NCBI GenBank assembly: GCA_003332265.1
Contig: QPGA01000014.1
Span: forward strand, 2,094-65,400
Direction: 5' to 3'
Length of the DNA stretch: 63,307 nucleotides
From: Candidatus Accumulibacter meliphilus
GTDB lineage: Bacteria > Pseudomonadota > Gammaproteobacteria > Burkholderiales > Rhodocyclaceae
In this document: piece by piece, positions 1-63,307 of the stretch
How positions within the stretch are numbered: the stretch's first letter is position 1
Layout: each line of letters begins with the position of its first letter
Notes under the pieces: generated by a model
Seen by the model: the letters and a program-made list of their open reading frames with translations, nothing else
Database searches by the model: none
Told to the model about the DNA's origin: nothing
Program-made: the position numbers and the translations under genes

Positions 1-590
1 GCATTGACGCCAGCGGCGTTGAGCTGGCGAAAATCGACGGCCATCTTGCCCACCCCCTGGACCGCATCGGTATGAAACCAGGCCCCCGCCGCTCTGGCCT
101 GCGTCGCCAGCGAGGCGACATCCTGCACAACGCCGGTCTCGTTGTTGGCCAGCATCACCGAGACGATGCGCGGTTGCTCGGCGATCAACGCCTGGAAGCT
201 TGCAACATCGACCCGTCCGGCGGCGTCCACCGCCAGCTTGTGCAAGGTCCAGCCGCGCTTGCGGAGTTGTTCGGCGGGCCTGATCACACACGGGTGCTCG
301 ATGGCGCTGACTGCCAGCACGCCAGGTTTCAGGCACGCTGCCGCACCCTTGATCAGCAGGTTGTTGGCTTCCGAACCACCACTGGTAAACACCACCTCGC
401 TGGCATGCGCACCGACTGCCGCGGCCACCTTGCTGCGCGCCTCATCGATCGCTCGCCGCGCCGCCCGGCCGTACTCATGACGACTCGAAGCGTTGCCGCA
501 GAGGCCAGAGAGGTAAGGCAACATCGCCTCGACCACCGCCGGATCGGTGGCGGTCGTTGCGTTGTGGTCGAGATAGACGGGAGCGAACAC
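1..590 (-). CDS. Cysteine desulfurase (IscS/NifS family), partial
   Basis: PLP enzyme that takes sulfur from cysteine for Fe-S cluster assembly. The gene runs off the left edge, so only about the first 196 codons are present. Reading from a GTG at 590, the N-terminus has YLDHNATT, then TSGGSEANN (cofactor-binding region), ANNETG and FHTDAVQ, all class V aminotransferase signatures. The PLP lysine and the catalytic cysteine lie outside the window. It starts 30 bp after the iscR stop and is probably cotranscribed with cysE and iscR. GTG is chosen because a TGA lies in frame a few codons upstream. The GGSEANN variant differs from classical E. coli IscS, so IscS versus NifS is left open. Confidence 0.9.
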   Translation of the reverse strand, partial: MFAPVYLDHNATTATDPAVVEAMLPYLSGLCGNASSRHEYGRAARRAIDEARSKVAAAVGAHASEVVFTSGGSEANNLLIKGAAACLKPGVLAVSAIEHPCVIRPAEQLRKRGWTLHKLAVDAAGRVDVASFQALIAEQPRIVSVMLANNETGVVQDVASLATQARAAGAWFHTDAVQGVGKMAVDFRQLNAAGVN

Positions 591-620
591 GGCGACGGGC
601 GAAGCTTTTCAAGTCTCGGT

Positions 621-1130
621 CTAGCTACCGACGGCGATGAGTTTGGCGCGCTGACGCTCGCCTTTTCGCCGCTCATCAGCTTTCCGTCGTTCCTGATGCA
701 TGACCGCCACGTCGCCGCCACTCGTGCAGCCCTGCTGCGCGACGAGATCGGCCAGCGTCACGGAACTCAGATAGTCGAACATCTTGACGTTCAACGTCGC
801 CCACAGGTCATGGGTCATGCAGCGCTCTTCGTCATGGCAGTTCTCGCGACCACCACACTGGGTAGCATCGAGCGGCTCATCAACGGCACGAATGATGTCC
901 GCGACGGTCATCGCGCTGGTTGGCCGCGCCAGGCAATAACCGCCACCTGGACCACGCACGCTGCCCACCAACTGGTGGCGACGCAACTTGCCGAACAACT
1001 GCTCCAGATACGACAGCGAAATTTTCTGGCGCTCGCTGATGCCCGCCAGAGACACCGGGCCGTCACCGCCGCGCAGAGCCAGGTCGATCATCGCCGTCAC
1101 TGCAAAACGCCCTTTGGTCGTCAGTCTCAT
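621..1130 (-). CDS. iscR: Fe-S cluster-sensing transcriptional regulator IscR
   Basis: Rrf2-family regulator of 169 residues that senses Fe-S status and controls cluster-assembly genes. The N-terminal winged helix begins MRLTTKGRFA. The cluster ligands C92, C98, C104 and H107 match the E. coli pattern. The C-terminal tail (residues 140-169) is highly charged and longer than the core fold needs. A strong promoter (TTGACT, 17 bp, TATAGT) lies just upstream and overlaps the cysE stop codon. The -35 region also resembles half of a type-1 IscR site, which is consistent with autoregulation. The cysteine desulfurase follows directly. Confidence 0.96.
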   Translation of the reverse strand: MRLTTKGRFAVTAMIDLALRGGDGPVSLAGISERQKISLSYLEQLFGKLRRHQLVGSVRGPGGGYCLARPTSAMTVADIIRAVDEPLDATQCGGRENCHDEERCMTHDLWATLNVKMFDYLSSVTLADLVAQQGCTSGGDVAVMHQERRKADERRKGERQRAKLIAVGS

Positions 1131-1188
1131 ATTTTCTCCTCCGATGCTACACGTACTAATAATTGTTGATCAAAATACTACACTATTG

Positions 1189-1217
1189 ACTATAGCGAGC
1201 GACCGCCTATTAGTCAA
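1189..1217 (-). promoter_or_regulatory. iscR promoter with IscR half-site
   Basis: On the minus strand a -35 TTGACT (1212-1217) and a -10 TATAGT (1189-1194) are separated by exactly 17 bp. The sequence ATAGTTGACTAATA across the -35 fits the left half of the published type-1 IscR consensus. The right half is not conserved. The -35 overlaps the cysE stop codon, so iscR can be transcribed separately from cysE. Confidence 0.65.
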
Positions 1218-1962
1218 CTATTTTACTCAAGTATTGCGGGTCGAACTGAGCCGCCGTCGCCAGGTCGCCGTTGACATGCACGCCAGCGTCTTCAAGCTTC
1301 TTGAGCAGCAATTCGAAGCGCCGATCGACTTCCGTCGCATGATCGAGCAGGCCATGAATCGCCTTGGCCAAGGGATCATCCTGATTGGCGGCCAGCGCAT
1401 AGGCCGAAAAGCCCAGTTGCCCCGCCATCTGCTCGCGCCTCTGGTCCTGCTCGTTATCGATGATTCGTGCCGGATTACCGACCGCGGTCGCCCCACTCGG
1501 AACATTCTTGACGACCACCGCATTGGAGCCGACTTTCGCCGACGCGCCAACCGTAATCGGCCCGAGCACCTGCGCTCCGGCGCCGATCACCACACCGTCC
1601 TCCAGCGTCGGATGGCGCTTGCCCTTGTTCCACGAGGTGCCGCCCAGAGTGACACCATGGTAGAGCGTCACGTCGTCACCGATCACCGCCGTTTCGCCGA
1701 TGACCACTCCCATCCCGTGATCGATGAACATACGCCGGCCGATGGTCGCGCCGGGATGGATTTCGATACCGGTGAAGAAACGTCCGAAGTGCGAAACCAG
1801 GCGACCCAGCCAACGCAGACCGCGCGCCCACAGCCAGTGCGCAAGACGATGCAGGGTGATGGCATGCACGCCTGGATAGCAGGTCAGCACCTCCCAGAAA
1901 GTGCGCGCGGCGGGATCACGCTTGAAAACTGACTGGATGTCTTCGCGAAGACGGCTGAACAT
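1210..1962 (-). CDS. cysE: Serine O-acetyltransferase
   Basis: Acetylates serine with acetyl-CoA, the first committed step of cysteine synthesis, supplying substrate to the adjacent cysteine desulfurase. The 250-residue protein has the N-terminal helical region followed by left-handed beta-helix hexapeptide repeats: [30 protein letters not shown], then [14 protein letters not shown]. The catalytic His lies in the DHGMG segment. The C-terminal 70 residues form a less conserved tail. It lies between trmJ and iscR, the usual Isc arrangement in this class. A good IscR type-1 site sits directly upstream. Confidence 0.95.
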
Positions 1963-1991
1963 GAAAGGAAAATCCTTGAACGATGACCACG

Positions 1992-2024
1992 ATTATACAA
2001 TACCGGACTATTTTAGTACACTAC
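1992..2024 (-). promoter_or_regulatory. cysE promoter with type-1 IscR binding site
   Basis: The minus strand carries a consensus -10 TATAAT (1992-1997). Immediately upstream, positions 2000-2024 match 21 of 25 positions of the known type-1 IscR consensus; the clearest part is ACTAAAATAGTCCGGTAT. The site occupies the -35 region and overlaps the trmJ stop, so it would plausibly repress cysE-iscR-desulfurase when clusters are plentiful. Assigned by eye against the remembered consensus. Confidence 0.6.
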
Positions 2025-2839
2025 TTCGCGGCGCTTCCAAGGCCCTCGCCCGGGGTGTCGCACGGCGCGCCGCCCGGCGAGGTTTTCCGTTCGACCGCAT
2101 CGAGCAGGCCGCGCAGGATGTTGATCTCGTCGCGTTCAAGCTCGGCGCGCCCGAACAGACGGCGCAGCTTGGGCAGCAGCCGCCGCGGCCGCTGCGGATC
2201 GAGAAAGCCGCTGCTGACCATGACCCGTTCGAGGTGCAGATAGAAGCGCTCGACGTCCTCGTGCGCCGCTGGCGGCGAGGCAAAAGGGACGGCGCGGGTG
2301 ACCACCGGTGGATGGCCGTCGAAGGCCGCCAGGCGCAGTTCGTAGCACAGCAACTGCACCGCCGAAGCCAGATTCAGCGAGCTGTAGTCGGGATTCGCCG
2401 GGATGAACACCGTCCGCTGGCAGCGCTGCACCTCGGCGTTCGACAAGCCAGCCGTCTCGTTGCCGAACAGCAGCGCCACCTCCCCCTCGCCGGCCCTGGA
2501 GAGGATGTCCGTCGCCGCCTCGCGCGCCGGCAGCGCCGGCGGCCCGAGGTTGCGGTGCCGCGCCGACAGCGCGTACACCTGCACCGTTCCGGCCAGCGCC
2601 TCGTCGAGGCTGCTGCACACCTGCGCCTGTTCGAGAATATCGTCTGCGTCGGCAGCACGCGCCACCGCCTGCGGGTCGGGAAAGTGCTTCGGATTGACCA
2701 GTGACAGCCGCGACAAACCCATGGTCTTCATCGCGCGTGCGGCAGCGCCGATATTGCCTGGGTGACTGGTGTGCGAAAGGACAACACGGATGCGCGCGAG
2801 CGGCGAACCGGAAGAATGCGACCCTGCGGGCCTGTTCAT
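2021..2839 (-). CDS. trmJ: tRNA (cytidine/uridine-2'-O-)-methyltransferase TrmJ
   Basis: SPOUT-class methyltransferase that modifies the 2'-OH of position 32 in several tRNAs using SAM. The 272-residue protein has RVVLSHTSHPGNIGAAARAMKTMG near the start (residues about 18-41), LLFGNETAGLSN (motif 2) and IPANPDYSSLNLASAVQLLCYE (motif 3, the knotted SAM site). The C-terminal extension of about 100 residues is typical of TrmJ rather than shorter SpoU proteins. It is divergent from suhB, as in many gammaproteobacteria and betaproteobacteria, and upstream of the cysE-iscR group on the same strand. Confidence 0.94.
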   Translation of the reverse strand: MNRPAGSHSSGSPLARIRVVLSHTSHPGNIGAAARAMKTMGLSRLSLVNPKHFPDPQAVARAADADDILEQAQVCSSLDEALAGTVQVYALSARHRNLGPPALPAREAATDILSRAGEGEVALLFGNETAGLSNAEVQRCQRTVFIPANPDYSSLNLASAVQLLCYELRLAAFDGHPPVVTRAVPFASPPAAHEDVERFYLHLERVMVSSGFLDPQRPRRLLPKLRRLFGRAELERDEINILRGLLDAVERKTSPGGAPCDTPGEGLGSAAK

Positions 2840-2867
2840 ATTAGAATCGGGGTCCTCTACACCAATC

Positions 2868-2885
2868 GGGCGGCATCAGCCGCCC
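2868..2885. repeat. Perfect inverted repeat in the trmJ/suhB divergent region
   Basis: GGGCGGC (2868-2874) and GCCGCCC (2879-2885) are separated by ATCA, giving a perfect 7-bp hairpin. It lies between the trmJ start and the presumed suhB start. No T-run follows, so it is not a terminator. It could be an operator or a leader structure. Confidence 0.4.
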
Positions 2886-2901
2886 GTCGCGCCTTCAAAT
2901 C

Positions 2902-3712
2902 ATGCATCCAGCCTCTGAACATCATCATCAAGGCGGCGCGTCGCGCCAGCCAGATCATCAACCGTGCGGCACTCGATCTCGAGCATCTGCAGATCACCAC
3001 CAAGCGCCAGAGCGACTTCGTCACCGAAGTCGACAAAGCGGCCGAGGCGGCGATCATCGACATCCTGCGCGAGGCCTATCCGGAATACGGCATTTTAGCA
3101 GAAGAGTCCGGCCTGACCGCCGGTCAGGGCGGCGGCAGCGACTATCAGTGGATCATCGACCCCCTCGATGGCACGACCAATTTCATCCACGGCTTTCCCC
3201 AATACGCGATCTCGATCGCCCTCGCCTACCGCGGACAGGTGACGCAAGCGGTGGTCTATGACCCGCTGCGCAACGAGATGTTTACCGCCAGCAAGGGCGG
3301 CGGCGCCTTCCTCAACGACCGCCGCATCCGGGTCAGCAAGTGCCTGAAACTGGAAACCGCCCTGATCGGTACCGGCTTCCCCTACCGCATCTACGACCAC
3401 ATCGACGCCTACCTGCAAATCTTCAAGGAACTGGCGAAGAAGACGGCCGGCATGCGCCGCCCTGGTGCGGCCGCACTCGACCTGGCCTATGTTGCCTGCG
3501 GACGCTTCGACGGCTTCTGGGAGTTCGGCCTGTCGCCCTGGGACATGGCCGGCGGTGTGCTGCTGATCTCGGAAGCCGGCGGCCTGGTCAGCGACCTCGC
3601 CGGCAACGAAACCTATCTGCAATCCGGCAACCTGGTTGCCGGTACGCCGAAAGTCTTCGCGCAATTGCTGCAGGTGATCGATAGCCACCGCACGCCGGGG
3701 CTGGAGGCGTGA
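2902..3712 (+). CDS. suhB: Inositol-1-monophosphatase family protein SuhB (5' end apparently frameshifted)
   Basis: Mg-dependent phosphatase of the inositol monophosphatase family; SuhB homologues also act in rRNA transcription complexes. Motifs seen are EVDKAAE, ILAEESG, the metal-binding WIIDPLDGTTNF and SPWDMAGG near the C-terminus. The usual start MHPxLNI is split. ATG 2902 encodes MHPA, but LNIIIKAARR is read in the next frame, consistent with one extra base (or two missing) around 2911-2916. The main frame is open upstream to ATG 2816 or 2762, which would give an atypical basic N-terminal extension overlapping trmJ. The body of the gene is intact. Sequencing error and real mutation cannot be told apart here. 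Confidence 0.9.
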
Positions 3713-3878
3713 GAGGTGAGATCGGTGCGGAATCGCCCTTCGGCACACAGCTTCTCCAATGCCGCCCGGCGTTCCGGCAAGACCTCTTCTCAGAAAGCGG
3801 TCGGGAACCGCGAGCCCCACCAGAGGGCCCAGCGGCCCTTCCCCGGCCAAAAATCCCCCATTTAGCGCTGGAAACTCT

Positions 3879-4997
3879 TCAGCCGGCAAGCACCGACAAG
3901 GCATCGTGATAGTCGTACTTGAGGTCGTCGGCGACCTCGCGGCAGGTAACTTTGCCGAAAGCGACGTTGAGACCGTTGCGCAGGTGCTCGCTGTCCTGCA
4001 GCGCCTGCCGCCAGCCCTTGTCGGCGATCTGCAGCGCGAAAGGCAGGGTCGCATTGTTGAGTGCGTAGGTCGAAGTGTTCGGAACGCCACCCGGCATGTT
4101 GGCGACGCAATAGTGCACCACGCCGCCGACCACGTAGGTCGGGTCGGCGTGCGTCGTCGCCTTGGCGGTCTCGCAGCAGCCCCCTTGGTCGATGGCCACG
4201 TCGACGATCACTGACCCGGGCTTCATCTCATTGACCAGATCGCGAGTGATCAACTTTGGTGCCGCGGCACCCGGGATCAGCACGCCACCGATGACCAGAT
4301 CGGCGGTCAGCACGTGCTGCTCGACATTATCCCGGTTTGAAAAAACGGTGATCACGCGCGCGCCGAGCTGGCGATCGAGGCGCCGCAGGACGTCGAGGCT
4401 GCGGTCGATGACCACCACCTGCGCACCAGTGCCGACGGCGATCTGCGCGGCGTTCGAACCGACGACACCGCCGCCGAGGATGACGATTTTCGCCGACGGT
4501 ACACCGGCGACGCCGCCGAGCAGGATGCCCATGCCGCCGTGCGCTTTCTCGAGGCAATAGGCGCCGGCCTGGATCGACAGGCGTCCGGCGACTTCCGACA
4601 TCGGCGCCAGCAAGGGCAGGCCGCCGCCGGGCTGGGTGACCGTTTCGTAGGCGATGCAAACGGCGCCGCTGCTCACCAGGTCGGCACACTGTGCGGGATC
4701 CGGCGCGAGATGCAGGTAGGTGTAGAGGATCTGCCCTTCGCGCAGCATGGCGCGCTCGCCGGCCTGCGGCTCTTTGACCTTGATGATCATTTCGGCCTTG
4801 GCAAAAATCTCCGCGGCGGTCGCGGCAATCGTCGCTCCGGCCTTCTCGTAAACCTCGTCAGCGGCACCGATGCCAGCGCCGGCGCCGGTTTCAACAGTCA
4901 CCGGATGCCCGTGCTCGACCATCTCGCGCACCGACGACGGGGTCAGGCCGACACGGTATTCGTGGTTTTTTATCTCCTTGGGTACGCCGACGTGCAT
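3879..4997 (-). CDS. ald: Alanine dehydrogenase
   Basis: NAD-dependent interconversion of L-alanine with pyruvate and ammonium. The 372 residues match the usual length. Family features are [20 protein letters not shown] at the N-terminus, IIKVKEPQ, a Rossmann glycine motif [12 protein letters not shown] near residue 175 and DQGGCCETA near residue 270. It stands alone, convergent with suhB and divergent from the sigma factor gene. A clear GGAGAC-type ribosome site precedes the ATG. Alanine is a plausible link between carbon and nitrogen overflow in this organism, but that is inference. Confidence 0.95.
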
Positions 4998-5271
4998 CGC
5001 TGTCTCCTTATGATGATATTGGAGGCGCTTATCTTAGGCGATTTCGGTATGGCGGGCGGGCTTTTTGCGTGTCGTGCCGTTGCTCGTTCGGCACACCCCC
5101 GGCGCACGCCCGTGAGGCTTGCCTGCGGGACTCACCGCTCGAGAACCGTCCCGCAGCACGACAAGCGGCGCGCCAGCGCCAAGACCTCGGCATGTCTATC
5201 GCCGCTGCGCGCTTGCGTATAAACTGCCACTCCCGAACCCGGCGACTTGCCCCCACCGATTGCAGAAGCCG

Positions 5272-5925
5272 ATGACCCGCAACGATCGCGACAGCAACAA
5301 TCGCACGCCACCTCCGGACAGCACCGGCCCGGCGCTCCCCGCCGCTGCCGAGACGATCGCTGCGGAGCTGGCCGGCTTTCGCCGTGACATGCTGCGCTTT
5401 GCGGTGCTGCAGTTGCGCGATCAGGCAAGCGCCGAAGACGCCGTGCAGGAAACCATGCTCGCCGCGCTTGAAGGCGCGGCTCGCTTTGCCGAGCGCGCCA
5501 AGCTGAAAACCTGGGTGTTCTCGATTTTGCGCAACAAGATCGTCGACATCATCCGACGGCGGGTTCGCGAACCGATCCACGAAGCAGCCGAGCAGGAAGT
5601 CGACGACGCCGATTTCGACCCGCTGTTCAAGAGCAATGGTCACTGGCAACGTGATGCGCGGCCTTCGGACTGGGGAAATCCGGAAAAAACTTTCGAAAAC
5701 CGCAACTTCTGGGCCGTCTTCGACGCCTGCCTGCAGCGCCTGCCGCCGACCACCGCGCGCGTCTTCATGATGCGCGAAATGCTCGGCCTGGAGACCAGCG
5801 AAATCTGCCACGAACTGTCGATGAGCAGCAGCAATTGCTGGGTCGTGCTGCATCGAGCACGCATGGGACTACGCCTGTGCCTCGAACAAAAGTGGTTCGG
5901 CAGCGGAGAACGAGGCGGTCGATGA
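5272..5925 (+). CDS. Sigma-70 family RNA polymerase sigma factor, ECF type
   Basis: Alternative sigma factor of 217 residues. Region 2 is visible as FRRDMLRFAVLQL...ASAEDAVQET followed by LKTWVFSILRNKIVDIIRRR. Region 4 is visible as FDACLQRLPPTTARVFMMREMLGLETSEICHEL with a helix-turn-helix. The linker between them is longer than in minimal ECF factors (about residues 108-150). The start at 5272 gives MTRNDRD; upstream in-frame codons lack family similarity. No zinc-finger anti-sigma gene follows, only a 36-codon ORF. Its target promoters cannot be read from this window. Confidence 0.88.
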   Translation: MTRNDRDSNNRTPPPDSTGPALPAAAETIAAELAGFRRDMLRFAVLQLRDQASAEDAVQETMLAALEGAARFAERAKLKTWVFSILRNKIVDIIRRRVREPIHEAAEQEVDDADFDPLFKSNGHWQRDARPSDWGNPEKTFENRNFWAVFDACLQRLPPTTARVFMMREMLGLETSEICHELSMSSSNCWVVLHRARMGLRLCLEQKWFGSGERGGR

Positions 5926-6032
5926 GCGACCAAGAAGCGAGCAATAAGCGGACAGGCGAATGGCAGCAGCGCCGCGGCAAGCAGCAACGGCCCGCGATCA
6001 GGTGCCGACAACGCCCCCATCCGCGCGCCTGA
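5922..6032 (+). CDS. Possible 36-residue ORF coupled to the sigma factor gene
   Basis: An ATG at 5922 overlaps the sigma factor TGA (ATGA) and opens a short, very basic and Gln-rich reading frame (MSDQEASNKRTGEWQQ...). It ends inside the 3' end of the convergent phoX gene. Stop-start coupling is the only evidence that it is real. It has no CHCC zinc finger and does not resemble a known anti-sigma factor. It may be chance or a decayed remnant. Confidence 0.2.
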   Translation: MSDQEASNKRTGEWQQRRGKQQRPAIRCRQRPHPRA

Positions 6033-7920
6033 TCACCAGCGTCGCCGAACGCGGTCGGCCGCCGGTGACGCCGGCAAACTGGTTGGCTGGCCATTCTGAT
6101 CCGGCCAGCGGCGCCGACGGCGACGAACGCCCACCGGCCGCTTCACCAGGATGCTGGACGTTGATGAACAGACTGCGTGCATCCGGCGTGGCGCTGATGC
6201 CGGTGATCTCGCAGGCTTTCGGTCCGGTCAGGAAGCGCCGTATCTCACCGCTGGCGACATCGGCGACGAGCATCTGATTGTTACCGAGCCGCTGGTAGTC
6301 GCCACGATTCGCGACGCTGCCGGAAACGTCGGTCTGGATCCAGAGGCGACCGGCGCGATCGAACCACAGGCCGTCCGGGCTGGCGAAAGCATCGCCTTTG
6401 ATGTTCCCGCGCTTCGCCGGGTCGGGATTTTCGGGGTCGCCACAGAGCACGAAAACATCCCAGTCAAAAGCAGCAGCCGCCGCATCCGCCTGTTCCTCGC
6501 GCCAGCGAATGATGTGCCCGAAAGCATTCTCTACGCGGGGATTCGCAGCGTTGGCGGTCAAGCGCTTGCGGTTGTTGGTCAGCGTGCAATACACCTCGCC
6601 ACTCTGCGGATCGACGGCCAGCCATTCCGGGCGGTCCATCTTCGTTGCGCCAACGAGATCGGCGGCCTGGCGTGTACGGATCAGAATGTCGGCCTGATCA
6701 GCGAAGCCACTAGCCTCGTCGAGACCATTCTGCCCGTGCTGCAGGGCGATCCAGTGACCTTTGCCATCGCCGTCGTCGAAGCGCGCCACGTACAGCGTCC
6801 CGACGTCGAGCAGACGCCCGCCAGAAGCGGGATCTCCGGCAGCGAAGCGATCGCTGGAGACAAACTTGTAAAGGTACTCGAAAGCCTGGTCATCGCTCAT
6901 GTAGACCACGACACGGCCGTCCCTGGCCAGCGTAAGCGTGGCACATTCGTGCTTGAAGCGACCGAGGGCGGTACGCTTGACGGGCGCCTGCGCAGGTTTC
7001 CAGGGATCGATTTCGACCACCCAGCCAAAACGATTGGCTTCATTCGCCTCGCTCGCCACATCGAAGCGACTGTCGTACTCGTGCCAGCGGAATCCGGCAC
7101 CCTTGGCGCGGATACCATAACGCTTCTGATCGGCGGTCGGCTCGACAAGGCCGTTGAAATAGCCGTCGAAGTTCTCTTCACAGGTGAGGTAAGTGCCCCA
7201 CGGAGTGTGCCCCATCGCGCAATTGGCCAGCGTCCCGAAGACGACGTTGCCACGCCGGTCGTCGCCGGTGCGCATGCCTGGCGCGCCGGCCGCCGGACCG
7301 GCGATGCGTGTCGGCGTGCGCGCGCTTATCCGACGCGCGTACCGAGACGGCCGCACGAGCTGCCAGCGAAACTCGCCGCCGCTCTCCTTGAGCGCAACTT
7401 CGATCACTGACACGCCATGCGCGTTCTGGGACTTGCGCGTCTTCTCGTGGCTCCAGTCGACCATCCCGTCGGGATGCAGAAGCCCGTCGTCCGTGTATTC
7501 GTGATTGATGCACAGCAGGCCGTGCGTCGACGATGGCTTGCCGTCCTCGACCCAGGGAAAGAAGTGCATGCCGTCATGATGCATACCGGCCTGCTCGGCC
7601 TGCTCGCTGGCGCTGTTGCCCGCATCGGCGCGGAATAGTGGTCCGTCCGAGATCGGGTCACCCCAGGCGTAGAGCAGCTGCACCGAGTAGCCATCGGGAA
7701 CGCGCACGATATCGTCGCTCGAAATGCTGATTGGCGTAAAACCAATACCTGGCCGGCCCGTCGGCCCGGCCAGCACCGGCAGGCCGAAAAAGGACAGTGC
7801 GGCACTACCAAGACCAGCCTGTAGCAAGCGCCGCCGCGTCGTGACGGTGGCCGAAAGCGCCGTGAAAAGCTGCGCGAAGTACGGGTTCGCGCTGTCGTTA
7901 CTGATCAGGTCCTTGTCCAT
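5998..7920 (-). CDS. phoX: PhoX family alkaline phosphatase (DUF839), Tat-exported
   Basis: Periplasmic or secreted phosphomonoesterase that releases phosphate from organic esters; PhoX enzymes use Fe/Ca cofactors. The 640-residue protein has a twin-arginine signal around residues 27-50 (TTRRRLLQAG, then a hydrophobic stretch ending VLAG). DUF839 hallmarks include LLCINHEYTDD, GNVVFGTLANCAMGHTPWGTYLTCEENFDGYF, FKHECATL and SPDGLWFDRAGRLWIQTD. A possible Pho box in inverse orientation lies upstream (7969-7986), next to a -10-like GATAAT. Together with the Pho box at 9064 this suggests phosphate-starvation control. Confidence 0.93.
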   Translation of the reverse strand: MDKDLISNDSANPYFAQLFTALSATVTTRRRLLQAGLGSAALSFFGLPVLAGPTGRPGIGFTPISISSDDIVRVPDGYSVQLLYAWGDPISDGPLFRADAGNSASEQAEQAGMHHDGMHFFPWVEDGKPSSTHGLLCINHEYTDDGLLHPDGMVDWSHEKTRKSQNAHGVSVIEVALKESGGEFRWQLVRPSRYARRISARTPTRIAGPAAGAPGMRTGDDRRGNVVFGTLANCAMGHTPWGTYLTCEENFDGYFNGLVEPTADQKRYGIRAKGAGFRWHEYDSRFDVASEANEANRFGWVVEIDPWKPAQAPVKRTALGRFKHECATLTLARDGRVVVYMSDDQAFEYLYKFVSSDRFAAGDPASGGRLLDVGTLYVARFDDGDGKGHWIALQHGQNGLDEASGFADQADILIRTRQAADLVGATKMDRPEWLAVDPQSGEVYCTLTNNRKRLTANAANPRVENAFGHIIRWREEQADAAAAAFDWDVFVLCGDPENPDPAKRGNIKGDAFASPDGLWFDRAGRLWIQTDVSGSVANRGDYQRLGNNQMLVADVASGEIRRFLTGPKACEITGISATPDARSLFINVQHPGEAAGGRSSPSAPLAGSEWPANQFAGVTGGRPRSATLVIRRADGGVVGT

Positions 7921-7948
7921 CGCTTGTCTCTGTCCGGGTTTGACGGAA

Positions 7949-7986
7949 AGGAGCGATTATCGCTCAGTGCGTCACAAAGCCGTCAT
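7949..7986 (-). promoter_or_regulatory. Candidate PhoB-dependent promoter of phoX
   Basis: On the plus strand, GCGTCAC-AAAG-CCGTCAT (7969-7986) has two 7-mers spaced by 4 nt, matching 11 of 14 positions of the Pho box repeat CTGTCAT/C. It reads opposite to phoX. About 7 nt nearer phoX a GATAAT -10 lies inside the palindrome GAGCGA-TTA-TCGCTC. Orientation and degeneracy make this tentative. Confidence 0.35.
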
Positions 7987-8043
7987 CGCTAATGAACCGC
8001 GGGCCTCCCGGACAGGCGCACAAGCTGTTCGCTGGCGGCTGAT

Positions 8044-8388
8044 CTACGCGGCGCGATGTTGCTGGTGCTGCCGCTGCTGCTCTTCAACATGGCGCCGCAA
8101 GACGTCGTTCATGCGCGTCTGCCAACCATCGCCGCTGGCCTTGAAGTAATCGAGAACTTCCGGGCTATAGCGTACGGTCACCGCCACCTTGGTCGGCAGC
8201 TTCTGCGGGCCGCGCCGGCCGGGTTGGCGAACTTTCGCCTTGCTCGAGACACCTGGCGCGATTTCTACGGGTTGATTGGTATCACGGACATTTTCAGGAT
8301 CCTTCGCACGCTCCGCCTTGGCCACCCGCGCCACGCGTTTGCGTTCCTTGCCGAACGTCGAAGACGTTGCCACAGCTTCTTTTTTCAT
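8044..8388 (-). CDS. BrnA-like antitoxin, no BrnT partner seen
   Basis: A 114-residue protein. The C-terminal part, VAVTVRYSPEVLDYFKASGDGWQTRMNDVLRRHV (residues about 68-101), fits the ribbon-helix-helix region of BrnA antitoxins, which normally neutralise the RNase BrnT and repress their own operon. The first 65 residues are a basic, disordered-looking extension not needed in minimal BrnA. BrnT is normally encoded immediately upstream of brnA, but the upstream gene here is a different ribbon-helix-helix protein and no BrnT-like frame is visible. AAGGTG provides a ribosome site before ATG 8388; the hairpin of a dispersed repeat ends right next to it. Confidence 0.7.
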   Translation of the reverse strand: MKKEAVATSSTFGKERKRVARVAKAERAKDPENVRDTNQPVEIAPGVSSKAKVRQPGRRGPQKLPTKVAVTVRYSPEVLDYFKASGDGWQTRMNDVLRRHVEEQQRQHQQHRAA

Positions 8389-8401
8389 TTTCTTTCACCT
8401 T

Positions 8402-8528
8402 AACGGTCATGACATGTCGGGATACCCCGGATCATGAAAGTCATGACCGTTTCCCCCTCTTCCCCGACCCTTCTCCCGCGAGGGGAGAAGGGAGATTCGT
8501 GAGTCGCTTGCGCGACTTTCACATTAAG
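8402..8528 (+). repeat. Dispersed two-hairpin element, copy A
   Basis: Same family as the elements at 25722, 52865 and 56391. Shared parts here are a 10-bp hairpin (CCCTTCTCCC...GGGAGAAGGG, 8470-8494) and a second hairpin AGTCGC-TTGC-GCGACT (8502-8517) followed by TTCACATTAAG. This copy also has a long terminal inverted pair, AACGGTCATGAC (8402-8413) and GTCATGACCGTT (8440-8451), whose outer end abuts the ribosome site of the BrnA-like gene. Confidence 0.8.
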
Positions 8529-8540
8529 CACAATAGATCC

Positions 8541-8571
8541 AAAGGGCACGAGCCGTGCGCTCAGCCCTTGA
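8541..8571. repeat. Nested inverted repeat between the RHH gene and copy A
   Basis: AAGGGC...GCCCTT encloses an inner CACG-AGC-CGTG stem. It sits 24 nt downstream of the stop of the ribbon-helix-helix gene on the minus strand. It could weakly terminate or stabilise that transcript; no T-run follows. Confidence 0.3.
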
Positions 8572-8594
8572 CATGAGAGCAGCGGCGCCGCCGC

Positions 8595-8942
8595 CTACTT
8601 GACTTTGTAGAGCACGGGTTCCGGCGCGATCACATTGCGAATCGCGACTTTGAGGTCGATCAGGTCGACATGGCCAAGCAGCAGCAGGCCGGCGCGAACG
8701 AGTTGCCCCTTCTTGCTGGGAAGCCCGCGCTTGGCCAGGCGCTTCTTGAGCTTGACGAGCTGCCGGTATTCGCTGTGCGGAATTCGCAAGCGACAACGTG
8801 CATCATGGTTGTTGGGCTTGCGCGCTTTTTTTGCCTTGCCAATGGGTTCCGGCGGCGGCATCGCGGCGAGTCTTCTGAGTTTGAGTTCCTTGGCCGCAGC
8901 GAGAATCGCTTCGGCGCTGGAAAGAGGTGCTGCTGACGACAT
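8595..8942 (-). CDS. Putative ribbon-helix-helix protein of unknown function, Pho-box associated
   Basis: A 115-residue protein that I do not recognise as a named family. Residues about 48-58 (RCRLRIPHSEY) resemble a beta strand. SKKGQLVRAGLLLLGHVD near residue 80 resembles the first helix of ribbon-helix-helix DNA-binding proteins. The middle (PIGKAKKARKPNN) is basic, so nucleic-acid binding is likely. Start 8942 is chosen because CAGGGAG lies 7 nt upstream; an ORF open further upstream lacks such a site and its sequence looks non-coding. A near-consensus Pho box lies about 120 bp upstream in the right orientation. The same-strand neighbours downstream are the BrnA-like gene and phoX. Confidence 0.6.
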   Translation of the reverse strand: MSSAAPLSSAEAILAAAKELKLRRLAAMPPPEPIGKAKKARKPNNHDARCRLRIPHSEYRQLVKLKKRLAKRGLPSKKGQLVRAGLLLLGHVDLIDLKVAIRNVIAPEPVLYKVK

Positions 8943-9063
8943 CGTGATTCTCCCTGGCGAATTGCGGGGCAGTCGCCGGAGAGGCACGCACTTCATCACG
9001 CATTGTGCGCTGCGGCCGGCTGGCTGCAACAGTTTGTAACGACAGGGAGAGGATGCTCTGCTT

Positions 9064-9083
9064 ATGTGACAGATTGATGACAG
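9064..9083 (-). promoter_or_regulatory. Pho box upstream of the ribbon-helix-helix gene
   Basis: On the minus strand CTGTCAT-CAAT-CTGTCAC is two near-perfect 7-mer direct repeats with the canonical 4-nt spacer, facing the gene that starts at 8942. It fits the E. coli PhoB-box consensus at 14 of 14 repeat positions (C allowed at the last). A clear -10 is not evident at the expected distance. Confidence 0.65.
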
Positions 9084-9128
9084 AGCGCCGCGTTCAGCGG
9101 ACAACCCGCAGGTCGGCAGCGGCGGTCG

Positions 9129-10100
9129 TCAGTCGGCCAGCGCCGCGGCGAGCGTTTTCGCGTTCTCGCGCATCATGCCGAGATAGCTCGCGGCGGCCGT
9201 CCCAGCTGTGGACAGCGAATCGGAGTAGAGGATGCCGCCGATACGCGCCCCGGACTCCGCACTGATACGTTCGAGCAAGCGCCGATCGCTGACGTTCTCG
9301 ATGAACATTGCCGGGATCTTCTCTTGACGAATTTGCCGGATGATCGCAGCAACGGCAGCGGCTGAAGGCTGCGCATCAGTGCTGACGCCGACAGGCGCAA
9401 GGAAGCGAATTCCATAGGCACGGGCAAAATAGCCAAAAGCGTCGTGTGAGCTGACGACGACGCGGCGTTCGGCGGGAAGCCTGCTCAGGCTGGCACGAAT
9501 CTCGGCGTCAAGCGTGTCGATCTGCTGCTTCAAAGCGGCGGCGTTGGCCTGATAAGCGGCCTCGTTCGCCGGGTCAAGCTGCGTCAGGGTAGCGGCGATG
9601 TTGTCAACGTAGTGGCGCGCCTGAGCCAGATCCTGCCAGGCGTGCGGGTCGACATCGGCCGCGTGATCGTGCCCGCGATGCTGGCCACCAGGCCCCGCTT
9701 CCTTGTCAAGAAGCTTGACGCCCTTGCTGGCCACCACAATCGGCCCACGATAGCCGGACGACTGCATCAGGCGATCGATCCAGCCTTCGAAGCCGAGGCC
9801 ATTGACGACCACCAACCGTGCGCGCGCGAGCTTCTTCACGTCGGCCGGCGTCGGCTGGTACACGTGCGCGTCTGCCAGCGGGCCGACCAGGGTATACACC
9901 TGCACGTGCTCGCCGCCGACGCGTCGCGTGAGATCGCCGAGAATGCTGAAACTGGCGACCACCGGCAGCAACTCGACCGCCATTGCCGCGCCAGGCTGAG
10001 CGCCCAGGAGGATCACCAGAGCAGCGGTGCGCAACGAAGCCGGCGGCAGAAAAACCATTGCCAGCCAGCGCTGGAGTGTGTTGAGTAAGGTTTTTCTCAT
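9129..10100 (-). CDS. znuA: Zinc ABC transporter, periplasmic substrate-binding protein
   Basis: Cluster A-I metal-binding lipocalin-independent receptor for a zinc (possibly manganese) importer. Numbered from a TTG 12 nt upstream, likely ligands are H83 (DAHVYQPTPAD), H157 (DPHAWQD), H223 (SSHDAFGYF) and D298 (YSDSLS). The three-His set favours zinc. A short His-rich loop (QHRGHDHAADVD) precedes the second ligand, as in ZnuA. An N-terminal signal region ends near AAMAVE. ATG 10100 is preferred because GGGGA precedes it. It is the last gene of a four-gene operon after the permease, 37 bp away. Confidence 0.88.
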   Translation of the reverse strand: MRKTLLNTLQRWLAMVFLPPASLRTAALVILLGAQPGAAMAVELLPVVASFSILGDLTRRVGGEHVQVYTLVGPLADAHVYQPTPADVKKLARARLVVVNGLGFEGWIDRLMQSSGYRGPIVVASKGVKLLDKEAGPGGQHRGHDHAADVDPHAWQDLAQARHYVDNIAATLTQLDPANEAAYQANAAALKQQIDTLDAEIRASLSRLPAERRVVVSSHDAFGYFARAYGIRFLAPVGVSTDAQPSAAAVAAIIRQIRQEKIPAMFIENVSDRRLLERISAESGARIGGILYSDSLSTAGTAAASYLGMMRENAKTLAAALAD

Positions 10101-10137
10101 GCTCTTCCCCAATGGAGTGCTGGACTCGGCGTTCGAG

Positions 10138-11019
10138 TCAGCGTTCGAAGTGCCAGCCCGAGCGCCAACGGCTGGCCAGGGGTCCGAGCGGAGCGACGAG
10201 CAGCGAGAGCAGATAGAGGCCGCCCAGGGTCAGCACGATCGCCGGACCGGCCGGCAGGTCTGCATAATACGAGAGCAGCAGGCCGATGACGGATCCGAGC
10301 AGCGCGACGCACACGGCGATCAGCAGCAGCGGTCCGACATTGCATACCCACAGGCGCGCCGCAGCCGCCGGAAGAATCATGATCCCGACCGCCATCAAGG
10401 TTCCCAGCGCGTGAAAGCCGGCGACCAGATTGAGCACCAGCAGCACCATGAAGCCATAGTGGGCGACGGGTCCGAGGCGGCTGATACGCGCCAGGAAAGC
10501 CGGATCGCAACCTTCGAGGACGAACAGGCGCAGACCGAGCGCGAGCACCAGCACCGACAGCGAGGCAAAGCCTGCGAGCAGCAGCAGGGCGGCGTCGTCG
10601 AGCGCCAGCACGCTGCCGAAAAGGACGTGCAGCAGGTCGACGCTGCTGCCGCGTAGCGAGATGATCAACACGCCGGCCGACAGCGAGATCAGGTAGAAAG
10701 TCGCCAGGCTGGTGTCTTCCTTGATCACCGAGTTGCGTGCCACGCCGCCGGAGAGTACGGCCACCGCCAGACCGGCGATCAGGCCACCGATGGTCATCGC
10801 CGGCAGCGACAGACCGGCAATCAGGTAGCCAATAGCAGCCCCCGGCAGAATCGCGTGCGACATGGCATCGCCGGCCAGGCTCATCCGGCGCAGCATCAGG
10901 AAGACGCCGACCGGCGTCGCACCGAGCGACAGCGCCAGACAACCGGCCAGCGCCCGACGCATGAAAGAAAACTCGATGAACGGCGAGAGCAGCGGGATGC
11001 TGGCCAGCGTTTCGCTCAT
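10138..11019 (-). CDS. znuB: Zinc/manganese ABC transporter permease
   Basis: Integral membrane permease of the ABC-3 family, 293 residues with about eight hydrophobic segments. FLMLRRMSLAGDAMSHAILPGAAIGYL (residues about 40-66) is the conserved cytoplasmic coupling region. GFHALGTLMAVGIMILPAAAARL near residue 205 is also family-typical. Its ATG overlaps the stop of the upstream ATPase gene by 4 nt (ATGA), indicating coupled translation. The binding protein follows. Substrate is inferred from the binding protein's His ligands. Confidence 0.9.
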   Translation of the reverse strand: MSETLASIPLLSPFIEFSFMRRALAGCLALSLGATPVGVFLMLRRMSLAGDAMSHAILPGAAIGYLIAGLSLPAMTIGGLIAGLAVAVLSGGVARNSVIKEDTSLATFYLISLSAGVLIISLRGSSVDLLHVLFGSVLALDDAALLLLAGFASLSVLVLALGLRLFVLEGCDPAFLARISRLGPVAHYGFMVLLVLNLVAGFHALGTLMAVGIMILPAAAARLWVCNVGPLLLIAVCVALLGSVIGLLLSYYADLPAGPAIVLTLGGLYLLSLLVAPLGPLASRWRSGWHFER

Positions 11020-11804
11020 CCGGCGTCCTGGTCAGCGTGACAGATCGGGGCATGCGCGTCGTCACTACGTCCTTCGGCGAGCCGCCGGGCGCGCAACAGA
11101 TTGGCGTCACTGAGCACCGTCGCGGTAGCGCCGCGAGCGACGATCTCGCGCGCCAGCAGCAGCGTTTCCGGGTACTCCTGACGAACATGCTCGAGGTCGT
11201 GCAGGACGGCGATGACGGTCCGCCCTTCGCCATGCCAATGCCTCACCAGCGCCGCCAGGTCACGAACACTGGCTGCGTCGATGGCGCCGTAGGGCTCATC
11301 GAGGAGGAGCAGCGGAGCATCCTGAAGCAGGACGCGAGCGAAGTGCGCACGCTGCAACTGACCGCCCGAGAGCGCGCCGATCGGACGCCTCTCGAGGCCG
11401 TTCAGGCCAACCAGATCGATCGCCGCGGCAATGCGCTGGCGCCGGGCCCGGTCGAGACCGCCAAAGGCGCCAATCTCGCGCCACAACCCCATTGCCACGA
11501 AGTCGTGAACGACCATAGGAAAGCTGCTGTCGAGCGTCGTCAGCTGGGTCAGATAAGCGATTTGCTGGCGCTGCACGCCCTGCAGGTGGATGCGGCCTTG
11601 CAGCGGTCGTAGCTCGCCGGCAATGCCTTTGAGCAGCGTCGATTTACCGGCGCCGTTGGGGCCGACGATGGCCAACAGGCTGCCGGCGGCAATCTCTCCG
11701 TGCAGGTGGTGAACCGCCGGATGGCGATCATAGCCCAGCGTCAGATTGTCGAAGCGCAGGATCGGCGGGAGCTTCGGTGACGGGTTTGAGGTGTTCTCGG
11801 GCAT
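11016..11804 (-). CDS. znuC: Zinc/manganese ABC transporter ATP-binding protein
   Basis: Nucleotide-binding subunit powering the adjacent permease. It has Walker A GPNGAGKS, Q-loop YLTQ, signature LSGGQLQRAHFARVL, Walker B LLLLDEP and the switch histidine in AVLHDLEH. ATG 11804 (MPENTSNP) gives a normal length. A GTG at 11849 would add 15 residues and overlap the upstream small gene, so it is less likely. No clear Shine-Dalgarno is visible, which fits translational coupling with the upstream 47-codon gene ending at 11819. Confidence 0.9.
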   Translation of the reverse strand: MPENTSNPSPKLPPILRFDNLTLGYDRHPAVHHLHGEIAAGSLLAIVGPNGAGKSTLLKGIAGELRPLQGRIHLQGVQRQQIAYLTQLTTLDSSFPMVVHDFVAMGLWREIGAFGGLDRARRQRIAAAIDLVGLNGLERRPIGALSGGQLQRAHFARVLLQDAPLLLLDEPYGAIDAASVRDLAALVRHWHGEGRTVIAVLHDLEHVRQEYPETLLLAREIVARGATATVLSDANLLRARRLAEGRSDDAHAPICHADQDAG

Positions 11805-11818
11805 CGCTGACGCGGCGT

Positions 11819-11962
11819 TCAGTGCAGCGCCCAGAACACCGTCGTCCACAGCAACAGCAGCGCGCCGAACGCCCAGAACAGGCGCGCCAGGGCACTGGCG
11901 CAGAGCACCGGATTGCGGGTTTTAGCGCCTGCCGATGCGCGCGGGCTTGCAGAAAGAGACAT
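11819..11962 (-). CDS. Small single-span membrane protein at the head of the zinc operon
   Basis: A 47-residue frame (MSLSASPRASAGAKTR... then a hydrophobic stretch with LFWAFGALLLLWTTVFW and ending ALH). One transmembrane helix at the C-terminal half with basic residues before it predicts an N-in topology. It lies 14 bp upstream of the znuC-type ATPase start on the same strand. A longer upstream extension to 12067 is possible but compositionally unlikely. I do not recognise the family; position suggests an accessory part of the importer. Confidence 0.45.
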   Translation of the reverse strand: MSLSASPRASAGAKTRNPVLCASALARLFWAFGALLLLWTTVFWALH

Positions 11963-12316
11963 GAGTGATGTGGTGCGAGGCAAGGCGAGGCGAGCTAAGG
12001 GCATTTGGGCGCGGGCTCGAACCTCCCGCGGAGGGCGAATCTTGCCTCGTTCGAAAGGCAAACGCAACCGCCTTGAGCAAGTATCGTGGCTCTGGAAAGC
12101 GACCAGGGCGACGACTTTCTGGAGGTCGTTCGCGAGCTTCCCAATCGCGCGCCGCGGCGCTGGAACGTGTTACTCCAAAAAACTCTGGCGACGATCGGCG
12201 CCCCCCGGGCCTGGCAGCGCCGTACGGGCCGAAGCGACGGCGCTAACGTTTCTTGCCCACTGGCCGTTAGCGTAGCGTAGTGACGCCATCCATTGCTGCT
12301 ACTTACCGCTGGCGCG
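11963..12316. other. 354-bp intergenic region, no gene recognised
   Basis: Lies between the zinc operon (reading left) and the 3' end of recG. I see no convincing coding frame and no palindrome resembling a Zur or Fur box. It contains an inverted repeat CGCTAACG (12241-12248) / CGTTAGCG (12265-12272), 45 bp beyond the recG stop, without a T-run, which might help end recG transcription. It must also hold the zinc operon promoter, which I could not place. Confidence 0.4.
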
Positions 12317-14422
12317 TCAAGCTTTCAGCAACTCTTCGCGATTTCCCAGCCAGCGCCGGAGATGGCGCGCGGCACGCTCGGGATCGTCACGCAGCAGTTG
12401 CGTCGCCATCTCTTGCGCCAGTTCGACAAGGTCGGCATCGACTTCGAGGTCGGCGTAGCGCAGCAGTGGCACGCCCGACTGGCGGCTGCCGATGAACTCG
12501 CCGGGACCACGCAGACGAAGGTCCTGGCGCGCAATCTCGAAACCGTCGCTGTGCTCGAAAATGATCTTCAAACGCGCCCGCGCGCTTGCCGACAATGGCT
12601 GCTGATAGAGCAGGACGCAAACCGAGTCATGGCCGCCACGCCCGACGCGTCCACGCAACTGATGCAGCTGCGCGAGCCCGAAGCGCTCGGCGTGTTCAAT
12701 GACCATCAAGCTGGCGTTGGCCACGTCGACACCCACTTCGATGACCGTCGTCGCCACCAGCACGTCGATCTCGCCAGCAACGAAGGCGGCCATCACGGCC
12801 GCTTTCTCGGCACTGCCCAAACGGCCGTGCACCAGACCAATGCGCAGACCCGCCAGCTCGCCGAGCAAAGCCGTGTACGTGTCGAGCGCAGCCTGCAGTT
12901 GCAGCTTTGTCGATTCCTCGATCAAGGGGCAGACCCAGTAAGCCTGTCGCCCCGCGCCAACCACACCACGCACGGCGGCCGTCACTTCCGCACGGCGCGC
13001 AGCCGAGAACAGCCGGGTGCGCACCGGCGAGCGGCCAGCCGGCATTTCGTCGATCAGCGAAACATCGAGATCGGCGTAATAGCTCATCGCCAGCGTGCGC
13101 GGAATCGGTGTCGCCGACATCATCAGCTGGTGCGGATTGCCCCCTTTGCGCCGCAAGTCAAGTCGCTGCACGACGCCGAAGCGATGCTGTTCGTCGATGA
13201 TTGCCAGGCCGAGGCGGGCAAAATCCAGGCCTTCCTGGATCAGGGCATGTGTTCCGACAACCAGTTGCGCCGTCGTCGCCGCCTGCTGTCGCAGCGTCCG
13301 CCGGTTCTTCGCACCGAGACGACCCGACAAGCACACTACTTCGACGCCCAGCGGCTCCAGCCAGGCGCTCAGTTTGAGGAAGTGCTGCTCGGCGAGAATT
13401 TCGGTCGGGGCCATGAAGGCAGCCTGATAGCCGGCCTCGATGGTCTGGCAAATGGCCAGTGCGGCGACGATCGTCTTGCCACAGCCGACATCGCCCTGCA
13501 GCAGGCGCTGCATCGGGAAAGGCTGCTCGAGGTCGACGGCAATTTCGGCAGCAACGCGCTGCTGCGCACCGGTCAGCGGAAAGGGCAGGACCGCCAGCAA
13601 AGTCTCTGCCAGCCGGCCGGCTGCGCGCAGCAGCGGCGCGCCCTTGCGCCGGCGCGCCAGATAGGCACGGCGCAGCGACAGCTGCTGCGCCAACAGCTCA
13701 TCGAATTTGATCCGCCGCCAAGCCGGATGGCTGTGACTCTGCAGCGTCGCTGCGGCAAGCTCGGGCGGCGGCGAATGCAACAGGCCCACCGCCGCCGCCA
13801 GGGCAGGCAGGCGATGCGTCGCGCACCAAGTGACGTCGAGGAGCTCGCTGAGATCGACCTCGCGCAGGGCGCGCGCAATGAGCTTGCGCAAGGCCCCCTG
13901 CGCCAGCCCGGCGGTGGTCGGATAAACGGGGGTCAGCGACTGCGGCAGGGCGTCATCGGTGCTCGGCGAATGCTGAGCATTCAGGATACGGTAGCGTGGA
14001 TGGACCATCTCGAGCCCGAGGAAACCGTCACGGATCTCGCCGAAGACGCGCAGCCGTAGTCGATGCCGACGCGCGTTCTCGAAAGCCCGCTGCTGGCTGC
14101 CGTAGAAGCTCAGAAAGCGCAGGCGAAGAAGGCTCTGTTGGTCCCCACCCGCGCTGACGTCATCGAGATCACTGACATCACTGACATCGCTGACGGTGAC
14201 CAGCAACTGACGGCGCGGCGCCATGCTGACCACGCTAGCGACGACCAGCGCCTCGATCTGCAGCGGCACGCCCAGCGGCGCCTCGGCGACGGCCGTGACG
14301 CGCGTTTCGTCCTCGTAGCGCAGGGGCAGGTGCAGGACGAGGTCTTCGCGCCGCTCGAGACCCAGCTTGTGCAGCCGGCTCCTGATCGCTGGCGGCGCGT
14401 CGATCTCGTCCGCCGGCGGCAT
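12317..14422 (-). CDS. recG: ATP-dependent DNA helicase RecG
   Basis: Branch-migration helicase that reverses stalled replication forks and processes Holliday junctions. The 701-residue protein has a wedge/OB domain, then helicase motifs: GDVGCGKT (310-317), PTEILAEQH, DEQHRFGV (the RecG-type DEQH box), MSATPIPRTL, QLRGRVGRG near residue 600 and a C-terminal DLRLRGPGEFIGSRQSG. Residues 77-90 in the OB domain are an acidic SDV repeat encoded by a 9-nt tandem repeat (about 14167-14193), an unusual small insertion. The start ATG touches the ridA stop codon, so the two are cotranscribed. Confidence 0.96.
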   Translation of the reverse strand: MPPADEIDAPPAIRSRLHKLGLERREDLVLHLPLRYEDETRVTAVAEAPLGVPLQIEALVVASVVSMAPRRQLLVTVSDVSDVSDLDDVSAGGDQQSLLRLRFLSFYGSQQRAFENARRHRLRLRVFGEIRDGFLGLEMVHPRYRILNAQHSPSTDDALPQSLTPVYPTTAGLAQGALRKLIARALREVDLSELLDVTWCATHRLPALAAAVGLLHSPPPELAAATLQSHSHPAWRRIKFDELLAQQLSLRRAYLARRRKGAPLLRAAGRLAETLLAVLPFPLTGAQQRVAAEIAVDLEQPFPMQRLLQGDVGCGKTIVAALAICQTIEAGYQAAFMAPTEILAEQHFLKLSAWLEPLGVEVVCLSGRLGAKNRRTLRQQAATTAQLVVGTHALIQEGLDFARLGLAIIDEQHRFGVVQRLDLRRKGGNPHQLMMSATPIPRTLAMSYYADLDVSLIDEMPAGRSPVRTRLFSAARRAEVTAAVRGVVGAGRQAYWVCPLIEESTKLQLQAALDTYTALLGELAGLRIGLVHGRLGSAEKAAVMAAFVAGEIDVLVATTVIEVGVDVANASLMVIEHAERFGLAQLHQLRGRVGRGGHDSVCVLLYQQPLSASARARLKIIFEHSDGFEIARQDLRLRGPGEFIGSRQSGVPLLRYADLEVDADLVELAQEMATQLLRDDPERAARHLRRWLGNREELLKA

Positions 14423-14805
14423 CAGCCGCCGATGACCAGCACCGCGTCGGCCTCGACCAGGCCGTTGCGCGGCAGAGCCGCGACGCCAACCGCAGCGCGC
14501 GCCGGAAAAGGCTCCGCGAAATAGCTTTTCATCGCCTCATTGACCTTCGCAAAGTGCGCCAGATCGGTCAGGTAAACATTCAGTTTGACGGCGTCGGCCA
14601 GCGAACCGCCGGACGCTTCGGCGACTGCCTTGAGGTTGTCGAAGACGCGCACGATCTGCGCATCGATTCCTTCGACAAGGTCCATACTCACCGGGTCGAG
14701 GCCGATCTGACCGGAGAGATAGACCGTATCGCCAACTCTTACCGCTTGCGAGTAGGTGCCGATAGCCGCCGGCGCAGCGGTGGTCGAGATGATTTTTCTT
14801 GCCAT
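14422..14805 (-). CDS. ridA: RidA family enamine/imine deaminase
   Basis: Hydrolyses reactive 2-aminoacrylate-type enamines formed by PLP enzymes. The 127 residues match the family. Visible hallmarks are [48 protein letters not shown], and a C-terminal [24 protein letters not shown] with the conserved catalytic-site Arg (PARAAV) and Glu. It overlaps the recG start. It is divergent from the TPR gene with only 45 bp between them. Confidence 0.94.
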
Positions 14806-14850
14806 GGTGGTGTCCTCTAAAAGGGTTCGACATTAAATGGGAGAGTGTAA

Positions 14851-15189
14851 ATGAGCACCGCGATCATCACCAATCTCGAAAAACTGCTCGGCGGTCCGCG
14901 CGACGGCGCCCTGCTCCGCTATTCGCTGGGCAACGAGCACCTGAAGGCCGGCGATTTCCAACAGGCAGCCAGGCGCTTGCGGGAAGCGGTCGAACGTGAC
15001 GCGACCTACTCCGCCGCCTGGAAGCTGCTCGGCAAAGCACTGAGCGAAGACGCCCACCCGCAGGCAGCCCTGGCTGCCTATGAACAGGGAATCGTCGTCG
15101 CCGAAGGAAAAGGCGACATTCAGGCCGCCAGGGAAATGCGTGTTTTCGCCCGCCGCCTGCAGCAACAACTGCGAGCGACAGGCGGCTGA
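14851..15189 (+). CDS. Tetratricopeptide repeat protein
   Basis: Small 112-residue protein with roughly two TPR units: LRYSLGNEHLKAGDFQQAARRLREAVERD and SAAWKLLGKALSEDAHPQAALAAYEQGI. These helical repeats mediate protein contacts. No signal peptide or membrane helix is seen, so it should be cytoplasmic. GGGAGAG precedes the ATG. Similar short TPR proteins are common beside ridA/recG in betaproteobacteria as far as I recall; the function is unknown. Confidence 0.8.
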   Translation: MSTAIITNLEKLLGGPRDGALLRYSLGNEHLKAGDFQQAARRLREAVERDATYSAAWKLLGKALSEDAHPQAALAAYEQGIVVAEGKGDIQAAREMRVFARRLQQQLRATGG

Positions 15190-15195
15190 AGCAGT

Positions 15196-16020
15196 CTAGG
15201 GCTTGCCGACCCTGCGTACCGTACTCGGCGTATCGATGCCCAGCTTCTTGATTTGCCGGCGAGCCGCCTCGGCCTCGCTGCGACTCTTGAAAGGGCCGAT
15301 CTGCAAGCGCGCCTCGATCATTGAGGGAATTCCTTCCTGCGCCAGTCGTGCCTGCCATTCCTCGGCCAGAGCCAGATCAGAGAACAGCCCCGACTGCACG
15401 ATGAAGCCGGAAACCAGCCGTACCGCAACGGCGGGAGGCGTTTCGACCAGCGGTGGCGGCGTAGCCATGCTGGCAGAGTTCTCCGAGGGCCTTCTGGCCG
15501 GAGGCGGCAATGCCGGTGTGGCGGCCACCTGCGGCGGTGGAGGCGCAGGCGTTGCGGGACGTGCCCCTGGCTCATCGCCTGCGCCGTCACTGGCTTTCGA
15601 CAGCGGCCGCGTGTGCGTGCCGCCGGCATACTTCTTCTTGGCAGGGCTTTCAGTGCCGGGGGCGCTCGCGACTTCGCTGGCAGATTCAGGAGCGGCCGGC
15701 TCGCTGCTTACGGCGAGCTCGTCAACGGGCGCTGCAAGCGGTGTTTCAGCCGCCATGAGCGGCTGCACGGGCTCGTTTTTCCTGACCGGTACCGGTTCGG
15801 TGAACTGCTGTCCGGTCAGCGAATCATCCGGCGCGTTGGCGTGGTCGAACAGGGCCAGCACGCCAAGCAGTGCCAGAACCATCAGACCGGCAAGCCCCAT
15901 CCGCCAAAGCAGTGTGCGTTTGAGATCGGAACTCGCCTCGACCGCTGGCTGAGCTCGGCCCGCGGCCGGCGCAACTTCAGCGCCTCCGGCCTTGGCCTTA
16001 GTCCCCTGTCGAGCCGCCAT
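15196..16020 (-). CDS. SPOR domain membrane protein
   Basis: A 274-residue inner-membrane protein. The cytoplasmic N-terminus (about 35 residues) leads to a transmembrane helix RMGLAGLMVLALLGVLALF, then a long Pro/Ala-rich periplasmic linker, then a C-terminal SPOR domain starting near LVSGFIVQSGLFSDLALAEEWQARL and including RLQIGPFKSRSEAEAARRQI. SPOR domains bind denuded glycan strands at division sites. The upstream gene (DUF2802) is 20 bp away on the same strand, suggesting an envelope-related pair. Confidence 0.88.
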   Translation of the reverse strand: MAARQGTKAKAGGAEVAPAAGRAQPAVEASSDLKRTLLWRMGLAGLMVLALLGVLALFDHANAPDDSLTGQQFTEPVPVRKNEPVQPLMAAETPLAAPVDELAVSSEPAAPESASEVASAPGTESPAKKKYAGGTHTRPLSKASDGAGDEPGARPATPAPPPPQVAATPALPPPARRPSENSASMATPPPLVETPPAVAVRLVSGFIVQSGLFSDLALAEEWQARLAQEGIPSMIEARLQIGPFKSRSEAEAARRQIKKLGIDTPSTVRRVGKP

Positions 16021-16040
16021 CTGCCACCCCTGCTCTTCGG

Positions 16041-16697
16041 TTAACTGCCGTCATTGCGATTGCGCACCAGCGCCACCACCAGATCCGCTTCGGCGCGAGC
16101 AATGCCGCAGTGCTGTGCGATCGTTGCCGCGTCCTGCCCCTGGGCGGCCATCTGCATGGCATCGTTGTACAGCGGTGAAGCGGCCTGCGCCGACGACTCC
16201 GCAATCTGCGAGATCTGTAACAACTGGTGCCGGAAGTCTTCGCGGGCTGCCAACAAGCCCTCGCGCAGTTCGTCGCGCAGTTCGTCGACTGCGCAACGCA
16301 GGTGATAGACGTCTTCCTGCAGCGCGTCGATCAGCGCCTGCCCGGGAATTTCCGGCGGCGGCTCGTTCCAGGCGAAGTCAAGTTCCTCAGCGGCCACTGC
16401 CGGGACCGCTGCCGCTGCACTGGCCGCTTCCGCAGACGCGCCCGAAGCGCTGGCTTTGGCCTTGCTCTCTGCTGCGGCAGGCACTGGCGTCGCAGGCACT
16501 GCGGCATCGGCTTCCTGGATGCCGGTATAAGCGGCCAACGCTGACTGCGCAAGCCGCGGTGGTATGGCAGAGACGCTGCGTTCGTTCTGCAAGCGACGCA
16601 TGCGCAGAAAAAGGACGACGATGTAAGACAGCAGTAGCACGATGACCAGAATCAAGCCTTCTCGCCAGCCCACATTGCCCAGTAGCTCGAAATCCAT
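16041..16697 (-). CDS. DUF2802 domain membrane-anchored protein
   Basis: A 218-residue protein with an N-terminal membrane helix (REGLILVIVLLLSYIVVLFL), an Ala-rich linker, and a C-terminal conserved part. The conserved part holds a coiled-coil-like LQEDVYHLRCAVDELRDELREGLLAAREDF and DAMQMAAQGQDAATIAQHCGIARAEADLVVALVR, which resembles a short helix-turn-helix typical of DUF2802. The function is unknown. It is upstream of and probably cotranscribed with the SPOR gene. A -10-like CATAAT lies in the preceding 145-bp spacer. Confidence 0.75.
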   Translation of the reverse strand: MDFELLGNVGWREGLILVIVLLLSYIVVLFLRMRRLQNERSVSAIPPRLAQSALAAYTGIQEADAAVPATPVPAAAESKAKASASGASAEAASAAAAVPAVAAEELDFAWNEPPPEIPGQALIDALQEDVYHLRCAVDELRDELREGLLAAREDFRHQLLQISQIAESSAQAASPLYNDAMQMAAQGQDAATIAQHCGIARAEADLVVALVRNRNDGS

Positions 16698-16842
16698 GGC
16701 GCGCCCTAGTGACTGTGTTTGCCAGACATTATCCCGGAAACCGCCGTTGACCGCTCACTTAGCCGCAGCGCCAACTGCCCTGCCGCAATTATGCCATACA
16801 CCTGGATTCAACAAAGAGCCTTCTTGGGCGAATGCCGGAAAT

Positions 16843-18045
16843 CTAGCGCATGGACTCGAACAGCCCGGCGGCGCCCATGCCGGTGCCAATGCACATGGTC
16901 ACCATCCCGTAACGCTGCCTGGTGCGCTGCAGTCCATGCACCAGCGTCGCTGTTCTGACGGCGCCGGTTGCTCCCAGTGGGTGGCCCAGGGCAATCGCCC
17001 CGCCGAGCGGATTGACTTTCGCCGGATCGAGCTCGAGCGTACGCATCACGGCCAGCGCCTGCGCGGCAAAGGCCTCGTTGAGCTCGAACCAGTCCACGTC
17101 GTCCTGATGGACTCCGGCTTGCTTGAGCACCCGGGGGATCGCCTCGACCGGGCCAATGCCCATAATCTCCGGCGCCACGCCCGCCACCGCAAAGCCCGCA
17201 AAGCGCGCCAAGGGCTGCAGCTTGAACTGCTTGAGGATTTTTTCCGATACCACCAGTACTGCCGCTGCGCCGTCGGACATTTGCGAACTGTTACCGGCGG
17301 TGACCGAGCCGCGCGCGGCGAACGCCGGCCGCAAGCGGGCGAGCCGCTCGATGCTGCTGTCGGAACGTGGGCCTTCGTCGTTCTCAGCCAGAAACTCCTT
17401 GACCTGCACTTCGCCGGTCTGCAGATTGGGCAGCCGTGCAGTCACCGCGCACGGCGAAATCTCGGCCTTGAAATGGCCGGCGGCGATCGCCGCGCAGGCT
17501 TTCTGGTGCGAGGCGACGGCAAAGGCATCCTGATCGTCGCGCGAAATCTTCCACTGTGCGGCGACCTTTTCAGCGGTGAGGCCCATCCCGAAAGCAATCG
17601 CGTAGTTCTCGTCCTTCTCGAAGATCGCCGGGTTGAGGGCGATCTTGTTGCCCATGATCTGGTTCATCAGCGACATCGTTTCGGTGCCGGCAGCGATCAT
17701 CACCTCGGCTTCGCCGAGACGAATGCGGTCCGCCGCCATGGCCACCGCCTGCACGCCGGAAGCGCAGAAGCGGTTCACGGTCACCCCGGGGACGGTATTC
17801 GGCATACCGGCCAGCAGCAGGCCGATACGCGCGACGTTCATTCCCTGCTCGGCTTCGGGCATGGCGCAGCCGACGATCACGTCCTCGACCAACGCCGGGT
17901 CGATCACCGGCACCTGTGCCAGCACCGAGGTGATGGCGTGGGCCAGCATGTCGTCGGGACGAACGTGCCCGAGCATGCCCTTGCGTCGGCCCACCGGGAG
18001 CCGCGTCGCAGCGATAATGTAAGCGTCCTGAATCTGTTTACTCAT
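16843..18045 (-). CDS. fadA: Acetyl-CoA C-acyltransferase (3-ketoacyl-CoA thiolase, FadA type)
   Basis: Cleaves 3-ketoacyl-CoA to acetyl-CoA and a shortened acyl-CoA. The 400-residue enzyme has the nucleophilic cysteine in [16 protein letters not shown] (near residue 92), [11 protein letters not shown] with the catalytic His, and [10 protein letters not shown] near the C-terminus. It follows the multifunctional enzyme gene by 32 bp on the same strand, so they form a classic two-gene beta-oxidation unit. The unit is driven by the operator-controlled promoter at 20546. Confidence 0.93.
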
Positions 18046-18077
18046 GATCTGTTCTCCTTGCTGGCTCAGTTGCCGAG

Positions 18078-20465
18078 TTAGTTACGCAGCGGCTTGCCGG
18101 TGGTCAGCATGTGCTGGATGCGCTGCTGCGTTTTCTCGTTCTTCAGCAGTTCGACGAAGAGCTGGCGCTCGATGCTCAACAACCACTGCTCGTCGACCAG
18201 CGATCCGGTCTCGACATCGCCACCGCACAGCGCTGTGGCCGCTGCCTTGGCGACCGCGTAGTCGTGTGCCGAAATCATGCCGCCTTCCATCATGTTGACC
18301 AGCATCATTTCGCAGTTGGCGATGCCGGTACGACCGGCGACCTTGATCTGACGCGGCGACAGGCGCGGGTAATAACCCGCCTCGGCAAGTCCGCGCGCCT
18401 CGCGCAGCGCGACGTAAAGCAGCTCGTTGGCGTTGAAGACGATCTTGTCCGAGTCGACGGCGAAGCCAAGTTCCCTGGCCTGCGCGCCACTCTTCGATAC
18501 GGTCGCCATGGCGACGGTCATGAACACCGGCTGGATGAACTCGAAAGGATCGTTTCCGGCGGTCTTTGCCGCGTGCTGTGCGGCGCGGATGGCAAACTCC
18601 TTGCAGCCACCGCCAGCCGGAATCAGACCGACACCGGCTTCGACCAGGCCGATGTAGCTTTCCAGTGCAATGATCCGCTTGGCAGCATGCATCAGGAACT
18701 CACAGCCGCCGCCAAGGGCCATGCCCTGGACCGCGGCGACCACCGGCACCGTGGCGTACTTCAACGCCATCGACGTGTTCTGGAACTCGGCAACGTACTT
18801 TTCGAGCAGCTCGAACTGACCCGCGGCGATGGCTTCGCTGACTTCCTTGAGGTTGGCACCAAAGGCGAATGGCGCCTCGTGCCAAAGCACCAGGCCACGG
18901 TAGCCGGCCTCCGCACGGGCCACGGCTTCCTGCAAGCCGACGATCACCTCACGTCCGAGGGTATGGTTCCTGGTCTTGATGCTGACAATGGCGATGCCGT
19001 CGTCGAGCTGCGGCAGCGTCCACAAACGAACACCATCGTTTTCCCAGACCGTCGCACCGCTGACCGCGGCTTCACTCAATACCCGTTCCGGGAATATCTG
19101 CCGCTGATAGGCGGGCAGCACCGAACGCGGTTGAAAGGCGTCGGCGCTCGCCGAGTAGGAGCCTTGAGGCGTGTGCACGCCCTTTTCGGCGACCTGGCCA
19201 AAGACCCACCCCGGCAGCGCCGCCGGACTCATCGCCTGGCCAGCATCGACGTCGGCCTTGACGGCTGCGGCGATTGCCTGCCAGCCCGCCGCCTGCCAGC
19301 TTTCGAACGGCCCCTGCGCCCAGCCAAAACCCCAACGCATCGCGAAATCGAGATCGCGGGCGTTATCGGCAATTTCAGCAAGGTGGAAAGCGGCGTAGTG
19401 GAAGATATCGCGGAAAATCGCCCACAGGAACTGTGCCTGTGGATGCCCACTGGCGCGCAACTGCGCGAACTTCTCGGCCGGATCGCGGTTCTTGAGGATC
19501 GCCAGTACTTCCGGATCAATCTCGGCGGCCGTTTCGCGATAATCCTGAGCCGCCAGGTCGAGCACCTTGATCGCCCGACCGTCCTTCCGGAAAATGCCGC
19601 AGCGCGTCTTCTGACCGAGCGCGCCCTTGCCGATCAGCGCCGCCAGCCAGGCGGGAACGGCGTAATAGCCGTGCCAGGGATCGTCGGGCAAGCTGTCCTG
19701 CATGGTCTTGATGACGTGTGCCAGCGTGTCGAGACCGACGACATCGGCAGTGCGATAGGTGGCGCTCTTCGGACGCCCGATGAGTGGACCGGTGAGCGCA
19801 TCGACGACATCGAAACCCAGGCCGAGGCGTTCGGTGTGGTGCATCACCGCCAGGATCGAGAAGACGCCGACCCGATTGGCGACGAAGTTCGGCGTATCGC
19901 GGGCACGCACGATGCCCTTGCCGAGCCGCGAGACCAGCCATGATTCGAGATTGTCGAGCAGCGCCGGGTCGGTAGCCTGCGTGGCGATCAGTTCGACCAG
20001 GTGCATGTAGCGCGGCGGATTGAAGAAATGGATACCGCAGAAACGCGAACGCAAGAATTCAGGCAAGCCTTCGGAGAGGCGGTTGATCGACAGACCCGAG
20101 GTGTTTGAAGCAATGATCGCGTCTGGCGCGATGAACGGCGCGATCTGCCGATAGAGATCGTCTTTCCACTCGGTCTTTTCGGCAATCGCTTCGATGATCA
20201 GATCGCAATCGCGTAATTGTTCAAGGTGCTGCGAGTAGTTGGCGGCATCAATGTAGGCGACGCGATCCTTGCTGGCCAGCGGCGACGGCTCAAGCTTGCG
20301 GAGTGCGCCGATGGCGCGGTTGACGATTTCGTTGGCGTCACCCTCGTTGGCGGGCAAATCGAAAAGTAGCACCGGCACTTCGGCGTTGGCGAGATGCGCA
20401 GCAATTTGCGCGCCCATCACCCCCGCCCCGAGTACCGCGGCCCTGCGTACGATGAAATTGCTCAA
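18078..20465 (-). CDS. 3-hydroxyacyl-CoA dehydrogenase/enoyl-CoA hydratase (FadN-type domain order)
   Basis: Bifunctional beta-oxidation enzyme of 795 residues with the dehydrogenase first and the hydratase last, the reverse of FadB/FadJ. The N-terminal Rossmann motif is VLGAGVMGAQIAAHL, followed by ASNTSGLSI and FCGIHFFNPPRYMHLVELI. The hydratase part has APFAFGANLKEV and GMALGGGCEFLMHAAKRI (oxyanion hole) plus GLVEAGVGLIPAGGG. It is the first gene of the pair with fadA and has its own strong promoter with a TetR operator. The Bacillus FadN architecture is the closest named parallel. Confidence 0.92.
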   Translation of the reverse strand: MSNFIVRRAAVLGAGVMGAQIAAHLANAEVPVLLFDLPANEGDANEIVNRAIGALRKLEPSPLASKDRVAYIDAANYSQHLEQLRDCDLIIEAIAEKTEWKDDLYRQIAPFIAPDAIIASNTSGLSINRLSEGLPEFLRSRFCGIHFFNPPRYMHLVELIATQATDPALLDNLESWLVSRLGKGIVRARDTPNFVANRVGVFSILAVMHHTERLGLGFDVVDALTGPLIGRPKSATYRTADVVGLDTLAHVIKTMQDSLPDDPWHGYYAVPAWLAALIGKGALGQKTRCGIFRKDGRAIKVLDLAAQDYRETAAEIDPEVLAILKNRDPAEKFAQLRASGHPQAQFLWAIFRDIFHYAAFHLAEIADNARDLDFAMRWGFGWAQGPFESWQAAGWQAIAAAVKADVDAGQAMSPAALPGWVFGQVAEKGVHTPQGSYSASADAFQPRSVLPAYQRQIFPERVLSEAAVSGATVWENDGVRLWTLPQLDDGIAIVSIKTRNHTLGREVIVGLQEAVARAEAGYRGLVLWHEAPFAFGANLKEVSEAIAAGQFELLEKYVAEFQNTSMALKYATVPVVAAVQGMALGGGCEFLMHAAKRIIALESYIGLVEAGVGLIPAGGGCKEFAIRAAQHAAKTAGNDPFEFIQPVFMTVAMATVSKSGAQARELGFAVDSDKIVFNANELLYVALREARGLAEAGYYPRLSPRQIKVAGRTGIANCEMMLVNMMEGGMISAHDYAVAKAAATALCGGDVETGSLVDEQWLLSIERQLFVELLKNEKTQQRIQHMLTTGKPLRN

Positions 20466-20528
20466 GCTGTCCTCCTGTCTGTTTATCCACGCTCGCCGGG
20501 AACACCCCGCCGCGCTTCTCCAAAAACA

Positions 20529-20573
20529 CTCAAACGAACGTTTGAATTATACGCGACACAGTGCCAGCGTCAA
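20529..20573 (-). promoter_or_regulatory. Operator-controlled promoter of the hydroxyacyl-CoA dehydrogenase-fadA pair
   Basis: Minus-strand promoter TTGACG (20568-20573), 16 bp, TATAAT (20546-20551). Immediately 3' of the -10 is the palindrome TTCAAACG-TT-CGTTTGAG (20529-20546), seven of eight arm bases pairing. The same palindrome in the same position occurs at 29136. It is very likely bound by the TetR protein at 28273. Kin motifs are known for PsrA/FadP-type fatty-acid repressors. Confidence 0.75.
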
Positions 20574-20622
20574 CAAGCCAAAGGGAGTCGGCGCAACGAT
20601 CATGCGCCCAACCGCACCCACG

Positions 20623-20653
20623 CAAAAAAAAAGCCCCGGAATCCGGGGCTTTC
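20623..20653 (-). terminator. Intrinsic terminator of fadL
   Basis: The stem GCCCCGGA/TCCGGGGC is followed on the minus strand by nine T residues, 22 bp past the fadL stop. It separates fadL from the operator-controlled promoter of the next transcription unit. Confidence 0.85.
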
Positions 20654-20674
20654 TTGCGGAGCTGTGCCACACAA

Positions 20675-21952
20675 TCAAAAAGCCATCGAGTACTGGCCGC
20701 CAAAAACCCAGACGCCGGACCCCTTGTAGTTGCCGTTGAGCGTACCCTGGCCAGGCTCGGAGTGGTTGATATTGGCGTCCTTGATATACTCGTACATCAT
20801 CCCGGCTTCAAAAGTCTGCGCTTGATCGGGCTTCCATTTCGCTCCTAAAGCGTACCAGATGCGATCGTTGTCGGGCATTGCTGACAGACGCGTCTCAGGA
20901 TTTTTGACCGGCGACTGGTCATAGGCCAAGCCGAACATGAGCGTCACTGCGTCCGTGTACTTGTAATTGCCGCCCAGGGCGACGCGGTAGGTATTCTGAA
21001 AGTGCGCCGGCAGGGAGAGCAGTTGCCCGCCATTTTGTGGCCCCGAAGTGTGATAGATGTCGATGGTGTCGATCGAATTCCAGCCCATCCACGACACATC
21101 TCCGAGCATTTCCCAGCGGTCACTGAGCTTCTGGGCGACACTCAGAATCGCAGTCTGCGGAAGTTTGATGTCGGCCTCCACGTCGCTCTGTACCCCTACC
21201 CTGATGAGTTGCCCAGCAACAAAGTCACTGGCCGGACCGGCCGCGCCGTTAACATTGTTCGTGCCGTCCGCATGGTACTGAATGGCCGAGCGATAGGACA
21301 AACCCACTTTGGTCGAAGGCGACGGTGTCATCAGAACGCCGACATTCCAGCCCCAGGCATCGTCCGAAAGGCTCAAGTGAGTCTTGGCTGCCCCAAGCAC
21401 GGGGGAAGTACCCAGGCGCTTGTAGTAATCGGCCTTGAGGTATTGCCAACTGACGCCACCGCCAAGCGAAAATTTGTCGTTGACTCGATAAGCAATCGAG
21501 GGGTTGATATTGATCGTAACAACCTCGAACTCGTTTGACTGGGCACTGCCTTTCCACGGCACGTCATAACTGGTCTTCTGACCAAAAGGCGCACCAATGC
21601 CGATACCCAGATACAGGTCCTTGTTCAAGGCCCAGGAGAGGTAGCCATTTGGGACTGCTCCCCAAGCTCCCGCGTCGCCACCATCACCCGCCGCATTAAA
21701 CACGCCAACCTGCGAATTGTCATTGTCGAACTTGAAAATCGGGCGCGCCAGTACCAATCCTCCCGAAGCCTCGCGCGCCTTGAGTTGCGTCATTCCGGCC
21801 GGGTTGTAGTAGATCGTACTCGCATCATCAGCCTTGGCTGCCGAACCGGCGTAAGCGTTACCCAAGCCACTGCCCTGCGAAAACAAGCTAAACCCGGCTG
21901 CGCTCGCTGTCCCCGAAAACGCGACCAGCAACAGCGCCGGCAGCAACTTCAT
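20675..21952 (-). CDS. fadL: FadL-family outer membrane transport protein
   Basis: Outer-membrane beta-barrel of the FadL/OmpP1/TodX family that admits long-chain fatty acids or other hydrophobic substrates. ATG 21952 (MKLLPALLLVAFSGTASA) follows AGAGG and starts a Sec signal peptide; 11 more residues are open upstream but less likely. The mature start AGFSLFSQGSGLGNAYAG and ASTIYYNPAGM (NPA hatch motif) are diagnostic. The C-terminal residue is Phe, as expected for barrel assembly. It lies directly after the thioesterase gene within the fatty-acid island and is followed by a strong terminator. Confidence 0.93.
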   Translation of the reverse strand: MKLLPALLLVAFSGTASAAGFSLFSQGSGLGNAYAGSAAKADDASTIYYNPAGMTQLKAREASGGLVLARPIFKFDNDNSQVGVFNAAGDGGDAGAWGAVPNGYLSWALNKDLYLGIGIGAPFGQKTSYDVPWKGSAQSNEFEVVTININPSIAYRVNDKFSLGGGVSWQYLKADYYKRLGTSPVLGAAKTHLSLSDDAWGWNVGVLMTPSPSTKVGLSYRSAIQYHADGTNNVNGAAGPASDFVAGQLIRVGVQSDVEADIKLPQTAILSVAQKLSDRWEMLGDVSWMGWNSIDTIDIYHTSGPQNGGQLLSLPAHFQNTYRVALGGNYKYTDAVTLMFGLAYDQSPVKNPETRLSAMPDNDRIWYALGAKWKPDQAQTFEAGMMYEYIKDANINHSEPGQGTLNGNYKGSGVWVFGGQYSMAF

Positions 21953-22072
21953 GGAAACCTCTTTTGACATTTTCAACTCCCCCATGGATGTGATCTGAAT
22001 GTGGCTCCTTGGCCACAGTCTAGTAGTGGTCTACAGCCTCATGCTAAGGCCCGATGTCAAAAAAATCTTCTG

Positions 22073-22471
22073 CTAACGAGCATTTGGCAGCAACTGCTTC
22101 TCGCCGTGTTGGTTTATTGCAACATAGGTGAGCACGGCTTCGGTGACTTTTACGGTAATCGGCTGCGTCGGATTTCGCTCTGCATAGACCTCGACCCTGA
22201 CCTTGATTGATGTCCGGCCGCTCTCGATGACCTCGGCAAAGAAACTCACCACATCGCCGACCGACACCGGCTGTTTGAAAAGGAAGGAGTTCACCGCCAC
22301 CGTCGCCACCCTGCCGCGCGCCCGGTGCATCGCCGGAATCGCTCCCGCGACGTCGACCTGGGCCATGATCCAGCCGCCAAAAACGTCGCCCTGCGGGTTG
22401 ACGTCGGCGGGCATCGGCATCATCCGCAAGATCGGCTGCTTGTCCGGCAATTGGGCGACGTTGTCAGACAT
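22073..22471 (-). CDS. Acyl-CoA thioesterase, YciA/hotdog family
   Basis: Hotdog-fold thioesterase of 132 residues hydrolysing short to medium acyl-CoA. Key sequence is NPQGDVFGGWIMAQVDVAGAIPA (the Asn and catalytic Asp region and hotdog helix) and VAVNSFLFKQPVSVGDVVSFFAEV. It overlaps the end of the FadJ-like gene by 8 nt, so it belongs to that operon. It may release free CoA when acyl-CoA builds up. A TTGACA-like -35 for fadL lies at its 3' end. Confidence 0.9.
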   Translation of the reverse strand: MSDNVAQLPDKQPILRMMPMPADVNPQGDVFGGWIMAQVDVAGAIPAMHRARGRVATVAVNSFLFKQPVSVGDVVSFFAEVIESGRTSIKVRVEVYAERNPTQPITVKVTEAVLTYVAINQHGEKQLLPNAR

Positions 22472-24392
22472 TGCGGTTCCTCAAATAATTGAGCGGCCCA
22501 CCGGTAAACGGCGCGAAGCCGGTACCAAAAATGACTCCAGCATCAGCCAGGTCGGCGTCGGCGACGATGCCGTCGTTGACCAGCTGCTGCGTTCGTTCGA
22601 GCAAGGGCGCAACCAGGCGCTCGGCAAGACCCGCCGGCACCCTTCCGGGCACGCCCTTGGCCGCTTTTCCTTGCCGATATTCGTAGAACCCCCGCCCCGA
22701 TTTCTTGCCGAGTTGGCCGGCGTTGAAGCGCTCTAACAGACAGCGCGGCGGCTCGGCATCAGCGCCAGCGAGGCTCTTGCCTACGGCCATGGCGATGTCG
22801 AGACCGACCATGTCGACCAGCTCGATCGGCCCCATGGGCATGCCGAAGGCGAGCATCGCTTCGTCGACGGTTTCCAGCGCGAGCCCCTCGTCGACAGCGC
22901 GCATCGCTTCCAGCATGTAGGGCCCGAGAACCGCGTTGACCAGGAATCCGGGCGCGCTCTTGACCGGCAGCGGCAAGCGATCGATTTGTTTGACGAAGGC
23001 CGTGCCACGCGCCAGAATTTCCGTGTCGGCGCCTTCGCCGGCAACGACTTCGACCAGCGGCATATTGGCCACCGGATTGAAGAAGTGAATTCCGATCAAC
23101 CGTCCCGGCCGGCCCAAACCACTGCTCAACTCCTCTATTCTGAGGCTGGAAGTATTGGTCGCCAGCACCGCGTCCGGCTTGATCACGGCGTCGAGTTGCT
23201 CGAGCAAGGCGCGCTTGGCGTCGAGGTTCTCGAAAATCGCTTCGATCACCACGTCAGCGCTCTTGGCGCCGTGTCCTTCGGGGTCGGGAATCAGCCGGTC
23301 CATGACGTCGCGCAACTCGCGCGGATCCTTGAGGCGCTTGCTGTACGCCGCGTAAGCGCGTTGCAAGGCCGGGGCGATTCGTTCCATTCCCTGATCCTGC
23401 AGGGTAACCGTCAGTCCGCGCAAGGCGCACCAGGCGGCGATGTCGCCGCCCATCACGCCGGCTCCGACGACGTGCACCCGTTTGGCCTGGAAGGTACTCG
23501 CTTTTCCGAAACCCTTCAGTCGCTCCTGCATGAAAAACACGCGCACCAGATTGCGCGCCGTCGGCGAACGAACGATGCTGTCGATCAACTCGGGGGCGGC
23601 CAGCGCATTGCCCTGGTACTTCTCCCAGATATCGATGATGGCGTAGGGCGCCGGATAGTGCTCGACGCGCGCGCGCCTGGCGACCTGCTTTCTCGCGGCG
23701 CCCGCAACCAGACGCTTGAGCGGACCATTGAGCAGCCGCTGCAGCACGGGCGGACGCCGACGCGGCTGATCGGCGACAATCAGCAGGGCGGCAGCGTTGT
23801 CCATGACCCGGGCCGGCACGCAGTCGTCGGCGAGACCGAGGCGCTTGGCGCGCTTGGCATCGAGCGCTTTGCCGGTGAGCATCATGTCCAGTGCCGCCTG
23901 CGGGCCAATCCGCCCGGGCAGACGCAACATGCCACCCCAGCCAGGAACGATGCCCAGCATCACCTCGGGCAGACCCAGCCGCGTCGCAGGCTCGTCGACG
24001 ACCAGCAGATAGCGGCAGGCCAGGGCCAGTTCGAGACCGCCACCCAGGCAATGGCCGCGCACCAGCGCCAGCGTCGGATAGCTGACCGCGGCCAGACGAT
24101 TGAAGAGCTGCCAGCCGCGCTCGACCAGCGCGATGCCTTTTGCGGGCGTGTCGAGCCGGGTGAACTCCTGAATATCCGCACCGGCGATAAAGCCTGCCGA
24201 CTTTCCGGAACGGAAGATCAGCCCTTTCGGTGGCTCGCTGTCGAAGCGAGCGAGAATCGATGCCAGTTCGTCCATCACTTCGCTGGACAGTGAGTTGGTC
24301 GTCTCGCCAGCCTTGTCCAATGTCGCCCAGGCCAGCCCTGCGCCATCCACCTCGAGCTGCCAGTTGCGGTAAGCATTGCTATCGATATTCAT
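22464..24392 (-). CDS. fadJ: Enoyl-CoA hydratase/3-hydroxyacyl-CoA dehydrogenase (FadJ-like)
   Basis: Second multifunctional beta-oxidation enzyme, 642 residues, in the FadB/FadJ order. The hydratase part has GHCLGGGLELALACRY (113-128) and LGLPEVMLGIVPGWGG with the catalytic Glu (143). The dehydrogenase part has VVGAGVMGGDIAAW (from 309), ATNTSSLRIEEL and GIHFFNPVANMPLVEVV. It is roughly 70 residues shorter than E. coli FadJ, mostly from a compact linker and C-terminus. It lies 31 bp after the thiolase gene and overlaps the thioesterase gene. Confidence 0.92.
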   Translation of the reverse strand: MNIDSNAYRNWQLEVDGAGLAWATLDKAGETTNSLSSEVMDELASILARFDSEPPKGLIFRSGKSAGFIAGADIQEFTRLDTPAKGIALVERGWQLFNRLAAVSYPTLALVRGHCLGGGLELALACRYLLVVDEPATRLGLPEVMLGIVPGWGGMLRLPGRIGPQAALDMMLTGKALDAKRAKRLGLADDCVPARVMDNAAALLIVADQPRRRPPVLQRLLNGPLKRLVAGAARKQVARRARVEHYPAPYAIIDIWEKYQGNALAAPELIDSIVRSPTARNLVRVFFMQERLKGFGKASTFQAKRVHVVGAGVMGGDIAAWCALRGLTVTLQDQGMERIAPALQRAYAAYSKRLKDPRELRDVMDRLIPDPEGHGAKSADVVIEAIFENLDAKRALLEQLDAVIKPDAVLATNTSSLRIEELSSGLGRPGRLIGIHFFNPVANMPLVEVVAGEGADTEILARGTAFVKQIDRLPLPVKSAPGFLVNAVLGPYMLEAMRAVDEGLALETVDEAMLAFGMPMGPIELVDMVGLDIAMAVGKSLAGADAEPPRCLLERFNAGQLGKKSGRGFYEYRQGKAAKGVPGRVPAGLAERLVAPLLERTQQLVNDGIVADADLADAGVIFGTGFAPFTGGPLNYLRNRNV

Positions 24393-24423
24393 GCCTTGTC
24401 CTCATGTTTGCCGGTGACTGCCA

Positions 24424-25713
24424 TCAGCTGATGCTCTCGACGAGCATCGCACCGCCCTGGCCACCGCCGATGCAGATCGCTGCGACGCCGCGCCTGGCCT
24501 TGGCTGCGCGCAAGGCAAACAGCAGGTGTAGAACGATACGCGCGCCCGACGCGCCGACCGGATGACCGACGGCAACCGCTCCGCCATCGACGTTGAGACG
24601 CGCCCGCGGCAGCGAGCCAAAGGCCGCCGGCAAGTCCAGCTGCTGACGGCAGTACTCGTCCGATTCCCAGGCAGCCAGGCAGCCAAGCACCTGCGCCGCA
24701 AAGGCTTCGTTGATTTCCCAGAGGTCGACGTCAGCGAGCGCCAGTCCGTTGCGCTGCAGGATCGGCGTCGCCGCGTGTACCGGACCAAGACCCATCTGCG
24801 CCGGGTCGAGAGCAGCCCATTGGCTATCAGTGATCCTGCCGAGCGGCTCCAGCCGCCACTTGTCGACGGCGGCCTGAGAGGCGAGGATCAGCCAGGCAGC
24901 ACCGTCGCTGATTTGCGAGCTGTTGCCCGGCGTGACACGGCCGTAACGACGATCGAAAAAAGGCTTCAGCCTGCTCAAACCAGCGAGGTTCGCATCAGCA
25001 CGCACACCGTCGTCTTCACCATAGACCGTGCCCTGGACATCAAGCAGTGGAACTATCTCGCCGAGGTGTCCGGCGGCACGGGCAGCGACGGCTCGCTGGT
25101 GGCTAGCAACGCTGAATTGATCCATGTCATGACGCGAAATCCCGAAGCGCCAGGCGAGATTTTCCGCCGTCTGCCCCATCAGCAGACCAATGTTCGGGTC
25201 GGTCAAGCCTTTCAGCAGACCGATCACCGGCGACAGCAATTGCGCCGGGCGCAGTTTGGCGAAAACGCCGGCCTTCTGGGCGATCGTCTTGGCCTGCATC
25301 ATCAGTGCAAACCAGCGAACCATCGCCGGCGAGTAAAGCAGTGGCGCGTGCGACAGCGCGTCGACGCCGCCGGCCAGCACCAGTTGCGCGCGTCCGTTCT
25401 GGATGTTGGCCATCGCCGAGTCGAGTGCCTGCATACCGCTGGCACAATTGCGCATCACCGTCCACGCCGGTACCTTGTGACCGCAACCCAGGCGCAGGGC
25501 GACAACACGGCCGATGTTCACTTCATCCGGCGAAGGACTGGCGCAACCGAGAATCACCTCGTCCAGATCGCTGGCCGCAAAGGACTGGCGAATCAGCAGC
25601 GCGCGGCCGGCCTGTACCGCCAGATCGCTGGCCGAAAATGGCCCGGGCGCGTTGCGCCCCTTGAGGAACGGCGTTCTCGCACCGTCCACGACATACACCG
25701 GCTGGAATCCCAT
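24424..25713 (-). CDS. fadI: Acetyl-CoA C-acyltransferase (FadI type)
   Basis: Thiolase of 429 residues, the length of FadI rather than FadA. The nucleophilic cysteine is in VMRNCASGMQALDSAM (near residue 89). VAVGHPVGASGARI and AAICIGGGQGGAM supply the other active-site residues. It is paired with the FadJ-like enzyme downstream. Its AAGGAG ribosome site is formed at the very end of dispersed element copy B, which fills the spacer after fadE. Confidence 0.92.
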   Translation of the reverse strand: MGFQPVYVVDGARTPFLKGRNAPGPFSASDLAVQAGRALLIRQSFAASDLDEVILGCASPSPDEVNIGRVVALRLGCGHKVPAWTVMRNCASGMQALDSAMANIQNGRAQLVLAGGVDALSHAPLLYSPAMVRWFALMMQAKTIAQKAGVFAKLRPAQLLSPVIGLLKGLTDPNIGLLMGQTAENLAWRFGISRHDMDQFSVASHQRAVAARAAGHLGEIVPLLDVQGTVYGEDDGVRADANLAGLSRLKPFFDRRYGRVTPGNSSQISDGAAWLILASQAAVDKWRLEPLGRITDSQWAALDPAQMGLGPVHAATPILQRNGLALADVDLWEINEAFAAQVLGCLAAWESDEYCRQQLDLPAAFGSLPRARLNVDGGAVAVGHPVGASGARIVLHLLFALRAAKARRGVAAICIGGGQGGAMLVESIS

Positions 25714-25721
25714 TCTGTCTC

Positions 25722-25803
25722 CTTAATGTGAAAGTCCGGCAAGCGACTCACGAAACACCTTTCTCGCCCCAGCGGGAGAAAAGCCTGGCGTGAGACGGGG
25801 AAT
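25722..25803 (-). repeat. Dispersed two-hairpin element, copy B
   Basis: CTTAATGTGAAAGTC and AAGCGACTCACGAA are shared base for base with copy A, then come a TTTCTC/GAGAAA stem and a diverged tail. It lies in the spacer between fadE and fadI and its end overlaps the fadI ribosome site. The rest of the spacer (to 25924) holds further small hairpins, for example TTCCGGCGTGCAAGCCGGAA (25830-25849). Confidence 0.75.
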
Positions 25804-25924
25804 TCGGGGCGCAGGCACCCCGCCCGTCGAACGATTCCGGCGTGCAAGCCGGAATGCCCACTGCAAATCATGGACAGAGGCACGGCGCAAGCGCCGTACC
25901 TGTAGCCTACCGCCTTGATCGCCT

Positions 25925-28276
25925 CTACGCTGCGGCTTTGTGAAGCAGGGCTTGTTCGCGCGAACGGCCCAAATCGTATGGAAAATCGTCGACATGAATG
26001 ACGATGTCGCGCAGCTCGTTGCGCCGCTTGAGTACTGCGTACTCGGCAGTGGTAACGATGCCGGCAGCGAAAGCTGCATGCGCCAGATCGCGAACGTTGG
26101 CGTCCGGCTTGTCGACCAGCGCGCCGGCCTTTTCCGCCGCCCGAATCCTGGCCTCGATCGGCTCCGCCTCGATCGTCGCCAGCAGGGCCAGTTCGACCGC
26201 ACCGACCGGCTCGCTAGCCATTTTCGGCAGATAGGTTTCCGCCGTCAGTCGATCGCGCGAAGCAGACGGCTCGATCATCAGCTTGGCCACCTGGTGCCCG
26301 ATCCTGTCCGACGGCACGTCGTAAGGATGACCGAGCGGGAAAACGATGCGATACAGCATGCGTCCGATCCAGCGCACGGGGAAGTTGGCAATCACGCCGT
26401 CAAAAGCCATTTGCGCCTTGTACATGGTGTCCCACATAGCCCAGTGCATCAGCGGTGCATCGGCTTGCTGACGGCCTTCCGCCTCGTAACGCTTGAGCGT
26501 CGCCGAGCACAGATAGAGCATCGACAAAATGTCGCCCAGACGCGCAGAGAGCTTTTCGCGCCGCTTCAGTTCGCCACCAAGGACCAGCATCGAGATGTCG
26601 GCGAGGAAAGCGAAAGCCGAAGAGAAGCGTGTCAGTTGCTGGTAATAGCGCCTGGTCTCCGGCGCCACATTGGCCGGCACCGAAACGAAATGCGAACCAG
26701 TCAAACCCTTCCCAAGCGCACCGAAGGCGTGCTTGACGGTATATGCGGCATGACCAAAGAAAGCCTCGTCGAAGTCAAGCAAGCCCTGCTTGGCATCCGG
26801 GTTGTAGGCCGCCTTCATTTCCTTGAGCACGTAGGGATGGCAGCGGATAGCGCCCTGGCCAAAGAGAATCATGCTGCGCGTCAGGATATTCGCGCCTTCG
26901 ACGGTGATGCCGATCGGCAACTGCTGATAGGCGCGGCCAATGAAGTTCGACGGGCCCAGACAGATCCCCTTGCCGCCGACAATGTCCATGCCGTCATTGA
27001 CCACCTGGCGAGCACGCTCGGTGACATGATATTTGGCGATCGCCGAAACCACCGACGGCCTCTCGCCGAGATCGATGGCGCCGGCAGTCATCTTGCGCAC
27101 GGCGTCCATCATGTAGGTGTAGGCAGCAATGCGGGTGAGCGGCTCTTCGACGCCCTCGAAGCGCCCGATAGCCATCTTGAACTGGCTGCGAACGCGGGCG
27201 TAGCCGCCGACCGTGCGAGCCGTAAGCTGCGCCATGCCGGCATTCGACGAAGGCAGCGAGATCGAGCGACCTGCGGCCAGAGACTCCATCAGCATCCGCC
27301 AGCCCTGCCCGACCATGCCCGGACCGCCGATCACGTAGTCCAAAGGCATGAACACCTCCTGGCCACGCGTCGGACCGTTCATGAACATCGCATTCAGCGG
27401 CACGTGGCGGCGACCGATATCGGCACCCGGCGTGTCGCGCGGCACCAGCGCGCAGGTAATACCGATATGCTTCTTGTCGCCAAGCAGCCGATCGGGGTCA
27501 TAGAGGTGAAACGCCAGGCCGAGGATGGTGCATACCGGACCCAGCGTGATGTAGCGCTTGTCCCAGGTGACCCGCATGCCGACCACTTCCTGGCCTTTCC
27601 AGACTCCCTTGCAGACGATGCCGACGTCGGGGATCGAGCCGGCGTCGGAACCGGCCCACGGACTGGTGAGGGCGAAAGCCGGCACTTCGAGGCCCTTGGC
27701 CAGGCGTGGCAGGTAGTGATTCTTCTGCGTGTCAGTACCGTAGTGCAGAAGAAGTTCGGCGGGGCCAAGCGAGTTGGGCACCATCACCGACACCGACAGG
27801 GACGAGCTGCGCGTCGACAATTTGGTGACAATCTGCGAATGCGCGAACGCCGAGAACTCCAGACCCCCGTATTTCTTCGGAATGATCATCCCGAGAAAGC
27901 CCTTGTCCTTGATGTACTGCCACGCTTCCGGCGTCATGTCGAAGTCTTCGCTGGTGACCTTCCAGTCATCGACCAGCGCACAGGCCTCCTCGACTTCATG
28001 GTCCAGGAAGGATTGCTCTTCAGCGCTGAGTTTTGGCACCGGATAGGCGAGCAGCTTGTTCCAGTCGGGATTGCCGCGGAACAGTTCGCCGTCCCACCAG
28101 ACCGTTCCGGCTTCGAGCGCTTCGCGCTCGGTGTCCGACATCTGCGGCAGGATGCGTTTGTAGGTCGCGAAAACACGACGGCTTATCAGCGCCTGCCGCC
28201 AGGGGCGAACGCTGATCAGTATGGCAATGCTCAGCAGAGTGATGCCGATGAGCACCATGATGATCGTCGTGATCAT
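25925..28276 (-). CDS. fadE: FadE-type acyl-CoA dehydrogenase
   Basis: Large membrane-associated acyl-CoA dehydrogenase of 783 residues performing the first beta-oxidation step. An N-terminal hydrophobic helix (MVLIGITLLSIAILI) anchors it. The dehydrogenase core includes GMIIPKKYGGLEFSAFAHSQIV, FALTSPWAGSDAGSIPD and VVNDGMDIVGGKGICLGPSNF. The C-terminal about 280 residues fit DUF1974, found in E. coli FadE. Its ATG overlaps the TetR stop by 4 nt, so regulator and enzyme are cotranscribed from the operator-controlled promoter at 29153. Confidence 0.93.
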   Translation of the reverse strand: MITTIIMVLIGITLLSIAILISVRPWRQALISRRVFATYKRILPQMSDTEREALEAGTVWWDGELFRGNPDWNKLLAYPVPKLSAEEQSFLDHEVEEACALVDDWKVTSEDFDMTPEAWQYIKDKGFLGMIIPKKYGGLEFSAFAHSQIVTKLSTRSSSLSVSVMVPNSLGPAELLLHYGTDTQKNHYLPRLAKGLEVPAFALTSPWAGSDAGSIPDVGIVCKGVWKGQEVVGMRVTWDKRYITLGPVCTILGLAFHLYDPDRLLGDKKHIGITCALVPRDTPGADIGRRHVPLNAMFMNGPTRGQEVFMPLDYVIGGPGMVGQGWRMLMESLAAGRSISLPSSNAGMAQLTARTVGGYARVRSQFKMAIGRFEGVEEPLTRIAAYTYMMDAVRKMTAGAIDLGERPSVVSAIAKYHVTERARQVVNDGMDIVGGKGICLGPSNFIGRAYQQLPIGITVEGANILTRSMILFGQGAIRCHPYVLKEMKAAYNPDAKQGLLDFDEAFFGHAAYTVKHAFGALGKGLTGSHFVSVPANVAPETRRYYQQLTRFSSAFAFLADISMLVLGGELKRREKLSARLGDILSMLYLCSATLKRYEAEGRQQADAPLMHWAMWDTMYKAQMAFDGVIANFPVRWIGRMLYRIVFPLGHPYDVPSDRIGHQVAKLMIEPSASRDRLTAETYLPKMASEPVGAVELALLATIEAEPIEARIRAAEKAGALVDKPDANVRDLAHAAFAAGIVTTAEYAVLKRRNELRDIVIHVDDFPYDLGRSREQALLHKAAA

Positions 28277-29052
28277 GGCTGTTTCTCCTGTAAGTGATTC
28301 GGGGTTTGAGGCTCCGTGTCGCCCTCGCTGGGCGAAGCGGGTGAAGAGGTCAGTGACTGCAGAGCCGACGGCAGCGGGGCGCGCAGGCCACCGAGCAGAA
28401 AGGGCATCAAGCGCTGCGCAAGCCGCCTGGCGAGAGCTCGATCGTCAACGCTGTCAGCAGCGCCCTCACCGGCCCAATCCCCCAACTCACAGCCGGTAAG
28501 CACGCGTAGGACGTCCGTGCCGGCAATCGCGTAGGACATGGCACCGAGCATGAAATGCAGGCGCCAGACGAGCTCGGCTTTCGGAACGTCGGGCAAGGCG
28601 CTGAACAGGGCCTGCTTGTAGCGCTCGATTACTTCCGCATACTCGCTGGCAAAAAAAGTGCGGATGAACTCCGCCGGCTGGGTCAAGGTGCGACCGAGCA
28701 GGCGCAGGAAAGTCATGCCGCCAAGAGAGGAGTCCTCACCAATGCGCAACAGCGTGCCAAAAAAAGCTTCGAGGATTTGCGAAGGCTTCAGCGGCGCGCC
28801 AGCGGCCTCCGCTTCGAGTAGGTCGAGCGCGTGCAGCCGCTCGCGATTCAGCCAGCTGAGCCGGCGCCGGAATACCTCGCACAGCAGCGCCTCCTTGGAA
28901 CCGAAATGGTAATTAACAGCCGCCAGATTGACCTCAGCACCGGTGGTGATCACGCGCATTGACGTCCCTTCATAACCGTTCGCCATGAACAAAAGCTCGG
29001 CGACATCCAGGATGCGTTCGCGAGTATCGTGATTGGTCTTCTGATCGGCCAT
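28273..29052 (-). CDS. TetR family repressor, likely fatty-acid degradation regulator (PsrA/FadP-like)
   Basis: A 259-residue TetR protein. The N-terminal helix-turn-helix is TRERILDVAELLFMANGYEGTSMRVITTGAEVNLAAVNYHFGSKEALLCEV. The C-terminal ligand domain is long and includes a helical region typical of the PsrA/FadP-like group that senses acyl-CoA. It is first in a unit with fadE. An 18-bp palindrome lies just after its own -10, and an almost identical site sits at the other fad promoter, so it probably autorepresses and controls both units. The cognate ligand is inferred. Confidence 0.85.
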   Translation of the reverse strand: MADQKTNHDTRERILDVAELLFMANGYEGTSMRVITTGAEVNLAAVNYHFGSKEALLCEVFRRRLSWLNRERLHALDLLEAEAAGAPLKPSQILEAFFGTLLRIGEDSSLGGMTFLRLLGRTLTQPAEFIRTFFASEYAEVIERYKQALFSALPDVPKAELVWRLHFMLGAMSYAIAGTDVLRVLTGCELGDWAGEGAADSVDDRALARRLAQRLMPFLLGGLRAPLPSALQSLTSSPASPSEGDTEPQTPNHLQEKQP

Positions 29053-29135
29053 GAGATCGATGGTCCAAAAATGTTCAGTCTGGAGTGCTTCGATGTACCG
29101 CTAGCAACCGAGCCTGCGTGTGTGCCCAAGCCAAG

Positions 29136-29181
29136 TTCAAACGTTCGTTTGAATGTTAGGGTGAGGGACTGGCAAATGCAA
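29136..29181 (-). promoter_or_regulatory. Operator-controlled promoter of tetR-fadE
   Basis: Minus-strand promoter TTGCAT (29176-29181), 17 bp, TAACAT (29153-29158). It is directly followed by the perfect 8-bp-arm palindrome TTCAAACG-AA-CGTTTGAA (29136-29153). Geometry equals that of the site at 20529. The -35 lies inside another inverted repeat, ATGCAA/TTGCAT (29176-29194), on the side of the divergent exporter gene. Confidence 0.72.
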
Positions 29182-29274
29182 GGCTTTTTTGCATCTTTCT
29201 GTACCGGCCTCGCGGCCCTGCGCCGTCACAGCAGGCATACTGCAGCGCTGGCCAACCACCACCTCATCACTCAC

Positions 29275-31086
29275 ATGCGCCGCTCTACCACGTCCACCAC
29301 CGCTCTCGATCGCCCACCAACCGCCGACGCTCACCTCTGGCTGACGCTGAACAAGCTCGTCCCGTATCTGTGGCAGTACAAGTGGCGCGTCCTGCTGGCG
29401 CTGTCCTGCCTGTTCACGGCCAAGCTGGCCACCGTTGCGGTACCCCTGGTTTTCAAGGACATGATCGACGCCCTGAGCAGCGAGCAGCAGGTGCTGGTTC
29501 TGCCGGCCCTGCTGCTCGCCTTGTACGGCGCGCTACGTTTTTCCAGCACCCTGTTTACGGAGTTGCGCGAAATCCTCTTTGCGCGCGTCACACAACGCGC
29601 GGTGCGGCGCATTGCGGTGGAAGTCTTTCGCCACCTGCACCAACTGTCACTTCGCTTTCACCTGCATCGTGAAACCGGTGGGGTGTCACGCGATATCGAG
29701 CGCGGCAGCCGCTCGATTTCCAATCTGATCAGCTATGCGCTCTATTCGATCCTCCCCACCCTGGTCGAAATCGGTCTCGTCCTGGCCATCCTCTTTGCCC
29801 GCTACGACAGCATCTTCGTCCTGATTACCCTGGCTTCTCTGGGCGCCTACGTGGTGTTCACGGTCAAGGTGAGCAACTGGCGAATCGCCATCAGACGAAA
29901 AGTCAACGAGACTGACTCGGCCGCCAATACGCGCGCCATCGATAGCCTGATCAACTACGAGACGGTCAAATATTTCAACAACGAGGAATATGAAGCGCAA
30001 CGCTACGACCAACAACTGGGCGACTGGGAAGACGCCGCGACGCGAAGCCGAATCTCGCTTTCCTGGCTGAACCTTGGTCAGCAAGTCAGTATCGCCCTGG
30101 GGGTGACGGCCATGATGTGGCGAGCTGCCGCTGGCGTCGTTGATGGCACGATGACCATTGGTGACCTGGTACTGGTGAATGCCTTCCTGATTCAGCTCTA
30201 CATGCCACTCAACTTCCTCGGCGTCGTCTACCGGGAAATACGACAGTCGCTCACCGACATCGAGCGCATGTTCGGTCTGCTCGCTGTCAACCGCGAAATC
30301 GCCGACGCACCCGCCGCCACCATGCTGCCACCCGGCCCCGTGCAGATCCGTTTCTGCGCCGTCGACTTCTTCTACGAAGCGAACCGCCAGATTCTGCACA
30401 GCGTCGACTTCACCATCCCTGCCGGCGACACGGTCGCCGTGGTCGGCGAATCGGGCTCCGGAAAATCAACCCTGGCGCGCCTCCTGTATCGCTTTTACGA
30501 TGTCAGCGGCGGCGAGATCCGCGCCAACGGGAGCGATTTACGACAGCTGACCCAAGCCAGTCTGCGCGCCGCGATCGGCATCGTTCCGCAGGATACCGTG
30601 CTCTTCAACAACAGCATCTACTACAACATCCAGTACGGCCGCCCGGCCGCCAGCCACGAAGAGGTTTTGGCTGCTGCGGCAGCGGCTCAGCTGGCGCGTT
30701 TCATTGAGCAGCTCCCTGATGGCTACGAAACGCGCGTCGGCGAGCGCGGCCTCAAACTCTCGGGAGGTGAGAAGCAGCGGGTGGCGATCGCTCGCGCGCT
30801 GCTCAAAAACCCGCCGGTACTGATCTTCGACGAAGCCACCTCGGCCCTGGACTCAAAAACCGAAAAAGCGATCCAGGCCAGCCTCGACAACGCGGCCCGT
30901 GGGCGAACCACGCTGATCATCGCCCACCGCCTATCGACGGTCATGAATGCGGACCAGATCCTGGTCATGGACGCCGGGCGCATCGTCGAGCGCGGTTCGC
31001 ACCCGCAGCTGTTGCAGGCCGGCGGTCTCTACGCGCAGATGTGGGACCTGCAGCAGCAGGAGGAGGCGGCACCAAGCGCTGCGTAG
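29275..31086 (+). CDS. Atm1/ABCB7-type ABC exporter (fused permease-ATPase)
   Basis: Half-transporter of 603 residues. The membrane domain spans about residues 25-310 with six helices. The ATPase domain has VVGESGSGKST (Walker A), LSGGEKQRVAIARALL (signature), ILIFDEAT-like Walker B and AHRLSTV. ETVKYFNNE near residue 225 is the hallmark of the Atm1/HMT1 group, which exports glutathione-linked sulfur or metal complexes. ATG 29275 (MRRSTT) is preferred over more upstream codons because similarity begins there. It is divergent from tetR-fadE and convergent with the ribosomal operon. Confidence 0.9.
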   Translation: MRRSTTSTTALDRPPTADAHLWLTLNKLVPYLWQYKWRVLLALSCLFTAKLATVAVPLVFKDMIDALSSEQQVLVLPALLLALYGALRFSSTLFTELREILFARVTQRAVRRIAVEVFRHLHQLSLRFHLHRETGGVSRDIERGSRSISNLISYALYSILPTLVEIGLVLAILFARYDSIFVLITLASLGAYVVFTVKVSNWRIAIRRKVNETDSAANTRAIDSLINYETVKYFNNEEYEAQRYDQQLGDWEDAATRSRISLSWLNLGQQVSIALGVTAMMWRAAAGVVDGTMTIGDLVLVNAFLIQLYMPLNFLGVVYREIRQSLTDIERMFGLLAVNREIADAPAATMLPPGPVQIRFCAVDFFYEANRQILHSVDFTIPAGDTVAVVGESGSGKSTLARLLYRFYDVSGGEIRANGSDLRQLTQASLRAAIGIVPQDTVLFNNSIYYNIQYGRPAASHEEVLAAAAAAQLARFIEQLPDGYETRVGERGLKLSGGEKQRVAIARALLKNPPVLIFDEATSALDSKTEKAIQASLDNAARGRTTLIIAHRLSTVMNADQILVMDAGRIVERGSHPQLLQAGGLYAQMWDLQQQEEAAPSAA

Positions 31087-31144
31087 CGCACCGTGGTCCC
31101 GGTCGGGGGCCGCCCCGCTGGAAAAAAAGCCGGCAACGTCACGC

Positions 31145-31180
31145 ACAAAAAAACCAGGCCAGGCCTGGTTCTTTTCTTTT
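31145..31180. terminator. Bidirectional terminator between the exporter and rplQ
   Basis: AACCAGGC-CAG-GCCTGGTT (31152-31170) is flanked by a run of A on the left and T-rich CTTTTCTTTT on the right. It can end both the plus-strand exporter transcript and the long minus-strand ribosomal protein transcript. Confidence 0.85.
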
Positions 31181-31221
31181 TATCCGCGTAGGCGCTTACC
31201 CCAGCTTGTGAGCCCCAGCAA

Positions 31222-31611
31222 TTAATCGGCAGCGCCCACAGCAGCCTCGCCTTCGGGCCGGTCCAGCAATTCGACCAGAGCCATCGGGGCGTTATCACCG
31301 ATACGGAAACCACACTTCAGAATCCGCAGATAGCCGCCATTGCGCGTCGCGAAACGCGGTCCAAGCTCATCAAACACCTTGACGACCATGTCACGGTCAC
31401 GCAGGCGGTCAAAAGCCAGGCGCCGATTGGCAAGGCTCGGCTTCTTGCCAAGCGTGATGATCGGCTCGACAACCCGGCGAAGTTCCTTTGCCTTGGGCAA
31501 GGTTGTCTTGATGACCTCTTCACGCAGCAGAGAGACGGTCATATTGCGCAACATCGCCAGCCGATGGGCGCTGGTACGATTCAGTTTGCGAAGACCCAAA
31601 CGGTGACGCAT
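31222..31611 (-). CDS. rplQ: 50S ribosomal protein L17
   Basis: Large-subunit protein of 129 residues at the peptide exit-tunnel side. It opens [24 protein letters not shown], nearly invariant in bacteria, and continues [28 protein letters not shown]. It is last in the alpha operon, 30 bp after rpoA, as in nearly all proteobacteria. The bidirectional terminator lies about 45 bp downstream. Confidence 0.98.
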
Positions 31612-31641
31612 ATCAATTCCTTCCTGTTCTTGTCCGGCGAC

Positions 31642-32616
31642 TTATTTCTCGAGCCCGGCCGGCGGCCAGTTCTCAAGCTTCATGCCAAGCGTCAGGCCGC
31701 GCGCGGCCAACACTTCCTTGATTTCGTTAAGCGACTTCCGCCCGAGATTAGGCGTCTTCAGCAGCTCGTTCTCGGTCCGCTGAATCAGGTCACCGATGTA
31801 GTAAATGTTTTCCGCTTTCAGACAATTCGCCGACCGCACAGTCAGCTCAAGATCATCCACCGGGCGCAACAGTAGCGGATCAACCTGCACTGTCTTCTGA
31901 TACTCGACGGGCAAAGCCGTTCCGGCAAGATCGGCAAACACCGAGAGTTGTTCCATCAAAATACGAGCCGCAGTGCGAATCGCCTCTTCCGGTTCAATCG
32001 CGCCGTTGGTCTCGATTTCCATGATCAGCTTGTCAAGGTCGGTGCGTTGCTCGACACGAGCGCTCTCAACGTTATAGCTGACCCGGCGAACCGGGCTGAA
32101 TGACGCGTCGAGGACCAGCTTGCCGATGCTCTTTCCGCCCTCGCCCAAGTCGCGCAGATTGCCTGCCACATAGCCAAGCGACTTTTCCACCTTCATTTCC
32201 ATGGCCAGCTTGCCACCGGCTGAAAGGTGCGCAATCACGTGTTCCGGATTGATTATCTCGACATCGTGAGAAACCTCGATATCCGCCGCACGAACGACGC
32301 CCTTGCCTTCCTTGGCGAGACGAACAACGACCTCCTCGCGATTGTGCAACTTGAAGACCACGCCCTTGAGGTTGAGCAGGATATCGACGACATCCTCCTG
32401 AACGCCATCCATCGACGAGTACTCGTGGAGGACACCGTCTATGCTTACCTCGGTCAGCGCGTAGCCGGGCATCGAAGAGAGCAGAATCCGCCGCAGCGCA
32501 TTGCCCAGAGTATGCCCGTAACCGCGTTCAAACGGTTCCATGACCACCCGAGCATGCACCGGCGACAAGCTCTGCACATCAATAATGCGCGGTTTAAATA
32601 GTCCACTGCTTTGCAT
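31642..32616 (-). CDS. rpoA: DNA-directed RNA polymerase subunit alpha
   Basis: Alpha subunit that nucleates polymerase assembly (N-terminal domain) and contacts UP elements and activators (C-terminal domain). ATG 32616 ([15 protein letters not shown]) follows AAGGA and matches the usual start; the frame is open nine codons further. [21 protein letters not shown] is diagnostic. The C-terminal domain has [44 protein letters not shown], including the DNA-contact Arg and helix-hairpin-helix. Length 324 fits betaproteobacteria. Confidence 0.98.
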
Positions 32617-32659
32617 GTACTGTCCTTTGCCTGATGCCGTCAAGCCTGCCTAGCCACTA

Positions 32660-33289
32660 CTACTTCGAGTAGAGTTCGATGACCAGACTCTCGTTGATCG
32701 TCGGCGGCAGTTCGCTCCGTTCCGGATGTGCCTTGTAGGTGCCTTTCAGCGTTTTTGCGTCCACTTCTACCCACGCCGGAAAACCCCGCGATTCGGCAGC
32801 TGCAGCCGAAGCCTTGACACGAAGCTGCGCCTTGGCCTTCTCGCAAACCTCAACGATGTCCCCTGGACGCACCTGGTAAGAAGGAATATTGACCCGACGA
32901 CCGTTCACCAGCATGCCATTGTGCCGGACCAGTTGGCGAGACTCCGAACGCGATGCCGCGAAACCCATGCGATGGACAACGTTATCAAGGCGAGCTTCCA
33001 ACAACTGCAGCAGGACCTCTCCGGTCACACCCTTGCGACGGTCCGCTTCTTTGTAGACCTTGCGGAATTGTCCCTCGAGGACGCCGTAGATACGCCGGAT
33101 TTTCTGCTTTTCGCGCAGGTGTACGCCATAGTCAGACAGACGCTGTCCCGATTTCTGGCCGTGTTGTCCCGGTGCATACGAGCGACGCTCGATAGCGCAT
33201 TTGTCGGTAAAACACTTTTCACCCTTCAGGAACAGCTTTTCGCCTTCGCGGCGGCACTGACGGCACTTCGGATCTAGGTTGCGAGCCAC
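32660..33289 (-). CDS. rpsD: 30S ribosomal protein S4
   Basis: Primary 16S rRNA-binding protein of 209 residues, also the translational repressor of the alpha operon in E. coli. The N-terminus has a complete Cys set, C9, C12, C26 and C31 (KCRQCRREG...KCFTDKC), the zinc-binding form. Many betaproteobacteria of other orders lack it, which supports a Rhodocyclales origin. The S4 RNA-binding domain is at [38 protein letters not shown]. Confidence 0.98.
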
Positions 33290-33301
33290 TCTATCTTCTC
33301 C

Positions 33302-33697
33302 TTAAATCCGACGCTTCTTCGGCGGACGGCAGCCGTTGTGCGGGATCGGCGTCACATCGGTGATCGCCGTAATCTTCATGCCAAGGGCGTTGAGTGCCCG
33401 CACCGAAGACTCGCGTCCCGGGCCAGGGCCCTTGATCCGCACTTCCAGGTTTTTGACGCCACACTCGACAGCCACCTTGCCGGCCGCTTCAGCAGCCACC
33501 TGCGCCGCAAACGGCGTGCTCTTGCGTGAGCCTTTGAAACCGGCGCCGCCCGAGGTAGCCCAGGACAGGGCGTTACCCTGACGGTCGGTGATGGTAATGA
33601 TGGTATTGTTGAACGAAGCGTGAATATGGGCGACGCCCTCAGCTACGTTCTTCTTTACCTTGACTTTCTTGCGAACTTTTCCAGCGGTCTTGGCCAT
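33302..33697 (-). CDS. rpsK: 30S ribosomal protein S11
   Basis: Platform protein of the small subunit, 131 residues. Signatures are [46 protein letters not shown] and the C-terminal [26 protein letters not shown], which is nearly invariant. It lies in the alpha operon between rpsM (20 bp upstream) and rpsD (12 bp downstream). The basic N-terminal extension [11 protein letters not shown] is normal for the family. Confidence 0.98.
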
Positions 33698-33717
33698 GGT
33701 CAGATCCTATTTACTAA

Positions 33718-34080
33718 TCACTTCTTGCCGGCGATCGGCTTGCGCGGACCTTTCCGGGTACGGGCGTTGGTCTTCGTACGCTGACCGCGAGACGGCAGGC
33801 CCTTGCGATGACGAAGACCACGGTAGCAACCGAGATCCATCAAGCGCTTGATGCTCATCGTGACTTCGCGGCGCAAATCGCCCTCGACGGCAAATCTGCC
33901 GATCTGGTCGCGTAAACGCTCCAACTCCGCTTCCGTCATATCCTTCATCTTGGTGGAACGCAAAACCCCAGCAGCATCACAAATCTTCTGTGCGCGCGGA
34001 CGCCCAATACCGTAGATCGCGGTAAGCGCAATCTCGGCGTGCTGGTGGTTCGGTAGGTTTACGCCTGCGATGCGGGCCAT
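33718..34080 (-). CDS. rpsM: 30S ribosomal protein S13
   Basis: Head protein of the small subunit, 120 residues, forming bridges to the large subunit. It begins [34 protein letters not shown] (helix-two-turn-helix) and ends with the basic [23 protein letters not shown] tail that reaches tRNA. It opens the alpha operon core after rpmJ, from which it is separated by 76 bp. Confidence 0.98.
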
Positions 34081-34156
34081 TGGTTCACCCCAACTAATCC
34101 AAACTTACAGTTATACCTTCAACCGACTGACGACCCATGAATCCGGGTCGCAGCGA

Positions 34157-34270
34157 TCAACCTTGACGCTGTTTGTGACGTGGATCCGTACAGATCACGC
34201 GCACAATGCCGTGACGCCGAACGATCTTGCATTTCCGGCAGATGCGCTTCACAGAGGCCAGCACTTTCAT
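34157..34270 (-). CDS. rpmJ: 50S ribosomal protein L36
   Basis: Smallest large-subunit protein, 37 residues, read from ATG 34270 to TGA at 34157-34159. The sequence begins [17 protein letters not shown] and ends [11 protein letters not shown]. The zinc ligands C11, C14, C27 and H32 are all present, so this is the zinc-dependent form. It lies between infA and rpsM, the standard place. It is short enough to be missed by ORF callers with a length cut-off. Confidence 0.96.
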
Positions 34271-34337
34271 TGTTAACTCCTGATTCTTCGGCAGCAGGCG
34301 CAGCCAGCCTGAAACCGAATTGTTGCGTAGAAATTCT

Positions 34338-34556
34338 TCACTTGGCGCGGAAGACTATTCGCGCTCTGCTCAAGTCATAGGGTGTCAGCTGAACCGTCAC
34401 CTTGTCACCTGGCAGAATGCGAATGTAGTGCATGCGCATCTTGCCAGAGATAAAACCAAGAACCACGTGGCCGTTCTCCAGTTTCACCCGAAATGTTGCG
34501 TTGGGGAGGTTTTCGATAACCTCACCCTGCATTTCAATTAAGTCTTCCTTTGCCAT
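34338..34556 (-). CDS. infA: Translation initiation factor IF-1
   Basis: Single OB-fold factor of 72 residues that occupies the A site during initiation. [70 protein letters not shown] is almost colinear with E. coli IF-1. It lies between secY (1 bp upstream) and rpmJ (67 bp downstream), which is the betaproteobacterial arrangement; in E. coli infA is elsewhere. Confidence 0.97.
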
Positions 34557-34557
34557 C

Positions 34558-35883
34558 CTATTTCGCCGGTAACCCGGAGCCTTTGAAGTTAGCCTTCTTC
34601 AGCAGGCTCTCGTACTGGTGCGACATCGTGTAGGCCTGCACCTGGGTCATAAAATCCATCGTCACAACGACGATGATCAATAGCGAAGTACCGCCAAAGT
34701 AGAAGGGTACGTTCCACTTCAGGATCATGAACTCCGGCAGCAAGCACACGATGGTGATGTAGAGAGCGCCGACCAGTGTCAAACGCATCAGTATCTTGTC
34801 AATATAGCGAGCCGTCTGATCGCCCGGTCGAATCCCCGGAACGAAGGCCCCACTTCTCTTCAGATTGTCTGCCGTCTCCCTGGAGTTGAAAACCAGGGCC
34901 GTATAGAAAAAGCAAAAGAAAATAATTGCTGCCGCATAAAGCATCACATAGATCGGTTGCCCTGGCGACAGCGCGCCAGCGATATCCTTCAACCAACGCC
35001 CCGACTCACCACTACCAAACCAGCCGGCTATCGTCGCCGGAAAGAGAATGATCGACGAGGCAAAGATCGGTGGAATAACCCCGGCCATGTTCAGCTTCAG
35101 CGGCAGATGCGAACTTTGGCCGCCGTAAACCTTGTTACCAACCTGCCGTTTGGCATAGTTGACCAGGATTTTGCGCTGCCCACGTTCGACGAAGACCACG
35201 AAAGCCGTAACCAGGACAACCAGAACACAGATCACCAGCGCCGTCAGCGGATGCATCGCCCCAGTCCGGACCAGCTCCAGCAGACCCCCGATGGCACTGG
35301 GCAATCCTGCCGCGATCCCCGCAAAAATGATCAGCGAAATTCCGTTCCCCAGGCCGCGTTCAGTGATCTGCTCACCCAGCCACATCAGGAACATCGTCCC
35401 CGTAACCAGCGTGGTGACGGTGACAAAGCGAAACATCATTCCCGGCTCCAGCACCAGGCCTGGCTGCGACTCTACCGCCACGGCGATCCCGATGCCCTGA
35501 AACAGAGCCAAAGCGACAGTGCCGTAGCGCGTGTACTGCGTAATTTTTCGCCTGCCAGCTTCGCCCTCTTTCTTCAGCGCTTCGAGTTGCGGGCTGGCAT
35601 GGGTCATCAATTGCATGATGATCGACGCCGAAATATACGGCATGATCCCCAGCGCAAAAATTGTGAACCGCGACAAGGCGCCGCCCGAGAACATGTTGAA
35701 CATGCCCAGAATGCCGCCCTGCTGCCTACCGAAGAGTTCGGCGAGGACTTGTGAATCGATTCCGGGAACGGGGATGTGCGCACCGATCCGGTACACAACC
35801 AACGCGCCGAGCAGGAACCAAAGCCGACGTTTCAGGTCGCCGAACTTCCCGCCTTTGCTGACTGTGCTAGGACTAGTTGCCAA
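34558..35883 (-). CDS. secY: Protein translocase subunit SecY
   Basis: Central channel of the Sec translocon in the inner membrane, 441 residues with about ten transmembrane helices. Recognisable parts are [10 protein letters not shown] near the N-terminus, the plug region [40 protein letters not shown] in the cytoplasmic loop, [23 protein letters not shown] and [19 protein letters not shown]. It lies between rplO and infA in the spc operon. Confidence 0.97.
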
Positions 35884-35906
35884 AAAATATCACCCCTGCC
35901 AACTGG

Positions 35907-36341
35907 TTATTCGGAGACGCTGCCGCCCGCGGCCTCGATCGCGGCTCGAGCACCGGCAGTTGCACCAACACCCTTGAGCGACACTTTCCGCGTGATCCCA
36001 CCCGACAACACGACTTTTGCCGACAGCACTTGCTGAGGCACCAGGTTCGCCTGACGCAAGGTCGCCAAATCGATCTCATCGACCGGTAAGCGCTCGATGT
36101 CGGACAGCCGTACTTCAACATTCCGGGAGCCGGTCAGCGACTTGAAGCCACGTTTGGGAAGGCGGCGTTGCAAAGGCATCTGACCGCCTTCGAAACCCAC
36201 TTTGTGGAAGCCACCGGTACGTGATTTCTGGCCTTTGTGACCACGTCCACAAGTCTTGCCCCAACCGGAACCGACGCCACGGCCAACGCGCTTCTTGTTT
36301 GTGCGGGCGCCTTCGCCAGCTTGAACAGTATTCAGTTCCAT
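35907..36341 (-). CDS. rplO: 50S ribosomal protein L15
   Basis: Large-subunit assembly protein of 144 residues. ATG 36341 ([44 protein letters not shown]) gives the conserved start; the frame is open four codons further into rpmD. The Gly/Arg/Lys-rich N-terminus winds through rRNA and the C-terminal domain follows. It starts 1 bp after the rpmD stop. Confidence 0.97.
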
Positions 36342-36342
36342 C

Positions 36343-36525
36343 TCAGCCCTCACATTTCAAGAGATAGCTGACCTTGTTGATCATCCCGCGAACCGCCGGA
36401 GTATCTTCGAGTATCGCGCTACTATGCATCCGCCGCAGACCCAGTCCGCGCACCGTCGCACGATGCGATTCCCTGGTGCCGATCAGGCTTCTGACAAGCG
36501 TCACTTTCACTTTCTTCTCAAGCAT
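36343..36525 (-). CDS. rpmD: 50S ribosomal protein L30
   Basis: Short large-subunit protein of 60 residues: [58 protein letters not shown]. The RSLIG...GLGLRRM core is the L30 ferredoxin-like fold signature. It sits 3 bp after rpsE and 1 bp before rplO. Confidence 0.97.
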
Positions 36526-36528
36526 CTC

Positions 36529-37053
36529 TTACCCCTGGATCTCGGCGACGGTCTTGCCCCGCTTGGCCGCAACCTCGGCAGGCGTGGTCATCGAGCGTAG
36601 CCCGTTAATCGTCGCCCGGACAACGTTATAGGGATTGGTAGACCCGTGCGCCTTGGCGACCACGTTGGTCATTCCGATCACGTCGAATACTGCTCTCATC
36701 GCACCACCGGCGATGACACCCGTACCCTCCGGCGCAGGTTGCATCATCACCGTCGATGCACCGTGCCGGCCAAAAACGGTATGTTGCAGGGTACCGTTCT
36801 TGAGGCTTACCTTGATCAGGTTGCGCCGCGCTTCTTCCATGGCCTTTTGAACAGCCACCGGCACTTCGCGCGACTTGCCCTTCCCCATACCCACGCGTCC
36901 GTCACCATCACCAACGACGGTAAGCGCCGCGAAACCGAGAATCCGACCGCCCTTGACCACCTTCGTTACGCGGTTGATCGAAATCATTTTCTCGCGCATG
37001 CCGTCATCGGGTTTGTCAGACTGCTGCGGTTTTCTGCCTTGTGGTCTAGCCAT
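36529..37053 (-). CDS. rpsE: 30S ribosomal protein S5
   Basis: Small-subunit protein of 174 residues that affects decoding accuracy. The double-stranded RNA-binding part is [53 protein letters not shown], and the C-terminal domain has [41 protein letters not shown]. It lies 32 bp after rplR. All conserved Gly/Lys positions seen are intact. Confidence 0.98.
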
Positions 37054-37085
37054 TGATTACTCCAATTCTTTGCAGGGTGCGGCGG

Positions 37086-37442
37086 TCAGAACTTAAGGCC
37101 GGCTTCACGCGCGGCCTCGGCAAGCGCCTTGACCCGTCCGTGATATTGAAACCCGGAACGATCGAAGGAGACCTGCTCGATTCCGGCCTTCCTGGCACGC
37201 TCGGCAAGCAGTTGCCCAATCGCCTTGGCGGCACCGACATCACCTCCGTTCGGCAGGCTCTTGCGCACTTCCGGCTCCAGCGACGAGGCGGCAGCCAGGA
37301 CCTTTGTGCCACAGGCTGAAATCACCTGCGCATAGATGTGGCAGTTGCTGCGGTGAACCGACAGACGTACCGACTTCAGTTCGGCAATTTTGGCCCGGGT
37401 TTTGCGAGCCCTGCGCAAACGCGCCTGTTTCTTGTCAATCAT
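37086..37442 (-). CDS. rplR: 50S ribosomal protein L18
   Basis: 5S rRNA-binding protein of 118 residues. It has [38 protein letters not shown] at the start and ends [22 protein letters not shown], the L18 signature. It lies between rplF (10 bp upstream) and rpsE in spc-operon order. Confidence 0.98.
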
Positions 37443-37452
37443 CTCAGCACCC

Positions 37453-37989
37453 TTACTTCTTCTTCTTCGTTTCTTTGATCACGACCACTTCGTCGACATA
37501 GCGAACACCCTTGCCTTTGTAAGGCTCCGGCGGACGATAAGCACGAACCTCTGCGGCCACCTGGCCGACGAGTTGCCGGTCAACACCCTTGATGACGATT
37601 TCGGTCTGGGTCGGAGTCGTCGCAGTGACACCCTCTGGTAGTTTGTAGGCAACCGGGTGTGAAAATCCGAGCGTCAGATTAAGCGTGTCACCCTGCACCT
37701 GGGCACGATAGCCGACGCCAACCAGATTCAACTTGCGCTCGAAGCCGGCGCTCACCCCGGTCACCATATTGGCGACGACAGCACGCATCGTGCCGGACAT
37801 GGCGACCGACTCGGCCAGACCGGCCACCGGCTTGCACGACAGGCTTCCGTCTTCAAGCGTGACAGTAACCGCCGGATGCGACGCAAACGCGAGAGCGCCC
37901 AGCGGGCCCTTCACGGAAATTCGATCGGAAGACAGATCCACCGCGACACCCTGCGGCAGAACAATTGGTTTCTTTGCAACGCGGGACAT
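37453..37989 (-). CDS. rplF: 50S ribosomal protein L6
   Basis: Large-subunit protein of 178 residues near the factor-binding site. Two similar domains are visible. The C-terminal signature is [44 protein letters not shown]. The start [19 protein letters not shown] is canonical. It lies 9 bp after rpsH. Confidence 0.98.
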
Positions 37990-37998
37990 AGCTACCCC

Positions 37999-38394
37999 TT
38001 ACGCGACGACGCAGAGCACTTCGCCGCCAATATGGCTGGCGCGTGCCTTGCGGTCAGTCATGACACCCTTGGGCGTTGACACGATGGCCACACCAAGACC
38101 GTTCATGACCGGAGGAATGTTGTCGGCGCCTCGATAAATCCGCAGGCCTGGCCGGGAAACGCGATCGATTCGCTCGATCACCGGACGACCGGCGTAGTAT
38201 TTCAAGCCAATCTCCAGAATCGGCTTGCCGTCATTGGGACTGACGCCAAAATCTTCGACATAACCCTCGTCCTTCAACACCTGGGCGATGGCAATCTTTA
38301 CTTTGGAAGACGGCATGGCGACGGAGGCCTTGCTTGCCATCTGGGCATTCCGGATGCGTGTCAGCATATCGCTGATCGGATCGCTCATACTCAT
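37999..38394 (-). CDS. rpsH: 30S ribosomal protein S8
   Basis: Primary 16S rRNA binder of 131 residues; in E. coli S8 also represses spc operon translation. [44 protein letters not shown] is conserved; a second ATG two codons in (38388) may be the true start. The C-terminal [27 protein letters not shown] matches the family. Confidence 0.98.
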
Positions 38395-38409
38395 ATCGTT
38401 CTCTCCTGC

Positions 38410-38715
38410 CTACCAGCTAGCCTTGATCATTCCAGGGACTTCACCTTGCATGACGAAGTCGCGAAGCTTGCCACGACCCAGACCAAACTTGCGAAAGACA
38501 CCACGCGGACGACCGGTCAACGCACACCTGTTACGCAGCCGAACGGGGCTCGCGTTGCGCGGCAGCGCCTGTACTTTCAGCCGCGCCTCGAAGCGATCCT
38601 CCACCGAAAGACTCTGGTCGTTCATGACCGCCATCAGTTCGGCACGCTTCTTGGCATACTTTTCGACTGTCTTGCGCCGCTTCTCACCGCGGTTGATCAC
38701 AGAGAGTTTTGCCAT
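38410..38715 (-). CDS. rpsN: 30S ribosomal protein S14
   Basis: Head protein of 101 residues. This is the long, zinc-free form: no CxxC pair is present and the C-terminus reads [41 protein letters not shown]. It lies 6 bp after rplE and 15 bp before rpsH in spc order. Confidence 0.98.
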
Positions 38716-38721
38716 TTCGTC

Positions 38722-39261
38722 TCAGTTCCTGAAGGGAAATTTAAACGCGCCAAGCAAGGCACGCGCTTCGTCATCGGTCTTCGCAGTCGTCGTGACACTG
38801 ACGTTCATGCCGCGCAGCGCGTCGATCTTGTCGTACTCGATTTCCGGGAAGATGATCTGTTCTTTGAGGCCCATGTTGTAATTACCGCGGCCATCAAAAC
38901 CCTTGCCCGATATGCCGCGAAAGTCACGCACCCGCGGCAGCGCCACAGTCACCAGGCGATCGATGAATTCGAACATGCGCGGCCCCCGCAGAGTGACCAT
39001 GCAGCCAATCGGATAGCCGGTGCGAATCTTGAAGCCAGCAATCGATTTACGAGCCTTGGTCGTCACCGGCTTCTGGCCGGCGATCTTGGTCAAGTCGCCA
39101 ATCGCGTGCTCAAGGACCTTCTTGTCAGCGATCGCTTCACCCACACCCATGTTGAGCGTTACCTTGGTGATACGCGGCACTTCCATAGCCGACTTGTAGC
39201 CAAACTTTTCGGTAAGCTGCGCCACGACCGTGGTCTTGTAGTAATCCAGTAAACGTGCCAT
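38722..39261 (-). CDS. rplE: 50S ribosomal protein L5
   Basis: 5S rRNA-binding central-protuberance protein, 179 residues. Conserved stretches are [66 protein letters not shown] and [29 protein letters not shown]. It lies between rplX (9 bp) and rpsN. Confidence 0.98.
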
Positions 39262-39270
39262 GACTACTCC

Positions 39271-39588
39271 TTAGGCCCCCAACACTTCGCCGTTCGACTT
39301 GAAAAAGCGCACTTTCGTACCGTCTTCAAGCAACCTGAAGCCAACACGATCCGCTTTTTTGGTCGCCGGATTGTAGAGCGATACATTTGATACGTGCAGC
39401 GGCATCTCTTTTTCGATGATGCCGCTGACGATACCTTTTACGGGATTTGGCTTGACATGCTTCTTGACGCGATTAACCCCGGCGACCAGCACATGCTCGG
39501 CATCAGTGCGCTGCAGCACGGATCCGCGCTTTCCCTTGTCTTTTCCAGCAATGACGACGACGTCATCGCCTTTACGAATCTTTTCCAT
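39271..39588 (-). CDS. rplX: 50S ribosomal protein L24
   Basis: Early assembly-initiating large-subunit protein, 105 residues, with the KOW motif [23 protein letters not shown] at the start. The rest, [15 protein letters not shown] and [17 protein letters not shown], is standard. It starts 8 bp after rplN. Confidence 0.97.
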
Positions 39589-39596
39589 GACCTTCC

Positions 39597-39965
39597 TTAC
39601 AGCACTTCCGGTGCCAGGGAGACGATCTTCATGAACCGATCGCCGCGCAGCTCGCGCGTAACCGGCCCGAAGATGCGCGTACCAATCGGCTCCATCTTGT
39701 TATTCAGGAGGACAGCCGCGTTATGGTCGAACTTGACCAGGGAGCCATCCGTGCGGCGCACACCCTTGGCAGTGCGCACAACCACCGCGCTGTATACGTC
39801 GCCCTTCTTGACACGCCCACGCGGCGCCGAATCCTTGACGGTGACCTTGATAATGTCGCCGACACTCGCGTAGCGGCGCTTGGAGCCACCCAGCACTTTG
39901 ATGCACATCACCGACCGCGCACCGGTGTTATCGGCGACGTCGAGAACTGTCTGTACTTGAATCAT
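39597..39965 (-). CDS. rplN: 50S ribosomal protein L14
   Basis: Large-subunit interface protein of 122 residues, first gene of the classical spc operon. [56 protein letters not shown] is diagnostic. It is preceded by a 129-bp spacer that holds a good promoter (-10 at 40064), so it likely starts a secondary transcript. Confidence 0.98.
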
Positions 39966-40063
39966 CTGTCACTCCAACTTGGCCCGCGGTAGCGGTCAGT
40001 CTTGGAACCCGTAGGGGTAGAAACGCTCAGAGGCGAGAATCAGCCGAGCGCGAGGAAGGCGGC

Positions 40064-40091
40064 ATTATAGCCGCTCTTGAGAACAAAGCAA
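40064..40091 (-). promoter_or_regulatory. Internal promoter upstream of rplN (spc-type)
   Basis: Minus-strand TTGCTT (40086-40091), 16-bp spacer, perfect TATAAT (40064-40069), about 98 nt upstream of rplN. It lies in the only large gap of the middle of the cluster, at the S10/spc operon boundary as defined in E. coli. Confidence 0.65.
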
Positions 40092-40094
40092 GCG

Positions 40095-40361
40095 CTAAAT
40101 CGCAACCGCGCGTTCTAGAAGCTTGGTGACAACCCACGACTTGCTCTTTGATAGGGGACGACACTCCTGGATTTCGACCAGGTCACCCGCCTTCGCTTCA
40201 TTACCGTCATCGTGCGCGTGGTACTTGCTTGAGCGCATCATGATTTTGTCGTAAATCGCGTGCTTGACACGGCGCTCGACGACGACCGTCACCGTCTTGT
40301 CCATGCGGTCGCTGACGACGCGCCCGACCAAGGTGCGCTTGCTACTGGTGGTCTCGCTCAT
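40095..40361 (-). CDS. rpsQ: 30S ribosomal protein S17
   Basis: 16S rRNA-binding OB-fold protein, 88 residues. [71 protein letters not shown] matches the S17 signature. Its start overlaps rpmC by 4 nt. It is the last gene of the S10 operon proper. Confidence 0.98.
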
Positions 40362-40558
40362 TGTTGAACTGCCTTTTCACGAAGAAGCGTGCGTACGCGC
40401 GCAATCTGCCGACGCACTTTACCGATCTGACTATTGTTGGACAACTGCTGCGTTGCCAGCTGCATCCGTAGACCAAACTGAGCCTTCAGCAAGTCCAACA
40501 ACTCCTTGTTCAGTTCGTCGACCGTTTTTGCTCTGAGTTCACTGACTTTCATGATCAA
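40358..40558 (-). CDS. rpmC: 50S ribosomal protein L29
   Basis: Exit-tunnel rim protein of 66 residues, a two-helix hairpin: [58 protein letters not shown]. It overlaps rplP and rpsQ by 4 nt each, so the three are translationally coupled. Confidence 0.97.
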
Positions 40559-40968
40559 CCTACCATACGCGTTACGAAAACCGTCGGAATCGGCAGCTTC
40601 GCAGCAGCCAGCGAAAACGCTTCACGCGCCAGGCTTTCGTTTACACCATCCATCTCGTACAAAACCTTGCCGGGCTTGATCTCGGCAACCCAGTATTCCG
40701 GGTTTCCTTTACCACTTCCCATGCGCACTTCCGCAGGCTTCTTGGAAATCGGCTTGTCCGGGAAAATCCGGATCCATATCCGCCCACCGCGCTTGATATG
40801 GCGCGTCATGGCGCGCCTGGCGGCTTCGATCTGACGAGCCGTCAAACGACCGCGACCAATTGCCTTGAGCCCGTACTCGCCGAAACTCACCTTGGCTCCG
40901 CGCGTCGCCAGGCCGGTATTACGGCCTTTCTGCTCTTTGCGGTACTTTCTTCTAGTTGGCTGAAGCAT
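40555..40968 (-). CDS. rplP: 50S ribosomal protein L16
   Basis: Large-subunit protein of 137 residues at the A-site tRNA elbow. [88 protein letters not shown] is characteristic. Its start lies 17 nt inside the end of rpsC, an unusually long overlap due to the extended S3 tail. Confidence 0.98.
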
Positions 40969-41803
40969 CTGTGGTTCCTGCCTTTCTTACACGTTTCACC
41001 GGCGCCTTCGCGTCCGGAGCGGCTCCCTCGACGCCTGCTGCGTCTTCCTGGCCCTCTGGCTTTACCCTCACCGCGACGCGCGGCCGCTCGGCATCCCCGG
41101 GACGGGTCGCACGACGCGGTTTGCGCGCCTGCTCGTCGGCCGCCCCTTCCGGAGCCGCTAGCGTCTGATCGTGGCGACCAATTGTTTCGCCTTTGTAGAC
41201 CCAGACCTTGACACCAATCAGGCCATAGGTCGTCAGCGCTTTCGAGGTGGCATAGTCAATATCGGCACGCAGCGTGTGCAGCGGCACGCGCCCTTCGCGA
41301 TACCACTCACGACGAGCGATCTCGGCACCGTTCAAGCGACCCGAGCTCATGATCTTGATCCCTTGCGCACCGAGCCGCATGGCGTTCTGCATCGCCCGCT
41401 TCATCGCTCGGCGAAACATGATGCGCTTCTCGAGTTGCTGGGTAATCGAATCCGCGATCAGCTGCGCATCGATTTCCGGCTTGCGAATCTCTTCGATACT
41501 GACATGCACAGGCACGCCCATGATCTTCTGCAGCGCACCGCGCAGATTATCGATCTCTTCGCCCTTCTTGCCGATAACCACGCCAGGGCGCGCCGAGAAA
41601 ATGGTCACGCGCGCATTCTTGGCAGGGCGCTCAATAAGAACGCGGCCGACGGACGCATGCTTGAGTTTCTTTTTCAGGAACTCGCGGACTTGCACATCTT
41701 CGTTGAGCATTCCAGCGAAGTCTTTCTTGTTCGCATACCAGCGCGACGACCAATCACGAGTAACAGCCAGCCGAAACCCAGTAGGATGAATCTTTTGTCC
41801 CAT
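40952..41803 (-). CDS. rpsC: 30S ribosomal protein S3 with extended C-terminal tail
   Basis: mRNA-entry-site protein with KH domain ([24 protein letters not shown]) and the C-terminal [43 protein letters not shown]. At 283 residues it exceeds E. coli S3 (233). The additional tail from about residue 220 is rich in Arg, Lys, Glu, Pro and Ala and looks disordered. Similar tails are remembered from other Rhodocyclales. The tail coding region runs 17 nt into rplP. Confidence 0.97.
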
Positions 41804-41812
41804 ACTTATTCC

Positions 41813-42148
41813 TCAGTTGCCGACGGTCAGAAAAACGTGACAGGTCGGCTTGACGATCCGGTTGCCGCGCCCTTTCGCCCGTGCCGTAAAGCGCTTGAGC
41901 ACCATGCCCTTCTCGACGCAGATGGTTGTGACTTTCAGCTCATCAATATCAGCACCGTCATTGTGCTCGGCGTTGGCGATCGCCGACTCGAGCACTTTCT
42001 TGATGATTGCTGCACCTTTTTTCGGGCTGAAAGTGAGGATGTTGAGGGCCTTATCCACCGGCAGACCGCGGATCTGATCGGCAACCAGTCGACCCTTCTG
42101 GCTCGACAGGCGAACGCCGCGCAAAACAGCACGAGTTTCCATATTCAT
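41813..42148 (-). CDS. rplV: 50S ribosomal protein L22
   Basis: Protein of 111 residues whose loop lines the exit tunnel. [65 protein letters not shown] and [27 protein letters not shown] match. It lies 4 bp after rpsS and 9 bp before rpsC. Confidence 0.98.
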
Positions 42149-42152
42149 TGTT

Positions 42153-42428
42153 CTACCTCTTTGCCTTTTTGCCGGCGGTATGACCTTTGAAAGTGCGTGT
42201 CAGCGAAAACTCGCCGAGCTTATGCCCAACCATATTCTCTGTGACATACACCGGTACGTGCTGCTTGCCGTTATGCACAGCAATCGTCAGGCCAACAAAA
42301 TCCGGCAATACGGTCGAGCGGCGCGACCAGGTCTTGATCGGGCGCTTGTCGCCCGTCGCGCGCACGGCGTCCACCTTTTTGATCAGATGGGCATCGGCAA
42401 ACGGGCCCTTTTTAACGGAACGTCCCAT
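42153..42428 (-). CDS. rpsS: 30S ribosomal protein S19
   Basis: Head protein of 91 residues. [83 protein letters not shown] is near-invariant. It lies between rplB and rplV in S10-operon order. Confidence 0.98.
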
Positions 42429-42441
42429 GGTTCTCTATCCC

Positions 42442-43272
42442 TTAGCGTTTGTTACTACGGCGCTGCACGATCATCGCGGTCGTGCGCTTGTTGCGACGAG
42501 TACGATAACCTTTGGTCTTGGTACCCCAGGGGCTGACCGGGTGCATACCCGCCGCCGTCTTGCCTTCACCACCACCGTGCGGGTGATCGACCGGGTTCAT
42601 CGCCACACCACGAACAGTCGGGCGGATGCCGCGCCAGCGGTTCGCGCCAGCCTTGCCGATCGAGCGCAAGCTGTGTTCTTCGTTACCCACTTCACCAATC
42701 GTCGCGCGACAGTCGACATGCACCCGGCGAATCTCGCCAGAACGCAAGCGCAGCTGGGCATGCACACCTTCGCGGGCAAGCAACTGCACCGAGGTACCCG
42801 CAGAGCGTGCAAGCTGCGCACCCTTGCCGGGAATCATCTCGACGCAATGGATCGTCGTACCCACCGGAATATTGCGAATCGGCAGCGTATTACCCACTTT
42901 GATTGGCGCCTCCGAGCCACTGATCACCTGCTGACCAACGACCAGACCGCGTGGCGAGATGATGTAACGCCGCTCACCATCTGCATAGCAGAGGAGAGCA
43001 ATGCTTGCCGTGCGGTTCGGATCATACTCAAGACGCTCGACCTTGGCCGGAATCCCGTCCTTGGTACGCTTGAAGTCCACCAGGCGATAGTGCTGCTTGT
43101 GACCTCCACCACGGTGGCGGTTGGTGATGTGACCATTATTGTTGCGCCCGGCGTGCTGCGACTGTGACTCGACCAGGGCCGCCACCGGCGCACCCTTGTA
43201 CAGCTTCGGATTGACGACCTTGACAACCGCACGCCGGCCTGGCGAAGTCGGCTTGACTTTGACGAGTGCCAT
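42442..43272 (-). CDS. rplB: 50S ribosomal protein L2
   Basis: Core large-subunit protein of 276 residues needed for peptidyl transferase activity. The C-terminal [34 protein letters not shown] includes the essential His. [25 protein letters not shown] is at the N-terminal part. Its start codon shares one base with the rplW stop. Confidence 0.98.
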
Positions 43273-43574
43273 CAGAAGCCCCCTCCATCGACGAAGTTAA
43301 TCTCCTGCCCCGGCTGCAGGCACACGTAGGCTTTCTTCCAACTCTTCCGCCGACCCATCGCGCGACCAAACTTCTTCTGCTTGCCCTTGACGATGGCGAT
43401 CTGAACCGACTTCACCGAAACCTTGAACAGCAACTCGACAGCCCCCTTGACTTCAGGCTTGGTCGCATCCGGCACCACGCGAAAAATCACCTGCTCGTGC
43501 TTGTCGGCGATAAAAGTCGCCTTCTCGGAGATCTGTGGGGCGAGCAGTACTTGCATCAGGCGTTCTGGATTCAT
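43272..43574 (-). CDS. rplW: 50S ribosomal protein L23
   Basis: Exit-tunnel protein that docks trigger factor and SRP, 100 residues. It has [54 protein letters not shown], with the Glu (SEKAT) used in chaperone docking, and [19 protein letters not shown]. It overlaps rplD by 4 nt. Confidence 0.98.
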
Positions 43575-44191
43575 CCCAGGATCTCCTCAAACTTGGCCAA
43601 CGCACCCCGGGTGATCAACACCTTCGGGAACCGGACCAGCGACACGGGATCGGCCTGCTGAACTTCCACAACCAACACATTGGGAAGGTTGCGCGAAGCG
43701 AGAAACACGTTCTCGCCAAGCTCTTCAGTGATCACCAGTACGGACTCATAGCCCAAACCCTTGATCTTCGCCGCAAATAATTTTGTCTTCGGGGCCTCGA
43801 TCGAAAACTCATCGACCACTGCCAGACGATCTTCACGGACCAGCTGGGAAAGAATGGCCGCCATACCGGCGCGATACATCTTGCGGTTCAGCTTGTGGCT
43901 GAAGTTTTCGTCCGGCGTACTTGGAAAGACCCGACCACCGCCACGCCAGATTGGCGACGACGACATGCCCGCACGAGCCCGACCCGTGCCTTTCTGACGC
44001 CAAGGCTTTTTGGTCGAGTGACGGACGTCAGCGCGATCTTTTTGAGCGCGATTGCCGCTGCGGGCGTTGGCCTGATAGGCAACCAGGACTTGATGCACCA
44101 GAGCTTCGCTATATTCGCGACCGAAAAGAACATCAGAAGCCTGCAGGCGACTCGCCTCCTGGCCCTGCTCGTTAATAAGCTTGAGTTCCAT
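43571..44191 (-). CDS. rplD: 50S ribosomal protein L4
   Basis: Large-subunit protein of 206 residues with a tunnel loop ([30 protein letters not shown]). In E. coli, L4 also represses the S10 operon by attenuation and translation control. It follows rplC with no gap. A possible attenuator-like leader exists in front of rplC, which makes autogenous control by L4 worth testing. Confidence 0.98.
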
Positions 44192-44836
44192 TTATGCCCC
44201 CGCCTTGACTGCAGGACGCACGACCACGTCCGACCCCTTGGAGCCGGGAACCGCACCCTTGAGCAGCAGCAACTGCCGCTCGACGTCGACGCGAATGACT
44301 TCGAGATTTTGCTGAGTACGCTTGGCAGCGCCCAACTGGCCAGCCATTTTCTTGCCCGGAAAAACACGCCCCGGATCCTGCGCCATACCCGTCGAGCCCA
44401 GCGCCTTATGCGACACGGAGTTGCCGTGCGTAGCGTTCTGAGACGAGAAGTGATGCCGCTTGATCGCACCGGAGAAGCCCTTGCCGATCGTCCGGCCGGT
44501 GACATCAACCTTCTGGCCGACTGCAAAAATGGTGATGCTGACCTGGTCGCCAGCTTTCAGCTCAGCGAGCTCCTCGGCAGAAACAGGAAACTCTTTCAAT
44601 ACGTGACCTGCTTCGACGCCAGCCTTGGCCAGATGCCCGGCCAGCGGCTTGCTTACGCGCGACGGACGCCGCTTGCCAAAAGCCAACTGCACGACGGAGT
44701 AGCCGTCGTTTTGCTGCGTCTTGATCTGAGCGACGCGATTGTTCGACACATCGAGCACGGTTACCGGGATGCTTGCGCCAGCCTCGGTAAAAATGCGCGT
44801 CATGCCGACCTTGCGTCCAACAAGGCCTAGACTCAT
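44192..44836 (-). CDS. rplC: 50S ribosomal protein L3
   Basis: Early assembly protein of 214 residues reaching the peptidyl transferase centre. [46 protein letters not shown] and [50 protein letters not shown] (with the methylated Gln region) are diagnostic. Unlike in E. coli, 113 bp separate it from rpsJ and contain a promoter and hairpin. Confidence 0.98.
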
Positions 44837-44889
44837 GTTTATTCTCCTCTGACCGGCTACGATTGGCCGGCGAGCGCTTCAAACAAAAC

Positions 44890-44914
44890 GGGCAGCGAGA
44901 GAACGCAGCTGCCC
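44890..44914 (-). promoter_or_regulatory. Attenuator-like hairpin in the rplC leader
   Basis: GGGCAGC and GCTGCCC (arms 44890-44896 and 44908-44914, 11-nt loop) form a 7-bp stem. On the minus strand it is followed by GTTTTGTTT. It lies between the promoter at 44929 and the rplC start, resembling a weak intrinsic terminator in a leader. Confidence 0.45.
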
Positions 44915-44928
44915 GACCAAAGCCGGCA

Positions 44929-44958
44929 ATTATAGCCGTAAGGCGATCGTTACTGCAA
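44929..44958 (-). promoter_or_regulatory. Candidate promoter between rpsJ and rplC
   Basis: Minus-strand TTGCAG (44953-44958, inside the last rpsJ codons), 18-bp spacer, perfect TATAAT (44929-44934). It would produce a leader of roughly 85 nt for rplC. Confidence 0.6.
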
Positions 44959-45261
44959 CTTAATTTCGACGTCGACACCAGCCGGCAGATCAAGCTTCAT
45001 CAGCGCATCGACGGTCTTGTCGGTCGGATCGATGATGTCCATCAGTCGCAGGTGGGTACGCATCTCGAACTGATCGCGCGAAGTCTTGTCGACGTGCGGC
45101 GAGCGAAGAAGGTCAAAACGCTGGATGCGCGTTGGCAGGGGAACCGGACCACGGACAACAGCGCCGGTACGCTTGGCGGTTTCGACGATTTCCTGGGCGG
45201 ACTGATCGATCAAGCGGTAGTCGAAGGCTTTCAGACGAATCCGAATTTTTTGGCTTTGCAT
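44950..45261 (-). CDS. rpsJ: 30S ribosomal protein S10 (NusE)
   Basis: Small-subunit protein of 103 residues, also NusE in antitermination. ATG 45261 ([19 protein letters not shown]) is the family start; four more codons are open upstream. [39 protein letters not shown] is conserved. It follows tuf by 59 bp. Confidence 0.98.
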
Positions 45262-45320
45262 GTCATATTCCAAAGAGCGATGGGCGGCCCAGCTGGCACC
45301 GCCCGAAGTTTTTTTTCAAA

Positions 45321-46511
45321 CTACTCGATGATTTTTGCAACCACACCGGCGCCTACGGTACGGCCACCTTCGCGAATAGCAAAACGGAGACCTTCTTCCA
45401 TGGCGATCGGCGCAATCAGCTTGACCGTCATCTGGATGTTGTCACCAGGCATCACCATTTCAACGCCTTCAGGCATCGAGATGGCACCGGTCACATCCGT
45501 CGTGCGGAAGTAGAACTGTGGGCGATAGTTATTGAAGAACGGCGTGTGACGACCGCCCTCTTCTTTCGACAAGACATACACCTCACCCGAGAAGTGGGTG
45601 TGCGGCTTGATCGAACCGGGCTTGGCCAGCACCTGACCGCGCTCGACATCTTCACGCTTGACACCGCGCAGCAGAACACCGACGTTGTCGCCCGCCCGAC
45701 CTTCGTCGAGCAGCTTGCGGAACATCTCGACGCCGGTGCAGATGGTCTTCACCGTCGGCCTGATACCAACAATCTCGACTTCTTCACCCACCTTGACGAT
45801 GCCGCGCTCGACACGACCGGTAACCACGGTACCGCGACCGGAGATCGAGAAAACGTCCTCGATCGGCAACAGGAAAGGCTTGTCGATGGCGCGCTCGGGG
45901 GTCGGAATGTAGCTATCCAGCGCATCCGCCAGGGCCAGCACCGACAGCTCACCGAGCTCGCCCAGGTCACCCTCGAGGGCCTTCAGCGCAGAACCCTGGA
46001 TGATCGGCACGTCGTCGCCGGGGAAATCGTATTTGGAAAGCAGCTCGCGCACTTCCATATCCACCAGCTCGAGCAGCTCGGCATCATCAACCATGTCGCA
46101 CTTGTTCAGATAGACAATGATGTACGGTACACCCACCTGGCGGGCCAACAGAATGTGCTCGCGCGTCTGCGGCATCGGACCATCAGCGGCAGAGCACACC
46201 AGAATCGCGCCATCCATCTGCGCGGCACCGGTAATCATGTTCTTCACATAGTCAGCGTGACCCGGGCAATCGACGTGCGCGTAGTGGCGCTTTGCCGTCT
46301 CGTACTCGACGTGCGCAGTATTGATCGTGATCCCGCGCGCCTTTTCTTCCGGCGCCGCGTCGATCTGGTCGTAGGCTTTGGCGGTACCGCCATACTTCTT
46401 CGACAGAATGGTCGTGATCGCCGCCGTCAGCGTTGTCTTGCCGTGGTCAACGTGCCCAATCGTACCCACGTTGACGTGTGGCTTCGTACGTTCAAATTTT
46501 CCCTTGGCCAT
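45321..46511 (-). CDS. tuf: Elongation factor Tu
   Basis: GTPase of 396 residues delivering aminoacyl-tRNA to the ribosome. It has GHVDHGKTT (G1), the switch-I region with [14 protein letters not shown] (G3 with the catalytic His) and NKCDMV (G4). Domains 2 and 3 are complete. Upstream are tRNA-Thr, tRNA-Gly and tRNA-Tyr, the context usual for tufB; downstream is rpsJ, the context usual for tufA. The secE-nusG-rplKAJL-rpoBC-rpsLG-fusA block normally found between the two copies in betaproteobacteria is absent here. Confidence 0.98.
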
Positions 46512-46561
46512 TACCGGTACCTCAAGACGTTAAAAATTAGTGAATCTACGGCACCCAACAG

Positions 46562-46636
<75 letters not shown>

Positions 46637-46684
46637 GGCGTGCGCGATGCCTGATGCTGTTCTGCGGCCATAACGTGGACCGCG

Positions 46685-46758
46685 TGGAGCGGGTGAAGGG
46701 AATCGAACCCTCGTCATAAGCTTGGAAGGCTTCAGCTCTACCATTGAGCTACACCCGC
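46685..46758 (-). tRNA. tRNA-Gly (TCC)
   Basis: A 74-nt cloverleaf on the minus strand with encoded CCA. The acceptor GCGGGTG pairs with CACCCGC. The anticodon loop CTTCCAA gives TCC. The T arm is GAGGGTTCGATTCCCTT. It is followed 48 bp later by tRNA-Thr. Confidence 0.95.
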
Positions 46759-46809
46759 AAAACCATTACCCGAAGCACGCTAAAACAAGGCCACCAACAG
46801 CGGCATTTT

Positions 46810-46894
46810 TGGTGGAGGGAGAAGGATTCGAACCTTCGAAGGCAGAGCCGTCAGATTTACAGTCTGATCCCGTTGGCCACTTGGGTATCCCTCC
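46810..46894 (-). tRNA. tRNA-Tyr (GTA)
   Basis: An 85-nt class II tRNA with a long variable arm and encoded CCA. The acceptor GGAGGGA pairs with TCCCTCC and the anticodon loop CTGTAAA gives GTA. It is first in the tyr-gly-thr-tuf transcript. Confidence 0.95.
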
Positions 46895-46909
46895 AGCTCA
46901 GAACCCAGG

Positions 46910-46938
46910 ATTCTGGCACCTGGGAAAATAACTGTCAA
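46910..46938 (-). promoter_or_regulatory. Promoter of the tRNA-Tyr/Gly/Thr-tuf transcript
   Basis: Minus-strand consensus TTGACA (46933-46938), 17-bp spacer, CAGAAT (46910-46915), 16 bp upstream of the tRNA-Tyr 5' end. An A/T-rich stretch upstream (AAAAACAATT) could act as an UP element. Confidence 0.65.
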
Positions 46939-47075
46939 ATTGTTTTTCGAGCAGCGCAAGATTATAGACGAGAAGCGAAGCCCGCGTACAGCTCTTTTGA
47001 CACTTTCGCGTACGCAAGGGCGTAAAATCGCCTGCGTCCCTATCCGTAGCACGAAAAAAGGATCCTCCTGGCGCG

Positions 47076-47530
47076 ATGAGCCCCTCACTGAACAGTCCTT
47101 TGCCCAAGCACCCGCCTCTCCCTGAGCATCTCGTGGCGACCCTGAAAGACCGCTTTGCCTCGCGTTTCTCGCAGGGCGAGTCGATTCGCATACCCATCGT
47201 CCCCTATGGCGTCGGTAGTTCGGTCGAAGTCGGGGTCACGCGCCTGCAGCTGAACGCAGCCCTGAAGAGCAGCGGGCTATTCGTTCCGATTGACCCGGGC
47301 GACAATGTGCCGGGCATGACGGTGATCCTGGCCGACGGGCAAATCATCAAGGCCAGCGGCGGTCAGCGAACAAGCGCAGATCGTGCTGGGGATTGCCGGC
47401 AGTTTCGGCGGCCAGGAGTTCGCCTGGGCGACGCACAACGAGGACCGTTCGCGCCTGTGGCAGGCTGAGCGAGCAGGCCAGCAACCCGGCCTGGCAGGGC
47501 CCCGGCGCGGGCCATGCGCTCATGTAGCCC
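47076..47530 (+). pseudogene. Multiply deleted FAD-linked oxidase (GlcD/D-lactate dehydrogenase family) remnant
   Basis: Pieces of one family appear in the right order but with large parts missing. LPEHLVATLKDRFASRFSQGE is the N-terminus, PIVPYGVGSS the FAD-binding motif, VGVTRLQLNAALKSSGLFVPIDPG the next block and MTVILADGQIIKASGG a later one. Then, in another frame, comes AVSEQAQIVLGIAGSFGGQEFAWATHNEDRSRLWQAE from the C-terminal half. About 450 nt remain of an expected 1.4 kb. The GlyGly and lid segments between blocks are gone, so it cannot be functional. Family assignment is from remembered GlcD sequence order. Confidence 0.7.
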
Positions 47531-47574
47531 CTGCCGACATTCCAACGCAGCGCCCAATCCTCCGGAGCAAGACC

Positions 47575-48366
47575 TTGTCTTCACCCGCACCCGAATCCAC
47601 TGACGCCGGGCTGCCCGTCTTTGCCTCGCAACTTCGTCAACTGGCCCTGCAACTCGCCGCGACACTCGCCGTGCTGTCGCTGGCCTGGCCATATTACGGA
47701 CTGCGCAACGAGCCGCTGCCGTGGCCACAAACCGCTCTGGCCATTGGCGCCACCGCCCTGCTCTTCGCCAGTCTCACGCGTCAGGCCTGGTGGTGGCGGC
47801 TGATCCACGCGCTCTTCGTACCGCTGGCGTGGTCGGCTTCGATGATCGGCATTGACCCGGGCTGGTACCTGCTGCTGTTCTTCGTGCTGCTACTCGTCTA
47901 TCGCGGCGCACTAGGTGGCCAGATACCGCTCTTCCTGTCCAACGCAGCCACCGCGGCAGCCCTCGCCGCGTTGACCCGAGAGCTGCCCCAGATGCGCTTT
48001 CTCGACCTTGGCGCCGGTGTCGGCAGCGTGCTCGGTCCGCTCGCCCGGCAGCGGCCCGATGCGCACTTCACCGGCGTCGAGAATGCGCCAGCGGCCTGGG
48101 CCTGCGGACGCCTGCGCATGGCCGGGCTAGGCAACTGCGACTGGCGCTGGGGCGACCTCTGGCGCACCGAACTGTGCGCCTACGACGTCGTCTATGCCTT
48201 CCTCTCACCGGTCCCGATGGCCGCCCTCTGGGAAAAGGCGCAGCGGGAAATGCGCCCCGGCGCGCTGTTCATCAGTAACAGTTTCGCGGTGCCCGATGTC
48301 GCCGCCGAGCAGGTCATCGAAGTCGACGACGCGCGCCAGACGCGACTGTTCTGCTACCGCCTGTGA
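47575..48366 (+). CDS. Membrane-anchored class I SAM-dependent methyltransferase
   Basis: A 263-residue protein. Four hydrophobic segments fill residues about 14-120. They are followed by a methyltransferase domain with MRFLDLGAGVGSVLGPLARQRPDAHFTGVENAP (SAM motif I and acidic loop), WGDLWRTELCAYDVVYAFLSPVPM and ALFISNSFAVPD. TTG 47575 is chosen because CGGAG lies 9 nt upstream and upstream codons belong to the neighbouring pseudogene. The substrate is unknown. Confidence 0.75.
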   Translation: MSSPAPESTDAGLPVFASQLRQLALQLAATLAVLSLAWPYYGLRNEPLPWPQTALAIGATALLFASLTRQAWWWRLIHALFVPLAWSASMIGIDPGWYLLLFFVLLLVYRGALGGQIPLFLSNAATAAALAALTRELPQMRFLDLGAGVGSVLGPLARQRPDAHFTGVENAPAAWACGRLRMAGLGNCDWRWGDLWRTELCAYDVVYAFLSPVPMAALWEKAQREMRPGALFISNSFAVPDVAAEQVIEVDDARQTRLFCYRL

Positions 48367-48526
48367 GCGCGCCCCGGGACGACGCTTCATGCGCGCTTCA
48401 TGCGCACACCGAGGTCGGCCGCCACGGTTGCCAGCGAGCAGCGATTGCCAACAGTCGGCGCCCCACCCCGGAGACGGTGAAACTTTGCTAACATGACCGA
48501 TTCCATCACCACCGGAGCCGAAAAAA

Positions 48527-48976
48527 ATGTCCAGTAACGATTCTCTAACCGATCCGATGAGCTTCGCCAAAAAAATGTTTGGCAATATGGGCTTTTCCTT
48601 GCCGGGCATGGTCACCCCGACGCTGGACGTTGATGAAATCGAGAAGAAGGTCAAGGATCTCAAAGCCGTCGAGAGCTGGCTGAAAATGAATTTGTCGATG
48701 CTGCAGATGACCATCCAGGGCCTGGAAATGCAATGCGTGACGCTCAACGCTGTGCGCGCGATGAGCCAGATGGGCACCAGTCTCACAGCCGGTGCCACCG
48801 CCGGAAGCGACGACACGCAGACGACAGCGCTTGGCAGTCCAGAAGGCGCCGATGCGCTCAAACAGGCGGCAATGTGGCCCTGGACCATGATGCAGCAGAT
48901 GCAGGAACAGATGAAGCAGGCTGCGGCCGCCGCGCAACAGGCGGCTTCAGGCGACGACGCGCCGAAGAAGCCCTAA
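48527..48976 (+). CDS. phaM: PhaM-like polyhydroxyalkanoate granule regulatory protein
   Basis: A 149-residue protein. GMVTPTLDVDEIEKKVKDLKAVESWLKMNLSMLQMTIQGLEMQ (residues about 27-70) is the PhaM family core. PhaM binds PHA synthase and the nucleoid to set granule number and segregation in Ralstonia. The C-terminal Gln/Ala-rich helix ends in PKKP, shorter than the PAKKA-type DNA-binding tail of Ralstonia PhaM. CCGGAG precedes the ATG. It stands between the methyltransferase and the convergent CoA-transferase gene. Confidence 0.82.
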   Translation: MSSNDSLTDPMSFAKKMFGNMGFSLPGMVTPTLDVDEIEKKVKDLKAVESWLKMNLSMLQMTIQGLEMQCVTLNAVRAMSQMGTSLTAGATAGSDDTQTTALGSPEGADALKQAAMWPWTMMQQMQEQMKQAAAAAQQAASGDDAPKKP

Positions 48977-49006
48977 GCACACAGGGGCAAGCCGACGGCC
49001 GCGGCG

Positions 49007-50182
49007 TCAGATGATCGACGCCGCGCGCATGGCGATGATCTCGCTCGCCGCAAACCCTGCCTCGCGCAGGATCTCCTCGCCGTGCTCGCCAGCAGCGGGC
49101 GCAGCGCGCTCGACCGCAAAAACCCAGCCCGAGAGCTTCACCGGCGGCGCGTACTGAACAACCCCGTCAGCGTGCACCGCCATCTGACGCGCGACAAAAT
49201 GCGCATGTTCGAGAGCCTCCGCCACAGCGAGTACCGGCGTCACGCAGCAATCGATGTCGGCAAAGAAGTTGCTCCAGTCGGCCTGTGTGCGACTCGCAAA
49301 GAGGGTCTCTATTTCCGCGCGCAAGGCAAGCGCGGTCGCGCCGCGCACAGCGTGCAGGGGCTTCCAGTCAGGACGTTCCAGTGCCGCACAGAAGACGTCC
49401 CAGAACTTCTTCTCGAGCGGCGCGACAGCCATGTAGCGACTATCCGCTGTGGCGTACACCCCATAGCCAGGGTCAGCTCCGGTAAGCAGATCGCGCCCGC
49501 GCTCGGGCAGGCCGCCAGCACTCTGCATCGCGAACAGCGGAAAAAGGTTGTGTGCCAGAACCGCGTCGCTCATCGCCACGTCGACCAGGCGACCCTGGCC
49601 ACTGCGCTGAGCATCGAACAAGGCCGCGAGAATACCCATAACGGCGCTCATCGCGCCGCCCAACAAGTCGCCCATCTGCAGATTGGGGATCGCTGGCGGC
49701 CCCCCATCGACACCAATCTGATCGAGGACACCGGCCAGGCCAATGTAGTTGAGATCGTGCCCAGCGGCCATCGCCAGCGGTCCACTCTGGCCATAACCGG
49801 TGATCGCGCAATAGACCAGCTTGGGGTTGATCGAGCGCAGCGCCGGATAGCCGATGCCGAGCCGGTCGCTGACCCCGGGCCGGAAACTCTCGACCAGCAC
49901 GTCGGCAGTAGTCGCCAGACGCAGCAAGACTGCCTGCCCCTGTTCCTGTTTGAGGTCGAGGCATAGACCGCGCTTGTTGCGGTTGACGCTGCGATAGAAA
50001 GCACTGACCCCAGCCGGGCCCTCGCCGAGCAAGCGCGCGTAATCGCCAGCCCCATGATCTTCGATCTTGATCACATCGGCGCCCAGGTCGGCCAGATGCA
50101 AGCTCGCCACTGGGCCGGGAAGCAGACGGGTCAGATCAAGAACACGCACTCCGCGCAGGGGTGCGCCACTCATCGCACTCAT
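49007..50182 (-). CDS. CaiB/BaiF (type III) CoA transferase family protein
   Basis: Family III CoA transferase or racemase of 391 residues. GVRVLDLTRLLPGPVASLHLADLGADVIKIEDHGAGDYAR and FYRSVNRNKRGLCLDLKQEQG are N-terminal hallmarks, with a conserved Asp in NLQMGDLLGGAMSAVMGILAAL near residue 170. The start at 50182 overlaps the stop of the upstream gene (ATGA); the open frame upstream is out-of-frame coding for that gene. Alpha-methylacyl-CoA racemase is an alternative function within this family. It is last in the importer-ligase operon. Confidence 0.88.
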   Translation of the reverse strand: MSAMSGAPLRGVRVLDLTRLLPGPVASLHLADLGADVIKIEDHGAGDYARLLGEGPAGVSAFYRSVNRNKRGLCLDLKQEQGQAVLLRLATTADVLVESFRPGVSDRLGIGYPALRSINPKLVYCAITGYGQSGPLAMAAGHDLNYIGLAGVLDQIGVDGGPPAIPNLQMGDLLGGAMSAVMGILAALFDAQRSGQGRLVDVAMSDAVLAHNLFPLFAMQSAGGLPERGRDLLTGADPGYGVYATADSRYMAVAPLEKKFWDVFCAALERPDWKPLHAVRGATALALRAEIETLFASRTQADWSNFFADIDCCVTPVLAVAEALEHAHFVARQMAVHADGVVQYAPPVKLSGWVFAVERAAPAAGEHGEEILREAGFAASEIIAMRAASII

Positions 50183-50697
50183 CGCTCGTCCTCGCAGCGC
50201 TCGAGCCAGGCCGCATCCATGTCGATCAGCGCCCCCTTCTGCAGGGTCTGCTCCAGGAACTGACCGCGGAACAGCCATCCTGGCGTGCCGTGCTGATGCG
50301 ACCACGGCGTTTCCCATTCGGAGACCAGCACCTGCACGCGCGTCACCTCGACCTCCCGGGGCAGCGTATCCACAACGCTCACCGAAGCCGGCTCCACGCA
50401 AGGCATCGCGGCCGCCAGGCGCGCGTGGTCGGCTGCTGTATAGGCGGCAGCGGGTTTGCCGAGGTGTGGACAGCGATCAAGCTGCCGCCGCTGGCGGGAA
50501 AGCGCGGCGATCGAACCTTTCAGCCAATAGGTCGGCGCCTTCAGCAGCCGGCCGGCGCCGCCTTCACTAAAGATCACGCAGTCACCGAGCTGCGGCGCGG
50601 ACGCAGCAGAGGAAGCGCTTGCCGCCGGCGCAGCGTCGTCAGCGAGCAGCGCAGCAGCCAGCAATGAACCGGCAATGACGGCCAGTACGCGCCTCAT
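50179..50697 (-). CDS. Conserved-looking exported protein of unknown function
   Basis: A 172-residue protein with an N-terminal signal peptide (MRRVLAVIAGSLLAAALLADDA). The mature part has C40, C76, C100 and C168, so disulfides are possible. It includes the aromatic stretch SEWETPWSHQHGTPGWLFRGQFL. I do not recognise the family. It overlaps the PaaK-like gene upstream and the CaiB gene downstream by 4 nt each, which ties it firmly to this operon, so a role in periplasmic handling of the same substrate is possible. Confidence 0.7.
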   Translation of the reverse strand: MRRVLAVIAGSLLAAALLADDAAPAASASSAASAPQLGDCVIFSEGGAGRLLKAPTYWLKGSIAALSRQRRQLDRCPHLGKPAAAYTAADHARLAAAMPCVEPASVSVVDTLPREVEVTRVQVLVSEWETPWSHQHGTPGWLFRGQFLEQTLQKGALIDMDAAWLERCEDER

Positions 50698-51926
50698 TCG
50701 TAGCTGCGCAGGTCTTCGATCACCTTGCCGTCGTTGGCCAGGGCTCCCGCAGCCCGGAAAGCCACCTCGGCACGCAGCTTGGTGAGCTCGCGAATGCTGG
50801 CCACCAGCGCCGCCTGCAGTGCGTCCGAGGGCTGCGCGACCTCGCAGTACAGGGTCATTCGATCCCGACCGCCGGCATTGTCGACCACCAGCCGCGCGCG
50901 GCCAATTTCGCCGTGCCGCGCGACAAGCGCCGCGACCTGCGAAGGGTGTACGAACATCCCCTTGACCTTGGTCGTCTGATCCGCGCGCCCCAGCCAGCCC
51001 CTGATGCGCACATTGGTCCTGCCGCAGGGGCTGATCCCCGGCAGAAAGGCCGAAAGATCGCCGGTAGCAAAGCGAATCAGCGGGTAATCCGGATTGAAAC
51101 TGGTCACCACCACTTCGCCGACCTCCCCTTCGGCCACCGGATCGCCGGTACCGGGACGAACGATTTCGAGCAGCACCTCTTCCTCGACGACCAGCCCCTC
51201 CTCACTCGGCGTCTCATAGGCAATCAGGCCGAGATCGGCAGACGCATAGGCCTGGCGAACAAGCACGCCACGCTCATTGAGCAGCTTGCGCAGCGTCGGC
51301 GGCAAAGCTTCGCCCGAGACGACCGCCTTGCGCAATGAGCTGACATCGGCACCTACTTCGTCGGCTTTGTCGAGAATGATGCGCAGAAACGAAGGCGTGC
51401 CGACATAGGCCACCGGCTTGAGGTCGGCAATCGCCTGCACCTGCATATCGGTCTGGCCGACGCCGGCTGGAAAAACCGGACAACCGAGCTTCTGCGCCGC
51501 GCCTTCGAGCATGAAGCCGGCCGGTGTGAAATGGTAGGAAAAAGTGTTGTGCACCAGATCGCCGGCCCGGAACCCGGTGGCAAAGAGGACGCGCGCGAAA
51601 CGCCACCAGTCCTGGCCACGGCCCTCGGGATCATAGATCGGACCCGGCGAAGCAAAAACCCGGGACAAGCCGGTCATTGGCGTCGCCGTCAGGCCACCGA
51701 AAGGCAGTGCCGCGCGTTGCAGTTGGCCGAGCTCGCTCTTGCGCGTCACCGGCAGTGTTGCCAGTGCAGCGCGCGAATCGATGGTGTCGGCGGCAAGGCC
51801 AGCAAACAGCTGGCGCCAGTACGCTGAATTCCTCTTGGCATGCTCAAGCTGCTGCGACAGGCGTCCCATCAGCCAGGCTTCGCGCTCGGCCGGCGAACGC
51901 GTTTCCAGAGAATCGTAGTAATCCAT
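50694..51926 (-). CDS. Phenylacetate-CoA ligase-like AMP-forming enzyme
   Basis: Adenylate-forming acyl/aryl-CoA ligase of 410 residues, the length of PaaK. Features are DYYDSLETRSPAEREAWLMGRL at the start, HNTFSYHFTPAGFMLEGAAQKLGCPVFPAGVGQTDMQV, GTPSFLRIILDKA, YASADLGLIAYE, LIRFATGDLS and a C-terminal RIRGWLGRADQTTKVKGMFVHPSQV carrying the lid motif. The usual P-loop TSGTTG is replaced by VFASPGP, as in some PaaK relatives. It follows livF by about 100 bp in the same operon. Confidence 0.86.
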   Translation of the reverse strand: MDYYDSLETRSPAEREAWLMGRLSQQLEHAKRNSAYWRQLFAGLAADTIDSRAALATLPVTRKSELGQLQRAALPFGGLTATPMTGLSRVFASPGPIYDPEGRGQDWWRFARVLFATGFRAGDLVHNTFSYHFTPAGFMLEGAAQKLGCPVFPAGVGQTDMQVQAIADLKPVAYVGTPSFLRIILDKADEVGADVSSLRKAVVSGEALPPTLRKLLNERGVLVRQAYASADLGLIAYETPSEEGLVVEEEVLLEIVRPGTGDPVAEGEVGEVVVTSFNPDYPLIRFATGDLSAFLPGISPCGRTNVRIRGWLGRADQTTKVKGMFVHPSQVAALVARHGEIGRARLVVDNAGGRDRMTLYCEVAQPSDALQAALVASIRELTKLRAEVAFRAAGALANDGKVIEDLRSYE

Positions 51927-52028
51927 GGCTTGTCACTCACACGATAAGAAAGTTCGCGCCAAACAGTGAAGACAGCCCGCCATGCCGCCACCAAAGCAGA
52001 CAGCGCGACGCGGCAGCCCACGGGCGGT

Positions 52029-52841
52029 TCAGGAAAGCCAGCGCTTGCGACGACGATAGTGCTTGACGTCTTTGAAGCTCTTGCGCCCGGCCGACGACAG
52101 GCCGAGGTAGAACTCCTTGACGTCTTCGTTGGCAGCGAGTTCCTTGGCGGCACCCTCCATGACCACGCGGCCGTTTTCGAGAATGTAGCCAAAGTCTGCG
52201 TAACGCAGCGCCATGTTGGTGTTCTGTTCCGCGAGGAGGAAGGTCACGCCTTCCTTCTGATTCAGATCCTTGACGATGCCGAACACCTCATCGACGATTT
52301 GCGGCGCCAGACCCATCGACGGCTCGTCGAGCAGCACCATGCTTGGCTTGGCCATCAGCGCCCGGCCGACGGCGCACATCTGTTGCTCGCCACCCGAGGT
52401 GTAGGCCGCCTGGCTGCTGCGGCGCGTCTTCAGGCGTGGAAAATACGAGTAGACTTTTTCCAGAGTCTCGTTGATGGCCGCTTTGCCATCACGGCGCGTG
52501 TAGGCACCAGTGAGCAGGTTTTCCTCGATGCTCAGGTGGCCAAAGCAGTGCCGCCCCTCCATCACCTGAATGACGCCGCGTTTAACGAGGTCGGCCGGCG
52601 TCAGCGCCTCGATGCGCTCGTCGCGCAACTCAATGCTTCCTTTGGTGACTTCGCCGCGCTCGCCGTGCAACAGATTGCTGACCGCGCGCAGGGTCGTCGT
52701 CTTGCCGGCACCGTTGCCGCCAAGCAGCGCCACGACACCGCCTTCGGGAACGCTGAAGGAAACGCCCTTGAGAACCAGGATCACGTGGTTGTAGATGACC
52801 TCGATGCTATTGACTCGGAGAAGGATGTTGGCAGTGCTCAT
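52029..52841 (-). CDS. livF: HAAT-family ABC transporter ATP-binding protein (LivF type)
   Basis: ATPase of 270 residues for hydrophobic amino acid or aromatic/organic acid uptake. It has GGNGAGKTTT (Walker A), YTSGGEQQMCAVGRALM (signature), MVLLDEPSMGLAP (Walker B) and LLAEQNTNMAL. ATG 52841 (MSTANILLRVNSIEVIYNHV) is the family start; upstream codons fall in the hairpin element. The C-terminus has an additional basic tail (KSFKDVKHYRRRKRW). Confidence 0.9.
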   Translation of the reverse strand: MSTANILLRVNSIEVIYNHVILVLKGVSFSVPEGGVVALLGGNGAGKTTTLRAVSNLLHGERGEVTKGSIELRDERIEALTPADLVKRGVIQVMEGRHCFGHLSIEENLLTGAYTRRDGKAAINETLEKVYSYFPRLKTRRSSQAAYTSGGEQQMCAVGRALMAKPSMVLLDEPSMGLAPQIVDEVFGIVKDLNQKEGVTFLLAEQNTNMALRYADFGYILENGRVVMEGAAKELAANEDVKEFYLGLSSAGRKSFKDVKHYRRRKRWLS

Positions 52842-52864
52842 GGCGTCTCTTCGCTCAGCGGGCC

Positions 52865-52917
52865 GCCCTCCCGCAAGCGGGAGGGCTGACAAAGGACTCG
52901 CGGTGACGAGTCCACGG
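52865..52917 (+). repeat. Dispersed two-hairpin element, copy C (diverged)
   Basis: Perfect GCCCTCCCGC-AA-GCGGGAGGGC (52865-52886) and GGACTCG...CGAGTCC (52894-52913) in the livJ-livF spacer. The architecture, and CCGTGGAC on the opposite strand, link it to copy D. The element ends at the stop codon of the binding-protein gene. It could reduce readthrough or protect the upstream mRNA. Confidence 0.6.
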
Positions 52918-52920
52918 CAC

Positions 52921-54261
52921 TTACTTGTTGCACTCCTCGGGCGTGCGCGGCGTCAGGTTCTTCTCTTCCGCGTACTTGCCGGAGGCGAGCATGACCATCG
53001 GGCGCAAAGTCGTGTCGTCGGCCTGATACCAGTCGGGGGAAACAAACTCCCACTTCTTGCCGTTCCAGGTCTGAATGCGTACCCACGACGATCCCATGTG
53101 GTCCAGGCAGGAAGTCTTCACCGGACGCATCACGCCAGCGAAGCCCATTGCATCGAGCGTTTTCTGGTCGAGATCGAGATGCTCGAGACCCCAACGCACC
53201 TGCTCGCCGGTCATCACCTTGCCCTTGCCGTAGCGCTCCTGGGCCTTGCGAACCCCTTCGACGGCGAGCATCGCCGAAATCAGGCCACGCATGTAGAGCA
53301 CGTCGCCGACCTCCTCTTTTGGTCCGGTCCCCTCACCCTTGGCGTGCAAGGCAGCAAGAACGTCCTTGGCGATCCTGGAATTGTGCTCGGCACCATGCTG
53401 CAAAGTCAGCGCGCTATAGCCTTTAGCCCCCTCACCAACGTCTTTGACATCGGGTTCGGCGCCCGCCCACCAGATGCCCAGCATCTTGTTGCGCGGATAA
53501 CCGGTCGCCTGCGCCTCACGTAGAGCGGTCGAATTCATCACCCCCCAGCCCCAGAGCAGAACGTAGTCGGGCTTGCTCTGCCGGATCTGCAGCCAGGTTG
53601 CTTTCTGCTCGACGCCGGGGTGCGCCACGGGCAGCAGTTGCACCTGGAAACCATGCTTCTTGCCCAATTCCTCGAGGACCGGAATCGGTTCCTTGCCGTA
53701 CGGACTGTCGTGATACACCAGAGCGATTTTCTTGCCTTTCAGCTTGTCGGCGCCGCCTTCCTGCTTGGCGATGTACTGAATCGCAACGTCAGCGCCAACC
53801 CAGTAGGTACCAAGCAAGGGGAAGTTCCAGGGAAAGACCGCGCCGTTTGTCGATTCGCTACGGCCGTAACCGGCGGTGATCAACGGAATCTTGTCTTTCG
53901 GTGCCTTTTCGGTCAGCGCAAAGGTAACGCCGGTCGACAGGGGCTGGAAGTTCGTCGCACCGCCGTGCTTGCCTTTCAGACGCTCGTAGCACTCGACACC
54001 GCGGTCGGTGGCGTAACCCGTCTCACACTCCTCGAAAATGAGCTTGACGCCGTTGATACCGCCCTGCGCGTTGACCAGCTTCAGGTAATCAACATAACCA
54101 TTGGCCCAGGGAGCGCCGTTTGGAGCGTAGGCGCCGGTGCGGTACACCAGGACCGGAAAGTACTGTTCCTTGGCCTGCTGCGCCGCCGCCGGCGCGGTCG
54201 CCAGCGACGACAGAGCGATGGCGCCCAGTGAAGCAGTAAGTACGAGCTTGCTTAAGTTCAT
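52921..54261 (-). CDS. HAAT-family ABC transporter substrate-binding protein
   Basis: Periplasmic receptor of 446 residues with a Sec signal peptide (MNLSKLVLTASLGAIALSSLATAPAAAQQ). The mature protein matches the LivJ/AmiC-like type I fold: FPVLVYRTGAYAPNGAPWANGYVDYLKLVNAQGGINGVKLIFEECETGYATDRGVECYERL. It is longer than LivJ (about 370), like receptors for aromatic or other organic acids. The genes for ligases at both ends of the operon suggest a carboxylic acid rather than leucine as substrate; that is inference. Confidence 0.88.
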   Translation of the reverse strand: MNLSKLVLTASLGAIALSSLATAPAAAQQAKEQYFPVLVYRTGAYAPNGAPWANGYVDYLKLVNAQGGINGVKLIFEECETGYATDRGVECYERLKGKHGGATNFQPLSTGVTFALTEKAPKDKIPLITAGYGRSESTNGAVFPWNFPLLGTYWVGADVAIQYIAKQEGGADKLKGKKIALVYHDSPYGKEPIPVLEELGKKHGFQVQLLPVAHPGVEQKATWLQIRQSKPDYVLLWGWGVMNSTALREAQATGYPRNKMLGIWWAGAEPDVKDVGEGAKGYSALTLQHGAEHNSRIAKDVLAALHAKGEGTGPKEEVGDVLYMRGLISAMLAVEGVRKAQERYGKGKVMTGEQVRWGLEHLDLDQKTLDAMGFAGVMRPVKTSCLDHMGSSWVRIQTWNGKKWEFVSPDWYQADDTTLRPMVMLASGKYAEEKNLTPRTPEECNK

Positions 54262-54358
54262 TCGTGTCTCCTCTTATTGAAATGGCGATACCACTGCAAC
54301 AACACCTACGACTGCGACAAACTCCATTACAAATGTGAAGCGGCCCGCTCCCCGCGCA

Positions 54359-55435
54359 TCAGTGCGGGAATGGCCAGAGCCGCAGCTTTTCCTTGCCGGT
54401 CGACCACAGGCGCGCTATGCCGTGCGGCTCCTTGATCAGGAAGAAGACGATCAGGCCGCCGAAGATGATCAACTCGGCGTGCGAGATGCCCGCGGTCGAT
54501 ATTTCGACGCCGACCAGGTCACCGATCGCCGGCAGCAGTTGATTGAGGGCGATCGGAAGAACGACGATGAAGGCCGCGCCGAAGAAACTGCCCATGATCG
54601 AACCGAGACCACCAATAATGACCATGAACAGCAACTGGAACGAACGATCGACCGAGAAGGCGGCCGGCTCCCACGAGGCGAGGTGTACGAAGCCCCACAG
54701 CGCGCCGGCCGTGCCGACGAAGAAGGAACTGACGGCAAATGCCGAGAGCTTGGCAAACAGCGGCCGAATTCCGATCACTTCGGCAGCCACATCCATGTCA
54801 CGGATCGCCATCCACTGCCGGCCGATGGCGCTACGCGTCATGTTCTTTGCCATCAGTGCGAAGACGGTCAGGATCGCCAGGCAAAACAGATATTTGTTGA
54901 GCGGGTTGTTGATCTGCCAGCCCATCACCTGCAGGTTGGAAACCGAAACCGAGCCCGACGAGGCGTTGTCCGTAAACCAGGGAACGCGTAGAAAAACCCA
55001 GTCGGTGAAAAACTGCGCCGCCAGGGTGGCGACCGCCAGGTAAAGACCGCGCACACGCAAACTCGGGATCCCGAAGACGATGCCCACGGCGGCGGCAGTC
55101 AGGCCGCCAAGCAGCAGTGACACGAGCAAGGGCATGCCTTCGACACGAATGTGGAAGTTGTACGCCGCGTACGCCCCGACGGCCATGAAGGCGCCGGCAC
55201 CGAGCGTGATCTGCCCGCAGAAGCCGACCAGGATATTGACCCCGAGAGCGGCCAGCGACAGGATTACAAAGGGAATCAGGATGGCACGGAACATGTACTC
55301 GTCGACCAGCAGCGGGACGGCGACGAAGGCGAACACCAGGATGCCGATGATCGCCCAGCGGTCCTGGGTGATCGGAAAAATTTGCTGGTCGGCGGCGTAA
55401 GAAGTCTTGAACTGACCGTTTTCTCTATATAGCAC
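54359..55435 (-). CDS. livM: HAAT-family ABC transporter permease (LivM type)
   Basis: Membrane permease of 358 residues with eight to ten helices. LGVNILVGFCGQITLGAGAFMAVGAYAAYNF and TRSAIGRQWMAIRDMDVAAEVIGIRPLFAKLSAFAVSSFFVGTAGALWG (the EAA-like coupling region) are diagnostic. Between livH (15 bp upstream) and the binding-protein gene (97 bp downstream). An N-terminal extension of about 25 residues (LYRENGQFKTSYAADQQIFP) precedes the first helix. Confidence 0.91.
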   Translation of the reverse strand: MLYRENGQFKTSYAADQQIFPITQDRWAIIGILVFAFVAVPLLVDEYMFRAILIPFVILSLAALGVNILVGFCGQITLGAGAFMAVGAYAAYNFHIRVEGMPLLVSLLLGGLTAAAVGIVFGIPSLRVRGLYLAVATLAAQFFTDWVFLRVPWFTDNASSGSVSVSNLQVMGWQINNPLNKYLFCLAILTVFALMAKNMTRSAIGRQWMAIRDMDVAAEVIGIRPLFAKLSAFAVSSFFVGTAGALWGFVHLASWEPAAFSVDRSFQLLFMVIIGGLGSIMGSFFGAAFIVVLPIALNQLLPAIGDLVGVEISTAGISHAELIIFGGLIVFFLIKEPHGIARLWSTGKEKLRLWPFPH

Positions 55436-55450
55436 TTGCCTGCTCCCCGA

Positions 55451-56380
55451 TTAGACGCGGTCGATGATCTTTTCCCCGAACAGGCCTTGCGGCCTGAACA
55501 GAAGAAAGACCAGAGCCAGTACGTAGGCAAACCAGATCTCGATGCCGCCGCCCACCATCGGCCCGATGTAGACCTCGGAAAGTTTCTCGCCGACACCGAT
55601 GATCAAGCCGCCGATGATGGCGCCGGGAACCGAAGTCAGCCCGCCGAGAATGACCACCGGCAGCGCCCGCAGGGCCACCGTCGACAAGGAGAACTGGACC
55701 CCGAGTTTCGACCCCCAGATCACGCCGGCGACCAAGGCAACCAGGCCGGCGACGCACCAGACGATCACCCAGATGCGATTCAATGGAATGCCGATCGATT
55801 GCGCCGCCTGATGATCGTCGGCCACCGCCCGCAGGGCTCTCCCGGTGGTCGTCTTCTGGAAGAAAAGGGTTAGCAGGCCGACCAGGACGGCGGCGATCAA
55901 GGCGGCGATGAAATCCTCCTTGTTGATCAGCAAGCCGCCTGCGAAAGTCCCTTCGAAGAGAAACACCGGATCCTTGGGCATGCCGACGTCGATCGTATAG
56001 ATGCTGCTGCCGAAAAGGCTGCTGCCGACGCCTTCAAGAACATAGGCGATGCCTAGCGTAGCCATCAGCAGCGTCGCGCCCTCCTGATTGACCAGATGAC
56101 GCAGAACCAGGCGTTCGATCAACCAGGCGACCACGAACATCAAGGCCCCGGCGACGACGAAGGCTGCGGCGGTTCCCAGGTACGAACCCTCGAGGCCGAA
56201 CCAGCCCGGAATCCACTCCGCAAAACGGGCCATGGCCAGAGCGGCAAACAAGACCATCGCCCCCTGCGCGAAGTTGAACACGCCGGAGGCCTTGAAAATC
56301 AGCACGAAGCCGAGCGCCACCAGCGAATAGAGCATGCCGGCCATCAGGCCACCGATCAATGTTTCCAGGAAGAAACCCAT
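55451..56380 (-). CDS. livH: HAAT-family ABC transporter permease (LivH type)
   Basis: Membrane permease of 309 residues. The N-terminal GGLMAGMLYSLVALGFVLIFKASGVFNFAQGAMVLFAALAMA and TTTGRALRAVADDHQAAQSIGIPLNRIWVIVWCVAGLVALVAGVIWG (coupling helix) are typical. It follows the livG-type gene after a 134-bp spacer occupied by dispersed element copy D; the ribosome site AAGGAG overlaps the element edge. Confidence 0.92.
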   Translation of the reverse strand: MGFFLETLIGGLMAGMLYSLVALGFVLIFKASGVFNFAQGAMVLFAALAMARFAEWIPGWFGLEGSYLGTAAAFVVAGALMFVVAWLIERLVLRHLVNQEGATLLMATLGIAYVLEGVGSSLFGSSIYTIDVGMPKDPVFLFEGTFAGGLLINKEDFIAALIAAVLVGLLTLFFQKTTTGRALRAVADDHQAAQSIGIPLNRIWVIVWCVAGLVALVAGVIWGSKLGVQFSLSTVALRALPVVILGGLTSVPGAIIGGLIIGVGEKLSEVYIGPMVGGGIEIWFAYVLALVFLLFRPQGLFGEKIIDRV

Positions 56381-56390
56381 CGCATCACTC

Positions 56391-56490
56391 CTTACCGTGG
56401 ACGTCGCGTACGCGACTCACAAACCTCCCTTCTCCCCCTGTGGGAGAAGGGCTGGGGGAAGAGGGAGACGGTCATCCCTTTCATGATCTG
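56391..56490 (-). repeat. Dispersed two-hairpin element, copy D
   Basis: Aligns over about 100 nt with copy A in the opposite orientation. The hairpins are GTCGCG-TA-CGCGAC (56403-56416) and CCCTTCTCCC...GGGAGAAGGG (56427-56451), and the tail GGTCATCCCTTTCATGATC is shared. Stem changes relative to A are compensatory. It sits between livG and livH. Confidence 0.8.
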
Positions 56491-56514
56491 TGGTTTCTCG
56501 ACAGGTCAGGACCG

Positions 56515-57297
56515 TCAGTGGCTGGCGCCAAGATAGGCGCTGATGACGTCCGGATTGTTGCGGACCGCGTCCGGATCACCGTCACCGATCTTTTTGCCGT
56601 AGTCGAGAACGACGACCCGGTCGGAGATATCCATCACCACCGCCATGTCGTGCTCGATGAGCACGATGGTCGTCCCGAACTGGTCATTGACGTCGAGAAT
56701 GAAGCGGCACATGTCCTGCTTTTCTTCGACGTTCATGCCGGCCATTGGCTCGTCAAGCAGCAGGATGCTCGGCTCCATGGCCAGGGCGCGACCGAGGTCT
56801 ACGCGCTTTTGCAAACCGTAAGGCAGTCGTCCGACCGGCGTCTTGCGAATGTGCTGGATTTCGAGAAAGTCGATCACTTCCTCAACCTTGGCGCGATGCT
56901 CGAGTTCCTCGCGTCGTGCCGGTCCCCACCAGAAGGCCTGCTGAATCAGGTTGCTCCTGATTTTCAGGTTGCGCCCGGTCATCAGGTTGTCGATGACGTT
57001 CATTCCCTTGAACAGGGCAATGTTCTGGAAAGTCCGCGAGATACCGGCCTGGGCGGCTTTGTAGGGGTTCATTTTCGTGAACCGCTGACCGCGCAGGATG
57101 ATCTCGCCTTCCTGCGGCCGATAAACGCCGTTGATCACATTGAGCATCGAACTCTTGCCGGCACCGTTGGGGCCAATGATCGCCCGGATCTCGTGTTCGC
57201 GCACATCAAACGAGATGCCGGTCAGCGCCTTGACGCCGCCGAAGGACAGCGAAACCTGTTTCAGGTCGAGAACGACTTCGCCGATCTGCCGACTCAT
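56515..57297 (-). CDS. livG: HAAT-family ABC transporter ATP-binding protein (LivG type)
   Basis: ATPase of 260 residues with GPNGAGKSS (Walker A), the LivG-type insertion region GISRTFQNIALFKGMNVIDNLMTGRN, LPYGLQKRVDLGRAL in place of a strict LSGGQ signature, and ILLLDEPMAGMN (Walker B) with LIEHDMAVVMDIS. Its start overlaps the stop of the acyl-CoA synthetase gene by 4 nt. It pairs with LivF in the importer. Confidence 0.92.
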   Translation of the reverse strand: MSRQIGEVVLDLKQVSLSFGGVKALTGISFDVREHEIRAIIGPNGAGKSSMLNVINGVYRPQEGEIILRGQRFTKMNPYKAAQAGISRTFQNIALFKGMNVIDNLMTGRNLKIRSNLIQQAFWWGPARREELEHRAKVEEVIDFLEIQHIRKTPVGRLPYGLQKRVDLGRALAMEPSILLLDEPMAGMNVEEKQDMCRFILDVNDQFGTTIVLIEHDMAVVMDISDRVVVLDYGKKIGDGDPDAVRNNPDVISAYLGASH

Positions 57298-59255
57298 GAC
57301 GCGGCCCTCCCGGCAATAGCAAAGGTTTTCAGATCCCGGATGACCAGATCGGCGGCGACCTTGCCTTGCCGCCCGTCCTCGAATTTCACCGCCGTTTCGA
57401 TGAACTGGCTGTCCTTGCCAGCGTACAGCGCGTCGATCAAGACCCCGTACTTCTCGGCGACGAAACCGCGGCGTACCTTGCGTGTGCGCGTCAACTCGTC
57501 ATCATCGGGATCGAGCTCCTTGTGCAGGATCAGGAAACGATGAATCTGCGAATCGGCCAGCGGGCCTTCGCCAAGCAGTTCGGAATTCACCTGTTCGATC
57601 GACTCCTGGATCAGCCCATAGACCTCCACCTTGGCGGCCAGATCGGTATACCCCGAATACGCGATGCCGCGCCGCTCGGCCCAGTTACCAACCGCGCCGA
57701 TGTCGATGTTGATGAACGCACAGACCATCTCGCGGCGATCGCCGAAGACCACCGCCTCCTTGACGAAGGGGAAGAACTTGAGCTTGTTCTCAATGAAGTT
57801 GGGTGCAAACATGGCGCCGTTGGCCAGTTTGCCGACATCCTTGGCGCGATCGATGATCTTGAGATGCCCCTCGTCGTCGAACATGCCGGCGTCACCGGTC
57901 ATGAAATAGCCGTCGGCATTGATCGCTTCGGCGGTCGCGTCCGGCCGCTTGTAGTACTCTTTGAGCAGCATCGGACCCTTGACCAGGATTTCGCCGTTGT
58001 CGGCAATCTTCACCTCGACCCCGGGTGCCGGCTTGCCGACGCTGTCGAACTTGATCTCGCCGTCGGGTTGCAGACAGACGTAGGCACAGGTTTCGGTCTG
58101 ACCGTAGAGCTGCTTGAGGTTGATGCCGATCGAGCGGTAGAAACGGAAAAGGTCGGGGCCGATCGCCGCGCCGGCGGTATAGGCGACGCGCACGCGACTC
58201 AGTCCGAGGACGTTCTTCAGCGGCCCGAAAACAAAAAAGTTGCCCAGTCCATAGAGCACGCGATCGGCGAAGGACACCGCTTTGCCATCGAGAATCTCGG
58301 CACCGCTGCGCCGCGCCACGGCCATGAAATAGTGGAACATCTTCTGCTTGATGGCGCTGGCGTCTTCCATGCGGATCATCACCTGCGTCAACAGGTTCTC
58401 AAAAACGCGCGGCGGTGCGAAGTAGTAGGTCGGGCCGATTTCCCGCAGATCGTTCATTACCGTCTCGGCCGACTCCGGGCAGTTGATGGTGAAACCGGTG
58501 ATCATCGCCTGCGCAAACGAAAACAGATGGTCGCCCACCCAGGCCATCGGCAGGTAGGAGAGGATGTCTTCGTCTGCCGTCAGATGATCGAAATCGGCGC
58601 CACCGCGGGCGGCGCTGATGAAGGCGTGATGCGTCAGGCACACGCCTTTTGGCCTACCCGTCGTCCCCGAGGTATACAGCATGACGCTGACGTCGTCCGG
58701 GCTGCCGGCCGCGACCTCGCTGGTCAGCAGAGCAGGATGGTTGCGGTTGTGTATCCGCCCCATCTCCATCAGCTCGCGCACGTCGTGGATGAAGGGCTGC
58801 GTGTAGTGGCGCATGCCGTGCGGATCGTCGTAGAAGACGTGGCGCAGTTGCGGCAACTGCTCCTGCAGCTCAAGGACCTTGTCGACCTGCTCCTGATCTT
58901 CGACGAACAGGAAGCGGACCTCGGCGTCGACCAGAACGAAAAGCATCTCGTTGGCCACTGCATCCTGGTAGAGCGGCAAGGGCACCCCGCCAAGACACTG
59001 TACGGCGCTCATCATCATGTACATGCGCGGCCGATTGTCGCCGACAATGGCCACGTTCTCGCCACGCTTGAAGCCCATTTCGACAAGACCGCAGGCCAGC
59101 GCGCGCACCTCGTCGGCAACCTTCTGCCAGGTCCAGCACTGCCAAATCCCCAGGTCCTTCTCGCGCATGGCCACCTTGCCGCCGCGCACCTGGGCATGCT
59201 CCAACAGCAAGCGCGGAAAAGTATCCAGCGCTTGCGACGACGCAGTTTCCGGCAT
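57294..59255 (-). CDS. Long-chain acyl-CoA synthetase-like AMP-forming ligase
   Basis: Adenylate-forming ligase of 653 residues. The P-loop is VMLYTSGTTGRPKGVCLTHHA (near residue 195), the adenine-binding segment LKQLYGQTETCAYVCLQ, and GYFMTGDAGMFDDEGHLKIIDRAKDVGKLANG the hinge and lid region. The length and the C-terminal DELTRTRKVRRGFVAEKYG fit the eukaryote-like FACS group. It opens the importer operon, so it probably activates the imported acid. GGAGGAG precedes the ATG. A -10-like TATAAG lies about 50 nt upstream. Confidence 0.9.
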   Translation of the reverse strand: MPETASSQALDTFPRLLLEHAQVRGGKVAMREKDLGIWQCWTWQKVADEVRALACGLVEMGFKRGENVAIVGDNRPRMYMMMSAVQCLGGVPLPLYQDAVANEMLFVLVDAEVRFLFVEDQEQVDKVLELQEQLPQLRHVFYDDPHGMRHYTQPFIHDVRELMEMGRIHNRNHPALLTSEVAAGSPDDVSVMLYTSGTTGRPKGVCLTHHAFISAARGGADFDHLTADEDILSYLPMAWVGDHLFSFAQAMITGFTINCPESAETVMNDLREIGPTYYFAPPRVFENLLTQVMIRMEDASAIKQKMFHYFMAVARRSGAEILDGKAVSFADRVLYGLGNFFVFGPLKNVLGLSRVRVAYTAGAAIGPDLFRFYRSIGINLKQLYGQTETCAYVCLQPDGEIKFDSVGKPAPGVEVKIADNGEILVKGPMLLKEYYKRPDATAEAINADGYFMTGDAGMFDDEGHLKIIDRAKDVGKLANGAMFAPNFIENKLKFFPFVKEAVVFGDRREMVCAFINIDIGAVGNWAERRGIAYSGYTDLAAKVEVYGLIQESIEQVNSELLGEGPLADSQIHRFLILHKELDPDDDELTRTRKVRRGFVAEKYGVLIDALYAGKDSQFIETAVKFEDGRQGKVAADLVIRDLKTFAIAGRAAS

Positions 59256-59708
59256 CTTGTCTCCTCCGGTGCATTCACGGCCGTTATCGTGACGGCACGC
59301 TTTTACTTATATTGTTCTGCGCGATTCTAGTCTTTTTTTTTCGCTAGTCATTGTGCAATGCAGTATCACCATCAGCCACTGGCGTACCGGCAAGGCCGCC
59401 AGCTGCGTGGGCCTGTCGGATGGCAGCTGCTTCGGGGAAGCTTTGCTGCTCGAGGCCGAAGCACGCCGCAACAGCCCCTCCTCGACCCCGACGGGCAGCG
59501 CAACTTCGGTGCCTGGGGCAAGGCAGCGCCAGCAAGCCCCCTTCATCGGCAGAGCCGCTGCGCGGGAAAAAACACTCGGCAGAGCAGTGGATTGAACCAT
59601 GTAGGGATCTGGGTTAGTATTCGACGCCCCGAGGGGAGTGGTCTTGTCAACATCTGGAAAATTGGTTTCACAATCATTTCGCAAGACAAACAAGGAGGAT
59701 AAGTACAA
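59256..59708. other. 453-bp divergent intergenic region
   Basis: Lies between the acyl-CoA synthetase gene and the acetate permease operon. Short open frames occur on both strands, but none resembles a known family or has a convincing ribosome site. A T8 tract (59333-59341) and a GC-rich middle are present. The right part holds the candidate promoter of the permease operon and a strong AAGGAGG ribosome site at 59692. Confidence 0.5.
59592..59620 (+). promoter_or_regulatory. Candidate promoter of the DUF485-actP operon
   Basis: TTGAAC (59592-59597), 17-bp spacer, TAGTAT (59615-59620). Each hexamer matches 4 of 6 consensus bases. It would give a leader of about 80 nt. Confidence 0.4.
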
Positions 59709-60029
59709 ATGAGTAGCGTTATATACGATCGAATTCGGCGCAATCCGAAGTTCGACCAGCTGGTTCAGAAGCGAGGGAGCTTCGCCTGGACCTTGTCAGC
59801 CATCGTGCTGGTTATTTTCTACGGCTTCTTCTTGCTGGTTGCCTTCAATCCCAAGATGCTCGGGCAACCGATCGCCGAGGGATCGATGTGGGCCATCGGC
59901 TACACTGCCGAAATGGTGATGTTCATCTTTTTCTGGCTTCTGACCTTCCTTTACGTCCGCCGCGCCAATGGCGAGTTTGACGACCTGACGGCCGAAATCA
60001 TCAAAGAAGCGCAGAAGGAGACGAAATGA
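59709..60029 (+). CDS. DUF485 family inner membrane protein (YjcH-like)
   Basis: A 106-residue protein with two transmembrane helices ([20 protein letters not shown] and [18 protein letters not shown]). [22 protein letters not shown] at the N-terminus is the DUF485 hallmark. It is almost always encoded directly before an acetate-type symporter. Its stop overlaps the actP start by 4 nt. It is thought to be a partner subunit; the exact role is not established. Confidence 0.93.
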
Positions 60030-61690
60030 GCAAGCGATTTACAACGGCACTCGCCCTGCTGGCTTTCGCCGGCCTGGCCGTTGCCGCGGGCCCCGCCCTG
60101 CAAGGCGAAATCAAGACACAGCCCACCAACTGGCACGCGATCATCATGTTCCTGATCTTCGTGACCATGACCATGGGCATCACCTACTGGGCAGCCGGCC
60201 GCACCAAGTCCACCGCCGACTTCTATACCGCCGGCGGCGGCATCACCGGCTTCCAGAACGGTCTGGCAATTGCCGGCGACTATATGTCGGCGGCAACCCT
60301 GCTCGGTCTCACGGCGATGACTTTCAGCCGCGGCTACGACGCCTACATCTACATGATGGCGTTCTTTGCCGGCTGGCCGATCATCCTCTTCCTGATGGCT
60401 GAACGACTGCGTAACCTCGGCCGCTTCACTTTCTCGGACATCACCTCGTATCGTCTCGACCCGAGCGTACGGACGATGGCCGCGCTGTCGTCGCTGGTGG
60501 TGGTGGTCTTCTACCTGATCGCCCAGATGGTCGGTGCCGGGCAGTTGATCAAGCTGCTTTTCGGCCTCGAGTACAACGTCGCCATCTTCGTCGTTGGCGT
60601 TCTGATGATGGTCTATGTGACCGTCGGCGGCATGGTGGCAACGACCTGGGTGCAGATCATCAAGGCCTGCCTGCTGCTCTTCGGCGGTACGCTGGTGCTG
60701 ATTCTCGGCTTCTCGCAGTTCGGCTTTTCGCTGACCACCCTGCTCGAAAAAGCGCAGGCGGTTCATAAGCAGGGTGCCTCGTTGATGGCACCGGGTAGCC
60801 TGCTCTCGGATCCGGTGACGGCGCTCTCCCTCGGTCTTGGCCTGATGTTCGGTACCGCTGGTCTGCCGCACATCCTGATGCGCTTCTTCACCGTTGGCAA
60901 CGCCAAGGAAGCCCGCAAGTCGGTGCTCTACGCATCCGGCTTCGTCGGCTTCTTCTTCAACGTCATCTTCCTGATGGGCCTGGTTGCCATTCTTCTGGTC
61001 GGCCAGAACCCCGAGTACTTCGAGGGCGGTGACATCAAGGGCGCACTGATCGGTGGTGGCAACATGGTCGCCATGCACCTGGCGCATGCGGTTGGCGGCA
61101 ACATGCTGCTCGGCTTCCTGGCGGCGGTCGCTTTCGCCACCATCCTGGCCGTCGTCTCGGGCCTGGCCCTGGCCGGCGCTTCGGCAATCGCGCACGACAT
61201 CTACGCACGCGTGATCAGGAAAGGCGAATGCACGGACAAGGAAGAGATCAAGGTTTCGCGGATGGCGACCATCGCCCTCGGCATCCTGGCCATCATCCTC
61301 GGTATCGCCTTCGAAAAGCAGAACATCGCCTTCATGGTCGGTCTGGCTTTCGGCGTCGCTGCCGCAGCCAACTTCCCGGTCCTGATTCTCTCGATGTACT
61401 GGAAAGGGCTGACCACTCGCGGCGCACTGTGGGGCGGCTACGGCGGCGTCATTTCCGCAGTCCTTTTCGTCGTCTTCTCGAAAGCGGTATGGGTCGACGT
61501 GCTGCACAATGCAGCGCCGCTGTTCCCCTACACGCAGCCGGCGCTGTTCGCGATGCCCATCGCCTTCTTCCTGGCCTACGTTTTCTCGGTCTCGGACAGC
61601 AGCGCCCGGGCAGCCAAGGAGCGGGACGCGTTCGAAGACCAGTACGTACGTGCCCAGACCGGCTTTGGTGCTTCCGGTGCCAGCCACTAA
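60026..61690 (+). CDS. actP: Cation/acetate symporter ActP
   Basis: Sodium:solute symporter family permease of 554 residues with a cleavable N-terminal segment ([17 protein letters not shown]) and about 13 transmembrane helices. Hallmarks include [73 protein letters not shown] and [21 protein letters not shown]. It drives acetate uptake, relevant to organisms that store acetate as PHA. A strong terminator follows. Confidence 0.95.
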
Positions 61691-61720
61691 GTAGTCGATC
61701 ACCAGCCACACGCAAGCAAA

Positions 61721-61755
61721 CCCTGGCGGCGCCAAACGGCCCGCCAGGGTTTTTT
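61721..61755 (+). terminator. Intrinsic terminator of actP
   Basis: CCCTGGCGG (61721-61729) and CCGCCAGGG (61741-61749) form a perfect 9-bp stem with an 11-nt loop, followed by six T, 30 bp after the actP stop. Confidence 0.9.
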
Positions 61756-61844
61756 CTTGCCTGCCAGCTCGCCCGATCGCCTAAAGTTAAATGGGTATAG
61801 TCCGTTAACAGAGTGATGCATAGCGCGAATTGAGGGAGTTCCCC

Positions 61845-63275
61845 ATGCTTTCAGACCTCAGGCTTCTTGCCGTGGCTCTCGCGACCATCGCGCCGGTAAC
61901 GGCTTCCGCAAGCTGGCAGCTCATTTCCGACGAACCGGGCCGGCGCGTCGAGCTCGACAGAGCGAGCATCAAGAAAGTCGATCAGGGCAAGACCGAAGCA
62001 CACGGGCGAATCGTCCTCGACAAACCTATCGTCGATCCGAGAACCTCTTCGTCCTACCGCATCGTCGAAGCCGTCAACCGTTACGACTGCGCGACGCGCA
62101 GCTACAGCACTCTGCAACGACGCTACTTCAAGGCCGAAGGTGAACTACTGCGTGCAGAGGAGGTCAAGGTGCAGGTCGAAATGCCCGTGCGTACTGGCAT
62201 GCTCGACGATAAGCTGCTGCGCGAAGTTTGCCGACCCAAACCAGGAAACGACGCCCTCCAGGCCGCCAGAAAAGCCGCCGAGAAAGTCAGCGCGGCCGCT
62301 GGCGAACTACGCAAGGCCAACGAGGCCCTGGTGCGCAAGGACGTGCAACGAGCCAACCTGAACACGCGCGCCGCAGAAAAGACGGAGCCCGAAGAAGCGC
62401 GAGCTCCCGCCCGCCAATCCACCGCTACAGTCGCCACAGCCACAGCCGCAGCCACCGCAACCGCCACATCGACCACGGCCGCCGCACGCCGGCCGCCGCG
62501 GCGGGTCGCTACGCGTCTGGCCGAAGAGCACCCAGCCAGCTCACCAGCAGGCAGCAGCAAGAGTGAATCCAAGGACCTCCTCGCCGCCTACGCGCACGCG
62601 CAGATCCCCTGGTCCTATGAAGGGGAAGGTCGGCCTGAAAACTGGGGCAAGCTGCGGCCCGATTACGCCACCTGCGCCAACGGCCAGCGCCAGTCGCCGA
62701 TCGATATCCGTGACGGTTTCCGTGTCGACCTCGAGCCAATTCGCTTCACCTACCGCCCCTCGCAATTTCGCGTCATCGACAACGGCCACACCGTGCAGGT
62801 CGATGTCGGCGGCAGCCACATCGGCCTGCTCGGCAAGACCTACGATCTGGTGCAATTCCATTTTCACCGACCGGCCGAAGAACGCATAGACGGTCAATCC
62901 TTCGAGATGGTCATCCACCTGGTGCACAAGTCCGAGGACGGCGAGCTGGCCGTCGTCGCCGTGCTCCTCGAACAGGGCCTGGAGAACCCGCTGATCCAGA
63001 GCATATGGAACAACCTGCCCCTGGAAAAGAACGAATACGTGCAACCACCCGAGCAGGGCATCGACCTCGCCAGCTTGATCCCCGAGGACCGCAGTTACTA
63101 CACCTACATGGGCTCCCTGACCACCCCCCCCTGTAGCGAAGATGTCCTCTGGCTGGTGCTCAAACAAACGCAACAGCTCTCCCCCGAGCAACTGCGGATC
63201 TTTTCGCGCCTCTACCCCTACAACGCCCGACCAGTGCAGCCGAAGCATTCGCGAATGATCAAGGAGTCGCGCTGA
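61845..63275 (+). CDS. Alpha-carbonic anhydrase with N-terminal surface-adhesin-E-like domain
   Basis: A 476-residue secreted protein. The signal peptide (MLSDLRLLAVALATIAPVTASAS) is followed by a domain at about 24-135 (WQLISDEPGRRVELDRASIKK..., VNRYDCATRSYSTLQRRYF) resembling surface-adhesin E/NTHi adhesin-like proteins. Next come a helical stretch and an Ala/Thr repeat linker (about 190-235). The alpha-carbonic anhydrase domain follows at about 250-470. Zinc ligands H339, H341 (QFHFH) and H358 are present; C277 and C430 should form the usual disulfide; QSPIDI and TTPPCSEDVLWLV are intact. ATG 61845 follows GAGGGAG. Hydration of CO2 at the cell surface or periplasm is expected. Confidence 0.9.
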   Translation: MLSDLRLLAVALATIAPVTASASWQLISDEPGRRVELDRASIKKVDQGKTEAHGRIVLDKPIVDPRTSSSYRIVEAVNRYDCATRSYSTLQRRYFKAEGELLRAEEVKVQVEMPVRTGMLDDKLLREVCRPKPGNDALQAARKAAEKVSAAAGELRKANEALVRKDVQRANLNTRAAEKTEPEEARAPARQSTATVATATAAATATATSTTAAARRPPRRVATRLAEEHPASSPAGSSKSESKDLLAAYAHAQIPWSYEGEGRPENWGKLRPDYATCANGQRQSPIDIRDGFRVDLEPIRFTYRPSQFRVIDNGHTVQVDVGGSHIGLLGKTYDLVQFHFHRPAEERIDGQSFEMVIHLVHKSEDGELAVVAVLLEQGLENPLIQSIWNNLPLEKNEYVQPPEQGIDLASLIPEDRSYYTYMGSLTTPPCSEDVLWLVLKQTQQLSPEQLRIFSRLYPYNARPVQPKHSRMIKESR

Positions 63276-63307
63276 GCGCCACGATCGTTGCCGACTACCG
63301 GCTCCGA
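63276..63307. other. Window edge
   Basis: The last 32 bases after the carbonic anhydrase stop contain no recognisable feature. Confidence 0.5.

Follow-up and report, generated by a model that had tools for sequence, protein, structure and literature searches.

Junction in the deposited sequence

The question raised by this locus is why two gene contexts, one expected beside tufB and the other beside tufA, are joined here through a single tuf gene. The stretch of DNA analyzed (63,307 nucleotides, hereafter the window) corresponds to positions 2094-65400 of contig C26 in a 4.70-Mb draft genome of Candidatus Accumulibacter meliphilus, which consists of 120 contigs and is 90.94% complete and 2.4% contaminated. 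On the minus strand, the window reads tRNA-Tyr, tRNA-Gly, tRNA-Thr, a single intact tuf and rpsJ (Table 1). The outer limits of the junction are the start of rpsJ at 45261 and the edge of tRNA-Thr at 46562. The encoded EF-Tu is full length, scoring 768.5 bits over residues 1-396 with TIGR00485 (cutoff 522.4). ARAGORN detected these three tRNAs, all on the minus strand, and neither tRNA-Trp nor any other tRNA in the whole window. The block running from trpT and secE to fusA is absent between the tRNAs and rpsJ in the deposited contig, and the window contains no N characters. The join of tRNA-Tyr/Gly/Thr to rpsJ through one tuf, as an earlier note had described it from the letters of this DNA, is therefore real in the deposited sequence.

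Table 1. Features at the tuf junction and segments of the tuf gene (positions in the window; nt, nucleotides of tuf).
Feature	Position	Strand	Remarks
tRNA-Tyr(GTA)	46810-46894	minus	ARAGORN; tufB-side (left-hand) context
tRNA-Gly(TCC)	46685-46758	minus	ARAGORN; tufB-side (left-hand) context
tRNA-Thr(GGT)	46562-46636	minus	ARAGORN; tufB-side (left-hand) context
tuf (EF-Tu, 396 codons, intact)	45321-46511	minus	probably a merged gene
tuf nt 1-33, tufB-type 5' tag	46479-46511	minus	8/33 bases differ from the fusA-side tuf piece on C82, 1/33 from the tRNA-side tuf of G015
tuf nt 34-146	46366-46478	minus	113 bases identical to the right end of C82
tuf nt 147-973	45539-46365	minus	single occurrence in the draft; presumably the collapsed stretch
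tuf nt 974-1100	45412-45538	minus	127 bases identical to the left end of C82
rpsJ (S10)	ORF 44950-45273; first Met of the S10 reading at 45261	minus	tufA-side (right-hand) context; NF001861, 168.7 bits (cutoff 85)
rplC	44192-44836		beyond rpsJ
rplD	43571-44191		beyond rplC

The intervening block on a second contig

The earlier note had reasoned that the intervening block must lie elsewhere and had suggested a search of the other contigs for a tuf gene flanked by fusA or by tRNA-Trp-secE. Both were found in the same draft, at the two ends of contig C82. This 16,224-bp contig starts within tuf at codon 326 and stops within tuf at codon 48, with tuf nt 974-1191 making up the first 218 bases and tuf nt 1-146 the final 146. 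In between, the order is tuf 3' end, tRNA-Trp, secE, nusG, rplK, rplA, rplJ, rplL, rpoB, rpoC, rpsL, rpsG, fusA and tuf 5' end, where rpoB and rpoC were named from their position, their long frames and their agreement with the equivalent position in genus-mates, with no family model. C82 is the missing tufB-tufA block, cut at both tuf genes.

A protein search of the draft with EF-Tu returned a single full-length copy, that of the window, plus two close but partial ones, covering codons 326-396 at the start of C82 and codons 1-48 at its end; the remaining seven matches are paralogues of 28-38% identity. The DNA search with tuf agrees, with close matches solely on C26 and at both ends of C82. 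Neither search found a further close tuf fragment on any other contig of the draft. For rpoB, the single match in the draft is on C82, as is the sole full-identity EF-G (fusA) match, next to a 32% identical paralogue on C39.

Bridging the window with C82 gives a spacing of 17,051 bp from tuf start to tuf start, or 16,862 bp once one N and a 188-bp repeated overlap are subtracted. The corresponding spacing is 16,865 bp in the nearest relative, Candidatus Accumulibacter phosphatis SBR_S (G015), and 16,799-16,859 bp in seven contiguous genus-mates. C82 and the window are also about equally distant from G015 (96.2 and 95.4% for C82, 95.9 and 94.9% for the window), and thus C82 fits the same genome.

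Gene order in relatives

We examined a genus set of 28 genomes, source included, whose classes were read from match lists by eye: three genomes have the merged junction (the source draft, G015 and G020), nine carry both tuf loci on one contig and 16 are not joined. All nine contiguous genus-mates, of which G010 and G016 consist of a single contig, share the canonical marker order tRNA-Tyr, -Gly, -Thr, tuf, tRNA-Trp, secE, nusG, rplA, rpoB, rpoC, rpsL, rpsG, fusA, tuf, rpsJ, with tufA and tufB as direct repeats in each; one of the nine (G041) has runs of N within both tuf genes. Compared with this expected order from tRNA-Tyr to rpsJ, the window is without the inner part only, which sits on C82. 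The two other merged cases among the 27 remaining genus members are each accompanied by a second contig starting inside tuf. In G015 this contig holds the block from tuf to tuf; in G020 it stops before fusA, leaving one cut end visible.

Alignment to the single-contig G010 places both halves of the window. More specifically, window positions 25932-46525 align in five pieces, running past rpsJ and across the second tuf, positions 45325-46915 match the tRNAs together with the first tuf, and C82 covers the interval between both tuf loci. Upstream of tRNA-Tyr, positions 46916-63307 gave no alignment of at least 150 bases to the fetched G010 stretch; G015 is collinear with this part of the window over everything fetched, up to position 53831, except for a gap at 47192-47504. 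We assume the upstream mismatch to G010 to be ordinary variation.

The survey was extended across the order, where 80 of 120 sampled genomes passed an E-value threshold of 1e-150 (source included) and 21 of the others are single-contig genomes with two tuf matches each. Among these 21 two-match genomes, no match extends from the tRNAs to rpsJ. One tuf match reaches the tRNAs and the other reaches rpsJ in 14 of them, and one or both flanks lie beyond the match in the other seven (G031, G060, G092, G097, G107, G145 and G148).

Separately, a survey centered on rplC covered the best 80 of 578 confirmed loci, sorted by script thresholds. A contig break inside tuf was seen in 42 of these best 80 loci, the fusA-tuf-rpsJ arrangement in 22 and the merged junction in two, namely SBR_S and Thauera linaloolentis 47Lol. 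Others among the best 80 comprise six without a tuf piece upstream of rpsJ (the contig starts 3-176 bases before rpsJ), six in which no rpsJ was found and two starting at the tuf start. The T. linaloolentis 47Lol draft contains a 16,694-bp contig with the same block, where tuf is complete at one end and limited at the other to a start of 24 codons, and the draft's two full tuf copies differ at three bases.

Paralogue-specific ends and a shared interior of tuf

Within the source genome, the tuf copies can be compared at nt 1-146 and 974-1191 only. C26 and C82 differ there at nt 6, 18, 21, 24, 26, 27, 30, 33, 1101, 1137 and 1158. The remaining stretches common to both contigs, nt 34-146 and nt 974-1100, show no difference. 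The 5' differences form a 33-base tag. The tag of the fusA-side tuf of G015 is the same as that of C82 (0/33 differences), and its tRNA-side tag pairs with that of the window (Table 1). Since the tufB and tufA tags are conserved in the nearest relative, two tuf genes exist. We infer that the window tuf has its 5' end from the tufB side and its 3' end from the tufA side; it is probably chimeric, combining the two paralogues.

Directly behind the tags, the tuf copies agree within a genome and differ between genomes (window draft and G015). The border at nt 33 is sharp, with paralogue-specific tags kept between two Accumulibacter genomes and the adjoining sequence alike within each. Such a pattern within and between genomes points to concerted evolution through gene conversion. 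Exchange of this kind between duplicated tuf genes is described for Salmonella (Paulsson et al., 2017; PMC5485169); compared with the account given there, gene conversion in Accumulibacter would be read from sequence patterns only, and the differences are seen at the outer ends of the gene. In seven genus-mates, tufA and tufB differ at 0, 2, 2, 2, 3, 10 and 23 of 1191 bases; this near-identity along the gene makes the repeat longer than short reads. The middle stretches of both tuf copies in the source genome are presumably identical as well.

Two ways to pair the tuf ends

The draft holds two 5' ends of tuf, one after the tRNAs on C26 and one after fusA on C82, and two 3' ends, one before rpsJ on C26 and one before tRNA-Trp on C82. 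Two entries and two exits allow two pairings only, provided that the draft misses no tuf-bearing contig: either the canonical order, or a hybrid tuf on the chromosome together with a circle of about 17 kb. The chromosome most likely reads tRNA-Tyr-Gly-Thr, tufB, tRNA-Trp, secE, nusG, rplKAJL, rpoBC, rpsLG, fusA, tufA, rpsJ.

From these sequence comparisons, we consider it very nearly certain that the tRNA-tuf-rpsJ junction would be an assembly collapse of two near-identical tuf genes. The missing sequence is in the same assembly with the repeat on both sides of it, the repeat copies are near-identical in relatives beyond the length of short reads, and contiguous relatives are without the junction (9/9 genus-mates, and no tRNA-to-rpsJ match in any of 21 single-contig order-mates). 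As a possible course of events, gene conversion, suggested here by the pattern of differences, would hold tufA and tufB nearly identical, and the assembler would be unable to assign the ends to the tuf copies. Its path through the graph may have entered from the tufB side, followed the shared stretch and left on the tufA side; the 16-kb block separating the two genes would have been left over as contig C82. The junction is then almost certainly an ordinary artefact that is not present in the true chromosome, and no biological feature. Some points count against collapse: G015, the nearest relative, has the same junction, as a shared real rearrangement would also give, the second contig of G020 displays one cut end instead of two, the unequal overlaps at the ends of C82 fit no single k-mer length, and the draft is 90.94% complete, such that a further tuf-bearing contig could be missing.

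We also compared the ends of 10 block contigs, the source draft (G000) included, with their fetched partner pieces, taking as overlap the longest exact terminal stretch of at least 15 bases. The values (left/right) are 127/113 in G000, 0/350 in G015, 338/0 in G020, 0/62 in G001, 141/126 in G002, 55/55 in G005, 0/55 in G014, 0/0 in G023, 0/20 in G043 and 201/0 in G007, and they can be lowered by a mismatch near the end (G015, tuf nt 855), by a partner that was not fetched or by a fetch falling 1-15 bases short. A fixed k-mer overlap was considered as proof of an assembler cut and rejected; no single k-mer length fits both the 127 and the 113 bases at the ends of C82.

Improbable alternatives: excision, transposition and a foreign contig

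The other pairing of the ends corresponds to recombination between the direct-repeat tuf genes, which would have excised the block and left a hybrid tuf on the chromosome and a one-tuf circle of about 17 kb. As the only alternative combination of these four ends, it would yield the same contigs, and circle and canonical order would produce an identical sequence graph. We nevertheless regard it as highly improbable: the only copies of rpoB and fusA recovered in the draft would sit on such a circle, no replication gene is seen among the C82 proteins examined (small frames being only partly covered), the block is integrated in each of the nine contiguous genus-mates, and the two ends of C82 have no exact self-overlap. 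That an Accumulibacter lineage comprising the source and G015 carries rpoBC, rplKAJL, rpsLG and fusA on a 17-kb circle, excised via the tuf repeats and perhaps in balance with an integrated form, is equally improbable.

Besides a merger by the assembler, the earlier note had offered inversion or transposition through the tuf copies. The first reading is strongly supported by C82, which holds the block with tuf pieces at both ends; the second, in which a real rearrangement carried the block elsewhere in the chromosome, has only the slightest chance of being correct. Rearrangements of this kind do happen, as tuf loci lying apart or on opposite strands in single-contig members of the order attest (G039, G078, G137 and G148). 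However, a tuf-bounded block at a new position requires a close tuf piece on another contig, and only C26 and C82 have one. Instead of carrying its own flanks into a new stable context, the block stops inside tuf at both ends of C82. The direct orientation of the tuf copies in all nine contiguous genus-mates speaks against inversion, as does their standard order. In the one separated case inspected, G039, each tuf retains its own, canonical flanks (tRNAs-tuf-tRNA-Trp-secE and fusA-tuf-rpsJ). The split in G039 is outside tuf, at some point in the interval from the rpoC start to rpsL.

Lastly, a derivation of C82 from another organism in the bin, with a source genome that truly has a single tuf and whose own block is missing from the draft, is hardly credible: the overlap around one N in rpoC of C82 could be a sign of mixed strains, but C82 is about as distant from G015 as the window is, rpoB is single in the draft, and window and C82 are identical in tuf over 113 and 127 bases adjacent to the cuts, two stretches in each of which G015 has two differences to the window.

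Published parallel and implications

Assembly collapse at tuf has a counterpart in the literature, and a block fragment bounded by EF-Tu is a phenomenon already in print. Chen et al., 2020 (PMC7111523) describe a 15,678-bp betaproteobacterial piece that was missing from its bin and carries rpS7, rpS12, rpL7/L12, rpL10, rpL1, rpL11 and EF-Tu at both ends. C82 shares with that piece several ribosomal genes and EF-Tu at both ends. The two cases differ in that the published piece lay outside the bin, its linkage being proposed from a relative and GC skew, whereas C82 is inside the draft and its flanks are joined through one tuf. Operon order, tuf copy number and missing marker genes are consequently to be treated with caution, as they are unreliable from short-read drafts at tuf, and a chimeric tufB/tufA gene can lead tuf phylogenies and analyses of gene conversion astray.

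Two minor observations concern the assemblies themselves. The merged tuf of G020 (contig C63) is frameshifted near codon 190, and in G011 tufA and tufB differ most nearby, at codons 186-200; the frameshift could be compatible with a faulty merge. On C82, positions 9131-9507 inside rpoC consist of one N at 9319 flanked by the 188-bp direct overlap of 94% identity, which together extend the rpoC frame to 1466 codons. Here two contigs were apparently scaffolded and their overlap left unmerged; a scaffolding error of this kind, with an unmerged overlap around N, is mentioned by Chen et al., 2020.
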